Assembly: GCA_905221605.1 (NCBI GenBank)
Contig: CAJNDS010000258.1
Location: 150,001 to 214,000 of the forward strand
From: Symbiodinium natans
Taxonomy: Eukaryota > Sar > Dinophyceae > Suessiales > Symbiodiniaceae
Reading direction: 5' to 3'
DNA length: 64,000 bases
A model generated the notes under the pieces. The model worked only from the letters and a program-made list of their open reading frames with translations, was not told the origin of the DNA and made no database searches. The stretch's first letter is position 1. Every line of letters begins with the position of its first letter. This document shows, piece by piece, positions 1 to 64,000 of the stretch. Position numbers and translations under genes: made by a program.

Positions 1-151
1 GTTCTCGATGAGCAGACGCTGACGCCAGGGTCGGTATGACTTGGCAGACAGACTCGACAACCACAATTCAGCCCCGAACGAGTACATTTCAGGTTGGCGC
101 TGGTTGCTCTGCTGTTTGGCTCTGACAATCGCTGAAAAATTTGCGGTTCAG

Positions 152-219
152 GTCATGCTGTGACTGTGAACCCGACCGATCCAAAGAAGGCCTGTGCTAA
201 GTACGAGCTCATTGCGTGA
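152..219 (+). CDS. 3'-terminal exon of an unidentified gene (partial)
   Basis: After a TTCAG acceptor at 147-151 the frame reads HAVTVNPTDPKKACAKYEL and stops at TGA 217-219. Protein-like composition and the acceptor support a last exon, but it is only 22 codons and the upstream part lies before or at the window start. No family recognised. Confidence 0.4.
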
Positions 220-745
220 TGCGAACTGTGTGCGAAGTGCCATGAATCGCCATGAAGTGCCATGAAGCGCCAGAAGAGCTTCATTATGGTTCATTATGGC
301 ACAAAGCTCCGCTCTCTGGGAGTCTGAGACAGCCTGAGAGGTGACGATCCGCGTCGGCTGGCCGGATCCAAAGCCACAGCAAGGGGCTCAGGATTGCTTC
401 GTCACCACAAGCCGTTTGTGGGAGATTGTGGGAGGTTTGACAAGGCTTCTTTAAGTCTACGGTGAAGTGGCCACAGGTGTTGGCTGTAAAGGAAGGCTTC
501 TCCTGGCATCCGATAGCAGATGACGACGGCGCATTGTGTACTTTTTGTATGATGTGCTTCTGGCAAGCTGAGAGAAACTTGTAGCGGCACAGGCGGCGAC
601 GATGAATACAGACAGCGAGAGAGAGAGAAAGAGAGAGAGTAAAAGACCCTGGCACGTTTCAGTACAGAGCCCTTGTGCTAGGACAGCATAGTGGCACAGT
701 TTTGATTGATCTTGACATGTTGCTGCCGATGGCGACGCGCGAGCC
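220..745. other. non-coding stretch with short direct repeats
   Basis: No convincing exon is seen. It holds three tandem 10-bp copies of CATGAAnnGC (241-270), two copies of TCATTATGGY (281-300) and a GA-rich tract (617-640). The minus-strand open frames here are long only because this GA tract lacks stops. Confidence 0.5.
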
Positions 746-2851
746 ATGAACCCACAGGAGGCCCCGTTGTCTTTCGCTTACCGTCTCAATGCAGCCCAGC
801 TTACATGAAGTGCTTCACTCGCATTCACGATAGCTACTTAGCAGGCAGCTGTGTTCTCAAGTGCATGTGCTTGGTGCCAGGAGTTGCGTGTAGCGGTGTC
901 TTATGGTGCCCTCGAGCCCGTTGCTGCTGCCCTGAGAGCAGGAGATCTAGGGGCCTCTTGTTCATGTCATTACGTTGAGGCAGAAGTCCATATCAGATTC
1001 CACGAAGAAGGAGCAAGTGTGCATGAGCCTGGACCAGCTGGCGGATGGCTGCCCATACATACGGCTGCCTCCAGCGGCAATCTTGGCCCCCTTGACTTCA
1101 TAAAGAGCTTCGTTCAGACTCTGCTTTCAATTGTCCCTGGTTGCAGCTCGAAGACTCCAAATCCTAAGGAGTCCTGAAGATGCTCATCGAGCATGCGGCA
1201 AACATTCATCACGCCACTTCGAGGCCCACACTCCTATTTTTTGTTGGAACATCTTGCTCTGTCGGCTGGTCCTCGTCACTCCAAACCCTTTTTGAGCACC
1301 CTGAACGTCTACAACTCTAGGACCTCCGGCAAGCCTAAAGGCTCAAACAGACAAAGAGCAAAGTTATCGCAGGATGTCCTTTAAAACCCTCAAGCAAGCC
1401 CAACATCGACTTAAACCCCAAGCCACAGGCTCCTCTGCACCCTAAGCCCGAAGCCTTAAGCCTCAAGCAAAACTTGCCCCTGGCCCCAAGGCACAAAACC
1501 CTAGCATCCCAAGACAAACACTTCAATTGTCTTCAACTGTGAACTCCAAGAGTGTTGGCCCCAATCACCGAGGCCTCCTAGCAACCCTACGCCCGAAATC
1601 TAGTCGCAACCTAAAGCTAAGAGCTCCCAAAGCACCCTAAGCAGTGAGTGCCGCCGTCCCAGAAACATGATCCTGAACCCGAGAAGCTCCTGGTAAAGAG
1701 GGCGGCAGAACAAAACAGCGTCGTAAACGCGTCGCATGGTCCTGCAGCCCTGCAACATTCTGCAACACACGGACCACTCGTCGCCAGGTTGGGCGCGCAG
1801 CCGCTGCATCTCGCAGCCAAAGAAGGCCACGTGGCCGTGGTTGAGTTGCTGCTGGAGCTGCGGGCTGTCTGCTGCTCAGCAACTGAAGGTTGCACAGGGA
1901 CAACGCTTTCATGTGCCTTCACACTTCCCATTCCGCAGATGGTCTCTCATTCCCCTGTAGGACATCAATGCCCGAGACAAGAATTGGCAGACTCCCGTCA
2001 GCCTTGCGTGCCAGAAGGGGCGTCTGAAGGCGCCGTGATATGGAAGTGTAAGCACTTGTGCACGAGCCTTCTCGCTTTAGGGGTCCTAAGCGAGTCCTAA
2101 GTCCTGTAGAGGCTTTCTTTAGGAGTTCCCCGGGTCTGCTGTTCCGGACTCCTGTGGGCCGCGGAAACCGACGGTGCAGCTGGAGGGGCCTTCTGCCTGA
2201 CTGTTTGTGCAACCGTGCCATAATGCCGTCCTGCAGGTTGCATGCCGGGCATAGTGGGGACCCGTGAGTGTCGCCCGATTTCGCTGTTTTGCGTTTGGGT
2301 GCGTGGTCCCGGTTACAGCTGTTGCTGTTGCAGCTGTCTTTTAGGGATGCGCTGTCGTGGTTTGTGGCGGCTGTTGGCCGTGAGCACCGGCGCTATTTTC
2401 AGCTTGGCCAGGAACCCATTGGATTCCTGTTGGGGTGTGCGGGATGGAAGGGCCGGAAAACCTAGGAAGGAGATCAGATCCTGGTTTGCTTGTTCCAATT
2501 GCCTGTCGGTCGGCGGCCGGCGAAATGGAACATCAAAACCTAAAATCATTAATCTTGCCCTGCAGAGGTAGTCGAGCTTCTTGCGGACTTCGACGCGGAT
2601 CTGACAAGCTGCGACGAGGGCAGAGCAACACCGTATGATTGGAGCGTTTGTGGGCTTTCCTACATTGGCAATAAATATGAGATGCTCGCCCGCATGTTTG
2701 CTTAGAAATCGTCGTGGTCATTCTCACTTCAACACTACGATAAGAGCGCTTTGATGCTTCGGATCCAAGGGACTACGAGAAGATCTGTGACGTGCTGAAT
2801 AGGCATGGCGCAAAGGTGCCTCCGCGGCACCCCCAAATACGAGAACTGTAG
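746..2851 (+). CDS. Ankyrin-repeat protein, about eight exons
   Basis: Start chosen at ATG 746 (frame MNPQEAPLSFAYRLNA). Ankyrin-type exons follow: 881-944 (LRVAVSYGALEPVAAALRAG); about 980-1083 (GWLPIHTAASSGNL); about 1173-1224 (VLKMLIEHAANIHHA); 1793-1864 (LHLAAKEGHVAVVELLL); 1962-2033 (DINARDKNWQTPVSLAC); 2566-2698 (VVELLADFDADLTSCDEG); and a last exon around 2747-2851 ending RHPQIREL and TAG 2849-2851. Ankyrin repeats are helix-loop-helix protein-binding modules, so the product is probably an adaptor; its partner cannot be told from sequence. At least five repeats are recognisable. Exon borders are approximate: some joins fit GT-AG, while the 5' joins and the donor near 2698 fit GC better. 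No enzyme domain is visible. The 1381-1640 intron is rich in degenerate CCCTAAG-like units that run up to the acceptor side. Confidence 0.72.
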
Positions 2852-3066
2852 CGACTCTGTAGCTTTTATCCTGATTTTGCTGCTTGCCGTTTCTCACTTT
2901 TTGTTTTTCCGCTCTAGATCTGTTCTTGCATCAGGTCCAGGGAGAGAACCTGGGACCGCTCGAACGGTGTCCGTACCCGTCGAGCCAGGGTCTTTGAGGC
3001 AGTTGTTTTTTTTGCACTTGGTCGCGTGACAACGTGCTCTGATGTACGTGTGACCGGCAAAGTAAG

Positions 3067-3480
3067 GTCGTGGACCTGCCAACTGTTGATCCACGTCAAG
3101 GAGTCAAGACCCTCCGACTCTCCGAGGCTCGCTCCGAGGCGTAGGAGGAGACAGCGCGAACTTTTGGGGCTTTGCTGCCAAAGTGCCTGCAGCTGCGTGC
3201 CAAAGGGCGCTTCCGCTAGTGTATGCAGCTTTCTGCTGAACTGTCCCCGCAGACGGCGAGTCTGTGCGATCATGTCAACGTCGAGACGCTGTCAACGCCC
3301 ATTTGCTGGAGTTGAAAAGAGTGTGTGCCGTCTTCAGCATGCATACCAGTTTCCAAGGATCGGCGTGCCTTGCAGGAAATGATCAGGCATGGGTTAGATC
3401 CTGGGCTCGCATTGCTCAGGTTTCAGGTGCTGTACATCAGCAACCGCCGCGGCCGCTGGCAGCGACACAGCAAGGCCTGA
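3067..3480 (+). CDS. Small multi-exon gene, function unknown (3' part)
   Basis: Three exon-like pieces on the + strand. 3067-about 3140 follows AAG and reads VVDLPTVDPRQGVKTLRLSE. About 3253-3320 follows CCCCGCAG and reads DGESVRSCQRRDAVNAHLLE. 3427-3480 follows TTTCAG and reads VLYISNRRGRWQRHSKA, then TGA. The last exon is the best supported. No family is recognised. It lies between the ankyrin gene and the PPR gene, same strand, with under 300 bp to each side, as expected of a tightly packed dinoflagellate gene row. Confidence 0.4.
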
Positions 3481-3771
3481 GCTGACCTCCAAGCGCAACT
3501 TAGGGAGGTCCCTCGGGCATCTTATGGCTTGTGGGTAGGTTGAGGATGGTTTTAAGGTAGGTTGAGTTGCAGGATGCTGCCTTCCCACCCCATCCCCTGC
3601 ACCCTAAGCCCTAAGCTCAGGGCCTTTGCGAGGAGCCTTTGAAGCTCTTGGGATGCTCCCTGAAGTCGGTGTGCGCAGCAGTGGATTCAGGTGCAAGCGG
3701 CACACTATTCGGAACTCCATCTGCAAGGAATTGACCTCCAAACTGTTGTTGCTCTAACTGCGGGACATGCC
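3481..3771. other. Intergenic spacer with degenerate telomere-like units
   Basis: Holds GTAGGTTGAGG/TTTAAGGTAGG-type units (about 3534-3572) and CCCTAAGCCCTAAGC (3602-3616), both decayed TTTAGGG/CCCTAAA relatives. The PPR frame is open upstream to 3691, but only through a GTG, which is not a plausible start here. Confidence 0.5.
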
Positions 3772-5343
3772 ATGTGGCCATGCCGCCGACACCTCCCATT
3801 GGCTGACCTGGTCTTGCCAAGATGCTCTGGGGTGAACCGCTCATTTCATAAAGCACGACCATCCCCTCCAGCCACAATCACGATGCCGGATGCTCGGGCA
3901 ATCAATGAGATGGATACGGCAGCTGCGCGTGGCGACGTCCGGGCGACAACCAAATATTTCAAGCACCTTCTGGGCACTCGCCTTTCAAAATCAGCATTCT
4001 TATGGAACACGATGCTCAAAGCATATGCGTGTGCTGGTGACCATGAAGGAGCTCGGGCACACTTGCGCCAGATGGTCTGCTCACAGGTTGTCCCGACGCA
4101 TCGTACATTTGGCAAGATAATGAAAGCAGCCGCCAAAGGCGGCCTCCCCAAGGAGTCAGAGAAGGCTTGGCATGAGTTTTTGCATAGTCTGCGCACTGCC
4201 AATTCCGCACCTCTGCGTGATGAAGATTTCCGGCTGAAGGTCAACATGATGATCGATGCTGCTGCAAATGTCGGTGATGTGGAGCGTGCAAAGTACTGGC
4301 TGCACCAGCTGGGAGAAGCTATGGCAGATTGCTGGAGTTATGCTGGAGTGCTCAAAGCGTGCGCAAGCCAGAGCAATGCCGCCGAGGCAGTGAGTTGCCT
4401 GAAGGAGATGCAAGTCAAGCGAATTGCCGCTGATTCGGTCTGCTTCGTTGCCGCCATCGCAGCATGTGGCCGCAGTGGCGACGTTGACAAGGCACTTGAC
4501 CTTTTGAAACAGATGCAGCACGACTGTCAGGCAACTTGTCAGGCAGATTTCGATGCTGCCAGTAATTCAGTGCTAAATGCTTTCGCCAAGTCATCGAACG
4601 TTGCCGGCGCAGAACAATGGCTTGTAAGCAGCCAGACGACGCCGACGCTGCAGATGTACCACACGTTGCTTGACGCTGCGGGGCGCGCGGGGGTGCCGGA
4701 GCGTGCAGAACACTTCTTCCGCCGCATGCTTGCAGCAGGCCACCAGCCCACCGCTCTAACTGCAGGTTCACTGATTACTGCAGTCTTGGGCCGAGAGACG
4801 TCGCGATCAGGCATTGATGGCAAGTTTAAGCCACAGCTCGAGTTACTGCAAAGTCTGAATCTTAATCTTGATAAATCTGCACCCGTTCACTTGGCCCTGA
4901 TCAACGCATTCTCTCGGTCCGCCGCTTGGACTTCTGCACTGAATCAGCTGCACAAGATGTCGGAGGATGGAGTTCTTCCATGCTTGCAGGCATACACATC
5001 CGCCATCACTGCCTGTGCCAGGGCATTGCACCTTTGCAAGGTGAAGCATCTCTTTGATGACATCAGCAATGCCCGGCTGCGTCGTGACGTGGTGGTCTAT
5101 GGCTCATGCATACATGCTGCTGTTAAGTCCAGAGACCGTTCGCTGGCCGAAGACTTTCTGAGACAAATGCTTGACGAGTGCATCGATCCCAATGAGCGGA
5201 TGTTACAGAGCTTGGGAAAGGTTCTGTCAGTGGAACAAATTCGGCAGCATGGTCAGCGCATGCCAAAAGTTGTGGATGACTTTCGAGCAGCATTCATACA
5301 TGCTGGTCAACATCTGTTCTTGCAGCAACGTCAAGTGTCATGA
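3772..5343 (+). CDS. Pentatricopeptide-repeat (PPR) protein, intronless
   Basis: A 523-aa open frame from ATG 3772 to TGA 5341-5343. PPR proteins bind single-stranded RNA through helical hairpins and mostly act in organelle RNA processing, editing or translation. PPR-like units are visible: residues about 76-110 (FLWNTMLKAYACAGDHEGA...), 111-147, 156-188, 188-222 (SYAGVLKACASQSNAAEAV...), 223-258, 260-292, 294-330 (MYHTLLDAAGRAGVPERAEH), 371-406, 407-441 (AYTSAITACARALHLCKVK) and 442-474. The N-terminus from M1 is Arg-rich and lacks acidic residues for about 10 residues, so an organelle-targeting peptide is possible. An inner ATG at 3883 would drop it. No C-terminal E/DYW or SMR domain is seen. 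The absence of introns contrasts with its neighbours and suggests origin from a reverse-transcribed mRNA. Confidence 0.87.
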   Translation: MWPCRRHLPLADLVLPRCSGVNRSFHKARPSPPATITMPDARAINEMDTAAARGDVRATTKYFKHLLGTRLSKSAFLWNTMLKAYACAGDHEGARAHLRQMVCSQVVPTHRTFGKIMKAAAKGGLPKESEKAWHEFLHSLRTANSAPLRDEDFRLKVNMMIDAAANVGDVERAKYWLHQLGEAMADCWSYAGVLKACASQSNAAEAVSCLKEMQVKRIAADSVCFVAAIAACGRSGDVDKALDLLKQMQHDCQATCQADFDAASNSVLNAFAKSSNVAGAEQWLVSSQTTPTLQMYHTLLDAAGRAGVPERAEHFFRRMLAAGHQPTALTAGSLITAVLGRETSRSGIDGKFKPQLELLQSLNLNLDKSAPVHLALINAFSRSAAWTSALNQLHKMSEDGVLPCLQAYTSAITACARALHLCKVKHLFDDISNARLRRDVVVYGSCIHAAVKSRDRSLAEDFLRQMLDECIDPNERMLQSLGKVLSVEQIRQHGQRMPKVVDDFRAAFIHAGQHLFLQQRQVS

Positions 5344-6041
5344 GCAGGATCACTGGAACGAAAGCTGCCAAATGCATTGCAAATACACTTTTCCTGTATT
5401 AGTTAGTGTGCAGATGACACCAAGTGAAAAAACTGCAACCTTGCTGGGCCGGTCAGGCGATCACTGCCGAAGAGATCATGGGCGAGAAAGAGAGGCCAGG
5501 ACGGTGTGAGAGTATTTTGATCAGGGTGTCGTGGGGTTCATGCTGTAGCTCCTCGCAAAAGAGAGCGTGGCAGCAAGCCTTTCGTTTCTGCTTTAGCACG
5601 GTCGGGTGCTTCCCAACAATTCATGAGTTGGTAAGTTCTTCATGCTCCCTCCAAATAATCCACCTCTCCCCAAAGCCAACCTCTGCCATTTGTTTACTGT
5701 GAAGACAGCAACTTCCGCGCCAACATCACCCTTTTAAAGGGACTTCCTTGCTGGGGTTCCTATACCAAGCATTTAGGGGTATCGCTGGGTGAGTCACTAT
5801 TTTGGGAAGCACCCATGTTAGACCAGAAAAAAACTTGCCGTGAGCTCAAATCGGAGCAGCTGCCTTGCCGCAGCACCCTGCTATTTCGCGTGATGTGCCC
5901 GATTCTGCCCCCGCATTGACCCCATAGACTTTCATTTGACAGGTATGTACTAGGCTTACTAGGCTAAGGGCTGGCCACAGCTGATTCCCATCGAAAAATT
6001 TAGTCTGGATTCCACGTCTGAGTGGCCATGCCAGGATCGAC
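5344..6041. other. 3' flank of the PPR gene, no clear gene
   Basis: Presumed 3' UTR plus spacer. Open frames here are short and not protein-like. No polyadenylation signal can be assigned; dinoflagellates generally lack AATAAA. Confidence 0.4.
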
Positions 6042-6793
6042 ATGAAAGTTTGCTGGAAGTACACGCCGGCCATGGGGGAATCGGGTCCGGCACCACGGCA
6101 CGTGGCAGAGGCCTTTGTGGAGTGCACAGCTGCTCTGCTTGCCATGGCTCCGGCATCGACTCGTCATGTGCAGGTGGGTACCCTCACAATGCTGGATCCC
6201 AACGCCATGAGTGAATGTCTTGTGAGTGGTGACCTCAGCGGCGGGAGATCAAGAAGCAGCTTCTGGTTCTTGCGATGCGTGTTTTTTTTGCACATGCCAA
6301 CAGATGCCAACACCAGTGCTACGGGCCGCTCAGGCCTGACAACACTTGTGAAGAAGCAGATGACTCCATATGCGCCTATGATTCTGTCATTCCGGCCAAC
6401 GCCTCAGTAAGTTCATGTGAGGGTTGACATCGGTGAAATTTCTTGACCAGCCGGTACATATTTTACGAAAAGGTACCTGCACAAATCATCCAGCACCTGC
6501 TTAGTTGCTTTGCTGGTCGTTGTCCTTGCATCTTGGATTTACCAGCCTCTGTTCGTCAGCGAACATGAGGACTGCCACCGCAGAGACGGGAAAGCGATAC
6601 GAGTCGCTTGAGGCATCTTGCACTGCATACACGCGGTAGCTGCCAGCAGGAGTGCACCACACCGCCACAGGGGAAGTTCTTGGATGCAGTCTCGCTCTGT
6701 TGTTTTTCGTTCCAGGGCCGGATGCGCCTCAGAATCTACTTCGTCAGGCCTGTGCTCGTGGTCCCGCGTGCGAGCCGGCAGTGCCTTCGCTAG
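6042..6793 (+). CDS. Multi-exon gene, function unknown
   Basis: Exon-like pieces: 6042-6173, starting ATG, containing PAPRHVAEAFVECTAALLAM and ending at a strong CAG|GTGGGT donor; about 6304-6408, which follows CCAACAG and contains GLTTLVKKQMTPYAPMILSF and ends at CA|GTAAGT; and about 6713-6793, which follows GTTCCAG, reads MRLRIYFVRPVLVVPRAS and ends at TAG. The phase between the first two does not fit perfectly, so an extra exon or a different border is likely. No known domain was recognised. Confidence 0.4.
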
Positions 6794-7589
6794 AGTCACC
6801 GGCGCGGCTGCAGTTGTAGCTGCAGGACTGTGGCACTGAAAGCCACCTTCACAGATGGTGCAGCCATCGAAGACAACCAGGCGAGTCGCTGCAGTACTGC
6901 ACCGCAGTGTTTTATGCCTGCTAGGGTGTGTCACGTCAGTGTGACATGCAGGGAGAGGACGAGCTTAACGAGGCAAGACAGTGCGCCATCGCCTACGCTT
7001 TGAGGAATCAAGGAAGCTACAACCACAAAAACTCATGAAGCAATGTTTATTTCTTAGCTTGGCTTTCGTGTGCAGCTCTACAAGCTCACTCATTCAGCTG
7101 ACCTCAAGTTACATAGTGCTGTGGGTGGCCTTTGTGAGCTGATCAGCACAGGTACATCTGCGGCAAGTTGTTCAGGGAGGTCTGGTCAAACGATGAGGAG
7201 TTTGGCTTTCCTATGCCCAGAGGCAAGGTTCATCTTCCGCTCGGAAAAACCAGACACTTGCTCGCTTGTTGTTTCTGTTCTTGCACATTGCTTGGCGGCT
7301 TGTGGCCGTGACGTGCATCTTCTTCTCGACTTTCTTGTTTACTGTACTCTACTTGTTGCTGCTTCCTGGCCACCATCTTTATACAGTCTGAGCCTCCGAG
7401 AAACCTGAGTTGAATCAATCGACGACTCGACGATTGTGTGTGTGTGTTTCCCATGGCACATGCCGCTCTCGCCTGTCCGGAGCAGGCTCCGCGATCGGAA
7501 TTGCGTTCCCGCTTTGGCGCGGTGCGCTTCTTCGCGCTTCAACCGCTCCGTTTCGCACAATGTGGTTGCCTAGTGCGTCCACTCTCACC
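6794..7589. other. Spacer or unassigned exons
   Basis: A 112-codon + frame at 7070-7408 is open but of mixed quality. No splice pattern or family could be supported. The 7438-7560 part is GC-rich and open on both strands. Confidence 0.3.
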
Positions 7590-10500
7590 TCTTGAAGTGC
7601 ATAACCGCCGTCGCACTTTGGGCCGTGATCGTGCTCCTGTGAGTGATTCTTGTGATCTTGATTGAGCTTGTTGTCTTCGCAAAAGTTTGCCCTCCCTCGA
7701 TGCAGACTCTGTCTTCTCTTTTGTTGCAGGCTGCTACTATCGAACCTATGGTCAGACGCAGGACCTTCGCACAAAAGATTCCGCAGCCCTCTCAAACCTC
7801 AGCGTTCAAAGGGGGTGCTCGCCGTGCTCGCACTGCTGACCTTGCAGGAGCTCAACATGCTGTTCGATCGAAAGAATGGACTTGCCCCGGGCAAGTACTA
7901 CCAGGCCCAGTGAGTTCAAGTACACTTGGGTGCATGTGCATGTGACATCACAAAACGTGAAGGTTGTGCTCATGGGCGTGGCTATGGACGAGGCGCCCTG
8001 CATTCTGCAGTCACCACGCGTTGAGCCATTGCATGGCTAAGTGTCTGCGGATCATCTCGAGGCGATCCGCGACGGGGAGTATGTGCACATATTCACCACG
8101 GATGCTCTCGACCAAGACATGCCGTCATGGTAACGACATCCAAAAGAAACCTTGAAGAAGCACACGCTTGAGCTGAACCCGACCCGTTCTTGAGGATGTG
8201 GATCTCCATCCATACATTGCCTTGGAGCGCGGCATTGCAACACTCTATAGATCACCGCAGGACAGGCAATCCCCCTGCATGTGCGACGGACGTGATCTCA
8301 ATGTCCGGAGTTGTTCAGGACCCCGCTTACGGCTCGCAGGGTGTGAAGTTTGCCGAAACCGATGGCGTAAAGATCTCGAGCGGTTCGGGAACAGAGCTAC
8401 TTGGATGGTGACAGTTCAATTGCCAGAGTCTCGTGTGCTTCTGTCATGACCTCCATGGAACTCCTGAGGATGCTGGAACTCAAGGGTGGCACGGAGCGGA
8501 ACTCTGCATCCAGCGCATCTGGCAAGCTGATTTGATGGCATGAAAGTTGGATATGTAGATACACACTTACAGTGTTAGGTCTCATGTAATTATGACAATC
8601 AAGCTCCTTGTGCAGGAGTTGAGGCTTGAACTCAAAGGCGACCCTTTGGGAGGTGGAATCTCTGCGTGCAGTCCTCAGAGGTCATGATCGGAAGAAATAC
8701 CCATGGTAACGACAAGCAATACATGTTATATGGGTTAAAGATGAATTAAGCAAGATTGATTTTGAATACTCCAGATCATGACCACGCTCAGGTCCGCAGT
8801 CTTGCGACTCTACTTGTGGCCGTTGACGCAGTGGAATGTGGCAAACGCCTGCACTGTCATGTGCATCGCGCACGACCAGGCAGCCCTCCCTGAGCTGTCA
8901 GCACCGTGACATGTGCTCATACAACAGTGTACGATGGTACGACTGTTCCTCATAAAAAGAGCAGTATGTCAGTACGTGTTGCGAACACTTCTTTTGTGGC
9001 AAGAATCTGTCTGCCAGGTGTCAGCACCCTGCGGGGCCGTCCAAGACTGCAAGGGTGACGTGGGGGCGCACAGTCTTGAGGGAAGCTCAGGGCAGTCAGG
9101 TAACGAGATTTCAAGGGATTTTGTGAGCTTGGGGTTTCGCTGCCTCAGGCGATTCTGTTCCTCTCTTGTCTCTCGAGGGGAGCGCACAACAGACGCCTGC
9201 TGCTAAAGGCCATCATACCCAACTTTCAGCAGAACTACCTGCGCATCGTGCTCCCCTCTGCCATGGCCACCATGACAGAGGTTCCCTTAGCCGTGTTTGT
9301 CAAGTTGGCAGGTGTATCTGACTGCAGGAACTAGAAGTTTCACTACAGTGCCCCCGAGAGCGTCCACGTGCCCTGTGCAGTTTATCAGCCACACGCTCGT
9401 CTTCCCTGACTTGGTCCTGCCCACTGGTGGCTGGGCACTTGGTGTGCTTAGCGCATCTTAGAGCCCTTTGAGCACTTGCAGATGCATGCAGACATGCAGA
9501 TGCTTCTTCTTTCCCAAGACGCCAAGAGATGAAGCATCAGGATTCTTCTCCACCCGGCTGGCTGCACAAATCTCCAAGGTGGGTGAGCAGAGCCCAACTG
9601 ATTCAGGACCTTGACTTAGGTAGCGATGTTGGGCTGTAGCGGGCAAGAGGCGGATGACACAAAGCCGCACTACACGGTCAGCAGTGGTGACTACATCTAC
9701 AAGATGCACGATGAGGGTGTCTCATGCTTGGCTTTCAGCAGGGCGGGAGGGGGTACATGACAGGGTGCTCCCAACTTGTAATGTCCGAGGTCGGTGTTGG
9801 CAAGCTGGTGGAGTTCTATGGTGATGGTGACCAGAGCCCGTTCCGCGGGGACCGGCTGTGCGATGCACACATGAAGCTCGTGGTGTTAGCAAAATAAATA
9901 TCGAAGACTTGAAGAGATGTTCTGCTATGCCAAGTGGCGACTTTTGTAGGCACATGTCAAAAGGCCTTGATTGGCAGGACCAAAGGAACATCCTGTATGC
10001 CAACTTGGTGCTTCCCTCCACCCTCTTCGCAGCAGTGCAGACCGGCGACGTACCCCGGCACGAGAGTCACATGATGTCACATGTACAGGCTTCTCAGGAT
10101 TTGACTGCAGTAATGACTCATCAGAACATATCAGAACTCAACGTTTTGTCAAGTCTTGCATCTGTTTAGATTCGCCGAGGCATACATGACTCTGACGTTA
10201 CCCCAGGGCTACGAGTGTGCACAAGTCTCAGCAAGCAGGCTTCATTGTGCCCTGGACAACTACTGCCAGCCAGAGAGCAAGTTAAGAGATGTACACGCGG
10301 TTCAATACTGCTGTTTAGTGAGGTGCGAACTCCTGACGTTAACGGCGAGTCGCCATGGCGTGCAGAGGAACCTTTCAGCAAGCTTTTGGAGGATTGCTGT
10401 GCTTGCAGCGATCCGACACGTCTGGCCAGGACGATCTGGGCGTCTTCCAGGGGAAGATTCCTCAGGGCACTGGATCGCCAGACGAAGGGGGCGGCACGAG

Positions 10501-13500
10501 GCATGCTGCCAGACGATCTTGCCCGAGAAACCACTAATGCCATGAATGCATGTTTCCGTTTGATCAGGGGGTGGTCAGTCCAAGACAACAATTGTGCGCT
10601 TTCCTCAATGTTGCAATGCAGCTATGACCTACATCGCAAGACTGTTATATTGTCCATTCCAACAACACGATGTTGATACATGAGGTGTACACGCTGCGCC
10701 AGAATGCAGTCATCTACGCTGGCAGCTCCTTGTACATTCGGGACTGGATCTCAGAACGGATCGGAGCAACAACGGTGCGCTTCTTGGAGGAGACCCAGCG
10801 TGCTGTGCTCAGGTCACGGCAAACAACCCAGCAACTGCGCTACAGCGGATGGATCCCACCAACCGCTGGCAGGTGCTCATGGTAAGAACCAAGACGCATC
10901 ACACGTCAGAAGGTAGCAGGTGCCCTGGCCCCCGAACCAGGTGAGCCTGACCAGCAAAGGCTACCACCAATATGAGGTCACTTTCCCTCCAGCCCCTTGG
11001 TGCAAAAAACTCCTTTCACTCAGATCACTGCGTTACTTGGGGGCCCTCGGAGCTGCCTCAGTGCTTCTCAGGTGATCTTCAACACGGTCATGCAAAACTT
11101 CAGCTCCAATACGGCCGGCGCCTTGGGTCCGTAGCTTCGGTGGAGAAAAAAGCCTCCATGAATCTCTGAGTTGAGTTGGGTTGGGTTGAGCTGATTCGAG
11201 TTGATTCGAGTTGAGCTGAGCGCTGGCAGGCAGTTCTGGGAAAGCTCATGCAACCGCTCATAGTGCCGTCGAACTGGATGTATTCTGCCAGACACTTAGA
11301 ATCGTTTCCAGGCTTCATCTTTGATGCGCTCCTAAGCTGCTTTGGCTCAGTTTCGCGGACCGCCGAGGAAGGAGGACTCGTGATGTCGCAGGGTTACTTG
11401 AGCATCTTCTTCCGCTCAGAGCAGGCCCATTGGCAAACGAGGAACTTGGCAAGCCGAAATGCATGAGTTTATATCAAGCTGAGGAGCTGCTATTATGTTG
11501 CTGATAGTGGCAGCCCAATGGCAGGGCACGGGTGTGGAAGCATCATTGCACGTTGAGGCGCCAAGCTGTGTCTGGGAGTCATCGTGGATGTGACTTGCGG
11601 AGGGGATGATCTCAGTGCTCTTGTGCCATGAACTTTCAGGCTCCATCGGGCTTCTCTTTCGCGCCGAACCCCTGCCAAGTTCAAGACTTGGAGGACGCAT
11701 CAAACATCAACACATGAAAACATGCACAAAGCAACAAACATCTGATTCTCTTGATGTCTTTTGAACCTTTTGATGTGATCACACAGCGCTGCAGGATACG
11801 TACTATGCAACCCCCGGGCAGATGGAAGGGCCCACGCGCCGCCTGCCAGGCGTCTCAAACATGGAAGTCAAGTTGCTGATGTGGCTGCACCCTGCACACC
11901 CTGCACACCCTGCAACCCGGCCAGGCTTCGTGTCCTGTGAGCACCGGACATATCCCTACAACCATGCTGCCATCAAGCTGACGGGTGCAATACTGCCCGA
12001 GCCTGAGAAGATCTGGCGATGCCTTGGCCTGGAATAGGACCTTGGGACTTGCGAAATGCAGCTGCAGGTCGAATTCCAACTACGCCTTCGGGCTCTGGGC
12101 CTCAAACGCAGAGGCATGAGAGCCAGCGCATGATTCGGCCCTATGGTTGGCATTTGTGCATGTTCCACATGATCTAAGCAGTCGGCAGCGTTAGTACTGT
12201 GCGCCATGCATGCCTGTCAGATGTATGCGGAGTCTCAGAGAACCGGCTGGAGGAGCACTGACCTAGGCAGACCATTAAGTGTAAAGTTATGGTGGGACCA
12301 ACTCTGAGAAGGATCTACACGCTGGACATGAACGACTTCAAGGTGGTTGCAGCCTTGGTTCATCTGGGGTCGGCAACAAATGTGGCATAGGTACAGTCAA
12401 TGACGATCTTTCGGTCGTTCCATTCCACAGCATCTGCTGCATTTCCTGGAATCGAGGATGCGACGCCAGTGCCGATCCCTGCGTTGGCGCACACAGCGAC
12501 AAGCCTGACGATGCCGGACACGCAGATGAGCTTCGGTCTCTACCGGGTTACTTGCTGGCAAGCAGAAGTCATAGCAGGGGGATGTCGCAGCTGTGACAGC
12601 AGTGCGTCAGCCACGATTTTCATCCCAGGCACAGGTCAATACACAGACGACGCTGAACGTACAGGCATTTGCAATTAGTGCAGGGCTTTCCGCGCTTTCA
12701 ACTTCCCTTGATTCAACTTTTCTTGGGAATTGCTGCGGCAGGTGTCGATACAGAGCACCATCCCTTACACGATGCTGGGGCCTCAGCACTGCCTTGCGAT
12801 CCTGGCACGTCAAAAGTTCAGATCTGTCCAGCTGTCGTCAACGTGCCTGTGGAAGGTCCATGCAGAGGACATGGGTGACGGTTCTCCCTCTCAGGGTCCA
12901 CGCCCCAAGAGCAGCACCTGCTGCACTGACAGAGAGAGAGAGAGACCAGATGACATGAATTGACATGAATTGACATCACCAATACTGATAATACTGCAAG
13001 GTAGTTGAGCAGATCACGTCGACTCTGCGAGTGGGGGCCCTTTCCAGCTTTGCCGTGACGACAGTTGCTGCCTCAAACCTATGGTGTGCAGTGGTGATTC
13101 GACGGTAAGGTAGCAGCACCTCTTGGGTCAGCTTCCTAAGCTTCCCCTTGTCTGGAGCAGTGTTTGTGGACCAAATGCATCGGAATGCAGTCTCGTAGGT
13201 GCGCAGTTCCTGCTTCTTGCCAGGTATGACTGGGACTTCACCAACGCCGAGTTCCGCCATCTTGCTCCCTTCCCGAACACGTCCGAAGCCAAATCAACAC
13301 ATCGAGCACTGTGCTAATGTGTAGGGCAACTTCAAGTCTGGAAAGGACTGAGAGCTTGTGGCTGATGGGGGCCACGGGCACACTGCCAGGCAATGTTGAG
13401 GCTGCAGTTTGCGTTGCCGGAGAAACGGTCGCAGTGCAGAGGCGGATTTCCACAGCGGCAGGGCAACATCCTCCTTTGGAGCCAGGCCATCCCGTTGTCA

Positions 13501-13764
13501 CCTGTTTCATCTTCCAGCGGCCATGGATGAGATGTCTTCTCTCAGGCCAGGATGTATTGGCCGAATGAGACGTACGGGTCATCCCAAGCGCGCTTGATGG
13601 TTGATGGTGCGGTGCAGGGAATACCTTGTAGCCGCTTAGAGCTCTTCTTCAGGTTGTCACCATCCCAAAATTCCAGACAACTTCGAATCATTCAGAAACA
13701 TCCGAGACCATTCCAAATATGTCTTGATTTTGCAGCTTGTGCGCATATGCTGATGTTTTGCTAG
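7590..13764 (+). CDS. Very long intron-rich gene (or two adjacent genes), function unknown
   Basis: A series of + strand exon-like blocks with splice-type borders. A hydrophobic stretch near 7598-7638 (ITAVALWAVIVLL, donor GTGAGT) is followed by 7730-7910 (LAVLALLTLQELNMLFDRKN, donor GTGAGT). Others are near 8055-8130 (EYVHIFTTDALDQDMPSW), 8290-8405 (VISMSGVVQDPAYGSQGVKF), 9190-9312 (AIIPNFQQNYLRIVLPSAMA), 9740-9889 (MSEVGVGKLVEFYGDGDQSP), 10440-10570, 10672-10818 (LIHEVYTLRQNAVIYAGSSL), 10936-11120, 11798-11900, 12460-12550, 13015-13090 and 13541-13764 (ARMYWPNETYGSSQARLMVD). All share orientation and composition. I recognise no domain. The early hydrophobic segments hint at a signal anchor or membrane protein. 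A split into two or more genes cannot be excluded. Confidence 0.45.
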
Positions 13765-14689
13765 TGCCCCGAGCAGACAGGTGAGGGAAGTCAGAACGCA
13801 ACAGGACCAGAAAGTGTTCAAAAGATGTCTAAATGCTGCAATGGCTAAACATTCTGAAGGAAAGCGTAGGGATCATCTGGGATTGGGCTCTCCAGGGCTT
13901 CTCTTGCAGACAGGAGACCCAAGCCAGGAAACCCGGCGGGGAGAAATGGAGAACGAGCGAAGAGAACCGTCAGGCTACAATCTGACAATAGCGAACGAGA
14001 GTGAAGAATGTAAGCAATCGAAAAAAGACGAGAAGCACTCGACAACCTAAAGGATCAAAGAACAGCAAAACCACCAATGCGAAACGAGTCCAAACAAAAG
14101 CATGTTTTTCTGTGCGGCCATCTCTAAACCATGTTTCTGGAGACCGAAAGCCACTGCACGCCCAAAACGCTGCTACCCATGCTTCATCATGCAACTCCAA
14201 GCGTGGACTTTGTGGACATGACAAGCAGCCCGATGACTCGGGTGCGCTCCTTCTTTTTTTTTGGTTTTCGCTTGGCGCATTCCGCCTTAGCGGGAGCGTC
14301 GTTTTGAAAGAGGCCAGGACACAAAACACAAGTTGTTGAGAGAGAGGCTGCCACACAAAACTTCAATCGCACGGTTGGCTAAGGAAGTTGGCAGTGTTTG
14401 GGGTAGCGATGTGTTCGGAAACAGTGCATTTGGCTTGCAGTGCTTCAGGCTTGCAGTGTTTTGCTTGTTTACTCGCAGTGACTTGGGATAGGCATCATTT
14501 GGAGCTTGTACTGATTTTTTGGGGCAGCAATGTTCGGGGCTTGAAGCGTTTAGGCCCTTCAAGGTTCACTAGCTCTGCTTTACTTGGACCACTCCAGCGG
14601 TTGAACAGAAGCCTTTGTGCTGGGGCAGGTTTCAGACCTACGTTCGGGTTCCGGATCGGCATGGGTCTCAGCTCATGCGGCATTCTCTT
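13765..14689. other. Low-information stretch with short repeated motif
   Basis: No convincing exon. It contains repeated GCTTGCAGTGYTT-type motifs at 14429-14460 and further related GCAGTG words to 14487. A T-run (14253-14264) sits near possible splice sites. Confidence 0.3.
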
Positions 14690-14965
14690 GCAGGACATGA
14701 AGGATGTGAAGAGTTGGCTTTGCTCCAAGGACCCCAACCACTGCTCCAAACTGGTTCATCTTCGAATTCGGATATGCCAGGTCCCCATGAAGTCTTCGAG
14801 ATCTGTGTCCATGCCGTCCATGGCATGCTCTTTACTTTACGTTTTTGGGCCATGAGAAAGGGCATGCTGAGCAAACGGATCCTGGAAGCTCTGCCTTCGC
14901 CATTGGCAGTGAAAGGGGCACCGTCGGTGGCCAGCGCCTTGCTTTGGTGCAACATTCCTATGTAG
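14690..14965 (+). CDS. Exon-like block upstream of the F-box gene
   Basis: After TTGCAG at 14690-14695 two + frames stay open; the one ending at 14965 contains HEVFEICVHAVHGMLFTLRF. It may be a 5' exon of the F-box-like gene at 15.3 kb or a separate short gene. Neither the frame nor the function is secure. Confidence 0.25.
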   Translation, partial: AGHEGCEELALLQGPQPLLQTGSSSNSDMPGPHEVFEICVHAVHGMLFTLRFWAMRKGMLSKRILEALPSPLAVKGAPSVASALLWCNIPM

Positions 14966-15320
14966 TAGTTCAGCGTTGCGAAGCTTAGCGTGTTTTCCCT
15001 TTGTGGATGCCAAGCCATGCGAGCCAACCGAATTTCACCATACCATGCCTCAGGTCTTCACGTTGTTTCTTTTTCACCAGTTGTTCCGCTGCTTCATGTG
15101 TCAGTAAGCCTGCCAGCGCCGTGTCTCACGCGCTTCGACACTGCCGCCAAGGGTTTGCATACTAGTGCCCGGTATGTAGAGCGTTCCATAGGGCATTTCG
15201 CAAGTACTGGCTCAAGCCCCTCGGTCGTAAAGCTCCTGCAGCCTTAGCCCCATGGCCACCCTCCGGCCATCCTAGCAATGATGTGAGGATCACATAGGAT
15301 CATCCCTTCCGCCACAGCAG

Positions 15321-16585
15321 TTGCAACCACGGAGCACTGGGACGACCACGGGCTGGAGCGGCTCCTTTGCTACCTGGAGTTCTTCGATCTATTTGCCTGC
15401 GGACCAGTGTCGAAACGATGGCATTCATTGCTTGCACCTGCGGGTCTTCCTTGGCGACAGGCCGTGGTTTGGGTGGCAGGGCCTTTCTTTTCTGTGTGCG
15501 ACGAAATCGACAGAGGACTTCTGACTAGATGGCCAGGAATTGAAGTTTTCCTGCCAGAGTTGCAATCTCACGAAGGTTGGTCAGAATCAGTCCTTGTTGC
15601 CCTACCCCTAGGAGCTCGACCTGCAGCCGAGGTGGTACCAATCCAGTCATGGCCTCCTATAGACTATAGATCACTGCTGTATCAGACCTTGCGCTGGCCG
15701 GTCTCAGCATACAGTCAGCCTGCTCGAGCGACTGTGAGTGGCCGGTTCTTCTCGAAGGCTTCCGGGGGGTGCTTTCCGCTCTGCCCGCTCTGCGCCGGAG
15801 TTGCTTTTTATCAGGGTGCAGGGTTCACGCGTGCGGATATTGCAACCGGATGGCAAAGCTTCATGCTATGCAACCTCTCATCCGAGCGCAGCCTTCTGCT
15901 GTCAACCCTTTTCGCAAACATGGGGGTTGCTGAAGACATGGCGCCAAACATTGCTGTGCAACTACGCCCTGCCAGCACGGAGGAGGAGGAGCAGGAGAGG
16001 CCTCTTGAGGATGTTGTCGGAGATGCTGCACCTGGCCTCAACTCTCGAAGTGTCATGGAGATGGAGATAATCGATAGCTTTGCCACTCTCTGGCGAGGTC
16101 CACGGAGCTCTATGGCACAGAACATTATTGGCATTGCGCTGCCCTGCAGCTTTCGCCTGCGAATATCTGGAGTTTGTTTGGCTGAACTTGGCATGATGGC
16201 CTTTTTCTGTGAGCAGGTGAACAAGACGGCCTGCACATCACGGACCCGCGTTGGCCGGTACTTGGACGATCAGCCTGCGAGATTGCCCCGAGCGCATGTG
16301 TTTGGGACGCGTGTTTCCTCAAGTCCTTCTGTTCCCTGGGCGTGGCTGCCGCCGAATAGCCTGAGTTCTCTCGAGGGGGATCCGTCTGAGGTCTGTCCGT
16401 ACTGTGGATCCAGTGGCCTTCTGTTGGATTCCTCTGCTGTGAGTGTGTTGTCCTGGGAGGCCGAGCAGGCTTCGGCTTGCATCGAAGCAGATCACGCGTT
16501 CCACGGTAGCCTTTGGGTCTGCAGTGCCTCCCACTTGTGGGGCTGGAGGTGGCGGCGTGTGGGACTTCGAGTGACGGAGGAGTGA
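15321..16585 (+). CDS. F-box-like protein with Cys-rich C-terminus (5' end incomplete)
   Basis: A single open frame runs from about 15321, just after a CCACAG acceptor, to TGA 16583-16585, about 420 codons. Its N-terminal part, LERLLCYLEFFDLFACGPVS followed by KRWHSLLAPAGLPWRQAV, has the F-box layout: Leu-rich helices, then a VSKRW motif and a Trp near the end. F-box proteins recruit substrates to SCF ubiquitin ligases through SKP1. Further on lie CPLC (about 15786) and CPYC (about 16399) with nearby Cys and His, which may form a metal-binding fold. An acidic stretch (TEEEEQERP) is near 15980. No LRR or WD40 substrate-binding domain is seen. No good ATG exists in frame after the nearest upstream stop, so the start codon should lie in an upstream exon. 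Confidence 0.6.
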
Positions 16586-16929
16586 CGAGATCAGATCAGA
16601 TGCCTTCAGCAAAACACGCCTTCTCCGGTACGTGACAGAATGACTGTGCCAAAGAAGTTTGTGGCTTGTTTCACACGTATTGCATTCGTTTGTACTCATG
16701 TTGTGCTCATGTTCTGCATTTCATACCAAGCCCCGCCGCCGCCCAGGATGGCAACTCACTAGCCACGCGCCACGCTGCTTCAGCGGCCCGGGGCTGATAC
16801 GACTTCCTCAGGCCTATGGTAATGCGGTCATAGCTATATAGTAATCCAATCTTATGATACTACAACGACGCAAGAAAGCTTCATGCTAGAGCCTAGGCTA
16901 GTATAACAAGCTAAGCATACAGCTGCTCA
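16586..16929. other. 3' flank of the F-box gene, nothing recognised
   Basis: Short frames only. The stretch includes CTAGGCTAGTATAACAAGCTAAG-like AT-richer sequence near 16890-16920. Confidence 0.3.
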
Positions 16930-18148
16930 AGATGCCTTGCGTGGTTGCAGGGACCAGAGCTGACGTGTTCGCACGGCTTCGCTCCCTAGGTGCCCGCTCC
17001 AGCGGTGCAGTCCCTAACCGACGCCGCCCTGGAGTACAACACGAACGTGGAGGGGAAGGCCGCGACTTTGCTCTCTATGTCTTGTGCATTATCCGGTAAA
17101 GCAGGGTGCCCTACATCATTTTTCTTGCGTATACTTGCTCCTCCACCCAGAAATGCATGCGCACAATGCTCTTCAGAATAGTTTTGCCAATACGCACCAA
17201 ACCCAGCGATTAACTTTGATGAAACCCTGAAGGAAATCATTCAATCGGGAAAGTCTATGCTTCAAAAGGCAGAGCATTCCTTGAAAGGCAGAAGCTAATT
17301 CCGGGTATCCTGTCAGGTTCTTGAATGGATACAGACACACCAGAAGCAAAGCTGTGCAAGCCTTTTGTAAGTCTTTCCGTACCGCAGCGAGCAGCAGATT
17401 GCATATTGATGCATGGTTCCTTGTGGTGTGGCATTGCGTACGTCATGTTTGCCACCTGATACCACCGTAATACCACCTCCATGTCAGGTGAATCCTATCA
17501 CTTTCCAGGTCCAGACCATCAGCCAGGTCAGCTTAACCAGCCGAGCAGCTTACTGCCAGCAGCTGGGGTGAACTGCACATGGAGCTGCCTTTTGCTTAAC
17601 AGCAGCTCTTTAAAGCGCTGTGGCAGGTGCCGCAGGGAGGTGGCCTGTTGATTGAGGGACCACTCGGCTTCGAGTTCCCCAATCCGTGCACCCCGGAGGC
17701 CCGGCCATCACCCTTGGCCCTTTCGGCCTTCCCTCGGTTTCCCGCTTCCCCATGCTTCCCCCTTTGCCCCCCCTTTGCCAACCCTTTTGCCCCCCGCTTT
17801 GCTACCTTTTGCCCCCCCCGCTTTGCCCCTTTTGCCCTTTCAGAGGTGGCTCCTTCCGCTCGTGGCTCCACGTATCAAGTCGAGCCCATGGCATCGAAGG
17901 TGTTGAGGTGCGGAGGGTGTCGTGGGCTTTCCTATCAAGCAGCCGAGCAGCATACTGCATCTCGGCCCAGTCTGCCGACGGACGTGGCATGCAGCTTTCA
18001 GCAGACGACTGGCCCTGCCGGCCGAAGTATCATCAGGCCTCTGGGGTCTGTGGATCTTGTGGCTAATGTTGGCTACGGCTGCAAGCTGCTCAGGATAACA
18101 GCAGGCACATCCGGCATCATGCGAAGCCCTAAGCTGGCAGCTGCATGA
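16930..18148 (+). CDS. Multi-exon gene with helical segments, function unknown
   Basis: Exon-like blocks on +: about 16990-17095 (AVQSLTDAALEYNTNVEGKA), 17221-17290 (FDETLKEIIQSGKSMLQKAE), 17627-17693 after a CAG acceptor (PQGGGLLIEGPLGFEFPNPC) and about 18004-18148, ending at TGA 18146-18148 (PAGRSIIRPLGSVDLVANVG). The second is Lys/Glu-rich and helical. In between, 17740-17835 is a C-rich intron with repeated CTTTGCCCCCC units. The first block is open in two frames, so its frame is a choice. No domain recognised. Confidence 0.42.
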
Positions 18149-18189
18149 GCTGTGGTTCTTGGTTGTGTTGTGCGACACAAGATCGCAAT

Positions 18190-18681
18190 CTAAGAGCGCT
18201 TTTGCTCATTTGTGCCATGTTTAGTGTCAGGCCGGGTCTGTACCGCTTCCAATTGCTCGGCAAGAATCCTGCTACAGCACTTTGCCAGCATGGATCGCCA
18301 AGCAGGAAGGTCGTTTATGTAATACTGCGCTGCTCCGCTGCTCGTTGTGAGGCAGTGGCAAATTCTATTGACAATTCGAAGCTTCTCATCTGCAATCAGG
18401 CTGCGATCGTAGGAAGACCTGTCCTGATTGCAGTCCATCGCTGAGGCCATGCATGCGCCAGTACTGCTGGGACTTTCACTCCCTTCAGGTGGAGTCAGTA
18501 TGCATGCGGTCACGCTATCATGTGACATGCCAACATGGATGGCAGAGGGAAGGGCAGTGAGCGCGTATCGGCTGTAGGTGATAGGAAATGTCGCCACCAA
18601 GCTGGACTCGAGCATAAGCATCCCATCGTTCGACATCAACGTAAAGATGGTCGAGGTTTCCGTGCCCAGCTGCGCCATCAC
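18190..18681 (-). CDS. Candidate minus-strand exon, 163 codons
   Basis: An open minus-strand frame follows TTTTTCAG (revcomp of 18682-18689) and contains SLVATFPITYSRYALTALPS and SYDRSLIADEKLRIVNRICH, ending at TAG at 18190. Its composition is protein-like and it has no strong + competitor. However, every clear neighbour is on +, so chance openness is possible. No family recognised. Confidence 0.3.
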   Translation of the reverse strand: MMAQLGTETSTIFTLMSNDGMLMLESSLVATFPITYSRYALTALPSAIHVGMSHDSVTACILTPPEGSESPSSTGACMASAMDCNQDRSSYDRSLIADEKLRIVNRICHCLTTSSGAAQYYINDLPAWRSMLAKCCSRILAEQLEAVQTRPDTKHGTNEQKRS

Positions 18682-18770
18682 CTGAAAAACATCTCCCGGT
18701 TTGACTCGTGAGGCCCTCTTGCCTCCGCTGACGAGGGACCAGCAGGCAATGCTAGCACAATCACCATGTT

Positions 18771-21517
18771 TTGTGCCTGTTCTGGCATGCTTTTGTCAGG
18801 CAGCTACTGGTCGAGACGCGCGAAGCTCAAACAATTGGTTCTTTAGCTGATGCTTGTCGGAGGCTTCATACGGCAATAGACGTAGAATCCATGGTTCTTG
18901 GCCCATCTGTTCAAGGACCGGCCGCTGAGCAGGAATCCCTTGGTCTTCAAGTTGTTGTCTCAGCCGCATGCGATTCCATTGAAATGTCGATTATGTGGAG
19001 GTCTTTGTTTGATAGTAACGTGCGCAGTTGTTTGTGAACTGTTTGCATCGTTGTGAGTTGAGGGTTACACTTTTCGAGCTTCACGCGACTCTATTGTTTA
19101 GCAGCTATCCATCTAATGAATCCACCATTCTCAGACATTTCTGCATCTCCATGTTAAAGAACACAAGGTTCAAGCTGGGGAGTGCAGCCATCTTCTCCTC
19201 GACAATGATGATCAGGCACACTGTTTGCGTATCAGTGTGTTGTCTCACAGCCCATGTCCGCTCTTGCTCAGGGGGCCCTTGGGCACCATCTTCCGGGAAG
19301 ACTGCAGCGAGGATGTTGAAGTTCGCCCAACTGAGGCCGAAACACGTGTGGACACAGTCACAGCATGCATGGATCACACGCGCAGCCGAGGTGTTTGGAA
19401 CGGGTCAGATGCTGCCTGCCGAGTGCGCTCTCTATACCCAATCTGCCAAGGAAGATGTGCTTTGTGGTTCCTTGTGGTCCCCCAACAAAAAGGTATGCTG
19501 CTTGGCCACAGGGTGTCCAGGTTGTCAGCTGCCGAGGGGAAGGTCCAGATGCCAGGAGACCTTGGATTTGCGTTCTGTGGGGCGCTTTCGTTCTGATTCG
19601 GCTCTGACATCCGTGTCGCAGGATTGTGATCGATCCTGGAGTTAGTGATGGTGCGCCGCAAAACATCAAGTTAGTGCGACTTTAGAGAGTCCGCCATCCC
19701 CCCCTGACAAGATGAGCACCTTATCAAAGCGGCAGGCTTGCAGTTCGAGGTCTTCTACCCCATTCGCGTAGCTGTCTTGCACAATCCAGTCGTGCAGCCT
19801 GCTGACAACAGGCAGGTTCTCTGAGCCTTGTCCTCAGCCCAACATGTCTACTTCATGCAGGTGGACGCTGGACTTCAACGGGGAGTCCTCAGATCCGTTC
19901 GATGGTTACATGTTGTGGACATTCACCAGGAGCCATAAGGGGCTGACTGTCAGAGAGTACATGTTTTTGACAGTGACAGCTAATGCTTGTGTGCGACATC
20001 TTTGAAAGCATTGTTGGCAGGACATCGTTGCTAACTGCGACGATGGGCCGATCCACAACAGTGACAGGTGACCCTTTCTTGTCAAATCCCGCTGCGGGCT
20101 CGGCTGGCGAGCGTTGCAAGTTGCTTCGGACACGGGCAAAGTGATTCTGCCCAACGCAGTCAGCCAAGGTTACTTTCACGTTCCGTCCAAAGAACACTGT
20201 AAAAGGCGCTGCATCTGCATGCTGCCATCTATGTGGCTCTCTGTGCGCCTTCGAAGTCTTCAACCATGGGCCAAGCAGATGTCAGGTGCCGGCATGATCA
20301 TCCGGGTGTCTCCTGGCGTGCTTTCGATGCATGGGAACTTAACCAAAGCAAGTCATATTTGTTCTCTGGACGGCTCGGAGCAGTAGTTTGTACCACACGA
20401 CTGCAATGGACTGGATGGTTTCACAGCTATATCAAGCTGAACGCATGAACATGATTCTGTACCACCGTATCACGCTACAAGACTGAGCTTCCAAACCTTC
20501 AGCAGTGCTTTCAACACACCTGCCACTAAAGCCGTGCGCTGGATGCCTCAGTGTACCGTGGCGTGTGGGCCTTAGTCCGATCGTGTACGGTGGAGCTCGT
20601 GCGAGGGTCATAGGCGCAGCGGTATAAAGGGAGACTCTGTGAGGCCAACGCTGCACCCAGGGTGTCTACATGTAGGTCCATCTATCCCGTGGCCAGCTAA
20701 GTGTCGGCTGTGGTCCATGTCCTTGATGTGCCGCATGTTCAAGATCCTGTCAAACAAGCGATGATGCCCTGTGGCCTTTGGCTCAAGAGGATGGGGCTAG
20801 AGCTCGGGAAACCCTCCAGCTCGATCCCCTCCCGTTTCCATTCTAAGCTGTGGAGCTGGGTGCTAAATTGAGATGCGCATGCTTCGGTGAGACGTGCGTG
20901 CCATGTATCGACCCAGTGACTGTGCTCCTGCTTGAGGCTAGATCTTTTGGCGCGATGCCTCGTCTTTTCAGGACGTGTTTGGCAACAGGTCAGGCCTCCA
21001 AGAGACCTTAGCACAGCATTCATTGCCCTACGGCGCTTCTAATGAAAGTTCACCACATGACTTTGTAGAATGGCTCGAGTGGTCTCTCAAGGCTTCTTGC
21101 TGCACCCGCTTGCGCTAGACCTCACCTGCGTTACATCAGGTGGAACCTGCAAGAATTGCCTGCGATTGCGATGCTCTCCAACCAGCCTGTTGCTGTTCAC
21201 TCATATGCACTTGCACGAAGACACCGGTCTCTGAAGGACGTGCATTGAGCGAGGACGCCATTGAACAATGCGAGAGTGACTTGTTGGATGCGCAGGAGGC
21301 GGAGAGCAGCCATGTGTCAGAGCTTCATGCGGAGTCCTTTGTGATGCCTAGACACAACCCTCAGCAGGTGTCGCTGCTGCAAATGGACCTACATGGGTCT
21401 GCTCATTTGGAAGATGCCGATGCCGACGACGGTGATGGGGACGGGGATGGAGATGGTGATGCCTTCAGTAACAGCGACTCGAGCGCCCAGGCGCAGTTTC
21501 AAGAGTTGCCTCCTTGA
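18771..21517 (+). CDS. Multi-exon gene: Cys-rich/beta-rich protein with acidic C-terminus
   Basis: Exon-like blocks on +: about 18798-19025 (LLVETREAQTIGSLADACRR); about 19258-19490 (TIFREDCSEDVEVRPTEAET and a Cys-rich part); about 19620-19685 (IVIDPGVSDGAPQNIKLVRL); 19736-19815 after CGGCAG (LQFEVFYPIRVAVLHNPVVQ); 19862-19945 after GCAG (WTLDFNGESSDPFDGYMLWT); about 20156-20240 (SAKVTFTFRPKNTVKGAASA); and a last block 21140-21517 after CATCAG, with a (DG)n acidic run at 21420-21470 and TGA 21515-21517. The VTFTFRPKNTVKG piece resembles beta-sandwich units common in large secreted or surface proteins of dinoflagellates; that link is inference. 20390-21130 holds no block I can defend. Confidence 0.45.
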
Positions 21518-22379
21518 GACAGGGCAATCCCCCCTTTCCTTTATCCATTTTATCCTGGGCGAAGTTTGTCAGAGAGCTCCGGCCCGCCCAAGGTGCGTCA
21601 TTTAGGCAAAACGCCACGCTCGAGGAGATTGGATTCGTGCAGGCCCCCGGATGTTCGATTCGCTTCGAGGAGTCACGATGCGTGAACGCCAGGAAGCGAC
21701 AAATCGCACGTCAGTGGCGCTCCAAAGTCTGGACGTCCTTGGTCATCTAGAGTATGAGCTCCAGGCGGGGAAAAGGGGGGTGGGAGATGTGTGCCTTGCA
21801 TCCTTCTGTACCTTTTTCCTGGAAGTTTACGCACCGGAAAGACCTCCATGCACCTCTTTCCTGCTGCACAGGTGGGTGCAGGCCCTGATGCCAAGAGCAA
21901 GGCCGGGGCATTTTTAGCGCAAAACTCTTGACACGTTTCGCAGTCTCTTGTTGCTGAGTCAATTGCCGAGTCAACTGCTGATTCTTGCTCTGGCGTGGGA
22001 CAGGTGGCCCTATCACTGATGGAGCTGACGGTGGTGCCTGGAATGCTGGGCCTTGATCGATGCTACATGGGCTGCTTTCCTAGAAGATGCCGTGTCTGGT
22101 TGCGCCAATCATTTTGTGCAGGTGAGGAGGCAGAAGGGCCCCCATGCAAGGCTTCAACCATACACTATGTAAGGCCTCAAGGATTCGAAAGCCTTGACAC
22201 CCATTGCAAAGCTTGAGGTAGGGTCATGAGACATCGCCAGATGTTACGAGTAAGAGATCGTGTCGCCTTCTGAGGTCAGTGCGGCTTGGGGATTGTCAAA
22301 GCAGCCACATTTGGAGGCCTTTTCGTACATGCTGGCGTAGTGGTATTCAGTCGACTCAATCTTCGACATTTGAGAACTG
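21518..22379. other. Spacer, no recognised gene
   Basis: A + frame near 21678-21900 (MRERQEATNRTSVALQSLDV) is open but isolated. Nothing else is recognised. Confidence 0.3.
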
Positions 22380-25300
22380 TTGCCTATGGCACGTAATGCA
22401 GTTTGTCTCAAAAAGGCATGTTTCCCTGTGGCAGGTTTGACGGTATGGTTCATCTTTGATTTTCTGGCAGTGGTGATGACCTGCTTGTCAGGGGTGGGGC
22501 TTGCCAACTTTTGTGTTTTCCTGCGCTTTGTTATTGTTGCGAGCATGAATCGACAAGACCTGCTGTTCGTGTCGCGATTGCTTGGCGCCGCCCTGTCAGT
22601 CAAAGTACATCAACGCATTCGGGCTGAAGGGCAGATTTCTTGAAAGTGAGGCCGGCTGATGTTGCAGCAGACGCGCAGTTGTTTTTGCTTGTCGCTCTTT
22701 CTCTCTTTCTCTCTCTCTCTCTCTTTCTTTCTCTCTTTCTTTCTCTCTTTCTTTCTCTCTTTCTTTCTCTCTTTCTTTCTCTCTTTCTTTCGCTCTTTCT
22801 TTCTCTCTTTCTTTCGCTCTTTCTTTCTCTCTTTCTCTCTTTCTCTCTTTCTTTCTCTCTTTATCTCTTTCTTTCTCTCTTTCTTTCTCTCTTTCTTTCT
22901 CTCTTTCTTTCTCTCTTTCTTTCTCCCTTTCTTTCCCTCTCTCTGTTTCTCTCTCTCTTTCTGTCTCTTTCTCTCTCTTTGTCTCTCTTTCTCTCTCTTT
23001 CTCTCTCTTTCTCTCTCTTTCTCTCTCTTTCTCTCTCTTTCTCTCTCTTTCTCTCTCTTTCTCTCTCTTTCTCTCTCTTTCTCTATCTTTCTCTCTCTTT
23101 CTCTCTTTTTCTCTCTTTCTCTCTTTCTCTCTTTCTCTCTCTTTCTCTCTCTTTCTTTCTCTTTCTCTCTCTTTCTCTCTCTTTCTCTCTTTTTCTCTCT
23201 CTTTCTCTCTCTTTCTCTCTCTTTCTCTCTCTTTCTCTCTCTTTCTCTCTCTTTCTCTCTCTTTCTCTCCTTCTCTCCTTCTCTCCTTCTCTCGCATCTT
23301 TGTTTATTGTTGTCTCTCATCTCTTTCTGCCTGCAGATCCATTTCGCCTTCTGGTTGACCCTTGTGGGTATATTGGGCATGCTGCTGGTATGCTGCACGC
23401 AGTCTGTCCCTTGACTAATATGTTTTGAGCGGCCTTAGCCTTGTGCGCAGCATCAAAGAGGCATGCAACATGATGGGAGGTTTGAGCGCTGTAGTTTGGA
23501 CCAAACCTTTTCAAGGTCAAGATGATGACGCGGCCGACCCCAGTGCCAGGGAAGAATTCACCATGAATGCCGCCGTGACCCCTACAGAGACGGTGCCTCA
23601 GCCGCAGGAAGACGCCATAGCTTGTGTTCTGACCATGTCGGTCCGGAGAAAGCCAGTTCTCTTGTGTATCCAAGGTTCAGGCGAGACAGATGCCGACCAA
23701 GCGTTCAACAGATGGCAGACACGAGATGCCCCGAGACGTTTCACACAACGGATTTGCGATTCGGTAAAACAGTCCTGTTTGTGATCATGGTCGCACGGCA
23801 GCATCCCAGTCTCCTGCCATACTGACACTGCTGAAGCTGCAAGCTTGTGTGGTCGTAGATGAGCAGATATCGGCAGTCATGTACCGAGGTGGGCGCTGCG
23901 TGCAACGCAAGAGGAGGAGAAGAAGGATGACAAAAAGGACGACAAAGCAAAGGTCAAGAAGAAGACTCGCCGCCCGCAGCATCGCTGCCACGATTGCTTT
24001 CTTGGAGCTGCGCAGTCCTTTGAGCTGCAGGTGTCGGCTTTTGGTTGTCGGCCTGCAGGGTTCGCCGATGTTTCGCAGGGTTCACGTGTCACAGGCTAAG
24101 GGTTCGTGACATCGCATGACATCATCCATCACCCCCCCTGGGTATTTCTTCTGTAGAGCTTGTAGAAGGCCATCCCCCTGTAAGGGCTTGGGTTGCCAGT
24201 ACGGGGACGCGAGGCAAAGGGAGAATGAGGGGTGCCCAAAAGCGCGAATGAAATGAGCACTCCATTTGGGGACAGCGAAGTTTGCTCCCTTTGCTACCCA
24301 CACCACTTCAAGTGCGCATTGAAAGCTGCGTGTGCGTTTTGAGATTCAGCGGCCACGACATGTTTGCAGCTGTTTGCACTTCTGTCCGGGGCGCGAGAGC
24401 TGCTCGACACACGCAAGCTTGCCAGGTGGAAGGAGCGGCACCAGCTAGTCTGGACCAACGACACACAGGCACCCAATACTCGGTGCTTCTTGGCAGCATC
24501 TATCGGGTTGTACAGTTGAGTGTGTTCTTGTGGCACGTCCGTCATGCCGCGATGCACTGCAATGTGCCCTTTGTCTATGCACCTCAGGCTACTTTGGACG
24601 GCCGGTGGAGCGAGGCTCTGGACGAGTTGTGGACATTGCAAAAATCTCAAGTTGCCTTCTCTGAGCCGGTCAGAAGACAACCCGGCCGTACCACGGCGTC
24701 GGCTGCGACCCACATGGCGTCTTGACATTCCCGAGGAGGAAAGGCCAGAAAAGGTGCGCTATTTAGCTTTTTCGAGGATACACTTGGATTCAGCGTTGTG
24801 GTCTGCCCCTGGACAGGCGTATCGGATCTTTGACGCTGCAAACGCATCCTGGAAGGAACCGCTTCTTCAGAGATCAACGCCTTGACAGAGATGTTTTCCT
24901 GCTTTCGACTAAGTTCGTACAAAGCACTGCTACATCTTGAGCTCAGTGAGTACTTTGGCAAGGAGCAGCCTCAGTGGGCAATGCCGGACGTCCTCAAGTT
25001 GGTCTTATCAGGCGCTTCGCCCACTGCACAGGCGATAGACTCCCCGTCGCAGCCTCGGAGAGTCTGAGCGCATCCCTGCCGTGCCGCCTTTGTCGGTCCA
25101 AGCGATGAAGCTTTGTGAGAGGGTTTAGCTTTGAGCGAATTAATTCAGCCAAGGTCGGGGTCCTTCGGGCCCAGACATGTGCCGGTTCAGGCCATGGGTA
25201 GCATGGCAAACCACGAAGAGGCATCTTCGACAGTTCTTCCTTGTAGGAAACATCAGTGGAGCAGTCCTCGGCTTAAATGCAGCGGTTGCGTTCGGGCTTG

Positions 25301-25560
25301 CCAGCTTTCTTTGTCCAGTTACCGGGCGCAGCCGTTGCTCAGGGGAAATCCGCTCAAGAAGCTTGCGGAGGCCGGGCTGCCTCATCGCGGGAAGGTGCGA
25401 AAACATACTGGGTCGTGAAGCATCGCATGTGGCGATCAGGAAGCTCGAAAGGCGGCGGCCGAACAGTGTCGGAAGGCGGAAAGGTGTCTTCAATGCACCA
25501 AAAACGTCGTGTCAAACTGAGAGCTTCCCAAAAGGTGGGGACACCGCACGCGCCGGCTGA
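22380..25560 (+). CDS. Multi-exon membrane-protein gene spanning a CT microsatellite
   Basis: Blocks on +: 22380-22600, starting ATG, with two hydrophobic stretches (LTVWFIFDFLAVVMTCLSGV and FCVFLRFVIVA); 23337-23402 after CTGCCTGCAG (IHFAFWLTLVGILGMLLVCC, a clear transmembrane helix); about 23425-23640; about 23885-24045, with a charged run (EEEKKDDKKDDKAKVKKK); 24371-24508 after GTTTGCAG (ARELLDTRKLARWKERHQLV); about 24597-24700; about 24727-24870; about 24900-25012 (LLHLELSEYFGKEQPQWAMP); and about 25250-25320 after TTGTAG, hydrophobic (GAVLGLNAAVAFGLASFLC). A multi-pass membrane protein with a charged loop fits. The intron between the first two blocks contains the 600-bp CT repeat. Family not recognised, and the join of all blocks into one gene is inference. 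Confidence 0.45.
22694..23293. repeat. 600-bp CT-rich microsatellite with 12-bp and 10-bp phases
   Basis: Almost pure pyrimidine on +. About 22705-22930 is built from the 12-bp unit CTCTCTTTCTTT, and about 22975-23100 and 23205-23270 from the 10-bp unit CTCTCTCTTT, with mixed units between. Long open frames on both strands (about 230-260 codons) come only from this composition and are not genes. It ends about 45 bp before a good exon acceptor. Confidence 0.95.
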
Positions 25561-26179
25561 TCTGGCATTCCAGAGGCCGTTGTTGTGATTGTATTGACAT
25601 TGTGTGCCAATGAATAAGAAAGAACACCTTGAAAGTTCTTCGAACTCTTTATTGCACTATTCTCATATGTCCCTGTGCCACTTTTCAAGTCAAGTGCTTA
25701 TCTCTACGCAGCAACTTTGCGGCTCGAGCCGCAGAAGGCTTTCAAGCCACTCCGCCTTGCCAGGGCCATCAGTGCTGGGATTTCTAAGAAAGGCTCGGAG
25801 CCACGTCTTACAATGTCCTACATCTCCGCGTTAACACAGAGGGCATGTCCGAGTGCAGCTCTCCTCGCGCGAGGACACGATGCCGATGCCACAGAACATC
25901 ACGAAAGCTCAGGAAGAAGCGTGCCTTAGCTACAAAGCTGCGCAGACTTGAGAGGATTCGTACTATTTCGTACTATTTCGTACTGCTCATGCGCAGTGTC
26001 GCTCCTCCACCACCAGGCTCCCATCCCAGGATTCCCGCTTTTGCCATCCCGTAGTCTCTCTTGTATTGCTGCTCACTGACTTCTGGCTCCCTGAGGCCCT
26101 CTTGGTAGCCAACTATCAGTAACTATCTCTGAGTCTTTATCATCTCCGGCTCGCTGGTCCGTGGAGCCCTGCGAGGCAG
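25561..26179. other. Spacer with possible exon and a short 10-bp repeat
   Basis: A + frame near 25720-25920 (LRLARAISAGISKKGSEPRL) is protein-like but unassigned. A 10-bp repeat, TACTATTTCG, lies at 25961-25980 with partial flanking copies. Confidence 0.3.
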
Positions 26180-26565
26180 CGATACGTCGATCAGCATGGC
26201 CTGGATCGCCTGGTTACGAAGCTCATGAACGGCCGCTGGGATGGGATTGTAGTTTTCTGCAGCTGACCTGCGCATGTGCCTGGCATTGAGGCATCATTGC
26301 TGAGAAGCCAGAAGATGCTTGCCTACACCTCGCATGCAGAATGGCTTCCATTCCTCTATCAAGGTCTTTGCCACATCAGTTTCGACTCAAGCCCTAAACC
26401 CTAAACCCCAAACCCTAAACCCTAAGCCCTAAACCCAAAACCCAAAACCCTAAGCACACTAAGGATCCAAAGCTCTACATGATCAAATGGCTTGCTGAGC
26501 GCTGCAGCGATGACCAGCTTGAGAAAGGTGGCCTGGAACGCAAGAGCGGCTCGGCAGGCAGCATG
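26180..26565 (+). CDS. RIIa/Dpy-30-type docking-domain protein (partial gene model)
   Basis: Three exons join in frame. 26180-26231 (after GAGGCAG) reads RYVDQHGLDRLVTKLMN. 26291-26316 is a 26-nt microexon giving IIAEKPED. 26464-26565 begins DPKLYMIKWLAERC and ends at ATG|GTTAAG. Together they give the layout of a RIIa/Dpy-30 dimerisation-docking helix pair: a Y-x-x-x-H-g-l start, a Leu-rich helix, then K-P-x-D-P before a second helix ending W-L. Such domains form four-helix bundles that dock to amphipathic helices of AKAP-like partners, often in cilia or in kinase complexes. Both inner introns would start with GC (26232, 59 nt; 26317, 147 nt). A Lys/Ser-rich tail follows. The start codon and later exons are not placed; 26986-27262 may belong to it. 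Confidence 0.6.
26392..26453 (-). repeat. Telomere-like CCCTAAA array inside an intron
   Basis: About nine CCCTAAA/CCCCAAA/CCCTAAG-type units, that is TTTAGGG on the minus strand. It sits in the intron between the microexon ending 26316 and the exon starting 26464 of the RIIa-like gene, and leads into the acceptor side. Confidence 0.9.
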
Positions 26566-26594
26566 GTTAAGGGTTTAGGGTTTAGGGTTTAGGG
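26566..26594 (+). repeat. Telomere-like TTTAGGG array starting at an intron donor
   Basis: Reads GTTAAGGGTTTAGGGTTTAG and on. Its first two bases are the GT donor after the exon ending 26565. It is inverted relative to the array at 26392-26453, so this exon is bracketed by opposite-strand telomere-like units. Confidence 0.88.
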
Positions 26595-26985
26595 TATTCT
26601 ACACTTTTGCCAAGCAGAGCTGTTGTCAATCCCAGGGGCAGGGAAGTGAGAGGATGTGGCGGAGAAGTTTCACTCCTGCAGTTTCACCATGACATTCAGC
26701 TCGTCTCATCGCCCACCTTCAAACAGAATTCCACACCGGCAGAGACAAAAGAACATCAGGGGCGACTTGTCTGCTTGCTTCGCTTACTCCGCCACTCTGC
26801 TATTCGCGTCTTTTTGGCCATGAACACGCTGAGTCTCCTAAACCGGTTCCAGTGGAGCCTTGCATTTTTGTTCGGGTTGGGGTCGAAAAGAAAAGGGTTT
26901 AGATACCAGAACGCCAAACATGGCATCCGTGTGAGGAAGCGAGAGTCCGGATGGGATCGGAAGCACACGGCCTGAGCCTCTGCCC
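26595..26985. other. Likely intron, or unassigned sequence
   Basis: Follows the telomere-like donor. Several short frames are open on both strands, none with convincing splice support. Confidence 0.3.
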
Positions 26986-27261
26986 GTGTCCTTGCAAGAC
27001 TTCAAGATGCCTTCCACCCCCCCAAATCCCCCCAAAGCTGCGGCATATCGTCACTTTGCTGCCTGCCCGTTGGCATCAGAGCTCGCGGCCTCATTGCAGG
27101 CCTTGCTAGTGAAGTTAGATGCTGCAGAGACCAACCAAGAAATTACTTGTAGAAACAATGAAATCTCACAAGCCGGAAGGGCAAGCAGTACGCCGCAACT
27201 GGTCACAAAGCACGACTCTCTGCCGAAAAAACACGAAGACAGGGGTGTTCGACGCAGTTGG
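26986..27261 (+). CDS. Candidate exon, Pro-rich then helical
   Basis: The frame reads MPSTPPNPPKAAAYRHFAAC, then LASELAASLQALLVKLDAAE, and stays open to 27261, where GTTTAGGGA could be a donor at 27262. It may be a downstream exon of the RIIa-like gene. This would be another case of a TTTAGGG-type intron start. Confidence 0.35.
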
Positions 27262-27487
27262 GTTTAGGGATTTAGGTGGCAGACTCCAACCGTGAGGCTG
27301 CACGTATGACACATCTCAGGGTGGACATGTGCATTCACTTCCGGGTTCCCCGCCCCTCAAAAAATCTTCTGCTCATGCTCACGAATCCGCACATGCCTTA
27401 CGTCACACCTCGAAGCTGCTCTTGACAGGTGCTCTTCTCCAGGGACAATGACCGCCTGCAGGCGGCAGCAGCGTAACTCGTTCCGGC
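27262..27487. other. Likely intron or spacer
   Basis: Starts with GTTTAGGGATTTAGG. No exon recognised. Confidence 0.3.
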
Positions 27488-28336
27488 ATGCTCCACCGAG
27501 ATGGGATGCCCTGCCAGGTCAACATGCGAAGCTACTTCGATCGCTGGAAGGTGCTGTTTACTTTGGTCGAGGTTGTCTCAGGACTTGAGCCTTTCCCCAG
27601 CGTTTTTCAGCCAAAGGATGTGGAGGACGGCAGCCACGAGAAGGAACCGACATGGCAGGAAGCTGAGACGTGGCATGGGGCATTCTGTTTTCACTCGTTG
27701 AACGGATTCCGACCGTGAGCCATTGGCTAGGCGACTTCGTGTTGAGAGAAAGCCGCTGATTGCGAAGTCAGCCTCGGAACCGTTTATGCCGAAATTTCAG
27801 CAGCAAGGCCTGAAGCGAGGCGAGATGTGATCTTTCCTGCCACCTTTTGGTGGTGTTGTCAGGTGGAAGATATGGTCCTTGGAATCCAGTTTTCTGACAA
27901 AGGCATACCGTGAGCAAGAGTACCGAATTCTGGTGCTGCATGGGTTCGTCTCACTGAAGTTAGGCTTACAATCAGCTATTGACAATGATGTTAGCGGTCT
28001 GCAGACCAGATGCACTGGTTCTACAGGGACTGAGTTCATGTTTTTTGTTTATCTGCTAGAGGACTTTGCAGTGGCAGCGTCGAGCAAGCCGCTAGACTTC
28101 TGCGTGCGGAAGAGAGCACCTCAGCGCCAAAGGCGCAGACTCTAGGAGGCGTGCCGACATGTAAGCGGATGAAACGGGGTGCAGCTCCTTACCCTGGCGT
28201 TCGCACGTGGCCCAGCGACTTGCCCTTTCACCCACTGCCATCGCGTGAAGAAACCTGCCAGGTAGAAGCCCCATCATCCTGGGAAATTGCCACCGAAGCA
28301 GACGGTCACTGCAAGACCTTTGACTGCAACTCCGCA
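27488..28336 (+). CDS. Multi-exon gene candidate, function unknown
   Basis: Blocks on +: about 27520-27718 (MRSYFDRWKVLFTLVEVVSG), about 27862-28145 after TTGTCAG (SSFLTKAYREQEYRILVLHG) and possibly 28151-28339 (APYPGVRTWPSDLPFHPLPS). Frames are open and protein-like, but splice joins are not certain and no domain is recognised. Confidence 0.32.
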
Positions 28337-28339
28337 TAA

Positions 28340-29056
28340 CTCCGCATAATGAATGCATCTTAGCAGTTTAGGGTTCTTGAAGACAATCGTCGTCTCTGTC
28401 ACGAGACTGTTGGCATGCTCAGGATCATGATGCAGCCGATATCGGCTGATTCAGCAGGAGAGCCACATCCCGGCTTTGTTTTGTGCACTTGCACACTGGC
28501 TTTAGCTGCAGTAAGCGGCTGCCCTGATGTGCTGCTGCTTTGTCAGTGTGGGGAGCGTGCTGCCATACCCTGCCGTACCAGCCAAAGCTGCTCACAGATA
28601 CCTCAAAAAGATCATGTGGACGCTTGGAGGGTATAGGAGGGCATCACGTCATAAAAAGTCATAGAGCTTGGGCACATTGCCGCACTTTCATAGCAGCATG
28701 TAGAAGCAGGTAGAAGCATGTCGAAGCATGTAGAAGCACGGAAAAGCATTGTAAGGAGTATTGTAAGGAGTCCTGCCACAGTGGCACGAGACCCGAGACT
28801 CGCCTGTGTGCACTTAGCCATGGCGATCGTCTTTGCTCCGCGAATTCCGGAGCCTTGGCAAGCCAGTGCCAGGTTCCACGGCATATAGCTTCGATGTAAG
28901 TTCGAGGCGGATTTGAGTAGGAGGAACATATGAATCGCATCACCTTGCCTTTGCCCCAGTTGGAAAAAGGGTTGACACTTCCTTGCAGTACTGACTGAGG
29001 ACTGTTGCTTTGTTGGGTATGGGTAAGCAGTCAAGTGCAATGAGCCACTGACCCAG
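28340..29056. other. Spacer with short repeats
   Basis: An isolated GTTTAGGG word lies at 28368. At 28690-28745 imperfect 10-11 bp repeats of AGAAGCATGT occur. No exon is supported; the long minus-strand frame at 28612-29082 is not protein-like. Confidence 0.35.
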
Positions 29057-29874
29057 GATGGCCTGGGACAGGAGGCCGCCATGGCCCGGGAGGTTCTCCG
29101 AAGCTTCGAGGAGGACTTTGCCGGCCGCTTACACTTCGACCGAATTTATCGGGCATGCCGTGCCTCTGCCGCGCTGGTGGGGCGCTTACACAGGCAGTTT
29201 GCCGCGGGCTGAGGCACGCCATCTCTCGCAGGATGCTCGCATCCATCAGGCAGCCTGTGGTTTGTCCCGGGCCTACAGCTGCCGTGGATATATTCAGGTT
29301 GCGATGCTGGTTGTTCGTACCATATCATGCAGCGTCTTCTACGCACGTCGACACCGCCACCAGAAGCCACAAGGATCGGCTGCGCGGTTGTCGGATCTGT
29401 GGGCTACGTCGGCTTAGCCTCGGCCCCCAGCCACGCCACGGTTGAACTCTGCTGTGTTCAGTGCCAATGCCGTCCCATGCCAATGCCTCTGCAGCCTCAC
29501 AGGTGGCGATACCTCTTCTTGGCCTTGGACCCCTGAAGGCACCAAAGCACAGTGCGATCACTTGGGGGGGCGTTAGCGAAACACCTGCAAAGTTTTGCGA
29601 TGACTCAGGTTGCTGTTGCCAGCGCCCTTGGAGCAATGGGAGGGGCGCGCCTCGGTTGCCCATAGCAGAGCACGGCCCAAGGTCTGAATGCTTTGGAAAT
29701 GCATGGCCGATCCTGTTGCAAGGCACTGGGCGCGGCAGCGTAGTGCCTGAGCTGATGTTGGGAAGTGCCAGGTGTTCGGCTTTGTCGTTTTCAAATGCAG
29801 CTTCCCTGCTCCTGGGGCTGGTTGTGCTCGCAGAGGAGCCAACGCATAGAGCATGGACAAAGCTATGGTAGGAG
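29057..29874 (+). CDS. Multi-exon gene, function unknown
   Basis: A clear exon after GACCCAG starts at 29057 and reads GQEAAMAREVLRSFEEDFAG then RLHFDRIYRACRASAALVGR, open to 29209. Further blocks: about 29327-29458 (TRIGCAVVGSVGYVGLASAP) and about 29505-29871 after CTCACAG (VAIPLLGLGPLKAPKHSA, later SNAASLLLGLVVLAEE). The first exon looks like a helical, charged region; the later ones are small-residue and hydrophobic. No family recognised. Confidence 0.42.
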
Positions 29875-30539
29875 TACTCATACTCGCAGGGAAGATGGAG
29901 TGGTTTACTTACCGAACGTACTCACAGAGTTAACTTGTTGGAAGGCGAACGAGAGAGTCGGCGACAGGGCATCGCGAGGCCGGATGACTTGGGTGCCACA
30001 GCTTTAGCCCTTCGGCCGCAACACAGCTCCAGTTGCCTGGCACTGTTTGCTTCCTGCAGAGCCACTTGGCTTGCCAAACACCTCAGCTGCGACTCTGGGC
30101 GCATGTGGAGACCGCTGTTTCACTCTACCCTTCATTGTGGTATCATTTTGGTGATTTGCTTTTGGTTTTGGTCCTTCTTCTTGGTATGCAGGCAGAAGGG
30201 TGGAATGAGAGCACGGAAGAAGAAATGAAGAAGTAAAGAAAGAAACAAAGACAGAATAAAATACATACAGAAAAAATGCGATATTCAGAAATAGATACAG
30301 GAAAGCAAATACAACAACACAGAAGCGTGCGTGGGAAAACAAAGAGATAGCGGCTGAAATCAGCGGCTGAAATCAAATAATGTAAGAAATAGAGAACGAA
30401 CGAGAGGAAGAAAGGGTTGCGCCCCTTTCTTCCCACCCCCCCCCTGCTTTTTTACATAGCATTGTTAAAGCTTGCCAAGCCTGTCGTGCAAGGATTGTGT
30501 GGGACTGCATCCACTCACCCCAACACCCCCCGCGCCTTT
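29875..30539. other. Spacer with purine-rich tract
   Basis: A short hydrophobic + frame lies near 30135-30180. 30205-30415 is A/G-rich (AAGAAAG-type), ending in GCCCCTTTCTTCCCACCCC. No gene supported. Confidence 0.35.
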
Positions 30540-30997
30540 TTATGTTCCGTGCAAGCTTGCTTCGTAAAAAAGTTCATGCCATGAAGAGGATGTGCGTGCA
30601 AAACATACGAACCCTTTCCAAACCCATCGCGTTGCTTTTTGCAAATGGGGGGGGGAGGGGCTGCACATCCAGCCCCGCCTTTATTTGGCTTGTAAGCCGT
30701 GCAAGCTTGCATGATCACGCCATATGCCATGAAGGGCACTTGCGTTCAAACACGTACGAATCCATGTCAACTCGTCATGCCAGCATTGTGTTTGCAAATG
30801 GGTGGCTGCCCCACCAAGCCCCCGGCAAGCCTCCGGCAAGGCCCCGGCAAGCCCCGCCTTTTAATGAGTTCTTAAGCTGTGCAAGCCTGCTTTTTCAAGA
30901 CGATCGTGCCATGAAGAATGCTGGCGTCAAATCACATACGGATCCTTTCCAAACCTGTCATGAGCATCTTGCTTGCAAATGGAGGGGTGGGGCTGCG

Positions 30998-31028
<31 letters not shown>
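30540..31028 (+). repeat. Minisatellite family A, three diverged units, ending in poly-C
   Basis: Units begin near 30549, 30699 and 30879 with GTGCAAGCYTGC. Each continues with GCCATGAAG, a C-rich CCTTTCCAAACC-type part, a TTGCAAATGG part and a G/C-rich end. The third unit ends in a 31-bp poly-C run (30998-31028). A decayed fourth copy may lie at 31440-31510. The same family in the opposite orientation makes up 42942-43510. Confidence 0.85.
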
Positions 31029-31029
<1 letters not shown>

Positions 31030-31096
31030 CCTCCAAACCCTCTTCTTTTGCCTTCGGGTTCCCCCCCTGGAGTGCCCCCCCCCCCCCCCCCTGCAG

Positions 31097-31203
31097 AGAC
31101 CTGCGACAGAACTGTGGTGAAGTATCCGTACAACTACCTCCGCAAACGACACGATAGCTGCCACATCGGGTATCTGCAGGGTGGAGACGATCTCAGTAAA
31201 TAA
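31097..31203 (+). CDS. 3'-terminal exon after a poly-C tract, function unknown
   Basis: After 17 C residues (31075-31091) and TGCAG, the frame reads ETCDRTVVKYPYNYLRKRHD then SCHIGYLQGGDDLSK and stops at TAA 31201-31203. Composition is strongly protein-like. Upstream exons are not identified; the C-rich minisatellite would lie in its preceding intron and supply the polypyrimidine tract. Confidence 0.55.
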
Positions 31204-31212
31204 TTTAGATCC

Positions 31213-31324
31213 CTGGGCCGAAAGTTTCGAGCTACCGGGGCCTCTTGTTTAACATGCAGCTATGCGCTACTCCGGGCCGAAAGTTTCGAGTTAAGTTTTG
31301 TTTTAACATGCGGCTATACGTGAC
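31213..31324. repeat. Diverged direct duplication, about 58 bp
   Basis: Two copies of GGGCCGAAAGTTTCGAG...TTAACATGCRGCTATRCG at 31213-31270 and 31272-31324, just after the stop codon at 31203, so in a likely 3' UTR. Confidence 0.8.
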
Positions 31325-32222
31325 TCCTGCGGAGTAGCGGAGGGCCAAGAAGTGTCGTTTTCACTAGGCTAGCGGAGTAATTAATGCCCGGTTGAAAACA
31401 TATCTTTTTTCATTCCGGAGGCGCAGTCTTCATTGGATTTTAGAGCTTGCTTTACCGGGAAGATATGCCATGAAGAGCAGCGCTTTCGCAAAACACACAG
31501 ACGAAGCCTTGCGAATAGGTTTCCTACTCAATGCAAAGAAGAAAGTCGATTTTCCTAGAAAAATATAGAGGTTGTCCATTACAATGGCGAGGAATCATGC
31601 AGAAGTGTTGAGAGGAAGGAGAAACACTATAGAGTTCATAGGTCGAGGTTGTCGAAAGCTTTTTTTTGGGGCCTGTTCAGCCACTCAGGCTGCTATTGCC
31701 GGAGCCCTTGCGGGTGTTTTGGGTGGCTTCCGCCCTGAGCCAGCGAAAGGGATGAAAGGGCAAAGTGCGCTGTTGAGGCTGGGAGTTTTCCACCCATTCC
31801 CACAACTCGCCGCTTGAAGCACCTCGTGAAATGGGCACACAGGTGCGCTCGTGAGCAGGTGATCTGCCAATTTCTAGCTTCAGCAAGTAGAAGTTGATGC
31901 ATTGCCGAGGCTTCTGACGAGGTGCCTAGACGTCATCTGAGCTTCGGTTTCCGCAAACACGCCTGGCATATGTGCCTGTGTGGCTGCAGGCCTGGAGCTC
32001 TCTCGGGCAACTGGCGATATGCTGTCCTTGTTGAGGCATGATGTTCAGATCCGCAGCAGTTCCGCAGCTGCAGAAGTCTAGAGAAGCTTGCACGTCACGG
32101 TTGCAGGTGGCATGCGCATTTGCGCCCTAGGCTCAGTCTGAGGAACGTGCCTAGTGCTAGACGCTTGCCCTCTCAAGTGGCCTTCCAGGCCTTGGGCGCA
32201 GCGAGCATACTTCCTGCATGCA
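31325..32222. other. Spacer, no secure gene
   Basis: A + frame at 31572-31817 includes AAIAGALAGVLGGFRPEPAK but lacks splice or family support. A piece near 31680-31710 resembles one near 29604-29634 (ACTCAGGYTGCTRTTGCC), possibly a short dispersed repeat. Confidence 0.3.
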
Positions 32223-32714
32223 ATGAGAGGAGGAGGGTTGAGGAGCCTTGCATTCTGGCTATCACTGGCTAGTTTTTCCGTTGTGCCCAGAGAAACGCAG
32301 TCTGTGTTGTGCAGGGCCCGACTGCACGGCGAGGGCCCGGGCCAGTCTCTCCGCCACTTGCTGCCGCTCTACCGCTTCCTACAACGTAGCCTGGGTACCC
32401 AGCAATGCCCAAAGCTGCTGTGGAGCTCTGTGTGTCTGTCCGTTACTGCTTGCAGCACCTCTGCATACACCAGAAGTGTATTTCATGTAAACAGCTCTGC
32501 ATTTCATGCTGTTCATGGGACACAGGTGCAGTTGTGGAGGTGCCCGCTGCTACAGCTTCCTCAAGCCTTGGCATGTGAAGTTGCATCTGCGCACGCGCAT
32601 GCAGAGACACGTGACGATCACTTGAGCTTGTCCTTTTGTCTGCCGTGGGTGGCGTCTCTGCAAGATAAGGATCTGCGGATTCCAATAACCATCATTGGAC
32701 ACAAGCTGCTTTAG
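32223..32714 (+). CDS. Candidate 163-codon ORF with N-terminal hydrophobic segment
   Basis: From ATG 32223 the frame begins MRGGGLRSLAFWLSLASF, signal-peptide-like, and runs to TAG 32712-32714. No repeats or known domain. Its Ser/Cys/Leu-rich composition could also be chance in GC-rich DNA. Confidence 0.28.
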   Translation: MRGGGLRSLAFWLSLASFSVVPRETQSVLCRARLHGEGPGQSLRHLLPLYRFLQRSLGTQQCPKLLWSSVCLSVTACSTSAYTRSVFHVNSSAFHAVHGTQVQLWRCPLLQLPQALACEVASAHAHAETRDDHLSLSFCLPWVASLQDKDLRIPITIIGHKLL

Positions 32715-34189
32715 CAGCCACCTGTTTTGCAATTCGCATACGGGCAGGGAAACTCACACCCCCCTGTTAAATGGGTTGCTTGGGCTGAATGGCAAGGCGG
32801 GCACGCTTCGCCCGGTGTTAAAGCTCCTCCTGGTTTGAGTGAGTTGGCCGAGTTTTTCCCAGGCTTCCGTTTTGCCTCACCCGGTGCACCTGGCCTGCCT
32901 GCTCCCTGCGTGCTCCGATCTTCTAGCCGACAAGCAGATCATAGCAGATCAGCAGCAACCCACAGGGGGGCTTGTATAGAGGATGATGCTTGCCGCGACA
33001 CTTCATCCATCTCTTTCAGCATGACTGGATGAGCACGAGCAACACTGAATCGTCACCACATACCATGCCTGAACAGTTGTCGCTTGTGCAGGTGCTACTC
33101 GAGTTTTGCTCAACCCTTGCCATTGCGCGAGGGATGCGCCTGTCTTAGCTGTGATGCGGCAGGCTTTTACGCTGTGTAATCTGTACGCTTGCCATGTCTG
33201 CACTCGTTTCGGTTTCTCTCAAGGTCGAAGCCGCGAAGCCTCACCGGCCTCCCCGAGGATCTGCGGTGGCCTTCTGCCGGGTCACGAATCCGGTTGCATC
33301 TGTGCAGGAGATTGTGCAAACTCGGGAAACAGATGCACTTCCTGGGGAAGGTCAGGTATGCCTCTTGCATCAGGGTGCTGCGCTCGCTCAAGAAGTCCGC
33401 AGTCACGGCTGTTTGTGGCAGGCGCGCTGCCGCTGACAGACCGACGTTGCGTAGCCTTGGCAACAGCCCGTGTCTCAGGACTTGAATTTCCTTGTCGGGC
33501 TCGGAACACCCCTGCCCCAAAACAATAGGTCCGGCAAGAACATCGTTTAAAGGTAAGGGGCGGTCTATTTATGGCCACACGCCATTTGAAACAAGAGTTG
33601 GGCTGGGTTGTAAGCGTTTAAACTTAGAGAGAGTTTCGTATTTAGGCTCTGTAAGAATGTACTCTTTGAAGGAGGGCTTTGCATCCCAGCTAGCGGTGCG
33701 TCGGAGCTCTCCAGGGCTGAAGTTGTAAATGGGTTCGGACAGGCCTGATTTTGGCGTGCGAGTCCTAGGTCAGAGATGTAGAGTGTCACTCCGCGCGCAA
33801 TGTACGAGTACAATGTACGAGGGTATGTGGGCAGAACCAGGTTTTGGCTACCATTGCAGCGATGGAGTCTCTCAGCAAGGCCTGGCGTGCACGTCTGCAG
33901 TGAGGGTCCCAGGGTAGCGAAGGCCGAAGGGGGCACACGTCTGCCTTGCATGCAATAGTAGGGGCAGCCGGGTGGGGGGCAGAGTAAAAGCAGTACCAAG
34001 CAGTTCAAGCTTGTGCACATGTCAAGCCCAAGCCGAAGGCTGAGAGTGGGTGAGGGTGAGGGCATCAAGTTTAGAAACAGCCACATAAGCAGAGCATGGA
34101 GAGCCGATGGCCAAGTAGAACGAAGTGCTCATGGCAGTCTCATGGCAGTCTTCTACCATATCATCTCTCTGCTACCGCCTGGAGCGCGC
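32715..34189. other. Long stretch with only weak coding signal
   Basis: Overlapping + frames at 33189-33485 are open in two phases. A piece with TACGAGTACAATGTACGAG repeats a 12-bp word at 33801-33822. 33565-34086 minus is open but not convincing. No family recognised. Confidence 0.3.
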
Positions 34190-35761
34190 ATGGCGCAGAA
34201 GGGCGACACTGCGGAGCGAAAGCGGAAGTTCCAAGACATCCAGGAAGAGGAGTTGCAGCTGAAGGCGCAGCTTCCTGCCGATCGGCACTGCTTGCAGGGC
34301 AAACAGGAGCTTCTCATTGCACGTTTCCCCGTGGCGGTTGCAAATCTCACACTGTCCGGTGTGAAAGCTCTGGCTACAAGGAGGGCTACAGCATCGCAGC
34401 CGATTTGACCTTCTCGCGCATTCTGGATCATGATGCTGGAGAGGAGCGTCCATACAAATCTCGCTCCAACGAGAGACGCTTGTTCGCTCAGAAATTTGTA
34501 AATGTGCGCATGTAGCATTGTTTTACACGGTTTTACTCAAGCTGTCGCAGTGTTCGTCACTAACGGCGAGATGAAGTTGATGAAGTGGCTGATGTCGCAA
34601 CTCAAACTCACAGGTCTGGTCATTGAAGAAAGAGGTTTCATGTCTTCGAGACAGCTCTGTGGACAGTTTGTGGATTGAGGCAAGACGGTGCTCCATTGGG
34701 GTCAACGCAAGCTAATGCTGGCAGAAATTGAGCTGCTCGGTGGGGCACCAGAGGACTCAATTGGCTTCGTGCAGAACTGTAGCATCAGACTGAACAAAGA
34801 TGTAGCGCCTTCAGGTTTCTCTCTGAATTCTACGCGAGAGGCAGCTGCGTTGTGAAGCATGGCTGCACATGGTCGCACACATGCTGGTTGCGCTACGCAG
34901 GCGTTTTAAGGAAAAGCGACTGCTTGGCAAGACATGTCAGCCAAGGTATGCTGGTGCAGCCCCGGGAACCCACATCCGGCACTGTAGCTGCATTATGTAT
35001 GCGGAATACTGCCTCAATTGCAACCTGCACTGCCGAGGCTACTTGCTAAGATGTTCCCCAAGTTGCGTTTCGTGCTAATCGACTGCCGACCTTTCTCGGA
35101 TCATGTGATCAAGGCGCGGCAGCTCGAGCGCACTGCTTGCTGTTGGCTTTTTGGTACATGTTACATGCCTCCAATGGCAGGCTGCCAAAGAGCTGCTTTT
35201 CGAGGATGGTACGTCCAGGACGCCCTGGGGTCATTGGAAGCCAAGATGTTTCTTGACAATCACAAGACTCCTTCGCAGGATCTGCTGTGAGCAGAAATAC
35301 TTCACAGACGAAACAGCCAGGGAGTTCCAGGATCACGAAGGTGGCTCTTTCAGGGAAAGTGCCTAGAGTGCTAGGGCAGATATATTGCTCAATGCATTGT
35401 GCAGCCATGGACTGTCGAATGTTGAAGCAAGAAAGCTGGCAGATGAGGCATCCTCTTCATTTCGGATGTCAGAACGAGTAAGGATGCAGAATCTTGGCTA
35501 TTTAGGCCTCAATTCCTGCCAGTGCAATCAAAAGATGGGCTCAACATTTCGCACGTACCGGACTTCAGAGACTGTTTTCTCGAGGATGAAGGGAATGATT
35601 ATCCCAGCCGCACAGATGCAACTTAAGATGTAGTAGTCGTCGTCATAGTAGTAAGAAAATTCGTCGTGGTGGTAGTCGTAGTCGTAGTGGTAGCGGTAGT
35701 GGCAGCAGTGGTGATGGTGGCGGGCGTGGTAGTGGTGGTGGCGGCGGTGGTGGTGGTGGCA

Positions 35762-35795
<34 letters not shown>

Positions 35796-35797
35796 CG

Positions 35798-35837
<40 letters not shown>

Positions 35838-37136
35838 TCGTCGTCGTCGTGGTCGTCGTGGTCGTGGTGGCGGTGGTGGTGGTGGTGGTGTTGGTGGTGG
35901 TTGTGGTTGTAGTTGTGGTTGTAGTTGTAGTTGTAGTTGTAGTAAGCAGCGGCATCGTAGACTATCTGGCGCCCATCTTGTGACACCTGGTGCAACCGAA
36001 AAGGTCAGAAAGAAGTCGAAGAAGATATGCGAGTTCAAGAGAGGTGGCACCTCCTGATGTCTCTTTGATGGCAAAAACGGTTTTTATGATGGACAGGGGA
36101 ACAGATTGCGTTGCTGCCTGTGCTTTGCACAGCTTTCTCAGCTTATGACTTAAAAGTTGCTAAGCCCAGGAAGCCTGTGGCATCGTGCTTCAAGTTTCGG
36201 CTGCCTTGGGGTGCTTGGCACGCATTATTTTGGCCACCAGCTTTGTCAGGTTGTTGTCCTTGTGTTTGCCCTTGTGTGCCAGATGCTGGGACGACCAAGT
36301 ACCTGAATGGGACTCTGCATTTGCCAGTGACGGAGCTGCAAGGATAAAGATGCTGGTGACGGGTGCGCAGCTTGCAGCTTGTACTCATGGTTGCTGTGCT
36401 GTGAGGTCTGGGGCCCAGCTACCACGACGGAAAGCCGTCTGTTCGTGGAGTTCGAAGGTGTTCAGACTAGCAGTCGTTTCGAAAATACCCTGTTGAGACG
36501 TTACAGGAGTCATGCTGTCGTGTCTCAGACGATGCAACCTCGCACAACACGTCTTCCAGCAGGTCTGGACTCGGAGAAGTGCTTCCGAACCTACGACAAT
36601 CAGAACCTTGGGTCAAAAATTACTCCGACAGCTGGATTCTTGGAACCTTCTCGTATGTGACCGTCTGCCGGTAGTACGAAGACAGGAAGTATGAGCGGCA
36701 AATGTTTTACTTCAACACGCACCGTCGAATCGCGAAGTACAAGCACGACTTTGCCGACTACTTCCGGTCGGGATCACGGACGGAGAAGCAGTTGAGGGAC
36801 CTTGTGGTGCTTTCGATGTATGAGTATGCTGCTGTCGCCAGGTGCTGCTGCTTCGATTGCACGTCCGAGGCGGCCATCTTGACAAAGTATTTTCAGGTGG
36901 TCGAACCGACGCCGGAGGAGGTTGCTGCGCACAACCCGTACATCCCGGCCAAGGCGACGCGGGCATGGAAGGGAAGACGAGACCTCGGGGTCATGGCACT
37001 GTACGGCATAGCATGGCGTAGCTTAGCTGGCATAGCATCCTGTGGCGTCTGGCATATGCAGCAGGATGTGCCGGGAATCAGTCGCTTGCTGGACTTTGAA
37101 TGCCACCGCACTCCGGCATCAAGTTGGCAAGACTAG
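34190..37136 (+). CDS. VP39-family cap-specific mRNA 2'-O-methyltransferase, about 13 exons
   Basis: Members of this family methylate the 2'-O of cap-adjacent nucleotides using SAM. Exons, many joined exactly in frame: 34190- (MAQKGDTAERKRKF, charged); 34381-34497; 34571-34613; 34680-about 34814 (LHWGQRKLMLAEIELL); about 34858-34978 (GAAPGTHIR, SAM-binding loop); 35038-35104 (KLRFVLIDCRPFSDH); 35181-35218; 35279-35340 (KYFTDETAREF); 35448-35477 (ILFISDVRT); 36004-36066 (MRVQERWHLLM); 36157-36210 (SCFKFRLPW); 36283-36326 (YLNGTLHLP); 36406-36444 (TTTESRLF); 36675-37136 (MFYFNTHRRIAKYK). The four catalytic residues known for the family, Lys-Asp-Lys-Glu, are all present (codons 34709, 35465, 36192, 36430). 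Introns include one GC-AG and two GA-AG. The first-exon border, the 34.8-kb join and the 3' end are less sure. Confidence 0.82.
35629..35944. repeat. GTN trinucleotide/hexanucleotide array inside an intron
   Basis: Successive runs of GTAGTC, GTGGTA, GGCGGT, GGGGTC (about 35765-35793), CGCCGT (about 35795-35840), CGTCGT, GGTGGT and TTGTAG units. It lies in the 35478-36003 intron of the VP39-like gene. Long open frames on both strands here (105-155 codons) are artefacts of the repeat. Confidence 0.95.
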
Positions 37137-37529
37137 TCGTTCGAAGACACATGGGTCCTGCTTCACAGCCCATTTGTGCTAAGGAGATTATCAAGATCTT
37201 CGTTCACTCGTCCGAGGAAATCCTGACCCTACGGAGAGGAGGAGAAGGATTCAGAAGCGCCAGACGAAAGCGAAGGTGGACAGCAGGAGTTCGCAGCAAG
37301 GGATAACGTCGAGCACACCAGAGGCGAAATCAGGAGAGGAAAATGCGTGCTCGCTTGATGCAGTGTCGCACAATGGAGACCATCATGTTCAATCTAGCAG
37401 AATCCAGCATCTGCAGGTGTGAGTGGTCCGGGAAACTTCTTCTGTTTTTTGCATTGGCGTGCTGGCTGCACAGGCGTCCTATGCGCGCCTGCGGCAGGGG
37501 CTTGACGTGGATGTCGTCCAGGAGTGAAG
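37137..37529. other. 3' flank of the methyltransferase gene
   Basis: A + frame with KEIIKIFVHSSEEILTLRRG (about 37170-37235) followed by an Arg/Lys-rich stretch may be a further exon. Another frame near 37470-37520 reads SYARLRQGLDVDVVQE. Neither is secured. Confidence 0.3.
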
Positions 37530-37694
37530 ATGAAGGTCCTGGGCGGGCTGACTTCTGTCTCCGCACTTTTGCCAGTCAGGACTCAAGAATATCTACCATC
37601 TTCACGCGATGGGGCCAAAGCAGCCCCAGAGGTGACCTGGATGCTGATCGTGCTCTTCATTGCTTCCCTGTTCTTCTCCAACCCATCAAAATGA
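37530..37694 (+). CDS. Short ORF (54 aa) with C-terminal transmembrane helix
   Basis: ATG 37530 to TGA 37692-37694: an N-terminal Leu/Val/Ser stretch, then a polar middle, then WMLIVLFIASLFFSNPSK. It would be a small tail-anchored membrane protein, or the last exon of a longer gene. It overlaps a longer but less protein-like frame in another phase. Confidence 0.32.
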   Translation: MKVLGGLTSVSALLPVRTQEYLPSSRDGAKAAPEVTWMLIVLFIASLFFSNPSK

Positions 37695-37736
37695 CGTGAA
37701 GTAAAGGCCTGCTTTCAGTTGATTCACTAGCACGCA

Positions 37737-38214
37737 ATGGGCTCGTCAAACGTGCAAGCACACATGCTGACATGCAGGGGTACATTGTTTCTGTCATCAC
37801 AGACAGACCTCGTAGTCGTACATCATTCACACGATCTCGCCTGTCTTTCCTCCTTCCGGCTGGCAAGAGATGTATGGAAGGGGTGGGATCACTCGATGGA
37901 AGCCTGCATTCGAGGCTTGAACCCACACACGAAGAAAACATTGCAGCGAACCGTGCGGGCTGGCAGCGGCTCAGTTTGCAGTGTTATTTTGTGGGCACGT
38001 TTGGTGTAAGTTGCCGATTGTAAGATGCTGCGTAGGCTGCTTAGGATAATCATGATTTTATCAGCTCATGCAGCGCTTTAGTTGGTTTTGGGCCAAGGAA
38101 GCGTTCTGCGGCCCGCAGAAATCCGGGAAGCCCTCTCGTCGATACCACCAATGGCCAGGGCAAAAGTGGCAACGTGCCTGCAACAACTGAGAATTCGAGA
38201 GCCTGCTTACTTAG
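37737..38214. other. Unassigned exon-like sequence
   Basis: + frame near 37872-38003 contains LEPTHEENIAANRAGWQRLS. 38050-38274 is open on both strands (minus: RLLVTIILLDESITRKDLSK; plus: RNPGSPLVDTTNGQGKSGNV). The plus reading could precede the acidic exon at 38215. Confidence 0.3.
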
Positions 38215-38759
38215 GTCCTTCCTGGTGATGCTCTCGTCGAGGAGGATGATAGTGACAAGGAGGCGGGATACCACCCTAAACCCTGAACCCTAATTAAACC
38301 CGAATTCAACCTTAAACCCCAAACTCCTACACCCTAAACCGAGAAAGATTGCCATATTGCCATATTTACAGGGCTTTACCGGGGGGGGGGGGGGCGGCAA
38401 AGAGATTTCAGAAGGTGGAAGCCGCTGAGTTCCATTCCATCACGGACTCCGAAGAAGAGGCGCAGGGGGAAGGGTCGGCTCCTGAGACTCCGTGGTTTAG
38501 GGGTTAGGGTTTAGGGTTAGGGTTTGGGGTTTAGGGTTTAGGGTTCAGGGTTCAGGGTTTAGGGTTTTAGGGTTTAGGGTTTTAGGGTTTAGGGCTTAGG
38601 GCTTAGGGTTTAGGGTTTAGGGGGTTTAGGGTTTGGCGGTCTGTTCACTACGCAGGTTGCAGGAGTGTCGCCTTGCCGAAGTGTGATTTCAGTGAGGGGG
38701 ATGTGGGCTGTGCTTCAGCACCTGTTGTGGCAAGGCCAGGTTCTTCAACTGCAGTTTAG
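38215..38759 (+). CDS. Acidic disordered protein, exons separated by telomere-like introns
   Basis: 38215-about 38266 (after ACTTAG) reads PGDALVEEDDSDKEA. 38412-38494 (after ATTTCAG) reads VEAAEFHSITDSEEEAQGEG and ends phase 2 at TG|GTTTAGG. 38663-38759 (after GTTGCAG) completes Trp and reads SVALPKCDFSEGDVGCASAP, then TAG at 38757-38759 (or a further GTTTAGG donor at 38754). The two later exons join exactly in frame across a 168-nt intron. The product is rich in Glu, Asp, Ser and Pro, so probably unstructured. No function can be named. Confidence 0.5.
38274..38340 (-). repeat. Telomere-like CCCTAAA array, degenerate
   Basis: CCCTAAACCCTGAACCCTAA-type units to 38340, in the intron before the exon at 38412. 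A poly-G run (38381-38394) follows. Confidence 0.88.
38495..38636 (+). repeat. Telomere-like TTTAGGG array forming most of one intron
   Basis: About twenty TTTAGGG/TTAGGG/TTTTAGGG/TTCAGGG units. They begin with the GT donor itself (GTTTAGGGG) and fill about 140 of the 168 nt between the exons at 38494 and 38663. Confidence 0.93.
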
Positions 38760-39462
38760 GAGAGGAGCGATGGCTGCCCTTTTTGTCGTGATGATTTCGG
38801 AGGCGGACAGGCGTGGGGGAGGCTATGGGTGGCGATGCCTAACTACCTCACCACCTCCCTACATACTACCTATCTGACCCGCTTCCTGCCCCTTGCTTTT
38901 GTCCAGTGTTTGCTGAGGTTCGGGTATGATCTGCGAAAAGCAGACTTTCCGCAAGGCTTGGATCTTTGAGATGTATCTGCCGCAGAGCCCCCAATGTCCA
39001 GTTGTTAGGAGTCGGCTTCGGTGGCACTAACTAGTTGTTGGTCACGAGTCAGCATGGAATCGCCTCGAGTAGGTGAGGTCTCATCGATGCCTCGAAGTAA
39101 GAATGTCTGCTGGCAGGTGACGGGGAGCACAGCTGGAATGTTCATGACGCGCCGCTTGCTCAGAGGGTTTGCCCTCGCACCTTTTTTGCCTTTGAGTCTG
39201 CAAGATGGGATCACAGGACATACGACTGATGGCTTCTGCGTCAGGTCTACTTACAAGCTTCGATCAGATAGTTATTTCCTCGATGGGACGCTCGGCTCGA
39301 ATGCTATTCTGCATCATCTGTCACCCTACTTTGGTACCCGATTTGACTCCAAGCGACTCTTGAGGTCAAAGGAACCCTCAGGTCGGAGCCTAGAATTCTG
39401 CATGTGGAGTTCGCATGTGGCCTGTGTGAACGTCTCCGTCCTTAGGTCCTGCCATGCTGCAG
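38760..39462. other. Spacer with unassigned coding-like sequence
   Basis: 39118-39230 after CTGGCAG is open in two + phases. The 163-codon frame 39021-39512 has no recognised domain. Confidence 0.3.
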
Positions 39463-39846
39463 CTGGTGGATGTGGATGTCAGCCTCATTGGACCACGTGG
39501 GCCCGTCGTTGAATCAGTGGGTGCCTTTGTGCGAGCGTCGCTTGCTGCCACTGCTAGCTGCTGCCGTGCGAGTACACGAGGCGACGCATCCCGACTTTTC
39601 GTGCCAAGCCTGGCTCTCAGTGTTACCACTGAATTTCTAGTAGTTCAACTGATGCTCGGCCGTGTTAATTCTGACCCCTCTCTGCAGTGCTTTGTGCTGC
39701 GTTTCCTGTCACTTTGTCACGTTGTCACTTTGTCACTGAGTGCCAAAGTTTCTGCTGGCCCATGGCATCTTCAGGCAATCAGACGGCGCGGGGATAGACG
39801 TTTCCTGTTCATATTGAACTTCATCATGCCTCCATACCAGGCCTGA
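39463..39846 (+). CDS. Candidate exon, function unknown
   Basis: After CATGCTGCAG the frame reads LVDVDVSLIGPRGPVVESVG then AFVRASLAATASCC and stays open to TGA at 39844-39846. The first 30 residues look real; the later Ser/Leu-rich part may be intron. It could be an upstream exon of the EDR2_C gene. Confidence 0.3.
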   Translation: MVDVDVSLIGPRGPVVESVGAFVRASLAATASCCRASTRGDASRLFVPSLALSVTTEFLVVQLMLGRVNSDPSLQCFVLRFLSLCHVVTLSLSAKVSAGPWHLQAIRRRGDRRFLFILNFIMPPYQA

Positions 39847-40120
39847 GAATTCGTGGCATGAGGACATGCTGACTTGTTGGAACTGACCGGCCCTCAGACC
39901 ATCATGACTGCTGCCCTCGATCCATCATCTGCCTGGCTATCGGGGACTCCACAGGCTGCGACTGCTGAAGGTTTCTGAAAATTGAGTGGCGCGTGATGTT
40001 AGTAGACTAGCATGCCCAACAGCCCAGGCGTGCTGCGCCTTGGTTTCAAAGAGGAAGCTGTCTGAAAACGTTGTATCCCGAGCCCGGCTCAGTGTTTACG
40101 CTCATTTCTTCATTTAGTCA
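39847..40120. other. Spacer or intron
   Basis: No exon recognised between the candidate exon ending 39846 and the pyrimidine tract. Confidence 0.3.
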
Positions 40121-40288
40121 TTTTTTCTTTCTTTCTTTCTTGCTCTCTCCCTCTCTCTCTCTCTTGCTCTCTTCATTGCTTCTTTCCGTCATTGCTTAAT
40201 TTCTTATTTTCTTATTTTCTTCATTTCTTTCGTTCTTTTATTTTCTTTTCTTTCTTTGGTTGACTCTCTCTTTCTGTCTCTCTTGAGC
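40121..40288. repeat. Pyrimidine-rich T/CT tract ending at an acceptor
   Basis: CTTTCTTTCTTTC, CTCTCTCT and TTATTTTCTT-type runs, leading directly to TTGAGCAG (acceptor at 40289-40290). It serves as a very long polypyrimidine tract for the next exon. Confidence 0.85.
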
Positions 40289-40290
40289 AG

Positions 40291-41330
40291 TATACGTATA
40301 CGGCGCTGTGCGAGTGAACTCTCTTCTTGAGGAACGCTTCACTACGGTATATCGTGCATACAAACAACCACGGCTCATCCTGCAAGATCCTTTAGACTTC
40401 CTCTGTGGCAAGCTCTGCCTCAGGGGCGTGTGTGGCAACGCTTCTTGGAAGCAGGCCTGGAGGACGCTTCGGGCTTTTTGATATGGTGTGTCCACAGAAT
40501 CTCACTAGCTACATGGTCGTCCGTTGCGAGGAGCAGAAGAAGAAGCTGAAGGTCATCTTCTCCGTGGAGACGGGCCCCTGGGTGCTCCTGGCCAGTGCAG
40601 GGGCTCTTTGTCCCGGTCCAAGCTGGCTCCCGGCCTCTGAAGAGTCCTTCAGGTGGTGAAAAAAGTCGCCCTCAAGAAGCCAACGCTGATCGGCATGAAG
40701 ATATCAATGGCTCCGGTCTTAGAGTCATGTAGACGAAATTCTGTGACGTTCTGTGGTTTTGCGGCCGCGGTACTGAGGAAAGCCACTACAAGCCTGAGGA
40801 ATATCTGGAGATCACGTTGGACGTGCAACTCCTACATGTGTGAGTCTGCTGGGATGCTGCATGTGAAGTTACAGGGGCTGTGATGCTCACCAGGTCACCA
40901 ATGGAGGGAGGGGTGGAGGCTACGAAGAGATGGCTTGGGCCTCAGCTGCTGTTGTCGTCTGGTGTCTCTGTCCTGATCAGGGCATCGTTTGCAGCGAACG
41001 TGTATTCTTGCCATGGCTGAGGTGACTCGCATGGTCTTGTCTCCAAGCTGCAATGGCAATCCAAGCTAGTACCTCGATGATGGTGGTCTATAGCAGAGAA
41101 GCGCTCTTAGGCGACACGTGAAGAGCTTGGAGTGTGGCCTGTGCTGCCTGATCGAGGCTTGGGCTTGTGAATTTGTGCAGCTATGTGGGTTCGCTTACCT
41201 TTGGTCTGCTGGATTGCTGATGGATCTTCTACTGCAGCTTTCGCACTTTTCCCGCCCTACCCAGGCGACTCAGGAAGACGAGCTACCAGAGTGCAGAGCT
41301 AAGGGCATACATACCAGTTGTGGGTGGTGT
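40291..41330 (+). CDS. EDR2_C (DUF1336) domain protein, multi-exon
   Basis: Exons on +: 40291-about 40470 (RVNSLLEERFTTVYRAYKQP); about 40500-40581 (CEEQKKKLKVIFSVETGPW); 40653-about 40702 (VVKKVALKKPTLIGMKI); 40778-40837 (HYKPEEYLEITLDVQL); about 41015-41045 (MAEVTRMVLSP); about 41265-41300 (QEDELPEC). The joined GPW/VVKK..KKPTLIG and HY..EEYLEITLDV pieces, then an ELPE motif, follow the order of the EDR2_C domain. That domain is known from plant EDR2, where it accompanies PH and START domains in lipid-linked membrane signalling. GPW|GTGCTC and CAT|GTGTGA are good donors. Upstream PH/START exons are not found in the window, so this may be a stand-alone domain or an incomplete model. Confidence 0.58.
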
Positions 41331-42445
41331 GACATGTGTAGAGAGATTCGTGAGATCAACGTGCCAAGAGGTGTGCGCTCTTTGCACTCTTCGTGTCGCA
41401 CCCAGTCGGGTACTGAGAGCTGTTCCTCTAGCCGTGGAGTGCTCTGTCACATGTAGCCTTACGTAGCCACCACAGTGTCACCACAAGCGTCAATCCACAC
41501 CTTGCCAGGACTTCGAGCGAATGGCGCTCGCCGTGTCTGACTGAAGCATACTGAACCGTGTCATCATCTCACTATTCTTCTACCGGGATTCTACCGTCCT
41601 GTTTGTTTTCGTTTGATCTCCTTCCGGAGGCATCGCTGGTTCGTAGGACTCGTAGCACGTGGTACCTGACGCAAAGATCGGGGCTTATGGTTGTGCCGGC
41701 GTGGCCGTTCAAGACGAACGGCCGACAAGTGCGCAGCACGATGGATTTATGCTACGTCCGTCATGAAAAGAGATCGAGAAAGGATTTGAAAGGATGCCGG
41801 TGCGAAGGCGCGGGAAAGCAGCCTAACATTCACAGCCTTCGCGCAGCTCGTGAGCTTGAAGCGCTCCCAACGTAGTTCAGGCAGAATTTGCAAGGAATGT
41901 GTGTTTAAACGTTGGCCCCGCGTCAGGCACTGGAAATGCAGATCCGTTGACGGCACCGGCAGCGAATTGGATTGGGCCGTGCGCAGCTCACCGCTCACGT
42001 CCTCATGTCCTCATCTGGTTCAACCACTTCGCTGGCTTCAAGCTCTCCTCAAACTTGGCATGTCGCCTGTAATGTTTGGCTCTCTTTCCTGTGGGTTCCC
42101 CCTGGCCTCAAACAGTTTCAACTCAAAAAGACCCTGTTTGTGCATGGAGGCTTTTGCCAGTTCACTGCAGAGGCCATTTGGCTTTAAACTTGAAACGCTT
42201 TAACTTGACAGCTGACGATGGTCAAAGAAACGGCCTTTTGAAGAGAAAATGTGACGTTAAAATGGTCCCCAGACACCTCAAACAGGGGTGGAGGTGGGGG
42301 GGGGGGGGGGGGCACCGACAATTTTGAGATCATCAAGTGAATTTACCCCCATTCCTGGATCCAACTGTCAAACCTTGACCCAAATCCAAACCTCGTCAGA
42401 CTCGCAGTGATGATTGTAGTCAACTTGTAGAGGCGGAGCTTGAAG
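41331..42445. other. Coding-like frames without a gene model
   Basis: + frames at 41558-41875 (RSGLMVVPAWPFKTNGRQ) and 41850-42203 are open and overlap a minus frame at 41747-41998. Splice joins and family are unknown. A 17-bp poly-G run is at 42296-42312. Confidence 0.28.
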
Positions 42446-42744
42446 CAGCGGCAAAAATACGAATCAGAGACCAGAGGGTCCAATCAGAGACCAGACACAC
42501 CGAATCAGAGACCAGGCTCAGAATCAGAGACCAGACAGGCAGAAACCGAGGCAGCGGCAAAAATACGAATCAGAGACCAGAGGGTCCAATCAGAGACCAG
42601 ACACACCGAATCAGAGACCAGGCTCAGAATCAGAGACCAGACAGGCAGAAACCGAGACCAGATTCCAGAATCACCCCCCTCAGGATCAGAGACCAGACAG
42701 GGCCGAATCAGAGACCAGACAGGGTGGCATCCGAAACCAAAGGG
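42446..42744 (+). repeat. Minisatellite family B (CAGAGACCAG), direct orientation
   Basis: Two 106-bp copies (42446-42551 and 42552-42657), each with four AATCAGAGACCAG words, then three further words to 42720. It carries an open frame only because the unit has no stop in one phase. The reverse-complement words recur at 43941-44120. Confidence 0.92.
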
Positions 42745-42941
42745 ACGTCAAGGGAAAGCAAAGGGTTCATTGTTGTAACCACTGGGTTGACCGAAGTCGC
42801 TAGCCACGGCTTCTCGCACTTCAGGATTTAACGTGAATGAGGGTTTGAGGTTTACACGTGAGGCTTTGGGGTTTAGGGTTTCGGGTTCACAGTTTAAGAA
42901 GCATCCACAACACAGATTCTTCCGTATCAGGGCAACCGAGG

Positions 42942-43510
42942 CATCGTGGGTTTGGAAGGGATTCGCTTGAAGCAGGCCTGCCCGAGGAAAATAGAAAGGG
43001 CGCAGCCCCCCCCATTTGCAAACACAATGCGCGCATCATGGGTTTGGAAGCGATTCGTTTGAAGCAGGCTTGCCCGAGTAAAAAATACAAGCGGGGGGGT
43101 TGGGGGGGGCGCAGCCCCCCCCATTTGCCAAGACAATGCCCGCATCGTGGGTTTGGAAGGGATTCGTTTGAAGCAGGCCTGCCCGAGGAAAATAGAAAAG
43201 CGGGGGGGTTGGGGGGGGCTGCGCCCCCCCCATTTGCCAACACAATGCCCGCGTCATGGGTTTGCAAGGGATTCGTTTGAAGCAGGCTTGCCCGAGTAAA
43301 AAATGGGTTTGGAACGGATTCTTTTGAAGCAGGCCTGCCCGAGTAAAAAAAAACGGTACAAAATAAAAGCGGGGGGGGGTTGGGGGGGGTTGCCCGAGGA
43401 AAATAGAAAAGCGGGGGGGTTGGGGGGGGCGCAGCCCCCCCCATTTGCAAACGCAATGCCCGCATCATGGGTTTGGAAGCGATTCGTTTGAAGCAGGCTT
43501 GCCCGAGTTA
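42942..43510 (-). repeat. Minisatellite family A, inverted relative to 30.5 kb
   Basis: Units start with CRTCRTGGGTTTGSAAGSGATT at about 42942, 43034, 43143, 43252, 43303 (shortened) and 43463. Two full spacings are 109 bp. Each contains GAAGCAGGCYTGCCCGAG, an A-rich link and G-run/C-run blocks (GGGGGGGTTGGGGGGG and GCAGCCCCCCCC). The minus-strand sequence aligns by eye with the units at 30540-31028. Confidence 0.92.
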
Positions 43511-43514
43511 CAAA

Positions 43515-43925
43515 CAAGTTGGGTTGGTCGGGGTCGGGTCAGGTAGACTCCTCTGGGGCGGGATGCTAGGTCGTGAGTCGGGTCACGGGTCGGGTGGGTT
43601 GCTTGGTCAGGGGTCAGGGGCCGGTCGGGTGGGTCGGGTCGGGTTATTACTGCGTCACAGGACGGACCGTGCCGACAGCATTCTGCCACGAGGGTACGTC
43701 ATGGTGGCTGAATGCATTGGTCTACTCTTTCGGTCGCTTCGCCCACTGCTGCGGGTCCCTGGCTGCTTGGGTTGGGTTGGTCGGGTTGGTTGGGTTGGTC
43801 GGGTCGATCGGATTGGTCGGAGCGGTCGGGCGGGTCGGGTCCGGTTGGGTTGGTCTGGTCGGGTGGGTTGCTTGGTCAGGGGTCAGGGGCCGGTGGGGTG
43901 GGTCGGGTCGGCTGGAGACGGTCGG
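43515..43925. repeat. GGTCGGGT/GGTTGGGT-type repeat with a 50-bp repeated block
   Basis: Eight-bp-like GGTCGGGT and GGTTGGGT words at 43515-43645 and 43770-43920. The block GGGTGGGTTGCTTGGTCAGG... occurs near 43589 and again near 43861. The central 43646-43765 part lacks the repeat. Confidence 0.88.
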
Positions 43926-43940
43926 GTGCCTGATTCGGCG

Positions 43941-44122
43941 AGCCTGGTCTCTGAATCCCATGTCTGGTCTCGGAATCTGGGAGCCTGGTCTCTGAATCCC
44001 ATGTCTGGTCTCGGAATCTGGCTGCCTGGTCTCTGAGTCTGGTCCCCTGCTGGTCTCGGATTCCCCCCTCCTGGTCTCTGATTCGGCCCTCCCGGTCTCG
44101 GAATCTGTTCCCCTGATTCGGC
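43941..44122 (-). repeat. Minisatellite family B, inverted (CTGGTCTCTG)
   Basis: CTGGTCTCTGAATCCCATGT and CTGGTCTCGGAATCTG words with a 41-bp spacing at 43941 and 43982, followed by more diverged copies. These are reverse complements of the words at 42446-42744. Confidence 0.9.
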
Positions 44123-44320
44123 CTTCACCCGCAGCGGCGTCGAATTCGCAGACGAAAGTCCGACGAAATCTAAAGCCTCAAGGGCCTTCAAGCATACATT
44201 GTAGCTGGAATCTGCCAGAGACCTGATGGAAGTCGAAACCCCAACCGCCGCCGGCGACCGAAGATTCGGCAGTGTATCAGACTTCCAACAGGGCGGGACG
44301 AAGGAAATACGCACAGAGGA
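44123..44320 (-). CDS. Candidate minus-strand exon beside repeat B
   Basis: The minus frame contains RSPAAVGVSTSIRSLADSS and YNVCLKALEALDFVGLSS, protein-like and ending as it runs into the repeat. No splice partner was established, and another minus frame overlaps upstream (44277-44621). Confidence 0.28.
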
Positions 44321-44668
44321 AGTCTATGGATCTTATGCGCATGTGAGACCTTTGCTCAAAAGTGGAAACATCTTTGTGAAACACAAGCACCGGCCGGCAT
44401 AGGTACACCGGGCAGTGGGTTTTCGCTGTTTGAAATCCAGCAGCAATGCAGTAGGCGCCGTGCCACGGCCTCCAAAGCATACACAGCAGCTCAACAGTTT
44501 TGGGACACTTTTGCATGCGAGTGTCCAGGGCAGATTCCTTAGGGTCCCAGGTCTTTTCGCAAGTTGACGCAAAGAGAGTCGGGAAATTATGCTCCACGCC
44601 CCGCTGCGAAGCAAATGCCATGAGCTGTGCATAAGGCCTTCCTTGATTTGGGGTGATGCAGATGTCCG

Positions 44669-44995
44669 ATGTGCGGGGCTGCCCAGCATTTTGAAAGAGG
44701 TGCAGAAGTCCTGTGTAGCCTCAAAGCCTTAAAGCAACTTCAAGTCGAAGCCTTATGCAACAACTTGCGGGCACCTTCGCAAGCATCAGGATGTGGATGT
44801 CGCGACCGGACGCGTCTTAACGGCCACTGTCCTGGCCTCCGAGCGGCCAGGTCCCCGAAGTTGCGTGCGGAGTCGAAGGTCAAGTCTTGGCCATCCTGGT
44901 CATCCCACGGCATGCTACAAGCCCAGCGCCTGACTAAGGGAGATCACCGCCAACCGCGACTACCAGCTGACCATCTTCGCGACGGGACCGCATAA
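44669..44995 (+). CDS. Candidate 108-codon ORF
   Basis: ATG 44669 to TAA 44993-44995; starts MCGAAQHFERGAEVLCSLKA. It is Arg/Ser-rich later, where a second + phase is also open (VDVATGRVLTATVLASERPG). Function unknown. Confidence 0.25.
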   Translation: MCGAAQHFERGAEVLCSLKALKQLQVEALCNNLRAPSQASGCGCRDRTRLNGHCPGLRAARSPKLRAESKVKSWPSWSSHGMLQAQRLTKGDHRQPRLPADHLRDGTA

Positions 44996-45979
44996 CTATA
45001 TTAGTCATACTGAGTCGTGCATCCGAATGAAAAGCGGCCGCGCGGTCGCTATACGAACGTGCATGCTTTGCCAAGGTGAGAAACCCAACCCTCACGATTC
45101 CGCCTTATGAGGCAAGGCCCATCGGGTGGATCCTCATATGCCCCATTAAGCAATACATTCAACACACTAGCTGGCATGATCAGCTTTGGATTTGGACTCT
45201 GCAATGTATTCTTCCCTGCAACACCCCAAGTATATCCTCAAGCTGTGCCATGCTGTCACATGAGCCCGGCAGACCCAGGAGGCTGAGAAAAGTCAGTTTC
45301 ACAGTTTCAGCCTCTGACAAGTAGCAGAGCCCACGTCCTGTGCCGTTTCAGCCTCTGACAAGTAGCAGAGCCCATGTCCTGTGCATGTAAAGACAGGTTG
45401 CGCAGCATGCTCTCAGATGTTAGCAGCGGAGCTCTTCGTGCAGGAAGCCATCTGGAACGTCTGGAACCTGGACACGTTCGACAGCCCATCATCATCTGGT
45501 GCAGGGTGCTCGGTGTAGATGCCTCCACATGGGGCGGGACATGCTGCTGATACATTGATACATGATGCAAGCGTGACTCCACGACTCGAAGACCGTCCTG
45601 CGAGGTTTTGCCCACCTTCCGTGACTCAATCACCATGCCCAGGGCTCAGAGCAGTTTCGATTCGTTTCGGCCGGACTGTAGCTCGCCTTGCATCAAGCAA
45701 AGGCCGGGCTACCCCGTCTACAACAAAGCACGGCAGTGGGTGGTGCGCAATCAGGAGCACCCTAAAACCACTTTCTGCTGATGCTATGGTGTTCCAAAGC
45801 ACGCGGATGTGACTGGCACTGGCGAGGATCCTGTCACTGGTCAGAACTACCGCAATGGGCTGTGAGCTCAGCTTCCACTGACAGTTCACAGCTCGTGACC
45901 ACGGCTGAAAAGAGGCTGTACTTGTCGTGCTTTATCGTGCTTTCACAGGCTTTCTGAGATCCCTGGTCTCTTCGTTCAG
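44996..45979. other. Spacer with weak coding signal
   Basis: A + frame at about 45130-45250 (YIQHTSWHDQLWIWTLQCIL) is open to the small tandem repeat. 45519-45889 is open on both strands without support. Confidence 0.3.
45304..45385. repeat. 41-bp tandem duplication
   Basis: Two copies of GTTTCAGCCTCTGACAAGTA... at 45304-45344 and 45345-45385, differing at one base by eye. Confidence 0.93.
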
Positions 45980-46834
45980 TTCCAGCTGCCGACGAAGTTG
46001 GTACCAGGAGATGTCAAAGCCCAAGAGTCCAAGCGAGTTAATGATGCTGGAAATGTGGCTGAGGACAAGGTATGAGCATACTGCAATAAAAGAAATACGA
46101 TAATAAAACACATAGCACTATAATCATATACTTTTGCAAATCATGTGCATGAATGTGCATGAATGTGCATGTGGCGCATGTGGCCCACGTGGCCTCGGTG
46201 GCCCCAGAGTGCCCCAGACTGCTCAGGTCATATCCATCGAAGGTCCAACAGGCTTCACGTTCAAGACCGCAATGTCCCAAGCTTCTCCATGAAGACTTCT
46301 TCCCCATCGCAGGTGGCATGTGGGATCATGTAGGTTAGCTCTCGACACGATCAATGCATGCCAAGGGCGCACAGGATTCATGTGATGACTTTCGATGGGA
46401 GCCGGTGGAGGCCGGGAATACTGAAAGCACTGAAAGCTGTTGATGGAAATCCTCTCCACACGTCCATGCCAGGATGCCTATCTCTACTTGCCGAACTCTT
46501 TGATCACGTGCGTCAACAACATGCTTACCTTTCAGGAGACCTCTTTCTGGGTTTAGGAGTCCTGTCTCTGCCATCTGAGTGACACACGGACCTCATGCAG
46601 GTTCAGGAGCCCAAGAACATTCCGGAACTGCGAACGATGATGTTCCGGCTCACATCTCGGAATCCTGCCAAGACGCCGCACGCCGTGGGCTTAGCCCAGC
46701 TGAAAATCTTGTTTTTCAGGCGTCGTGACGGGTTGTGGATAATCGGATGTAGAGCAGCTCGCCAAATTGAGATGCTACAATGCGAAGGTTTGACATACGT
46801 AGTATGGCCAAGTATCGAGAAGCAACGGCTCTGA
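45980..46834 (+). CDS. Multi-exon gene with beta-type repeat unit, function unknown
   Basis: 45980-46069 is a clean exon (after TTCAG, before AAG|GTATGA): LPTKLVPGDVKAQESKRVND. About 46228-46280 (after CTGCTCAG) reads VISIEGPTGFTFKTAMSQ. About 46373-46450 reads SCDDFRWEPVEAGNTES. 46600-46834 (after CATGCAG) reads VQEPKNIPELRTMMFRLTSR and ends at TGA. The ISIEGPTGFTF piece resembles the hydrophobic-AP-x-GF-x-F unit also seen near 53500. A (GCATGTG)-like repeat lies in the second intron (46143-46200). Confidence 0.5.
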
Positions 46835-47229
46835 AAGCAATCTGTTGAAACCGAAAATGTATATTTCTAGAACTTCATTTCCCAAGCACTGTGCTCACCC
46901 TATGACGAGCTTCCGGACGCAGTCAACTTTGACGGAACTTTGGGTGTGAAAGTGGAGTTACATAGGGTTTCGATGTATTGGCTTTTGGGAGAAGCTCGTT
47001 TAGTTCCATTGAACATTGGTCAGACCTCTAGCCCTAGTCACCTATTGCAAGCTCAATTAGATTCGTTTGCCTGCTTCAGCACATTAAAGCCGAACGAAGC
47101 TACTTTACTCTCCAAGTAGATGAGGCTACAGTTGTAACTTGTAACTTAGGGTGCTTGGAGCCTATCTATGCAAACACACACGAACGAACGTAGCACAAAG
47201 ATACAGAATGATTTGTGGGTATCCTAATG
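46835..47229. other. AT-richer spacer
   Basis: No exon or repeat recognised. Confidence 0.4.
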
Positions 47230-48050
47230 TCATGGCATAGACTGGCTTTGGAACACTAACAGGAGCCCCTCAATTCGACGAATCGCCGTGTTCGCAATCA
47301 GACGGCTCGGCGTTTCCTGTCCTGCCTCCACCAAGACCTTCCTCAACCACTGGAGCATCACCCACACGGCCAACGGTGCAATCATGAGCACAGAGGCAGG
47401 CATGCCGAAAGCTGTCATCAGCTGGAGCTAACACTCCTCAGGGCACTTGGCTGCTTCTTATGGATGCTTCTGTCATTGCCAGGCGGTCAAAAGCTGGGAT
47501 GTGGCCATCGGCTTAGCATACTTGTAGGGTGAGCGCGCAGTTTATCGCACCGAGCTCCGCAAAGTCGACGCTGCAACGCTTAGGTTCCTCAGCTGGCCAA
47601 CGTTAGGGTCATGTTGGTGGGGCAGCAGAAGGCTGAGAATTCGGTCGCAGCCTCGGTGATACCTGGCAGTCGTCGCGCATGTGTTCCTCTTTGCATGGAA
47701 ACACTTGGCTCTGGTTGTTCCACGTCGCTTTTCCCATTTTTGGGGGGATTTGTCAGGTGTCCACGATTGCTGTCTCGTACAGACCCGTCTCCGACGCAGA
47801 CGAGCTCAGCCTGGAGGCAATGGGGAGTCTTTCTGCCAAGGTGGAAAGCCGAGAAAGCCCTGCAAGCCCTACCCCAGATTCCCATACTGAAAACCACACG
47901 GAGTTCATGACCCTTAAAATGCAACACCCGAAGCTTTTCACCCGATGGAAGCTTGATCTAAGTCCGGGCTCCTTCTGTTCACCCAACTGCAACTTTAGGA
48001 TCCCCAAAAAGGGGCTCAGCAATTTGATCAAACCCCCCCCTCCCCACTAG
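47230..48050. other. Coding-like region, strand undecided
   Basis: The minus strand offers a hydrophobic terminal block 47230-47430 (PASVLMIAPLAVWVMLQWLR), 47528-47662 (DRILSLLLPHQHDPNVG) and 47775-47890 after TTTTCAG (SRLSTLAERLPIASRLSSSA). The plus strand offers 47595-47660 (LANVRVMLVGQQKAENSVAA, donor GTGATA) and 47759-47880 after TTGTCAG (VSTIAVSYRPVSDADELSLE). The neat minus-strand join would need a 23-nt intron, which argues against it. Since the flanking genes are +, plus is slightly favoured. Confidence 0.3.
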
Positions 48051-48262
48051 GCGCTGGAGCCGACCGGCTTTGACTTCACGGGTGCTTCAGCGGTTTCGCT
48101 GGGCCACGAGGCCTGAACCCCAGGAGCCCCAAACTCTACACCCCAAGATGCCCCCAAGATGCCCCCAAGATGCCCCAAGATGCCCCCAAGATGCCTATAA
48201 AGGCCCTAAGCCCCAGAAGATGCCCCGAAAGGAAGGGGCGGTTTTCGTGTCCGACTGCAAAG

Positions 48263-49700
48263 GTCATCGCAACCAATGCCGAGACGATCCGCATTCGAGC
48301 ATCCATGTATGCGGAAGCCGGGCGCACAGAATCAGTACAGGATCGTTCTGCCTTTGTTGCGTTTTGTAAGGATGTGTTCCTAGGCGAGCCCTGCCTGTCA
48401 TGTCTTGTTGGCATGAGTTTGCCACGCGATTCTCTCAAGTAGCCGAGGTCAACGTGGACATCGTCATTGCAAATTTTAGGCTTGGGCTGAATGGGGGCCC
48501 CACGCTCTTCAACCTGATTACCAAACTGAACAATGGCGTCCAAGCCTGAGGTGTGAGCTCCGCGTGCTCTGTAGAACATGCTCTTTGGACTCGACACTTT
48601 GCTGCATTTGTGGCACGTCGCGCCTCAGGATCAGATGGATGAGGCCCTTAACTTTCGTGGTGGCTTCCGATTACCTGGTAGAGCAACTTGTCAAGAACCT
48701 GCGCGGGTCAAGCTGGTTTCGGTGAAAGTGTCTTGCTGCTGGGGAGTTTTTCATCTAGTGCTGGGTTTCGGATGGGGCCAAAAAAGCTTTCGTGCACCGC
48801 GAAGCTGTTCCCATTCCTGCGTCATAGAGCTTTCGTCCCCGCTGCACCTTACAAGTACAGCTCTCCACATTCACACTTCAGCCGCCGAGGTTGCCGTCAC
48901 CGGAAAGCAGATCAGCAGTGAGTGAACCACCTGCCATAACCACGATCAATCGACACCCTACATGTTCTCACTGGCTGTTGCCCACCTACCAAGCGTTCCA
49001 GTCTTCCTGGGCACATGGGGACCTAGCGCTTTGTGGCCATGAGGTACAAGCTCATGCCAGAACTGTATCCAGTTCCGTCTCTTTGGGAGGCCCTGAACAG
49101 AGCGATGTGATGGCGTAGGGCCCTTTTCCTCCATGATCTCATGGTCAGGTCCGCATGGGCGAGTTTGCAGCCATCGAGATGCCGTTCACTGTCACAATCA
49201 ACTCTGGCGCCTGATGCTGAGAAACTGTCAGGTGACAGCTATGGGGCATTTGGCGGCTGGCTGTTGGCCGTTGGAAGCAGTCATGTCAGTAGTTCTACCC
49301 AGCAGGTTGCCCGAACCTGATCGCCATCAGGTCGGCAATCTGATGCGCCTGCGAGCTCCACCGTATGACTTGCAGGTCCGTGTGTACCTAGGAGCCGTGG
49401 TGAATGTCGGTGCCGGTCTAGCGAAACTCTGCGGAAGAACACCGAGAGTAGGTGCTGCCAGAGTTCTCTTAAAGAGTGTCGCTCTAGAAGCCACCACTAA
49501 TATGGCAAGAAGACAAAGAAGTCGCCCCTCCTCGGCCCTGTCGTGTCGGGGCTCTTCACAGGGGTAGTAGGCTCTTTTGGGTACCTGGCTCCACAGGGAA
49601 TGGAGGGACCCCAAAGGGCCTGCAATGTTATCGATCAACCCGAATGGGGTCTTTGGTGGTCTGGGCTCTCGGCAGCAAGGCTGCTGGCCTTGTAGCAACT
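48263..49700 (+). CDS. Multi-exon gene, function unknown
   Basis: Blocks on +: 48263-about 48366 (VIATNAETIRIRASMYAEAG); about 48418-48530 (AEVNVDIVIANFRLGLNGGP then TLFNLITKLNN); about 48573-48628 (HALWTRHFAAFVARRAS); about 48629-48715 (PLTFVVASDYLVEQLVKNLR); about 49042-49110 (YKLMPELYPVPSLWEALNRA); about 49149-49212 (VRMGEFAAIEMPFTVTINSG); about 49330-49430 (LMRLRAPPYDLQVRVYLGAV); and about 49505-49640 (PVVSGLFTGVVGSFGYLAPQ). The 48573 join fits a GC donor. The set looks like one beta-rich, possibly surface protein, but no domain is named. CCCCCAAGATG tandem words lie just upstream (48147-48195). Confidence 0.45.
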
Positions 49701-50587
49701 GCCTTCTCTCGGCTCGTCGTCCCATAGGCTCATACAGCCTGAAAGGAGCGATGCATGGAATTCTGCCCTACCAGCTGACAAGAAGAAACGAGATTGTTTG
49801 CATGTGAGGGGGAAAGTCAGAGTCGAGTTGCACAATTTCGTGATCATGATCTTACGATCGCCTTTATCTTCCATTGCCCTTCCAATCCCTTCCATCGGGC
49901 ACCGCTCCTCCCCTTCCTCCTTGTCATAGTCCATCAATGATGTTTTCATCATGATGAATCATCCGTCGTGTTTTATTTGGGCAGGCCCAGGACTTCAACA
50001 TCATCCAGAGTGGAACGGCAGAAACAGTGACCTCTGAGGCCACGTCATGCACATGTCGTCGAGGCATGCGAATGAAGCAGCGGAACAAACTTGGGCATCA
50101 CATCTGGCAGTGTCCAGAAAACGTATCGTAGAAGCGTGTTGTGTGCAATGTTGGCACCTCTTGCTTGATCTCTGTCCCCTCTAGCCGATCAGGAGTCTGT
50201 GCTTGCAGGTAGCTAACAGCTAGTAGATTGCTAGAAGTACCGTCCGTGCAGGTCACCAGCACATCATCTGGCGAGATGGTGGTCCGGCTTGGCACGCAGC
50301 TTTTCCGAGGAGTGTTGTACGAGGCAGTTCCATCAATCGTCGTGATGTTATGTTTCGGAGACTCTACTTTCAGCAACGGAACCCACCGTGCCAGGCGCAG
50401 GTGAGAGCGCTGACCCCGAAAGTCCCCAACCCCACCGATGCCATGTGGAGCATCGAGGCGCGTGTCCGGTGTCATGGAGAGATCCCGTCCGCAGCACCAG
50501 ATAATGGGAGTTTGTGGCACCAGTTCTTGCTACGTACCATCTTAGCCGTTGGCACAGAACCGCTTTAGGGTCGTGGCGCCTCCAGCC
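49701..50587. other. Region upstream of the CAP gene
   Basis: A minus frame 50098-50475 from ATG (ITTIDGTASYNTPRKSCVPS) and a plus frame 50395-50568 both look coding-like. Neither can be confirmed. If the minus frame is real it is divergent from the CAP gene. Confidence 0.28.
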
Positions 50588-52282
50588 ATGCCAAAGGCTT
50601 TGCGGCCAATCTTGGTGTTTCAGGTTGTCCAGGTCACTTTAGCCAGCCTGAACGCCACGTCCTTGAGGCGCTTGCAGGATGAGGCTTGGGGCGACCAAGG
50701 CCACTGCACTGCGAACTTCAACCTGCAGGATATCAAGGCCGACCCGACCCACAATGACCCTAAGAAGTGGGTGGATGCCCACAACTACTACAGAGCCTGT
50801 CATGGAGTTCCGGGACTAGCCTGGGGGCCGGAGCTCTTGCCTTATGCGCAAGCATGGGTCCAAAAGCTCCTTCAGCATTGCGCAAGTGGGGCAGACCTCG
50901 AGGCATGGGTGAATGCACAGCCTGGCAGCGGGAGGCCTCATGATCCCAACCTCTTCACAACCGAGAGGCCGCAGCAGGCCGAAAACTTAGATGCCCGCCA
51001 GTGGAACTCAATAGATGATCCACCGGCATACAGTGTGGAGGATTGGTATCGAGAGGTCCAATCATGCCCGGGAAGTGGGAGTGAGCCTGGTTGTGGTGGT
51101 GTCTTGAATCACTACACCGCTCTCATCTGGAGGGATGCTCGACGTGTGGCTTGCTGGGTTGGGCTCCGGGGTGACCTGCGTATTGTGAGCTGCCGGTATG
51201 CAGCTGCCGCCGGGGGTACCGGCGAAGGTTGTGAGGTGCCCAACACGGTCGGGCCTCCCAACAGCGGGGGTTGCCAGCTTGGAGACGGCAACGATGGCAA
51301 GCCTGAGGTACCAGCCTTGGTCAAGCAATGCCCACCGATGCTGCCTAAGCCGACGGCAGGGGCGAAACAAGCAGCTCCACCAGCAGTTCCGGCGGCTCCA
51401 CCGGCGGCTCCACCAGCCTCAGGGGGCCCAAGCTGTGTCGATCACATGTGTATGCTGAGCTGTATCCAGAAAGGCCAGCTGGGCAAGTGTGAGCGCTGCC
51501 TCCACAGTGAACAGTGTTCAAATGGCTTCTACTGCTGCCCGTTCATGAAGAAGTGTGTGAAAGATGGCGCGATGCAGTGCATGACCCCGATCGCATTCTG
51601 CCAGCCGCCTTGTATGGACAATGAGCCCATCGAGCAGTGCTCCTGCAATCCTAAGCTAAGTGATGACAAGTTCCCTTGGGGCTGGCAGAAGCCCACTTGC
51701 AAAGCTGGCGAGCAGCAGCAAGTGGTTACAACCACACCAAAGCCCACTTCACCACCCAGCAAGATGGTCTTCTCTGGCTTGAAAGATCTGGCCCAATGGA
51801 AGCGGCTGAGTGAGTTTGTTCGCAGCAAGCTTGTAGAGTGGCAAGTGTCCAGGCTTTGTGCGAGCATTGATGCGACGACACCCTCGCCGCAGCAGCAGGA
51901 TGTTTTCTTGACCGCGAAGGCTACCTTTGCAGTCACTTTCAGTGACATGAGCAGCCTGACCCCGGCAACTAGCGAGTTTGAAGGCATTACGCCAGTGATC
52001 CGGCCCACCAGCCAAGCGAAGTTTGACCAGATATGCTCCGCTGGCGGTGCTCAGCGCTTGTGGAGCGTGGACAATTCGCAAAATTCACATATCTCGGCGG
52101 AGCTGCCGAAAGCAATGGATTACGCAGGCAAGGTCTTAATGGTAGGGCTCCTGTCGGCTCTGATGCTTCTGGCCTTGGTCTGGAGGCGTCCTCAAAGAGA
52201 GCCTTGGCACAAATCTGAGAATCGCTTTGCTCTGCCTTATGCCTTCCATGCTTTAGGCACTGTAAGCCTAGAATCGGCCTGA
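50588..52282 (+). CDS. CAP/SCP domain protein with Cys-rich region and C-terminal membrane anchor, intronless
   Basis: ATG 50588 to TGA 52280-52282, 564 aa. The TTG/GTG-type frame upstream is not a credible start. Residues 1-22 are hydrophobic, signal-peptide-like (PILVFQVVQVTLASLNA). Residues about 60-205 form a CAP (CRISP/PR-1/SCP) domain: AHNYYRACHGVPGLAW at 64-79, QAENLD at 130-135, LNHYTALIW at 173-181 and IVSCRYA at 199-205. A Pro/Ala linker (252-278) leads to a Cys-dense segment at 283-371 with CC and CxxC patterns. Then comes a Thr/Pro linker, a region without known match, and a hydrophobic helix at 516-532 followed by RRPQR, which suggests a type I anchor. CAP proteins are secreted and some bind sterols or lipids. 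Single-exon structure in an intron-dense region suggests retroposition. Confidence 0.85.
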   Translation: MPKALRPILVFQVVQVTLASLNATSLRRLQDEAWGDQGHCTANFNLQDIKADPTHNDPKKWVDAHNYYRACHGVPGLAWGPELLPYAQAWVQKLLQHCASGADLEAWVNAQPGSGRPHDPNLFTTERPQQAENLDARQWNSIDDPPAYSVEDWYREVQSCPGSGSEPGCGGVLNHYTALIWRDARRVACWVGLRGDLRIVSCRYAAAAGGTGEGCEVPNTVGPPNSGGCQLGDGNDGKPEVPALVKQCPPMLPKPTAGAKQAAPPAVPAAPPAAPPASGGPSCVDHMCMLSCIQKGQLGKCERCLHSEQCSNGFYCCPFMKKCVKDGAMQCMTPIAFCQPPCMDNEPIEQCSCNPKLSDDKFPWGWQKPTCKAGEQQQVVTTTPKPTSPPSKMVFSGLKDLAQWKRLSEFVRSKLVEWQVSRLCASIDATTPSPQQQDVFLTAKATFAVTFSDMSSLTPATSEFEGITPVIRPTSQAKFDQICSAGGAQRLWSVDNSQNSHISAELPKAMDYAGKVLMVGLLSALMLLALVWRRPQREPWHKSENRFALPYAFHALGTVSLESA

Positions 52283-52854
52283 AAGCTTGTAGGGCTGCTT
52301 GGGTGGGGGTGGGCAGGTATCTGCAACGTTGGGCGCGGAATCCACGGATGAAGGTTCCAACCTGCTTATGTCCAACGTTGCTTAGCTAGGCCATGCCTCT
52401 GCAGTGCCTGTAGCACGGCGAGGAGCCCCAGATTTCACGAACTTCTTACTGTGATGCTTCTGGTAACGTGAAGTCGCACACAGCTCGTCTTTTATGTTGC
52501 CGATATTGCCGCACTTGCTGAAAGCAAATCGGTGGCTCATCCAACAAGCCTCGTTTTAGTCATTTCAGTCTCAATTTTCCGCTGTCTTCTGGGAACTAGA
52601 AGAGCAGCATGGGACTCATGACAGCAGCATAGCCATACAGACCCAAAAAAGGGCGTTACTTGGCATCCTTGAGACTAACCTCTCTAAAAGATTTAAGGTT
52701 AGAAACCCAACAAAAAACAGTGCTGGAAAGGTTTATCTAACCTTTGCTTCCAGGCTCCCCACCCACATTCCCATAAACTTGGCCCCTTTCTGTGCACACT
52801 TCACTTACTTCATGCGCTAGATGTTCTCGCTCTTTCATTCTTTCTGTGCTCCAG
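52283..52854. other. Spacer with a small hairpin
   Basis: AAGGTTAGA (about 52695-52704) and TCTAACCTT (about 52735-52744) form a 9-bp inverted repeat. No exon recognised before 52855. Confidence 0.45.
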
Positions 52855-53176
52855 TTGATGTGCAGATCCTGGACGGCGGCGCGCTGCCGCTGAACACCAA
52901 CGACGGTCTCACCGAGGCGACATCTTTCTTTTGCTGTGGACTCTCTGTTTTTTTTGTTTTGTTTCTTTTCTCCTTTTGGATATTGTTTCGTTTTTGTTGT
53001 TGTAATATTTTTTGTTGTCTTTGTGCACTGTCACTTTTTCTTGCTTCATGTCTTTGCAGGGCTTCCGCCTGGTGGAGCGTGCGGAGCTGACCGCCGCGCG
53101 CTTGATACCGATGGCAGCAGACGGTAGCAGCTCCGCAGTGTGCTGCAACGTGCTCTGCGCAATCGCTGATCCATAA
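52855..53176 (+). CDS. Two 3'-terminal exons joined by a GC-AG intron, function unknown
   Basis: 52855-52916 (after GCTCCAG) reads DVQILDGGALPLNTNDGLTE. 53060-53176 (after TTTGCAG) reads GFRLVERAELTAARLIP and ends IADP with TAA 53174-53176. The join is in phase if the intron 52917-53059 begins with GC; no nearby GT keeps the frame. The intron is T-rich (TTTTTTTGTTTTG). Upstream exons were not found. Confidence 0.55.
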
Positions 53177-53270
53177 GGGGGCTTCCGAAATTAGGGGTGC
53201 CCTTTTTGAAGGTCCCTCCAAGGGGATTCTATTCTATTTGGGGAAAAGAGGGGTATGCCTACTTTGGGAA

Positions 53271-54073
53271 ATGCCCACAATTCTCGATCGCTTCGACGAA
53301 TTGCTGTTTGACGGTGAGGTGCGGGCATCGCGCTCGCCTCCGATGGCTCAGATTGATGTTGACGTCCTCGCCTCGTTTTCTCTTTGGGTCAGAGGTGCAG
53401 TGCGCCAGTGCAGTGCCAAAGCGTTTGCTGATCTGGCTTCTCCCGGCTTCTCCTGGCTCCCAGTTGGTGGTGGACCCGAAATCTGCCCAGCCGGATGAGC
53501 TCATCCTGGTCGCACCACTGGGCTTCAACTTCACGCCGCTCCTGAGCTGCAAGTTCAGAGTATGTCATGTCTTGTCTCGCTTGAGGGATCTTGACATTTG
53601 GTTTTCCGCCGGAGCGTCAGTGAAATTCAGGAACTGTCTGGTGACGAGCCAGACGCCCAGTCAGCCTCTTGTGCAGGGCCTGCGATTTCCACCAAAGCTG
53701 CAAAGAGGTGCGTTCAACCGAGTCACCTCCTGCCAGCTGTGAGAAGCTCAGATACAGCCCACGGGCTTCAGGTTCGTATGGTGCGTGTGCATGTCTGAAC
53801 TCAGCAGGGGTGTAGCGAAAGGTTTGGCAACGTGGCCGGACGAGCTTCAGCTCGCCTCAGGATGGCACGCGCGCGGCTCAGAAAAATGGACGATGCTGCT
53901 CTATGCAACATGGGGGGGTGGTTTATGGGTTTTAGGGTTTATAGGCTTTAGGCTATAGGGTTTATAGGTTTGGGTTTATAGGTTTTAGGGTGTAGGTTTC
54001 TAGGTTTTAGGGTTTTTTCGAAGACTGTGAGTCAGGCCTGACAAGCGTGCTCGAGCAGGTCGCTGGACCCTGA
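53271..54073 (+). CDS. Multi-exon gene with APxGFxF unit and telomere-like last intron
   Basis: ATG 53271 starts PTILDRFDELLFDGEVRASR, to a GT donor after SFSLW (about 53390). About 53463-53557 (after CTCCCAG) reads DELILVAPLGFNFTPLLSC and ends at AGA|GTATGT. About 53629-53706 (after TTCAG) reads ELSGDEPDAQSASCAGPAIS and ends at AG|GTGCGT. A last piece, 54024-54073 (after TTCGAAG), reads CESGLTSVLEQVAGP, then TGA 54071-54073. The first join is phase 0 on both sides. The last intron contains a telomere-like array. No domain name; the LILVAPLGFNF pattern recurs in other genes here. Confidence 0.5.
53927..54016 (+). repeat. Telomere-like TTTAGGG/TTTATAGG array, degenerate
   Basis: GGTTTTAGGG, GTTTATAGG and GTTTCTAGG words, ending a few bases before the acceptor of the exon at 54024. 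Confidence 0.85.
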
Positions 54074-54129
54074 GCGGTGGAACATTGGACAATGTGCAAC
54101 TCACGTAGCCTCACGGAGTCTCAGTTGTT

Positions 54130-56595
54130 GCTGAGAGCCAGGTCATCAAGGTCACAACGCCGGCGCAGAATCCGCCCAGCAGCAGCTGGTTCATAAACGA
54201 ACCTCGGCTGCACACACCCAACATCACCCAACGGCAAGCCAGTACATTACACACTCTTGTTCTGTTTGTTGCACACGATTATAATTGCTACTTTTTGTTA
54301 CTACTGCTAGTCCTGCTACTTCTTCTACAGTTACGCGCTCCGCCAATCTTCCTGCCTTGATTGCTACTACTCTCATTGGTATGCTGTTGTTATTCTTGTT
54401 TTTGCGCACATCGCCATTATCAGTGTTATCATTGTTGAAATGATTGACATGTGTTGGGTATTGTTACTGCTGTTCGGTTTATATGCATATATACACACTT
54501 TTTTCCTGGCTGTTGTCATGAAGCATGGCCATTGCCATTTCGCTGGAAAGCGGGACGGAGGCCAGAGACAGCGCCAGCGACCTGCAGCTCGCCTGGGGAG
54601 AGGATCAAAGTGGAGTTTCAATCCGGCAGATGTTAGGTCTGGACCTCGGAACAATATGGGGGTTTACGAAAATAGGAGACCCCCCAATCTAGACCCCCCA
54701 ATATAGACCTCAAATAGTAGGTCCCCTTATAATAAGGACCCCCAATTCAGGTGCCCCCCTAATATCGGAACCCCCCCGCCCAGTATATCGGAAAGGATGC
54801 AGAGTCGGGTTCCTGTCTAAGCTCAAGGTGCCGATGTCCTGTATCCCGGCATTCCGCAAATTCCTGGGCAGATGGCGTTCAGTTTTATCACCAACGCGGC
54901 CTGCCTGAGAAGTTGCTTCGAGTTCGTTGGGTTCAGCATCAAGTTCAACATAGTTCAGCATTCTGCTGGCACTGCCTTGCCGCAGGTGTGTGCGCCTGTA
55001 GCTGGACTGTAGCTGTTTGAAGCTGTGGGCACCTGTGGGCCGAGGAGAAGATAGACTCAGGCGGAGCCATCCGTGTTGGCTATCCGACGTTGCCTCGGCA
55101 TGTCTTGCAGTTTGTTACAGGGCACGCTGAGATGTTGCACGCACTTTGGCTTGCCAGGGACATCGAGGTCCTGTGCGCCGGAGCTTACTTGAGCCAGGCA
55201 GGCATCCACTTCATCAGGTGTAGATTCACTGCAAGTTGGAACAGCCTTGGACATCAGGTGGCGATCACCGGTCAGGTGACCTGCATGAACTATGTCCAGG
55301 AGGTGTGACAGTGCTGGTCAACAGGGGGTCTTCTCAGCATCTTCCAGACTTTGTGTCAGGGCTACTTCGAGCTACGGCTCGACAGACCACTTCCCCCTGG
55401 CCAGCAAGCTTTCACAGCCAGGGCCTTCATGAGCAGGGTCTGCGACACTGCGCTGCTCTCTCTTTGCTCTCTTCTCCTTGCGCTGGGCGAGAGCCGATGA
55501 TGCCGTTGTTTGCTACTGCGAAGTCAGGTCACCAGCACGTGCCCCGCAGCTGTGAATGACAACACTTTCTATATCATCATCATGACGCCGACGGGTCAGG
55601 CCAGCACGGCAACGCCTAAGACTTGGTTACGTTGATAGAACGTCAATGAGAGCACTCCACAGTGCCAGGTCTCAGATGCGGCAATGAGCATTCCTGGCCT
55701 GCGCATCCAGCACGGCCTTCCGATTTCGGCAATGCCTTTAATCTGGGGTATGGCCGAGCCGAACAGGCTTGCGGTTTGCACATTCATGGGAAGAAATTCT
55801 GAGATATGTGATCTATTGCAGCGGCGTTGTCTTGTCATGGCTCAGTCCCATCAGGAATACGTTTGTCAGCACGGGTATTGAGCTGCTTGGAGAACTGCCG
55901 CTGAAGGCCAGGCATGAAGAGCAGTTCCCTTAGGTTACCTTGCCTTGTGCCATGTGCCGTAGATTGTCCTTGTAATGCAGGATCCTCCCATCATGAGCGA
56001 GATCATCATTCAGATGCCTCCAGACTTTTCTCATCAGGCACCACGCGGGGGCCATTTTCATAACAGAAGACCTCTTTGGGACCAACCGAAGGTGCAGAAA
56101 ACAGCGCAGCTGGAGACCCTGACAGAGCCACTTCCGCGAAGAGAAGGCTCGGAGCCCCTGCCACTGAGAGCGCTTTTTTTGAGCACTTGTGTGAGCGCTT
56201 CTCGAGCGCTTGTTTGCTTCGTTTTGCTTCGTTTTTTTGGTCGTCCCCCTCTCTCCCAGGAGGCTGGTTGGATGTCACTGACCCTCGAAGGCCGGCAGTC
56301 CACTCCTTCGTCCTCAGTCACTCCTTCGCCTTCCCCCAATGCAAAAAGACTAAGGGTTCTCAAAAATTCTGAGACTGACAGGCTGAGACTGCTCATGGAC
56401 GAGGAGGCCATACAGAAGCTGGCCATTGGCTCATACAGGCGATCACGCAGCGACGGGAGCCGAAAGCAGCATAAAACAGAATGCTGCAAGTGCGTTGCTT
56501 GCGTTTCTTGCTTCCCATGCTTTGGCAGGTTCCAGTGGCCCATCATGGTTCCTGCTGTGATGCCAAAGTACAACGTCATGGACTTAGGCACTTGA
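54130..56595 (+). CDS. Multi-exon gene(s), function unknown
   Basis: Blocks on +: about 54143-54197 (VIKVTTPAQNPPSSSWFIN); about 54585-54640; about 54830-54982 (ADVLYPGIPQIPGQMAFSFI); about 55051-55210 (FVTGHAEMLHALWLARDIEV); about 55259-55303 (VAITGQVTCMNYVQE); about 55360-55460 (GYFELRLDRPLPPGQQAFTA); about 55551-55598 (VNDNTFYIIIMTPTGQ); and 55981-56595 (after TAATGCAG; PIMSEIIIQMPPDFSHQAP, later LMDEEAIQKLAIGSYRRS and a Cys-rich CCKCVACVSCFPCF), ending at TGA. The last block is a 205-codon open frame. The Cys-rich CCxC run may be a palmitoylated membrane anchor. C-rich AGACCCCCCAATAT-type repeats lie at 54677-54790. Whether this is one or two genes is open. Confidence 0.43.
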
Positions 56596-56929
56596 AAGGC
56601 GAGTCGAACGCGGGGTTGGGGTCTCACGACAAAACGGCAAGCACGAGTCTGACCAAAGGCAGGCGGCAAGACAGGATGGGTCTTGGGATCTTTGTCAGAT
56701 GGACACCTCTGCGTGCCTGTCATATCTCGTGAGAAAGGTGTTGCACAAGCAATCTAAGCTACGAACTCTCAAGTCCACATGTGTTCCGTCTATTCGTTGG
56801 GGTGTCTTGCTTTTCTGTCGAACTTTTTTGGCAGTTTGTGTCAGTGTCTCTTTTTCTTTGTTATGTGTGTGTGTGTGCTTTGGTTTGCCCTGAAAGGCGA
56901 GGGACGGGCGCATCAGAGTAGAAACAACA

Positions 56930-57640
56930 ACAAGGGTGGAAATGAATGCTTGAAGCAAGGCACATCTGTTTGCAGTATGCAGAGCAACGGCACAAGGACA
57001 TGTGCACCGTGCACCTCTGTCACGGGTTGGGTCGCCGGCAAGTTTGTTGGCCCATTCGTGAAAAGGTGAAGGAGAACTCTTGACGAATGCACATGCCAGT
57101 GGACTGGCCATAGTGGATGTAGTGGGAGTCTCACTTGTCCTACAATGCAACGCCGAGGTCTGGGAGCTGACTGTTTGCAGTCCAGCCATTCGGAACGAGT
57201 CTTGTACCGGCTCCAGCGATCCGCGTGCCACTTCCTGAGTATGTTCGCAGCTGCTCATGTGGGTTGCGTTCGCAGGGCTTGCAAAAACTCGTCGTCCTAA
57301 GGCTTTGGTGAGCTTCCCTCTAGCAGGCTTTGGGATGGGCGAGGCCTGGATATCGCGGTCTAGCAAGACATTCAGTAGCGCAGCAGCTGCTTCGTCTTGC
57401 CTTTCAGAACTCTCAGCCTTCCAGCATGTTTCTCCTGCTGACGGCTTTCTTGTCGACGGTGTGCCTACGTGTGAGACTTTGTGCGGATCATATGATTCCC
57501 AAAGCCCTGCAGTCTCATCCGTCTTCGATCGCGTTTACCCAAACTGGTGCTGCATGGCCGGTTCGGGCCAACTGGTCGGTGGAGAGCTTGGATTCGCAGC
57601 AAGCATACATGCTTGTGAGGAGTTCAAAGAGTGGCCGTGA
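56930..57640 (+). CDS. Multi-exon gene, Cys-containing product
   Basis: About 56930-57067 (APCTSVTGWVAGKFVGPFVK, ending AAAAG|GTGAAG), about 57085-57185 (GLAIVDVVGVSLVLQCNAEV) and 57257-57640 (ADGFLVDGVPTCETLCGSYD, FDRVYPNWCCMAGSGQLVGG, ending TGA). A secreted or surface product is possible. A 223-codon minus frame covers 56695-57366 but is less protein-like. Confidence 0.38.
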
Positions 57641-57952
57641 AATGCCAACACCTTTTGCACTTTGAGGTGCTTCTTGTGCTCCTCTCAGCCTTCGCCTGGA
57701 GACATTTGCGGGAAGCCTGAGGCTTCACTGCTTTTGACGGAAGCCTTGTGAGCTCCTTGAGCTGGTACCATGATCTTTTCTTTGATAGCATCGGAAAAGT
57801 GAACTCACATGGCTCAGACATCTTGCAAAGCATATGCTGGCCGGTGTACAAACAGACCATCAGGTCTCACATAAGTAGCTAGCGAAGCGAGAGGAAGCCC
57901 GGTACTTCCTCGCTTGGAGCGAGATTGGCTTCCAAGCGCAGATTGACAAAGA
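57641..57952. other. Spacer, nothing recognised
   Basis: Only short frames. Confidence 0.35.
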
Positions 57953-58534
57953 ATGACGCTGTGGACACCGCAATCTCGCTCCACGACAATTTGCACTACT
58001 GCACCCGTCATAAACCCTCCAAGTCATTTGGTCCCATGCCACAGGACCGGTGTTGTTCAAGGTGACAGATCATTAAGGAAGGCTGTTGGGTGCACCCCGA
58101 AGTCTCGACATGGAGCGACCCGACAGGCGCATGTGCGCACAGCTGCACAGGCCATTGGAGCAAGGGCGCGGCTGCCAAAGCCCGAGAACCCTCCGAAACG
58201 GGGACCCTCCCTTGCTGTTAACGATGGTTTCACTTCCAGACTCACTGGAACATCGAAGATGTCCAGAGGTGGGTGTGCATGTGGCCTTTGTGGCTCCCAG
58301 CGAGAAGTTGCTTCGAGCCTGTTGGCCCAACTGGCATGGGGTAACATGTCGAGCTCCAAGCACTTGATGACTGCAGTTAGCGCCCTTTCATGTCCATCAT
58401 GTGTATCCAGGCCTGTGCTAGCCGGGTGCTATAATTTGGGACATCGAAGTTTCACTTTGGTAGATCGGCCCCGTGAGACATGTGACACATGTCGTCCAGC
58501 AATGCAGAAAGCAGAGTTTCTGAGCTCATTTTGA
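57953..58534 (+). CDS. Candidate 193-codon ORF
   Basis: ATG 57953 to TGA 58532-58534, including HVRTAAQAIGARARLPKPEN and CACGLCGSQREVASSLLAQL. Basic and Cys-containing. Introns may be hidden within it. No domain recognised. Confidence 0.3.
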   Translation: MTLWTPQSRSTTICTTAPVINPPSHLVPCHRTGVVQGDRSLRKAVGCTPKSRHGATRQAHVRTAAQAIGARARLPKPENPPKRGPSLAVNDGFTSRLTGTSKMSRGGCACGLCGSQREVASSLLAQLAWGNMSSSKHLMTAVSALSCPSCVSRPVLAGCYNLGHRSFTLVDRPRETCDTCRPAMQKAEFLSSF

Positions 58535-58699
58535 TTGACAGCAGGTCCGACGACTTGGAGTTGACTCTTCGTTGCTCTCGCCAGGACACCCGACTGGCTC
58601 ATGAATGGTCCAGCCAAATCCTTCTAACCGGTCGACTCGTGTGTCGTCATCATGTCATGTAGCTCTGGATCTAGCACAGATTGAGCCAATGTGTAAACC

Positions 58700-59354
58700 C
58701 TCAGATAGCTTTCGTCATTGTGTTGGCTTTGGCACTTGCGATGGCATCCACCACCTCGCCACGACCTTCGCCACGTGTTCTCGATGCGGAAGGTGCACAC
58801 AGACATAGTTGCCTAGCTCTATGCCAAAATCGAACACATGCCAGCCTGCTCCAGGCAGTGGCTACGGCGCAAGTCAGCAGCGCGTCAAGCCTGCAGCCAA
58901 GTACAAGTGCGTAGCACCCGGCAGCTCCGTTTTTCATGATGGGCCTATCTCGGGTTTCTGGAATCCCACTACATGCTTATGACTTCCGGGGTGCTTTGGT
59001 GCGATCTTGTGATATTGCTTGGCCAACCTTTCCTGCGTGTAAGTATGTAAGGGCCGAAGTCTGGAAAGCAGCAGAAAGCGCTGGAGACGACTTGGCACAG
59101 GGCTCCTGGGCTCCGAGGCTGCGCTTGCGGGCACCTGCAGGCGTCGAGGATGCTCCGGAGGCACGAAGCCGATGAGAACACGTGGCTCTCTGTCGCGTTC
59201 ACGCAAATGTCTTGGCGGGTCTAATTACAGTCTAATTACCATCTGCCCCTTGGCTGCAGACCATATCTGTCATGCTGAGAATGCCTGGCATGTCCTTCAG
59301 GCAATCTTCAAGAAGGTTCATGCGAAGTTCATGCACCATCGACACGGGCCCTAA
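58700..59354 (+). CDS. Multi-exon gene, 3' part clear
   Basis: 58706-58760 (after CCCTCAG) is hydrophobic (IAFVIVLALALAMASTT). About 59147-59217 reads MLRRHEADENTWLSVAFTQM. 59260-59354 (after GCTGCAG) reads HICHAENAWHVLQAIFKKVH and ends at TAA 59352-59354. The last two exons look solid; linking the first to them is inference. No family recognised. Confidence 0.4.
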
Positions 59355-59558
59355 CAAATGTCAACGCCAACGTCTGTTTGCATGCAAGTTTGATGTCTGG
59401 TATAACCTCTGAACAGATCGTGAAGCCATTGTTTGCAGCCATGGTTCTCCGGGGTTCGCTGGGCAAGCTCCTTGCACCTGCTGCCCTCGTTTGCCTGGCA
59501 AGACTCTTGACTAAGACTCGTTAGAAATCTGACATCATCTGACCACATTCCTCAGCAG
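59355..59558. other. Spacer
   Basis: No exon recognised. Confidence 0.3.
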
Positions 59559-59828
59559 CTCGGCGGAGAGGTGAACTTCAAGCGTCACAACCCAGACCTG
59601 CAGCTTGAGAGTCAGGGAGTGAAAGGAAGCGGTTCAATTTTGTTCAATCTTTCCACTTTACGCATGCAAAGGTTGAGGTACATGATGTCAAGCTGCCAAG
59701 GATATGGGCCAACAGTCTCTAAGCTGCCACTGCGCGTGCCAACCAGAAGCTTTGATGAGATGGATGGTTTGTTTGCCAAGTGCATCTCGCGCGGCATGAT
59801 TATCAACCACACGCGCTGCATGCTCTAG
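59559..59828 (+). CDS. Exon pair, function unknown
   Basis: 59559-about 59617 (after CAGCAG) reads GGEVNFKRHNPDLQLESQG. About 59723-59828 (after CTAAG) reads LPLRVPTRSFDEMDGLFAKC and ISRGMIINHTRCML, with TAG 59826-59828. Whether the stop is final or is spliced out is unknown. Confidence 0.4.
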   Translation, partial: LGGEVNFKRHNPDLQLESQGVKGSGSILFNLSTLRMQRLRYMMSSCQGYGPTVSKLPLRVPTRSFDEMDGLFAKCISRGMIINHTRCML

Positions 59829-59886
59829 AGCCCACCCTGAACACGCTGGCCCGCTCTCGCAGCAAGTGTAGCCAGTTGCAAACTGC

Positions 59887-59937
59887 TGAACCCTAGACCC
59901 TAAACCCCAAACGCCAAACACTAAACCCTAAACCCAC
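59887..59937 (-). repeat. Telomere-like CCCTAAA array
   Basis: ACCCTAGACCCTAAACCCCA-type units ending about 10 bp before a possible acceptor (CCAAAAG, 59941-59947). Confidence 0.9.
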
Positions 59938-59947
59938 ATTCCAAAAG

Positions 59948-60904
59948 GAAGTCTTGGCACTATGCGAAGCGCCTCGGGCCAGCAGCGATTGTGATGGCTT
60001 TGGTGCTTCGGGTGGCCCTAGGTTCCAGAAATCAGGTTCTGCATAGTTCCACCTTTGAAATGGTTTTGCGGGCATGGTCATGATGGATTGCGGGCACAGC
60101 GTGTCTGCACGACCCCGTTGTTCTGTCGTTTGCTCAGCCACGTGACAAGGTCTCCAGCACGCAAGCCGGGGGGAAGTTCAAGCTGCATGACAGCAGCCAG
60201 GCATCATCGCAACATACTTCTCAAGCACTGCTGTGCAGCTGAACTACGAAATTGAGAAGACTTGAAGCTTCTGCAGCTGTCGGCATCTGCCGTGGTGCAC
60301 TGCGCCCCTTTCCTTATCACTCAGGAGCCAGGCTATGTGGGTGCGAAAGCCCCAGAAGAGGAACCGTGGGCTTGGCTGCAAGCAGACATGTTTCTCGCCT
60401 GTGTTCGTCTCGGTTGTGCAAGGTGTGCTTGTCTTTGCTGTTGCCCATTGTTGGTTTCCGCTGTTTTTCCGTTCAGTCCGCCAAGTGACGAATGTGGTGG
60501 CTTGGAGTTCATGTCACTTGACGGCTTGCCAAGCCAGCTTTCAAGCTGAGCACGAGGAACCTGTTCGTAAACGCAGCCCAGAATGCAGCTTTCAGAATCA
60601 AACGTTGAAGCGCTTGAAGCGCTTGATCAACCGTCAGTTCCGGTACGGAAGTCGTAGTTCCATTCCTTCTGCCCTGCCAAAGAATTCCACACATTCTTTG
60701 CCGAGGTGGACAGTGCGTGTTTCGGATGAGGAGGGCTTGCTTGGGCAGCTGCCCCTTGGCTTCGACTCGAAGAAGGATAGGTTGGAAGGTGGGTGGGCCA
60801 GGACTCACAGGCTTATGGCATTCTCTTGGAGCTGGGTCGAGTTGTCCCCGCTTTGGGCTGTGTCATTGCATGGCCTGCGCCATCGGATTGAGGCTTCAAG
60901 CTAG
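59948..60904 (+). CDS. Multi-exon gene with basic C-terminal part, function unknown
   Basis: A block at 59948-60040 follows a telomere-like intron. About 60137-60200 (after GCTCAG) reads PRDKVSSTQAGGKFKLHDSS. About 60221-60260 reads TAVQLNYEIEKT. About 60279-60420 (after TCTGCAG) reads SASAVVHCAPFLITQEPGYV and EEEPWAWLQADMFLACVRLG. The last block, about 60535-60904, reads KRLKRLINRQFRYGSRSSIP and DEEGLLGQLPLGFDSKKDRL and ends at TAG 60902-60904. No domain recognised. Confidence 0.45.
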
Positions 60905-61401
60905 CGTCATAATCTCTTCCTGCGCACCCCCTGGTGTCAACCAAGGAGTGCGGTCACCATAGCAAAGGCTGCTGCATCAATTCAGACAGTGGCCCAACTA
61001 AAGAAGTGTTCCCGGCAATGGGATTGCAGAGTAGGATGAGTACAACGAGTACCTTACCTGCACGCTTGAGTTGGACATCGCATTCCTTACACAAAGAGTA
61101 GGAAGGGAGAAGTTCTTCTTCACGCAAGGCAGGCTTCGTGGTGCTGCGCGGTGCTTCCGTGCTACGAGCCCACGAGCTCCGTGCTGCACAGGAAGAGGCG
61201 GACGAGGCAGGATCTGCCCACCATTGTTTAGTTGAGAATGCGTGTAGCGATCAGTTCTCGATCACTTGGGAAGCGGGTTTGTGGATTAACCTTCAAGGTG
61301 GTCTAGTCTGCCCAGGCACTGTTTCAGGTCAAGATGACCACCAAGGGTCTTGGATGCTTGGAGGCAGAAAGACAAGCTTGTTGTGCAAATGTGCAAGTTA
61401 A
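60905..61401 (+). CDS. Candidate exons, function unknown
   Basis: About 61062-61130 reads LELDIAFLTQRVGREKFFFT. An overlapping frame, 61147-61300, reads AHELRAAQEEADEAGSAHHC and CSDQFSITWEAGLWINL. Both are protein-like; the splice between them is not settled. Confidence 0.35.
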
Positions 61402-61660
61402 CCGCGACAGCGGTTTCAGGAGCGTTTCTAAGAGCCCACAGGACTCGAGCCACTGGCTCCTTGGGTGCCTTGACAGCAGTGATGGGCCCCTTTCTGTTTT
61501 AAGTCTGGGACACCAATGCAACACCATGCAGCAGTGCTCTTGTACAGATGCATTGCTGGGGAGGCTGTTCCGAAGCCTGCACCAGCAGCTGGGAACTTGT
61601 TTCGGTTCCAGGCCATGCTCGGCAGCGACATGCTGGCTCATGGATGGCAACAGTAATTAA
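61402..61660. other. Spacer or unassigned
   Basis: Frames open on both strands, no support. Confidence 0.3.
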
Positions 61661-61755
61661 CATATATATATATATATATAAATAATAATAATAATAATAG
61701 TAATAATAATAATAATACAATATCATATCATATCAGATCATATCATATCATATGA
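61661..61755. repeat. Compound AT-rich microsatellite
   Basis: (AT)n at 61661-61680, (AAT)n at 61681-61717 and (ATATC)n at 61722-61753, directly adjoining. The minus-strand Tyr-rich open frame here is an artefact. Confidence 0.95.
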
Positions 61756-62248
61756 TGGCATGCGCTCTGGGGAGCGAGTGCAGTCTTTCTTTCATTTTTT
61801 CAGCATACTCGTGTCGAGCGTCCCTGCAGGAGGCCTCATCGTTTTCGAGCGGCCGGCTGGACATGACATTCTCGGAGGTTCTGGCCCGGTAGCTGATGGT
61901 AACTGCATCTGCTGCCATTTGACGTATTTGGTGGATCCTGATGGACTCTGTCGTGCCTCGCAGTTCTGCAAGGGGTAGCACACGACAGTACAGTGCCCAG
62001 TGCTGAGCAGGAGGCAAAGTCATCTGGGCCGTTGGCTGCACGCCAGGCGAGATGCACCAGACAAAGCAAGTTTGCACGCGGCATGCGGCCTGCACTGACA
62101 CCAAAGCGGCCAGGACCTCCTCCGCCTGTGCGAAGTCCTCTTCGATACAGACTGTGCCTTGCCGAGCAGTGTGTTTCACAGCTCTTCTCTGAATCGGGTC
62201 ACCTTTGGAGCTCTCCCAGCATGAAGCATGTGAAGCTGAAGCAACCAT
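61756..62248. CDS. Coding-like region, strand undecided
   Basis: A 166-codon minus frame (61748-62248; VCIEEDFAQAEEVLAALVSV, YAEKMKERLHSLPR) is the longest. On plus, SLQEASSFSSGRLDMTFSEV (about 61823-61890) and VAHDSTVPSAEQEAKSSGPL (after TCGCAG, 61962) are equally protein-like. Neighbours favour plus; length favours minus. Confidence 0.3.
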
Positions 62249-62887
62249 TAAACTCTGAACATCCCTCTACGTCCCCAAACCCTACGACTTCCTCAGCCTT
62301 CAGTGACATTACTCGAGAGGCCAGCTGGCGAGCCGTGGCGCCTTCTGGAACTTCCCGGGATCGGGCCGGGAACATTGGCACCGAGACGGGCTGATGCCTT
62401 TGCACTTTGGATTGCTTTGGATTAGGTTGGATGCCTGCAGCTGGCAAAGCCTTAGGAGCTTAAGATCAGGGTCACCCTTCTGGTTCCTTGAGTGTTCCTT
62501 GGAAGAGATTGCATGGCTTCAGTATTTCTGAGGCTGACCGTTGTTACGGCGGCTCGGCAGTACCCTGACAATGCAGGCACCTCGAGTCCACCTTTTGACT
62601 TTGGGCATTGGTGAAATGAGCTTTAGACCAGAAGGGTTCTGATGCCGTTGATGTGTTGCACGGCCCCCAACTTTGCTGTAAGAAACTGGTTGAAGTGCAG
62701 AGTTGGGAGGAGCCACGCGGGAAGCACGATTGAGAAACCTGAGAAAAGCTCAGGAGCACATGGGCAGTGAACATGCAGCCACGAACCTCCGCGCACAACA
62801 AAGATGAGACAACCCGCCCCCTGTCGGACGGCAGCATCGAGAAGGGATGCTCGGTGGAGGTGTTGCTTCTGGAGCAGTTCGTGCGAT
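62249..62887. other. Sequence before the 179-bp array
   Basis: No secure exon. A + frame to 62394 is Ser/Thr/Pro-rich. 62520-62790 is open mainly on minus, continuous with the open frames of the array. Confidence 0.3.
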
Positions 62888-64000
62888 GAGTCGTCGTCCC
62901 AGCCAGCGCATGATTTTGGCGGCATTGCAGCTGTTGCTGCATTGAAACGACAACATTGGGCAGGGATGCTTGGTATAGGCGTTGCTGTTGGTGCCTTTCT
63001 AGGCCTAGCAGTGTCACGCCAAGCAGAGATGGAGCATCCGTGGACATTCGTTCCTGCTCCGGCCATTCCTGTTGTGGCCCCAGCGGGAGTCGTCGTCCAA
63101 GCCAGCGCGTGATTTTGGACAGCATTGCAGCTGTCGCTGCAGGGTTGCTTGGTATAGGCGTTGCTGTTGGTGCCTTTGTAGGCCTAGCAGTGTCACGCCA
63201 AGCAGAGATGGAGCATCGGTGGGCATTCGTTCCTGCTCCGGCCATTTCTGTTGTGGCCCCAGCGGGAGTCGTCGTCCAAGCCAGAGCGTGATTGTGGACA
63301 GCATTGCAGTTGTCGCTGCAGGGTTGCTTGGTATAGGCGTTGCTGTTGGTGCCTTTCTAGGCCTGGCAGTGTCACGCCAAGCAGAGATGGAGCATCTGCG
63401 GACATTCGTTCCTGCTCCGGCCATTCCTGTTGTGGCCCCAGCGGGAGTCGTCGTCCAAGCCAGCGCGTGATTTTGGACGGCATTGCAGCTGTCGCTGCAG
63501 GGTTGCTTGGTATAGGCGTTGCTGTTGGTGCCTTTGTAGGCCTGGCAGTGTCACGCCAAGCAGAGATGGAGCATCTGCGGACATTCGTTCCTGCTCCGGC
63601 CATTCCTGTTGTGGCCCCAGCGGGAGTCGTCGTCCAAGCCAGCGCGTGATTTTGGACGGCATTGCAGCTGTCGCTGCAGGGTTGCTTGGTATAGGCGTTG
63701 CTGTTGGTGCCTTTCTAGGCCTGGCAGTGTCACGCCAAGCAGAGATGGAGCATCTGCGGACATTCGTTCCTGCTCCGGCCATTCCTGTTGTGGCCCCAGC
63801 GGGAGTCGTCGTCCAAGCCAGCGCGTGATTTTGGACGGCATTGCAGCTGTCGCTGCAGGGTTGCTTGGTATAGGCGTTGCTGTTGGTGCCTTTGTAGGCC
63901 TGGCAGTGTCACGCCAAGCAGAGATGAAGCATCTGTGGACATTCGTTCCTGCTCCGGCCACTTGTGTTGTGGCCCCAGCGGGAGTCGTGGTCTAAGCCAG
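62888..64000 (+). repeat. 179-bp tandem repeat, six copies, cut by the window end
   Basis: After a diverged first unit (62888-63077), units repeat every 179 bp to the window end. In one + phase each unit reads SRRPSQRVILDGIAAVAAGL, then LGIGVAVGAFLGLAVSRQAE, then FVPAPAIPVVAPAGVVV and a stop. This gives a basic start, a long hydrophobic helix and a Pro/Ala/Val tail. Because 179 is not a multiple of three the phase shifts from unit to unit. Whether the units are transcribed (for example as exon-intron units) or are a satellite is not known. The first unit starts with ATG 62888. Confidence 0.95.

Follow-up and report, generated by a model that had tools for sequence, protein, structure and literature searches.

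A complete VP39-family methyltransferase gene nested in an intron of an EDR2-like gene of a dinoflagellate, with the spliced leader as candidate substrate

The forward strand of the window (the whole 64-kb stretch of DNA analysed here) carries, at 34190-37422, a gene related to the poxvirus cap methyltransferase VP39, and its exons lie within those of a second gene, whose product has an EDR2_C domain. The locus thus raises two questions: whether the methyltransferase is a gene in its own right or the front part of a fusion, and which RNA its product would modify. The reading preferred here, to which somewhat better than an even chance is given as a whole, is that of a complete VP39-family (PF01358) enzyme, made from its own mRNA, nested in intron 20 of an EDR2-like gene, and having the spliced leader as its most likely substrate.

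Gene structure and family assignment

The structure of the gene was obtained by spliced alignment to the best relative, P0001 (744 aa), which threads through positions 34217-41541 in 43 exons, with 628 of 738 residues identical and neither stops nor frameshifts. The methyltransferase itself occupies 34190..37422 (+), with 19 coding exons for 426 aa followed by TGA. Exons 1-7 lie at 34190-34306, 34381-34474, 34680-34731, 34815-34853, 34946-34978, 35038-35113 and 35181-35218; exons 8-14 at 35279-35340, 35448-35488, 35585-35606, 36004-36058, 36170-36210, 36283-36326 and 36406-36457; and exons 15-19 at 36563-36602, 36686-36766, 36842-36953, 37065-37107 and 37184-37422. The first-pass annotation had described a near-complete gene ending at 37136, a position which falls inside the last intron; exon 19 supplies the C-terminal tail and the TGA stop, and the gene is complete. 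A first hand-drawn exon set, in which intron residues had been read at many junctions and the end was absent, was dropped and superseded by the P0001 threading.

The match is far beyond chance. The methyltransferase part scored 1585 with the real protein and at most 128 with shuffled proteins (n=20), while the same aligner gave 82 on the reverse strand and at most 121.5 on other stretches of the window (n=11). Moreover, ten further relatives, including proteins of Naegleria, Monosiga and Medusavirus, thread wholly or partly through the locus without stop or frameshift, with scores of 436-965. The donors of the 18 introns are GT, GC and GA, six of each, and a G directly follows the acceptor in 17 of the 18, a frequency which, like the absence of stops and frameshifts, is partly built in: the in-house aligner accepts GT, GC or GA as donor and AG as acceptor, sets a penalty on stops and frameshifts, and gives a bonus to an AG with a G behind it. 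Mixed donors and an AG followed by G are typical of dinoflagellates. Intron 10 (35607..36003, +) is for the most part made up of short, degenerate repeats in which G, T and C predominate (about 35663-35943).

Depending on the query used, exon boundaries move by a few bases. With P0002 the ends of exons 2, 9 and 17 move and one small exon is added, which makes these boundaries less sure; exons 35 and 36 of the EDR2-like gene shift likewise between P0001 and P0122. The start codon at 34190 is provisional, in-frame ATGs being present also at 34142 and 34019. Directly 5' of it, a pyrimidine-rich stretch with AG at its end (34150..34184, +) may be a trans-splice acceptor. Seven motifs had been listed for the product, six of which occur exactly in the spliced protein; the seventh reads LMLAEIEFL at its end, not LMLAEIELL, the earlier reading having run two residues beyond the exon 3 donor.

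The placing in the VP39/PF01358 family is borne out by profile, active site and fold. The 747-aa joined product matches PF01358 with 87.7 bits (gathering score 25.4), and a hand-joined exon draft had already given 44.6 bits against the same cut-off and a PDB match to VP39 (E 2.2e-5). At E values up to 1, only PF01358 and PF07059 were found in the joined product, and PF01728 (FtsJ type) gave no match. The Lys-Asp-Lys-Glu tetrad, previously reported as complete, is indeed so: Lys 81 (34709..34711), Asp 177 (35465..35467), Lys 218 (36192..36194) and Glu 247 (36430..36432), all on the forward strand, align with K41, D138, K175 and E207 of VP39 and do not vary among the 31 aligned rows. Trp 223 (36207..36209, +), invariant in the 31 rows, stands in the place of VP39 Phe180, which we take to be the cap-stacking residue; Glu 272 (36693..36695, +), in the place of VP39 Glu233, presumably a cap-binding residue, is E in 28 of the 31 rows, including 10 of 10 dinoflagellate-type ones, and M in three. 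The place of VP39 D182 is variable across the aligned rows. Furthermore, the fold model of the relative P0002, used in place of the window's own product, has a pLDDT of 86.8 and finds VP39 as its best match in both Foldseek and VIA-align, at about 24% identity.

Such a tetrad is the mark of RNA 2'-O-ribose methyltransferases, and the known substrate of the VP39 family is the cap. The gene product is very likely a cap 2'-O-methyltransferase. By homology, the enzyme would bind m7G-capped RNA and SAM and, using Lys81-Asp177-Lys218-Glu247, transfer a methyl group to the 2'-OH of a nucleotide next to the cap.

The nested setting and the fusion models

The host gene was delineated with P0122, a protein of 615 aa encoded on a JGI contig no longer than 2244 bases, which threads through the window in 44 exons with 524 of 608 residues identical, no stops and no frameshifts. 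The EDR2-like gene lies at 29081..41541 (+), with 44 coding exons for 609 aa, a stop at 41542-41544 and a C-terminal EDR2_C domain (PF07059, 100.5 bits in the joined product against a gathering score of 24.7). Its intron 20 (33880..37473, +; 3594 bp, GC..AG, phase 0), flanked by exon 20 (33841-33879) and exon 21 (37474-37523) on the same strand, contains the entire methyltransferase gene. The methyltransferase is therefore a same-strand gene nested in an intron, with nesting on both sides seen directly only in this window. It had been called an ordinary spliced host gene: spliced and of the host it is, but the nested setting had been missed.

Several details of the host gene deserve mention. 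Its true start may lie upstream of 29081, as hinted by the match of P0210, which begins at 29054. In the region 28820-29080, an ATG at 28820, picked by eye, opens an N-terminus similar to that of P0210. Intron 26 holds about 20 copies of GGTTTAG at 38494-38634, an internal array of telomere type (telomere-like, TTTAGGG), and CCCTAAA-like words are scattered near 38275-38340.

Whether the two products are separate can be judged from the relatives. The EDR2_C part of P0122 is 98.9% identical to P0001 over 360 residues; its N-terminus differs from that of P0001 and threads upstream of the methyltransferase gene. For this reason a methyltransferase-EDR2_C fusion was dropped as the plain reading of the locus. 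The exon 20/21 join is unbroken in P0122, P0205-P0209 and P0211, of which P0205-P0208 are EDR2-like proteins without interruption, and P0209 (Polarella glacialis) and P0211 (Durusdinium trenchii) are genome-derived. It is not found in P0210 (s385_g6.t1, by name from the same unit as P0001), in which the match to EDR2 is lost around the end of exon 15, the sequence beyond it leading elsewhere; for the P0001 genome, it is this model that carries the EDR2 N-terminus, identical to P0122 in 194 of 194 residues. For the P0123 genome, P0207 is an uninterrupted EDR2 protein, 95.7% identical over 347 residues.

P0001, P0121 and P0123 all join methyltransferase residues to EDR2 exon 21. The methyltransferase exons might accordingly form an alternative 5' part of the EDR2-like gene, with a transcript that joins exon 21 and gives a methyltransferase-EDR2_C fusion, possibly a lipid tether. 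The 43-exon P0001 alignment, with its unbroken frame and phase-0 join to exon 21, speaks for such a product, as do the same join in the models of two more genomes (P0121 and P0123) and the fact that P0001 stands in for 16 member sequences. Nevertheless, the names of the three proteins point to computed gene models; on the methyltransferase side, the junction is different in each; and the window agrees with P0001 in only 10 of the 20 residues just before the junction, as against 318 of 364 upstream and 300 of 353 downstream. Nine uninterrupted methyltransferases (P0002-P0010) end at the KRQ tail or close to it, P0002 immediately ahead of it, and have no EDR2_C, and both Pfam domains occur together in one protein, P0001, among the best 120 of 292 matches. 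The P0121 model, moreover, continues into a third gene. On balance a genuine fusion is unlikely, and P0001, P0121 and P0123 look like annotation merges.

P0121 is the clearest case. This NCBI protein of Symbiodinium pilosum ('EDR2', 1001 aa) threads through 36027-52587 in 62 exons without frameshifts, and is made up of part of the methyltransferase, part of the EDR2-like protein and the third gene. The latter (41728-52587, +) corresponds to the last 506 residues of P0121 in 31 exons, with 452 of 503 residues identical and no frameshifts, its outermost small exons being unsure; no Pfam domain was found in this part at E up to 0.1.

As two genes, methyltransferase and EDR2-like protein would be expressed from separate mRNAs: the methyltransferase would be read from its own mRNA in spite of having its 19 exons inside the same-strand intron 20, and in the EDR2 mRNA exon 20 would be spliced to exon 21, skipping the methyltransferase gene. 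A variant is that both come from one pre-mRNA with two fates, cis-splicing of exons 20 and 21 giving the EDR2-like mRNA, and leader trans-splicing just before 34190 with 3' processing inside intron 20 giving the methyltransferase mRNA. The choice could then be self-regulating, since the enzyme would methylate the leader cap itself; this variant is improbable. The leader sequence gave no match in the 64-kb window with up to 3 mismatches allowed, and Rfam gave none at the gathering score.

On the basis of the joined gene models, the order of methyltransferase and EDR2 exon 21 is suggested to be common to S. pilosum, the P0001 genome and the P0123 genome. In P0011 (s1336_g6.t1), RRM exons instead of EDR2 exons precede the first half of the methyltransferase, so that this model gives no sign of the nested arrangement on the 5' side of the gene in its genome. 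PF01358 and RRM occur together in this dinoflagellate-type model and in P0140 of Calcidiscus leptoporus, either by merging or as a real combination.

Relatives, copy number and viral exchange

In two of the protein searches the 8000 candidates with most words in common were scored, and the lists of matches to the methyltransferase comprise the best 120. The assignment of the window to a dinoflagellate is based on its matches to proteins from named species: P0121 of Symbiodinium pilosum, P0209 of Polarella glacialis and P0211 of Durusdinium trenchii. Relatives in other dinoflagellates had been suggested for search, and one from a named species was found, P0121 of Symbiodinium pilosum, together with many further relatives of the methyltransferase among the matches listed; the 'dinoflagellate-type' label of P0001-P0010 is derived from similarity. 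The matches listed also include proteins of Monosiga, Naegleria, Thecamonas, Palpitomonas, Calcidiscus, Vannella, Rhodomonas and a ciliate. With P0001 as query, the own genome (759 Mb, 2543 contigs) gave 18 matches, 17 of them at the locus and one, weak (E 1.06) and in the EDR2_C part, elsewhere. A PF01358 profile search of the same genome gave no match, as did its controls, the exons being probably too short for this search.

The tree was built from 69 rows (the methyltransferase of the window, two viral loci, and 66 of 211 proteins by choice, with P0011 left out), none of them named as kinetoplastid; it is unrooted, and midpoint rooting was used for drawing only. The 11 dinoflagellate-type rows form one clade (branch support 100/97), apart from Medusavirus. 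It belongs to a larger group of 36 rows (95/84), together with Monosiga, Calcidiscus, Rhodomonas, Nuclearia, the ciliate and rows of unknown origin, several of which are metagenome contigs, and one MAG protein named archaeal; not part of this group are Medusavirus, Naegleria, Thecamonas, Palpitomonas and Vannella. Two relatives on viral contigs were confirmed, both as long branches.

These data bear on a viral origin. That the gene was acquired recently from a large DNA virus and inserted into the EDR2 intron could be argued from the best viral fold matches, which are giant-virus cap methyltransferases, and from the Medusavirus proteins among the listed relatives. Against it stand the 18 introns of dinoflagellate type, the single clade separate from Medusavirus (long-contig and metagenome rows in the tree being of unknown origin) and the methyltransferase-EDR2 exon 21 order in three other gene models. 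With host-type introns throughout and no named viral row within the dinoflagellate-type clade of the 69-row tree, a recent insertion is rejected as extremely improbable, in agreement with the view of the first-pass annotation that this is a host gene. An ancient exchange with large DNA viruses may have taken place, in either direction, the tree being unrooted.

Candidate substrates and known systems

If the nested gene makes an enzyme of its own, its most likely substrate would be the capped spliced leader, most likely at nucleotides 2 and/or 3 (CC). The model for such a role is the VP39-like TbMTr2 at position 2 in trypanosomes, and a 2006 paper, by its title, reportedly assigns a 48-kDa VP39-like protein to that position of the leader. 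According to the available text of PMC9479742, the first four nucleotides of the trypanosome leader are 2'-O-methylated, TbMTr1 is of the CMTR1 type, and TbMTr2/3, of the VP39 type, act after the first leader nucleotide.

For dinoflagellates, the available text of a 2012 review describes the cap as still to be verified and cites unpublished LC-MS work that proposes m7GpppA(U)pCmpCmpG, in which leader nucleotides 2 and 3 carry 2'-O-methyl groups; trimethylguanosine is absent, and 2'-O-methyl adenosine found no support (PMC3388326). In the part available of a 2018 review the cap is still to be determined (PMC6027434), and a unique leader cap is mentioned, without detail in the available text, elsewhere (PMC4330643). 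In Amphidinium, m1A, m6A, m6Am and m7G were measured and, in the accessible account, only m6A and m1A were considerable in poly(A) RNA (PMC11549093); low m6Am would agree with a first ribose that carries no methyl group, but m7G was also low, which leaves these values with little bearing on caps. Given the unpublished cap proposal and the action of the trypanosome VP39-type enzymes after nucleotide 1, an enzyme of this type suggests itself as a candidate for leader nucleotides 2 and 3. The link from the methyltransferase to the dinoflagellate leader cap, drawn by analogy from these two individually weak supports, is about evenly balanced.

The same gene and enzyme could also serve Pol II transcripts generally, adding cap 2 of mRNA or snRNA, with the leader as at most one of several substrates. 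Such a role is possible, although it appears the less probable of the two. It draws on the spread of the family in protists: to our knowledge, Monosiga, Naegleria, Thecamonas, Palpitomonas, Calcidiscus, Vannella, Rhodomonas and the ciliate are not known to trans-splice leaders, and several of them share the 36-row group with the dinoflagellate-type clade. A general cap-2 role therefore fits the family equally well. Nevertheless, should most dinoflagellate mRNAs receive their cap from the leader, the leader would in any case be the chief capped substrate, and the proposed marks are those of leader nucleotides 2-3 (PMC3388326, as far as its text is available). Thus, of the leader-cap idea put forward at first, the proposed methyl groups lend it a footing and the general role competes with it; the special parallel to trypanosomes drawn at the same time is not supported, the family being found in so many other lineages.

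The leader reading matters in that the gene provides a concrete, expressible and assayable enzyme for the unpublished dinoflagellate cap proposal quoted in the available text of PMC3388326. Public annotation hides it, the S. pilosum 'EDR2' entry being a merge of three genes. As regards novelty, the VP39 enzyme family is already known, as are nested dinoflagellate genes (PMC7245778, available text); a VP39-type enzyme in dinoflagellates, and its nested place, are new as far as shown by titles and abstract beginnings in the open-licence literature. Among the papers listed there on capping or cap methylation in dinoflagellates, none names such an enzyme in its title or at the start of its abstract, which is weak evidence of absence, subscription papers lying mostly outside that literature. 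In a term search of the available text of a 2026 review of dinoflagellate RNA-binding proteins (PMC12787238), 'VP39', 'capping' and 'cap structure' were absent.

Compared with known systems, the window gene differs from poxvirus VP39 in being a nuclear gene with 18 introns, whose product is conserved along an N-terminal stretch and has a basic tail at its C-terminus. VP39 has a second role as partner of the poly(A) polymerase, which is not to be expected of the window enzyme. Animal CMTR1 and CMTR2 are of the FtsJ type, whereas the window product gives no PF01728 match and VP39 chains score far higher. In Polarella, 6.5-8.4% of predicted genes are reported to lie within introns of other genes that have several exons, and full-length transcripts support this (PMC7245778); the likeness lies in nesting within an intron, the present case being a 19-exon, same-strand gene in a Symbiodinium-like genome, and the available text of that source makes no mention of a nested gene being merged into 'EDR2' models. 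Finally, TbMTr2 and TbMTr3 are VP39-like by the published comparison in the text available, and they act on the spliced leader beyond its first nucleotide (PMC9479742). T. brucei has two such enzymes, in contrast with the one locus seen here with the P0001 query, and the likeness here is one at the level of the family.
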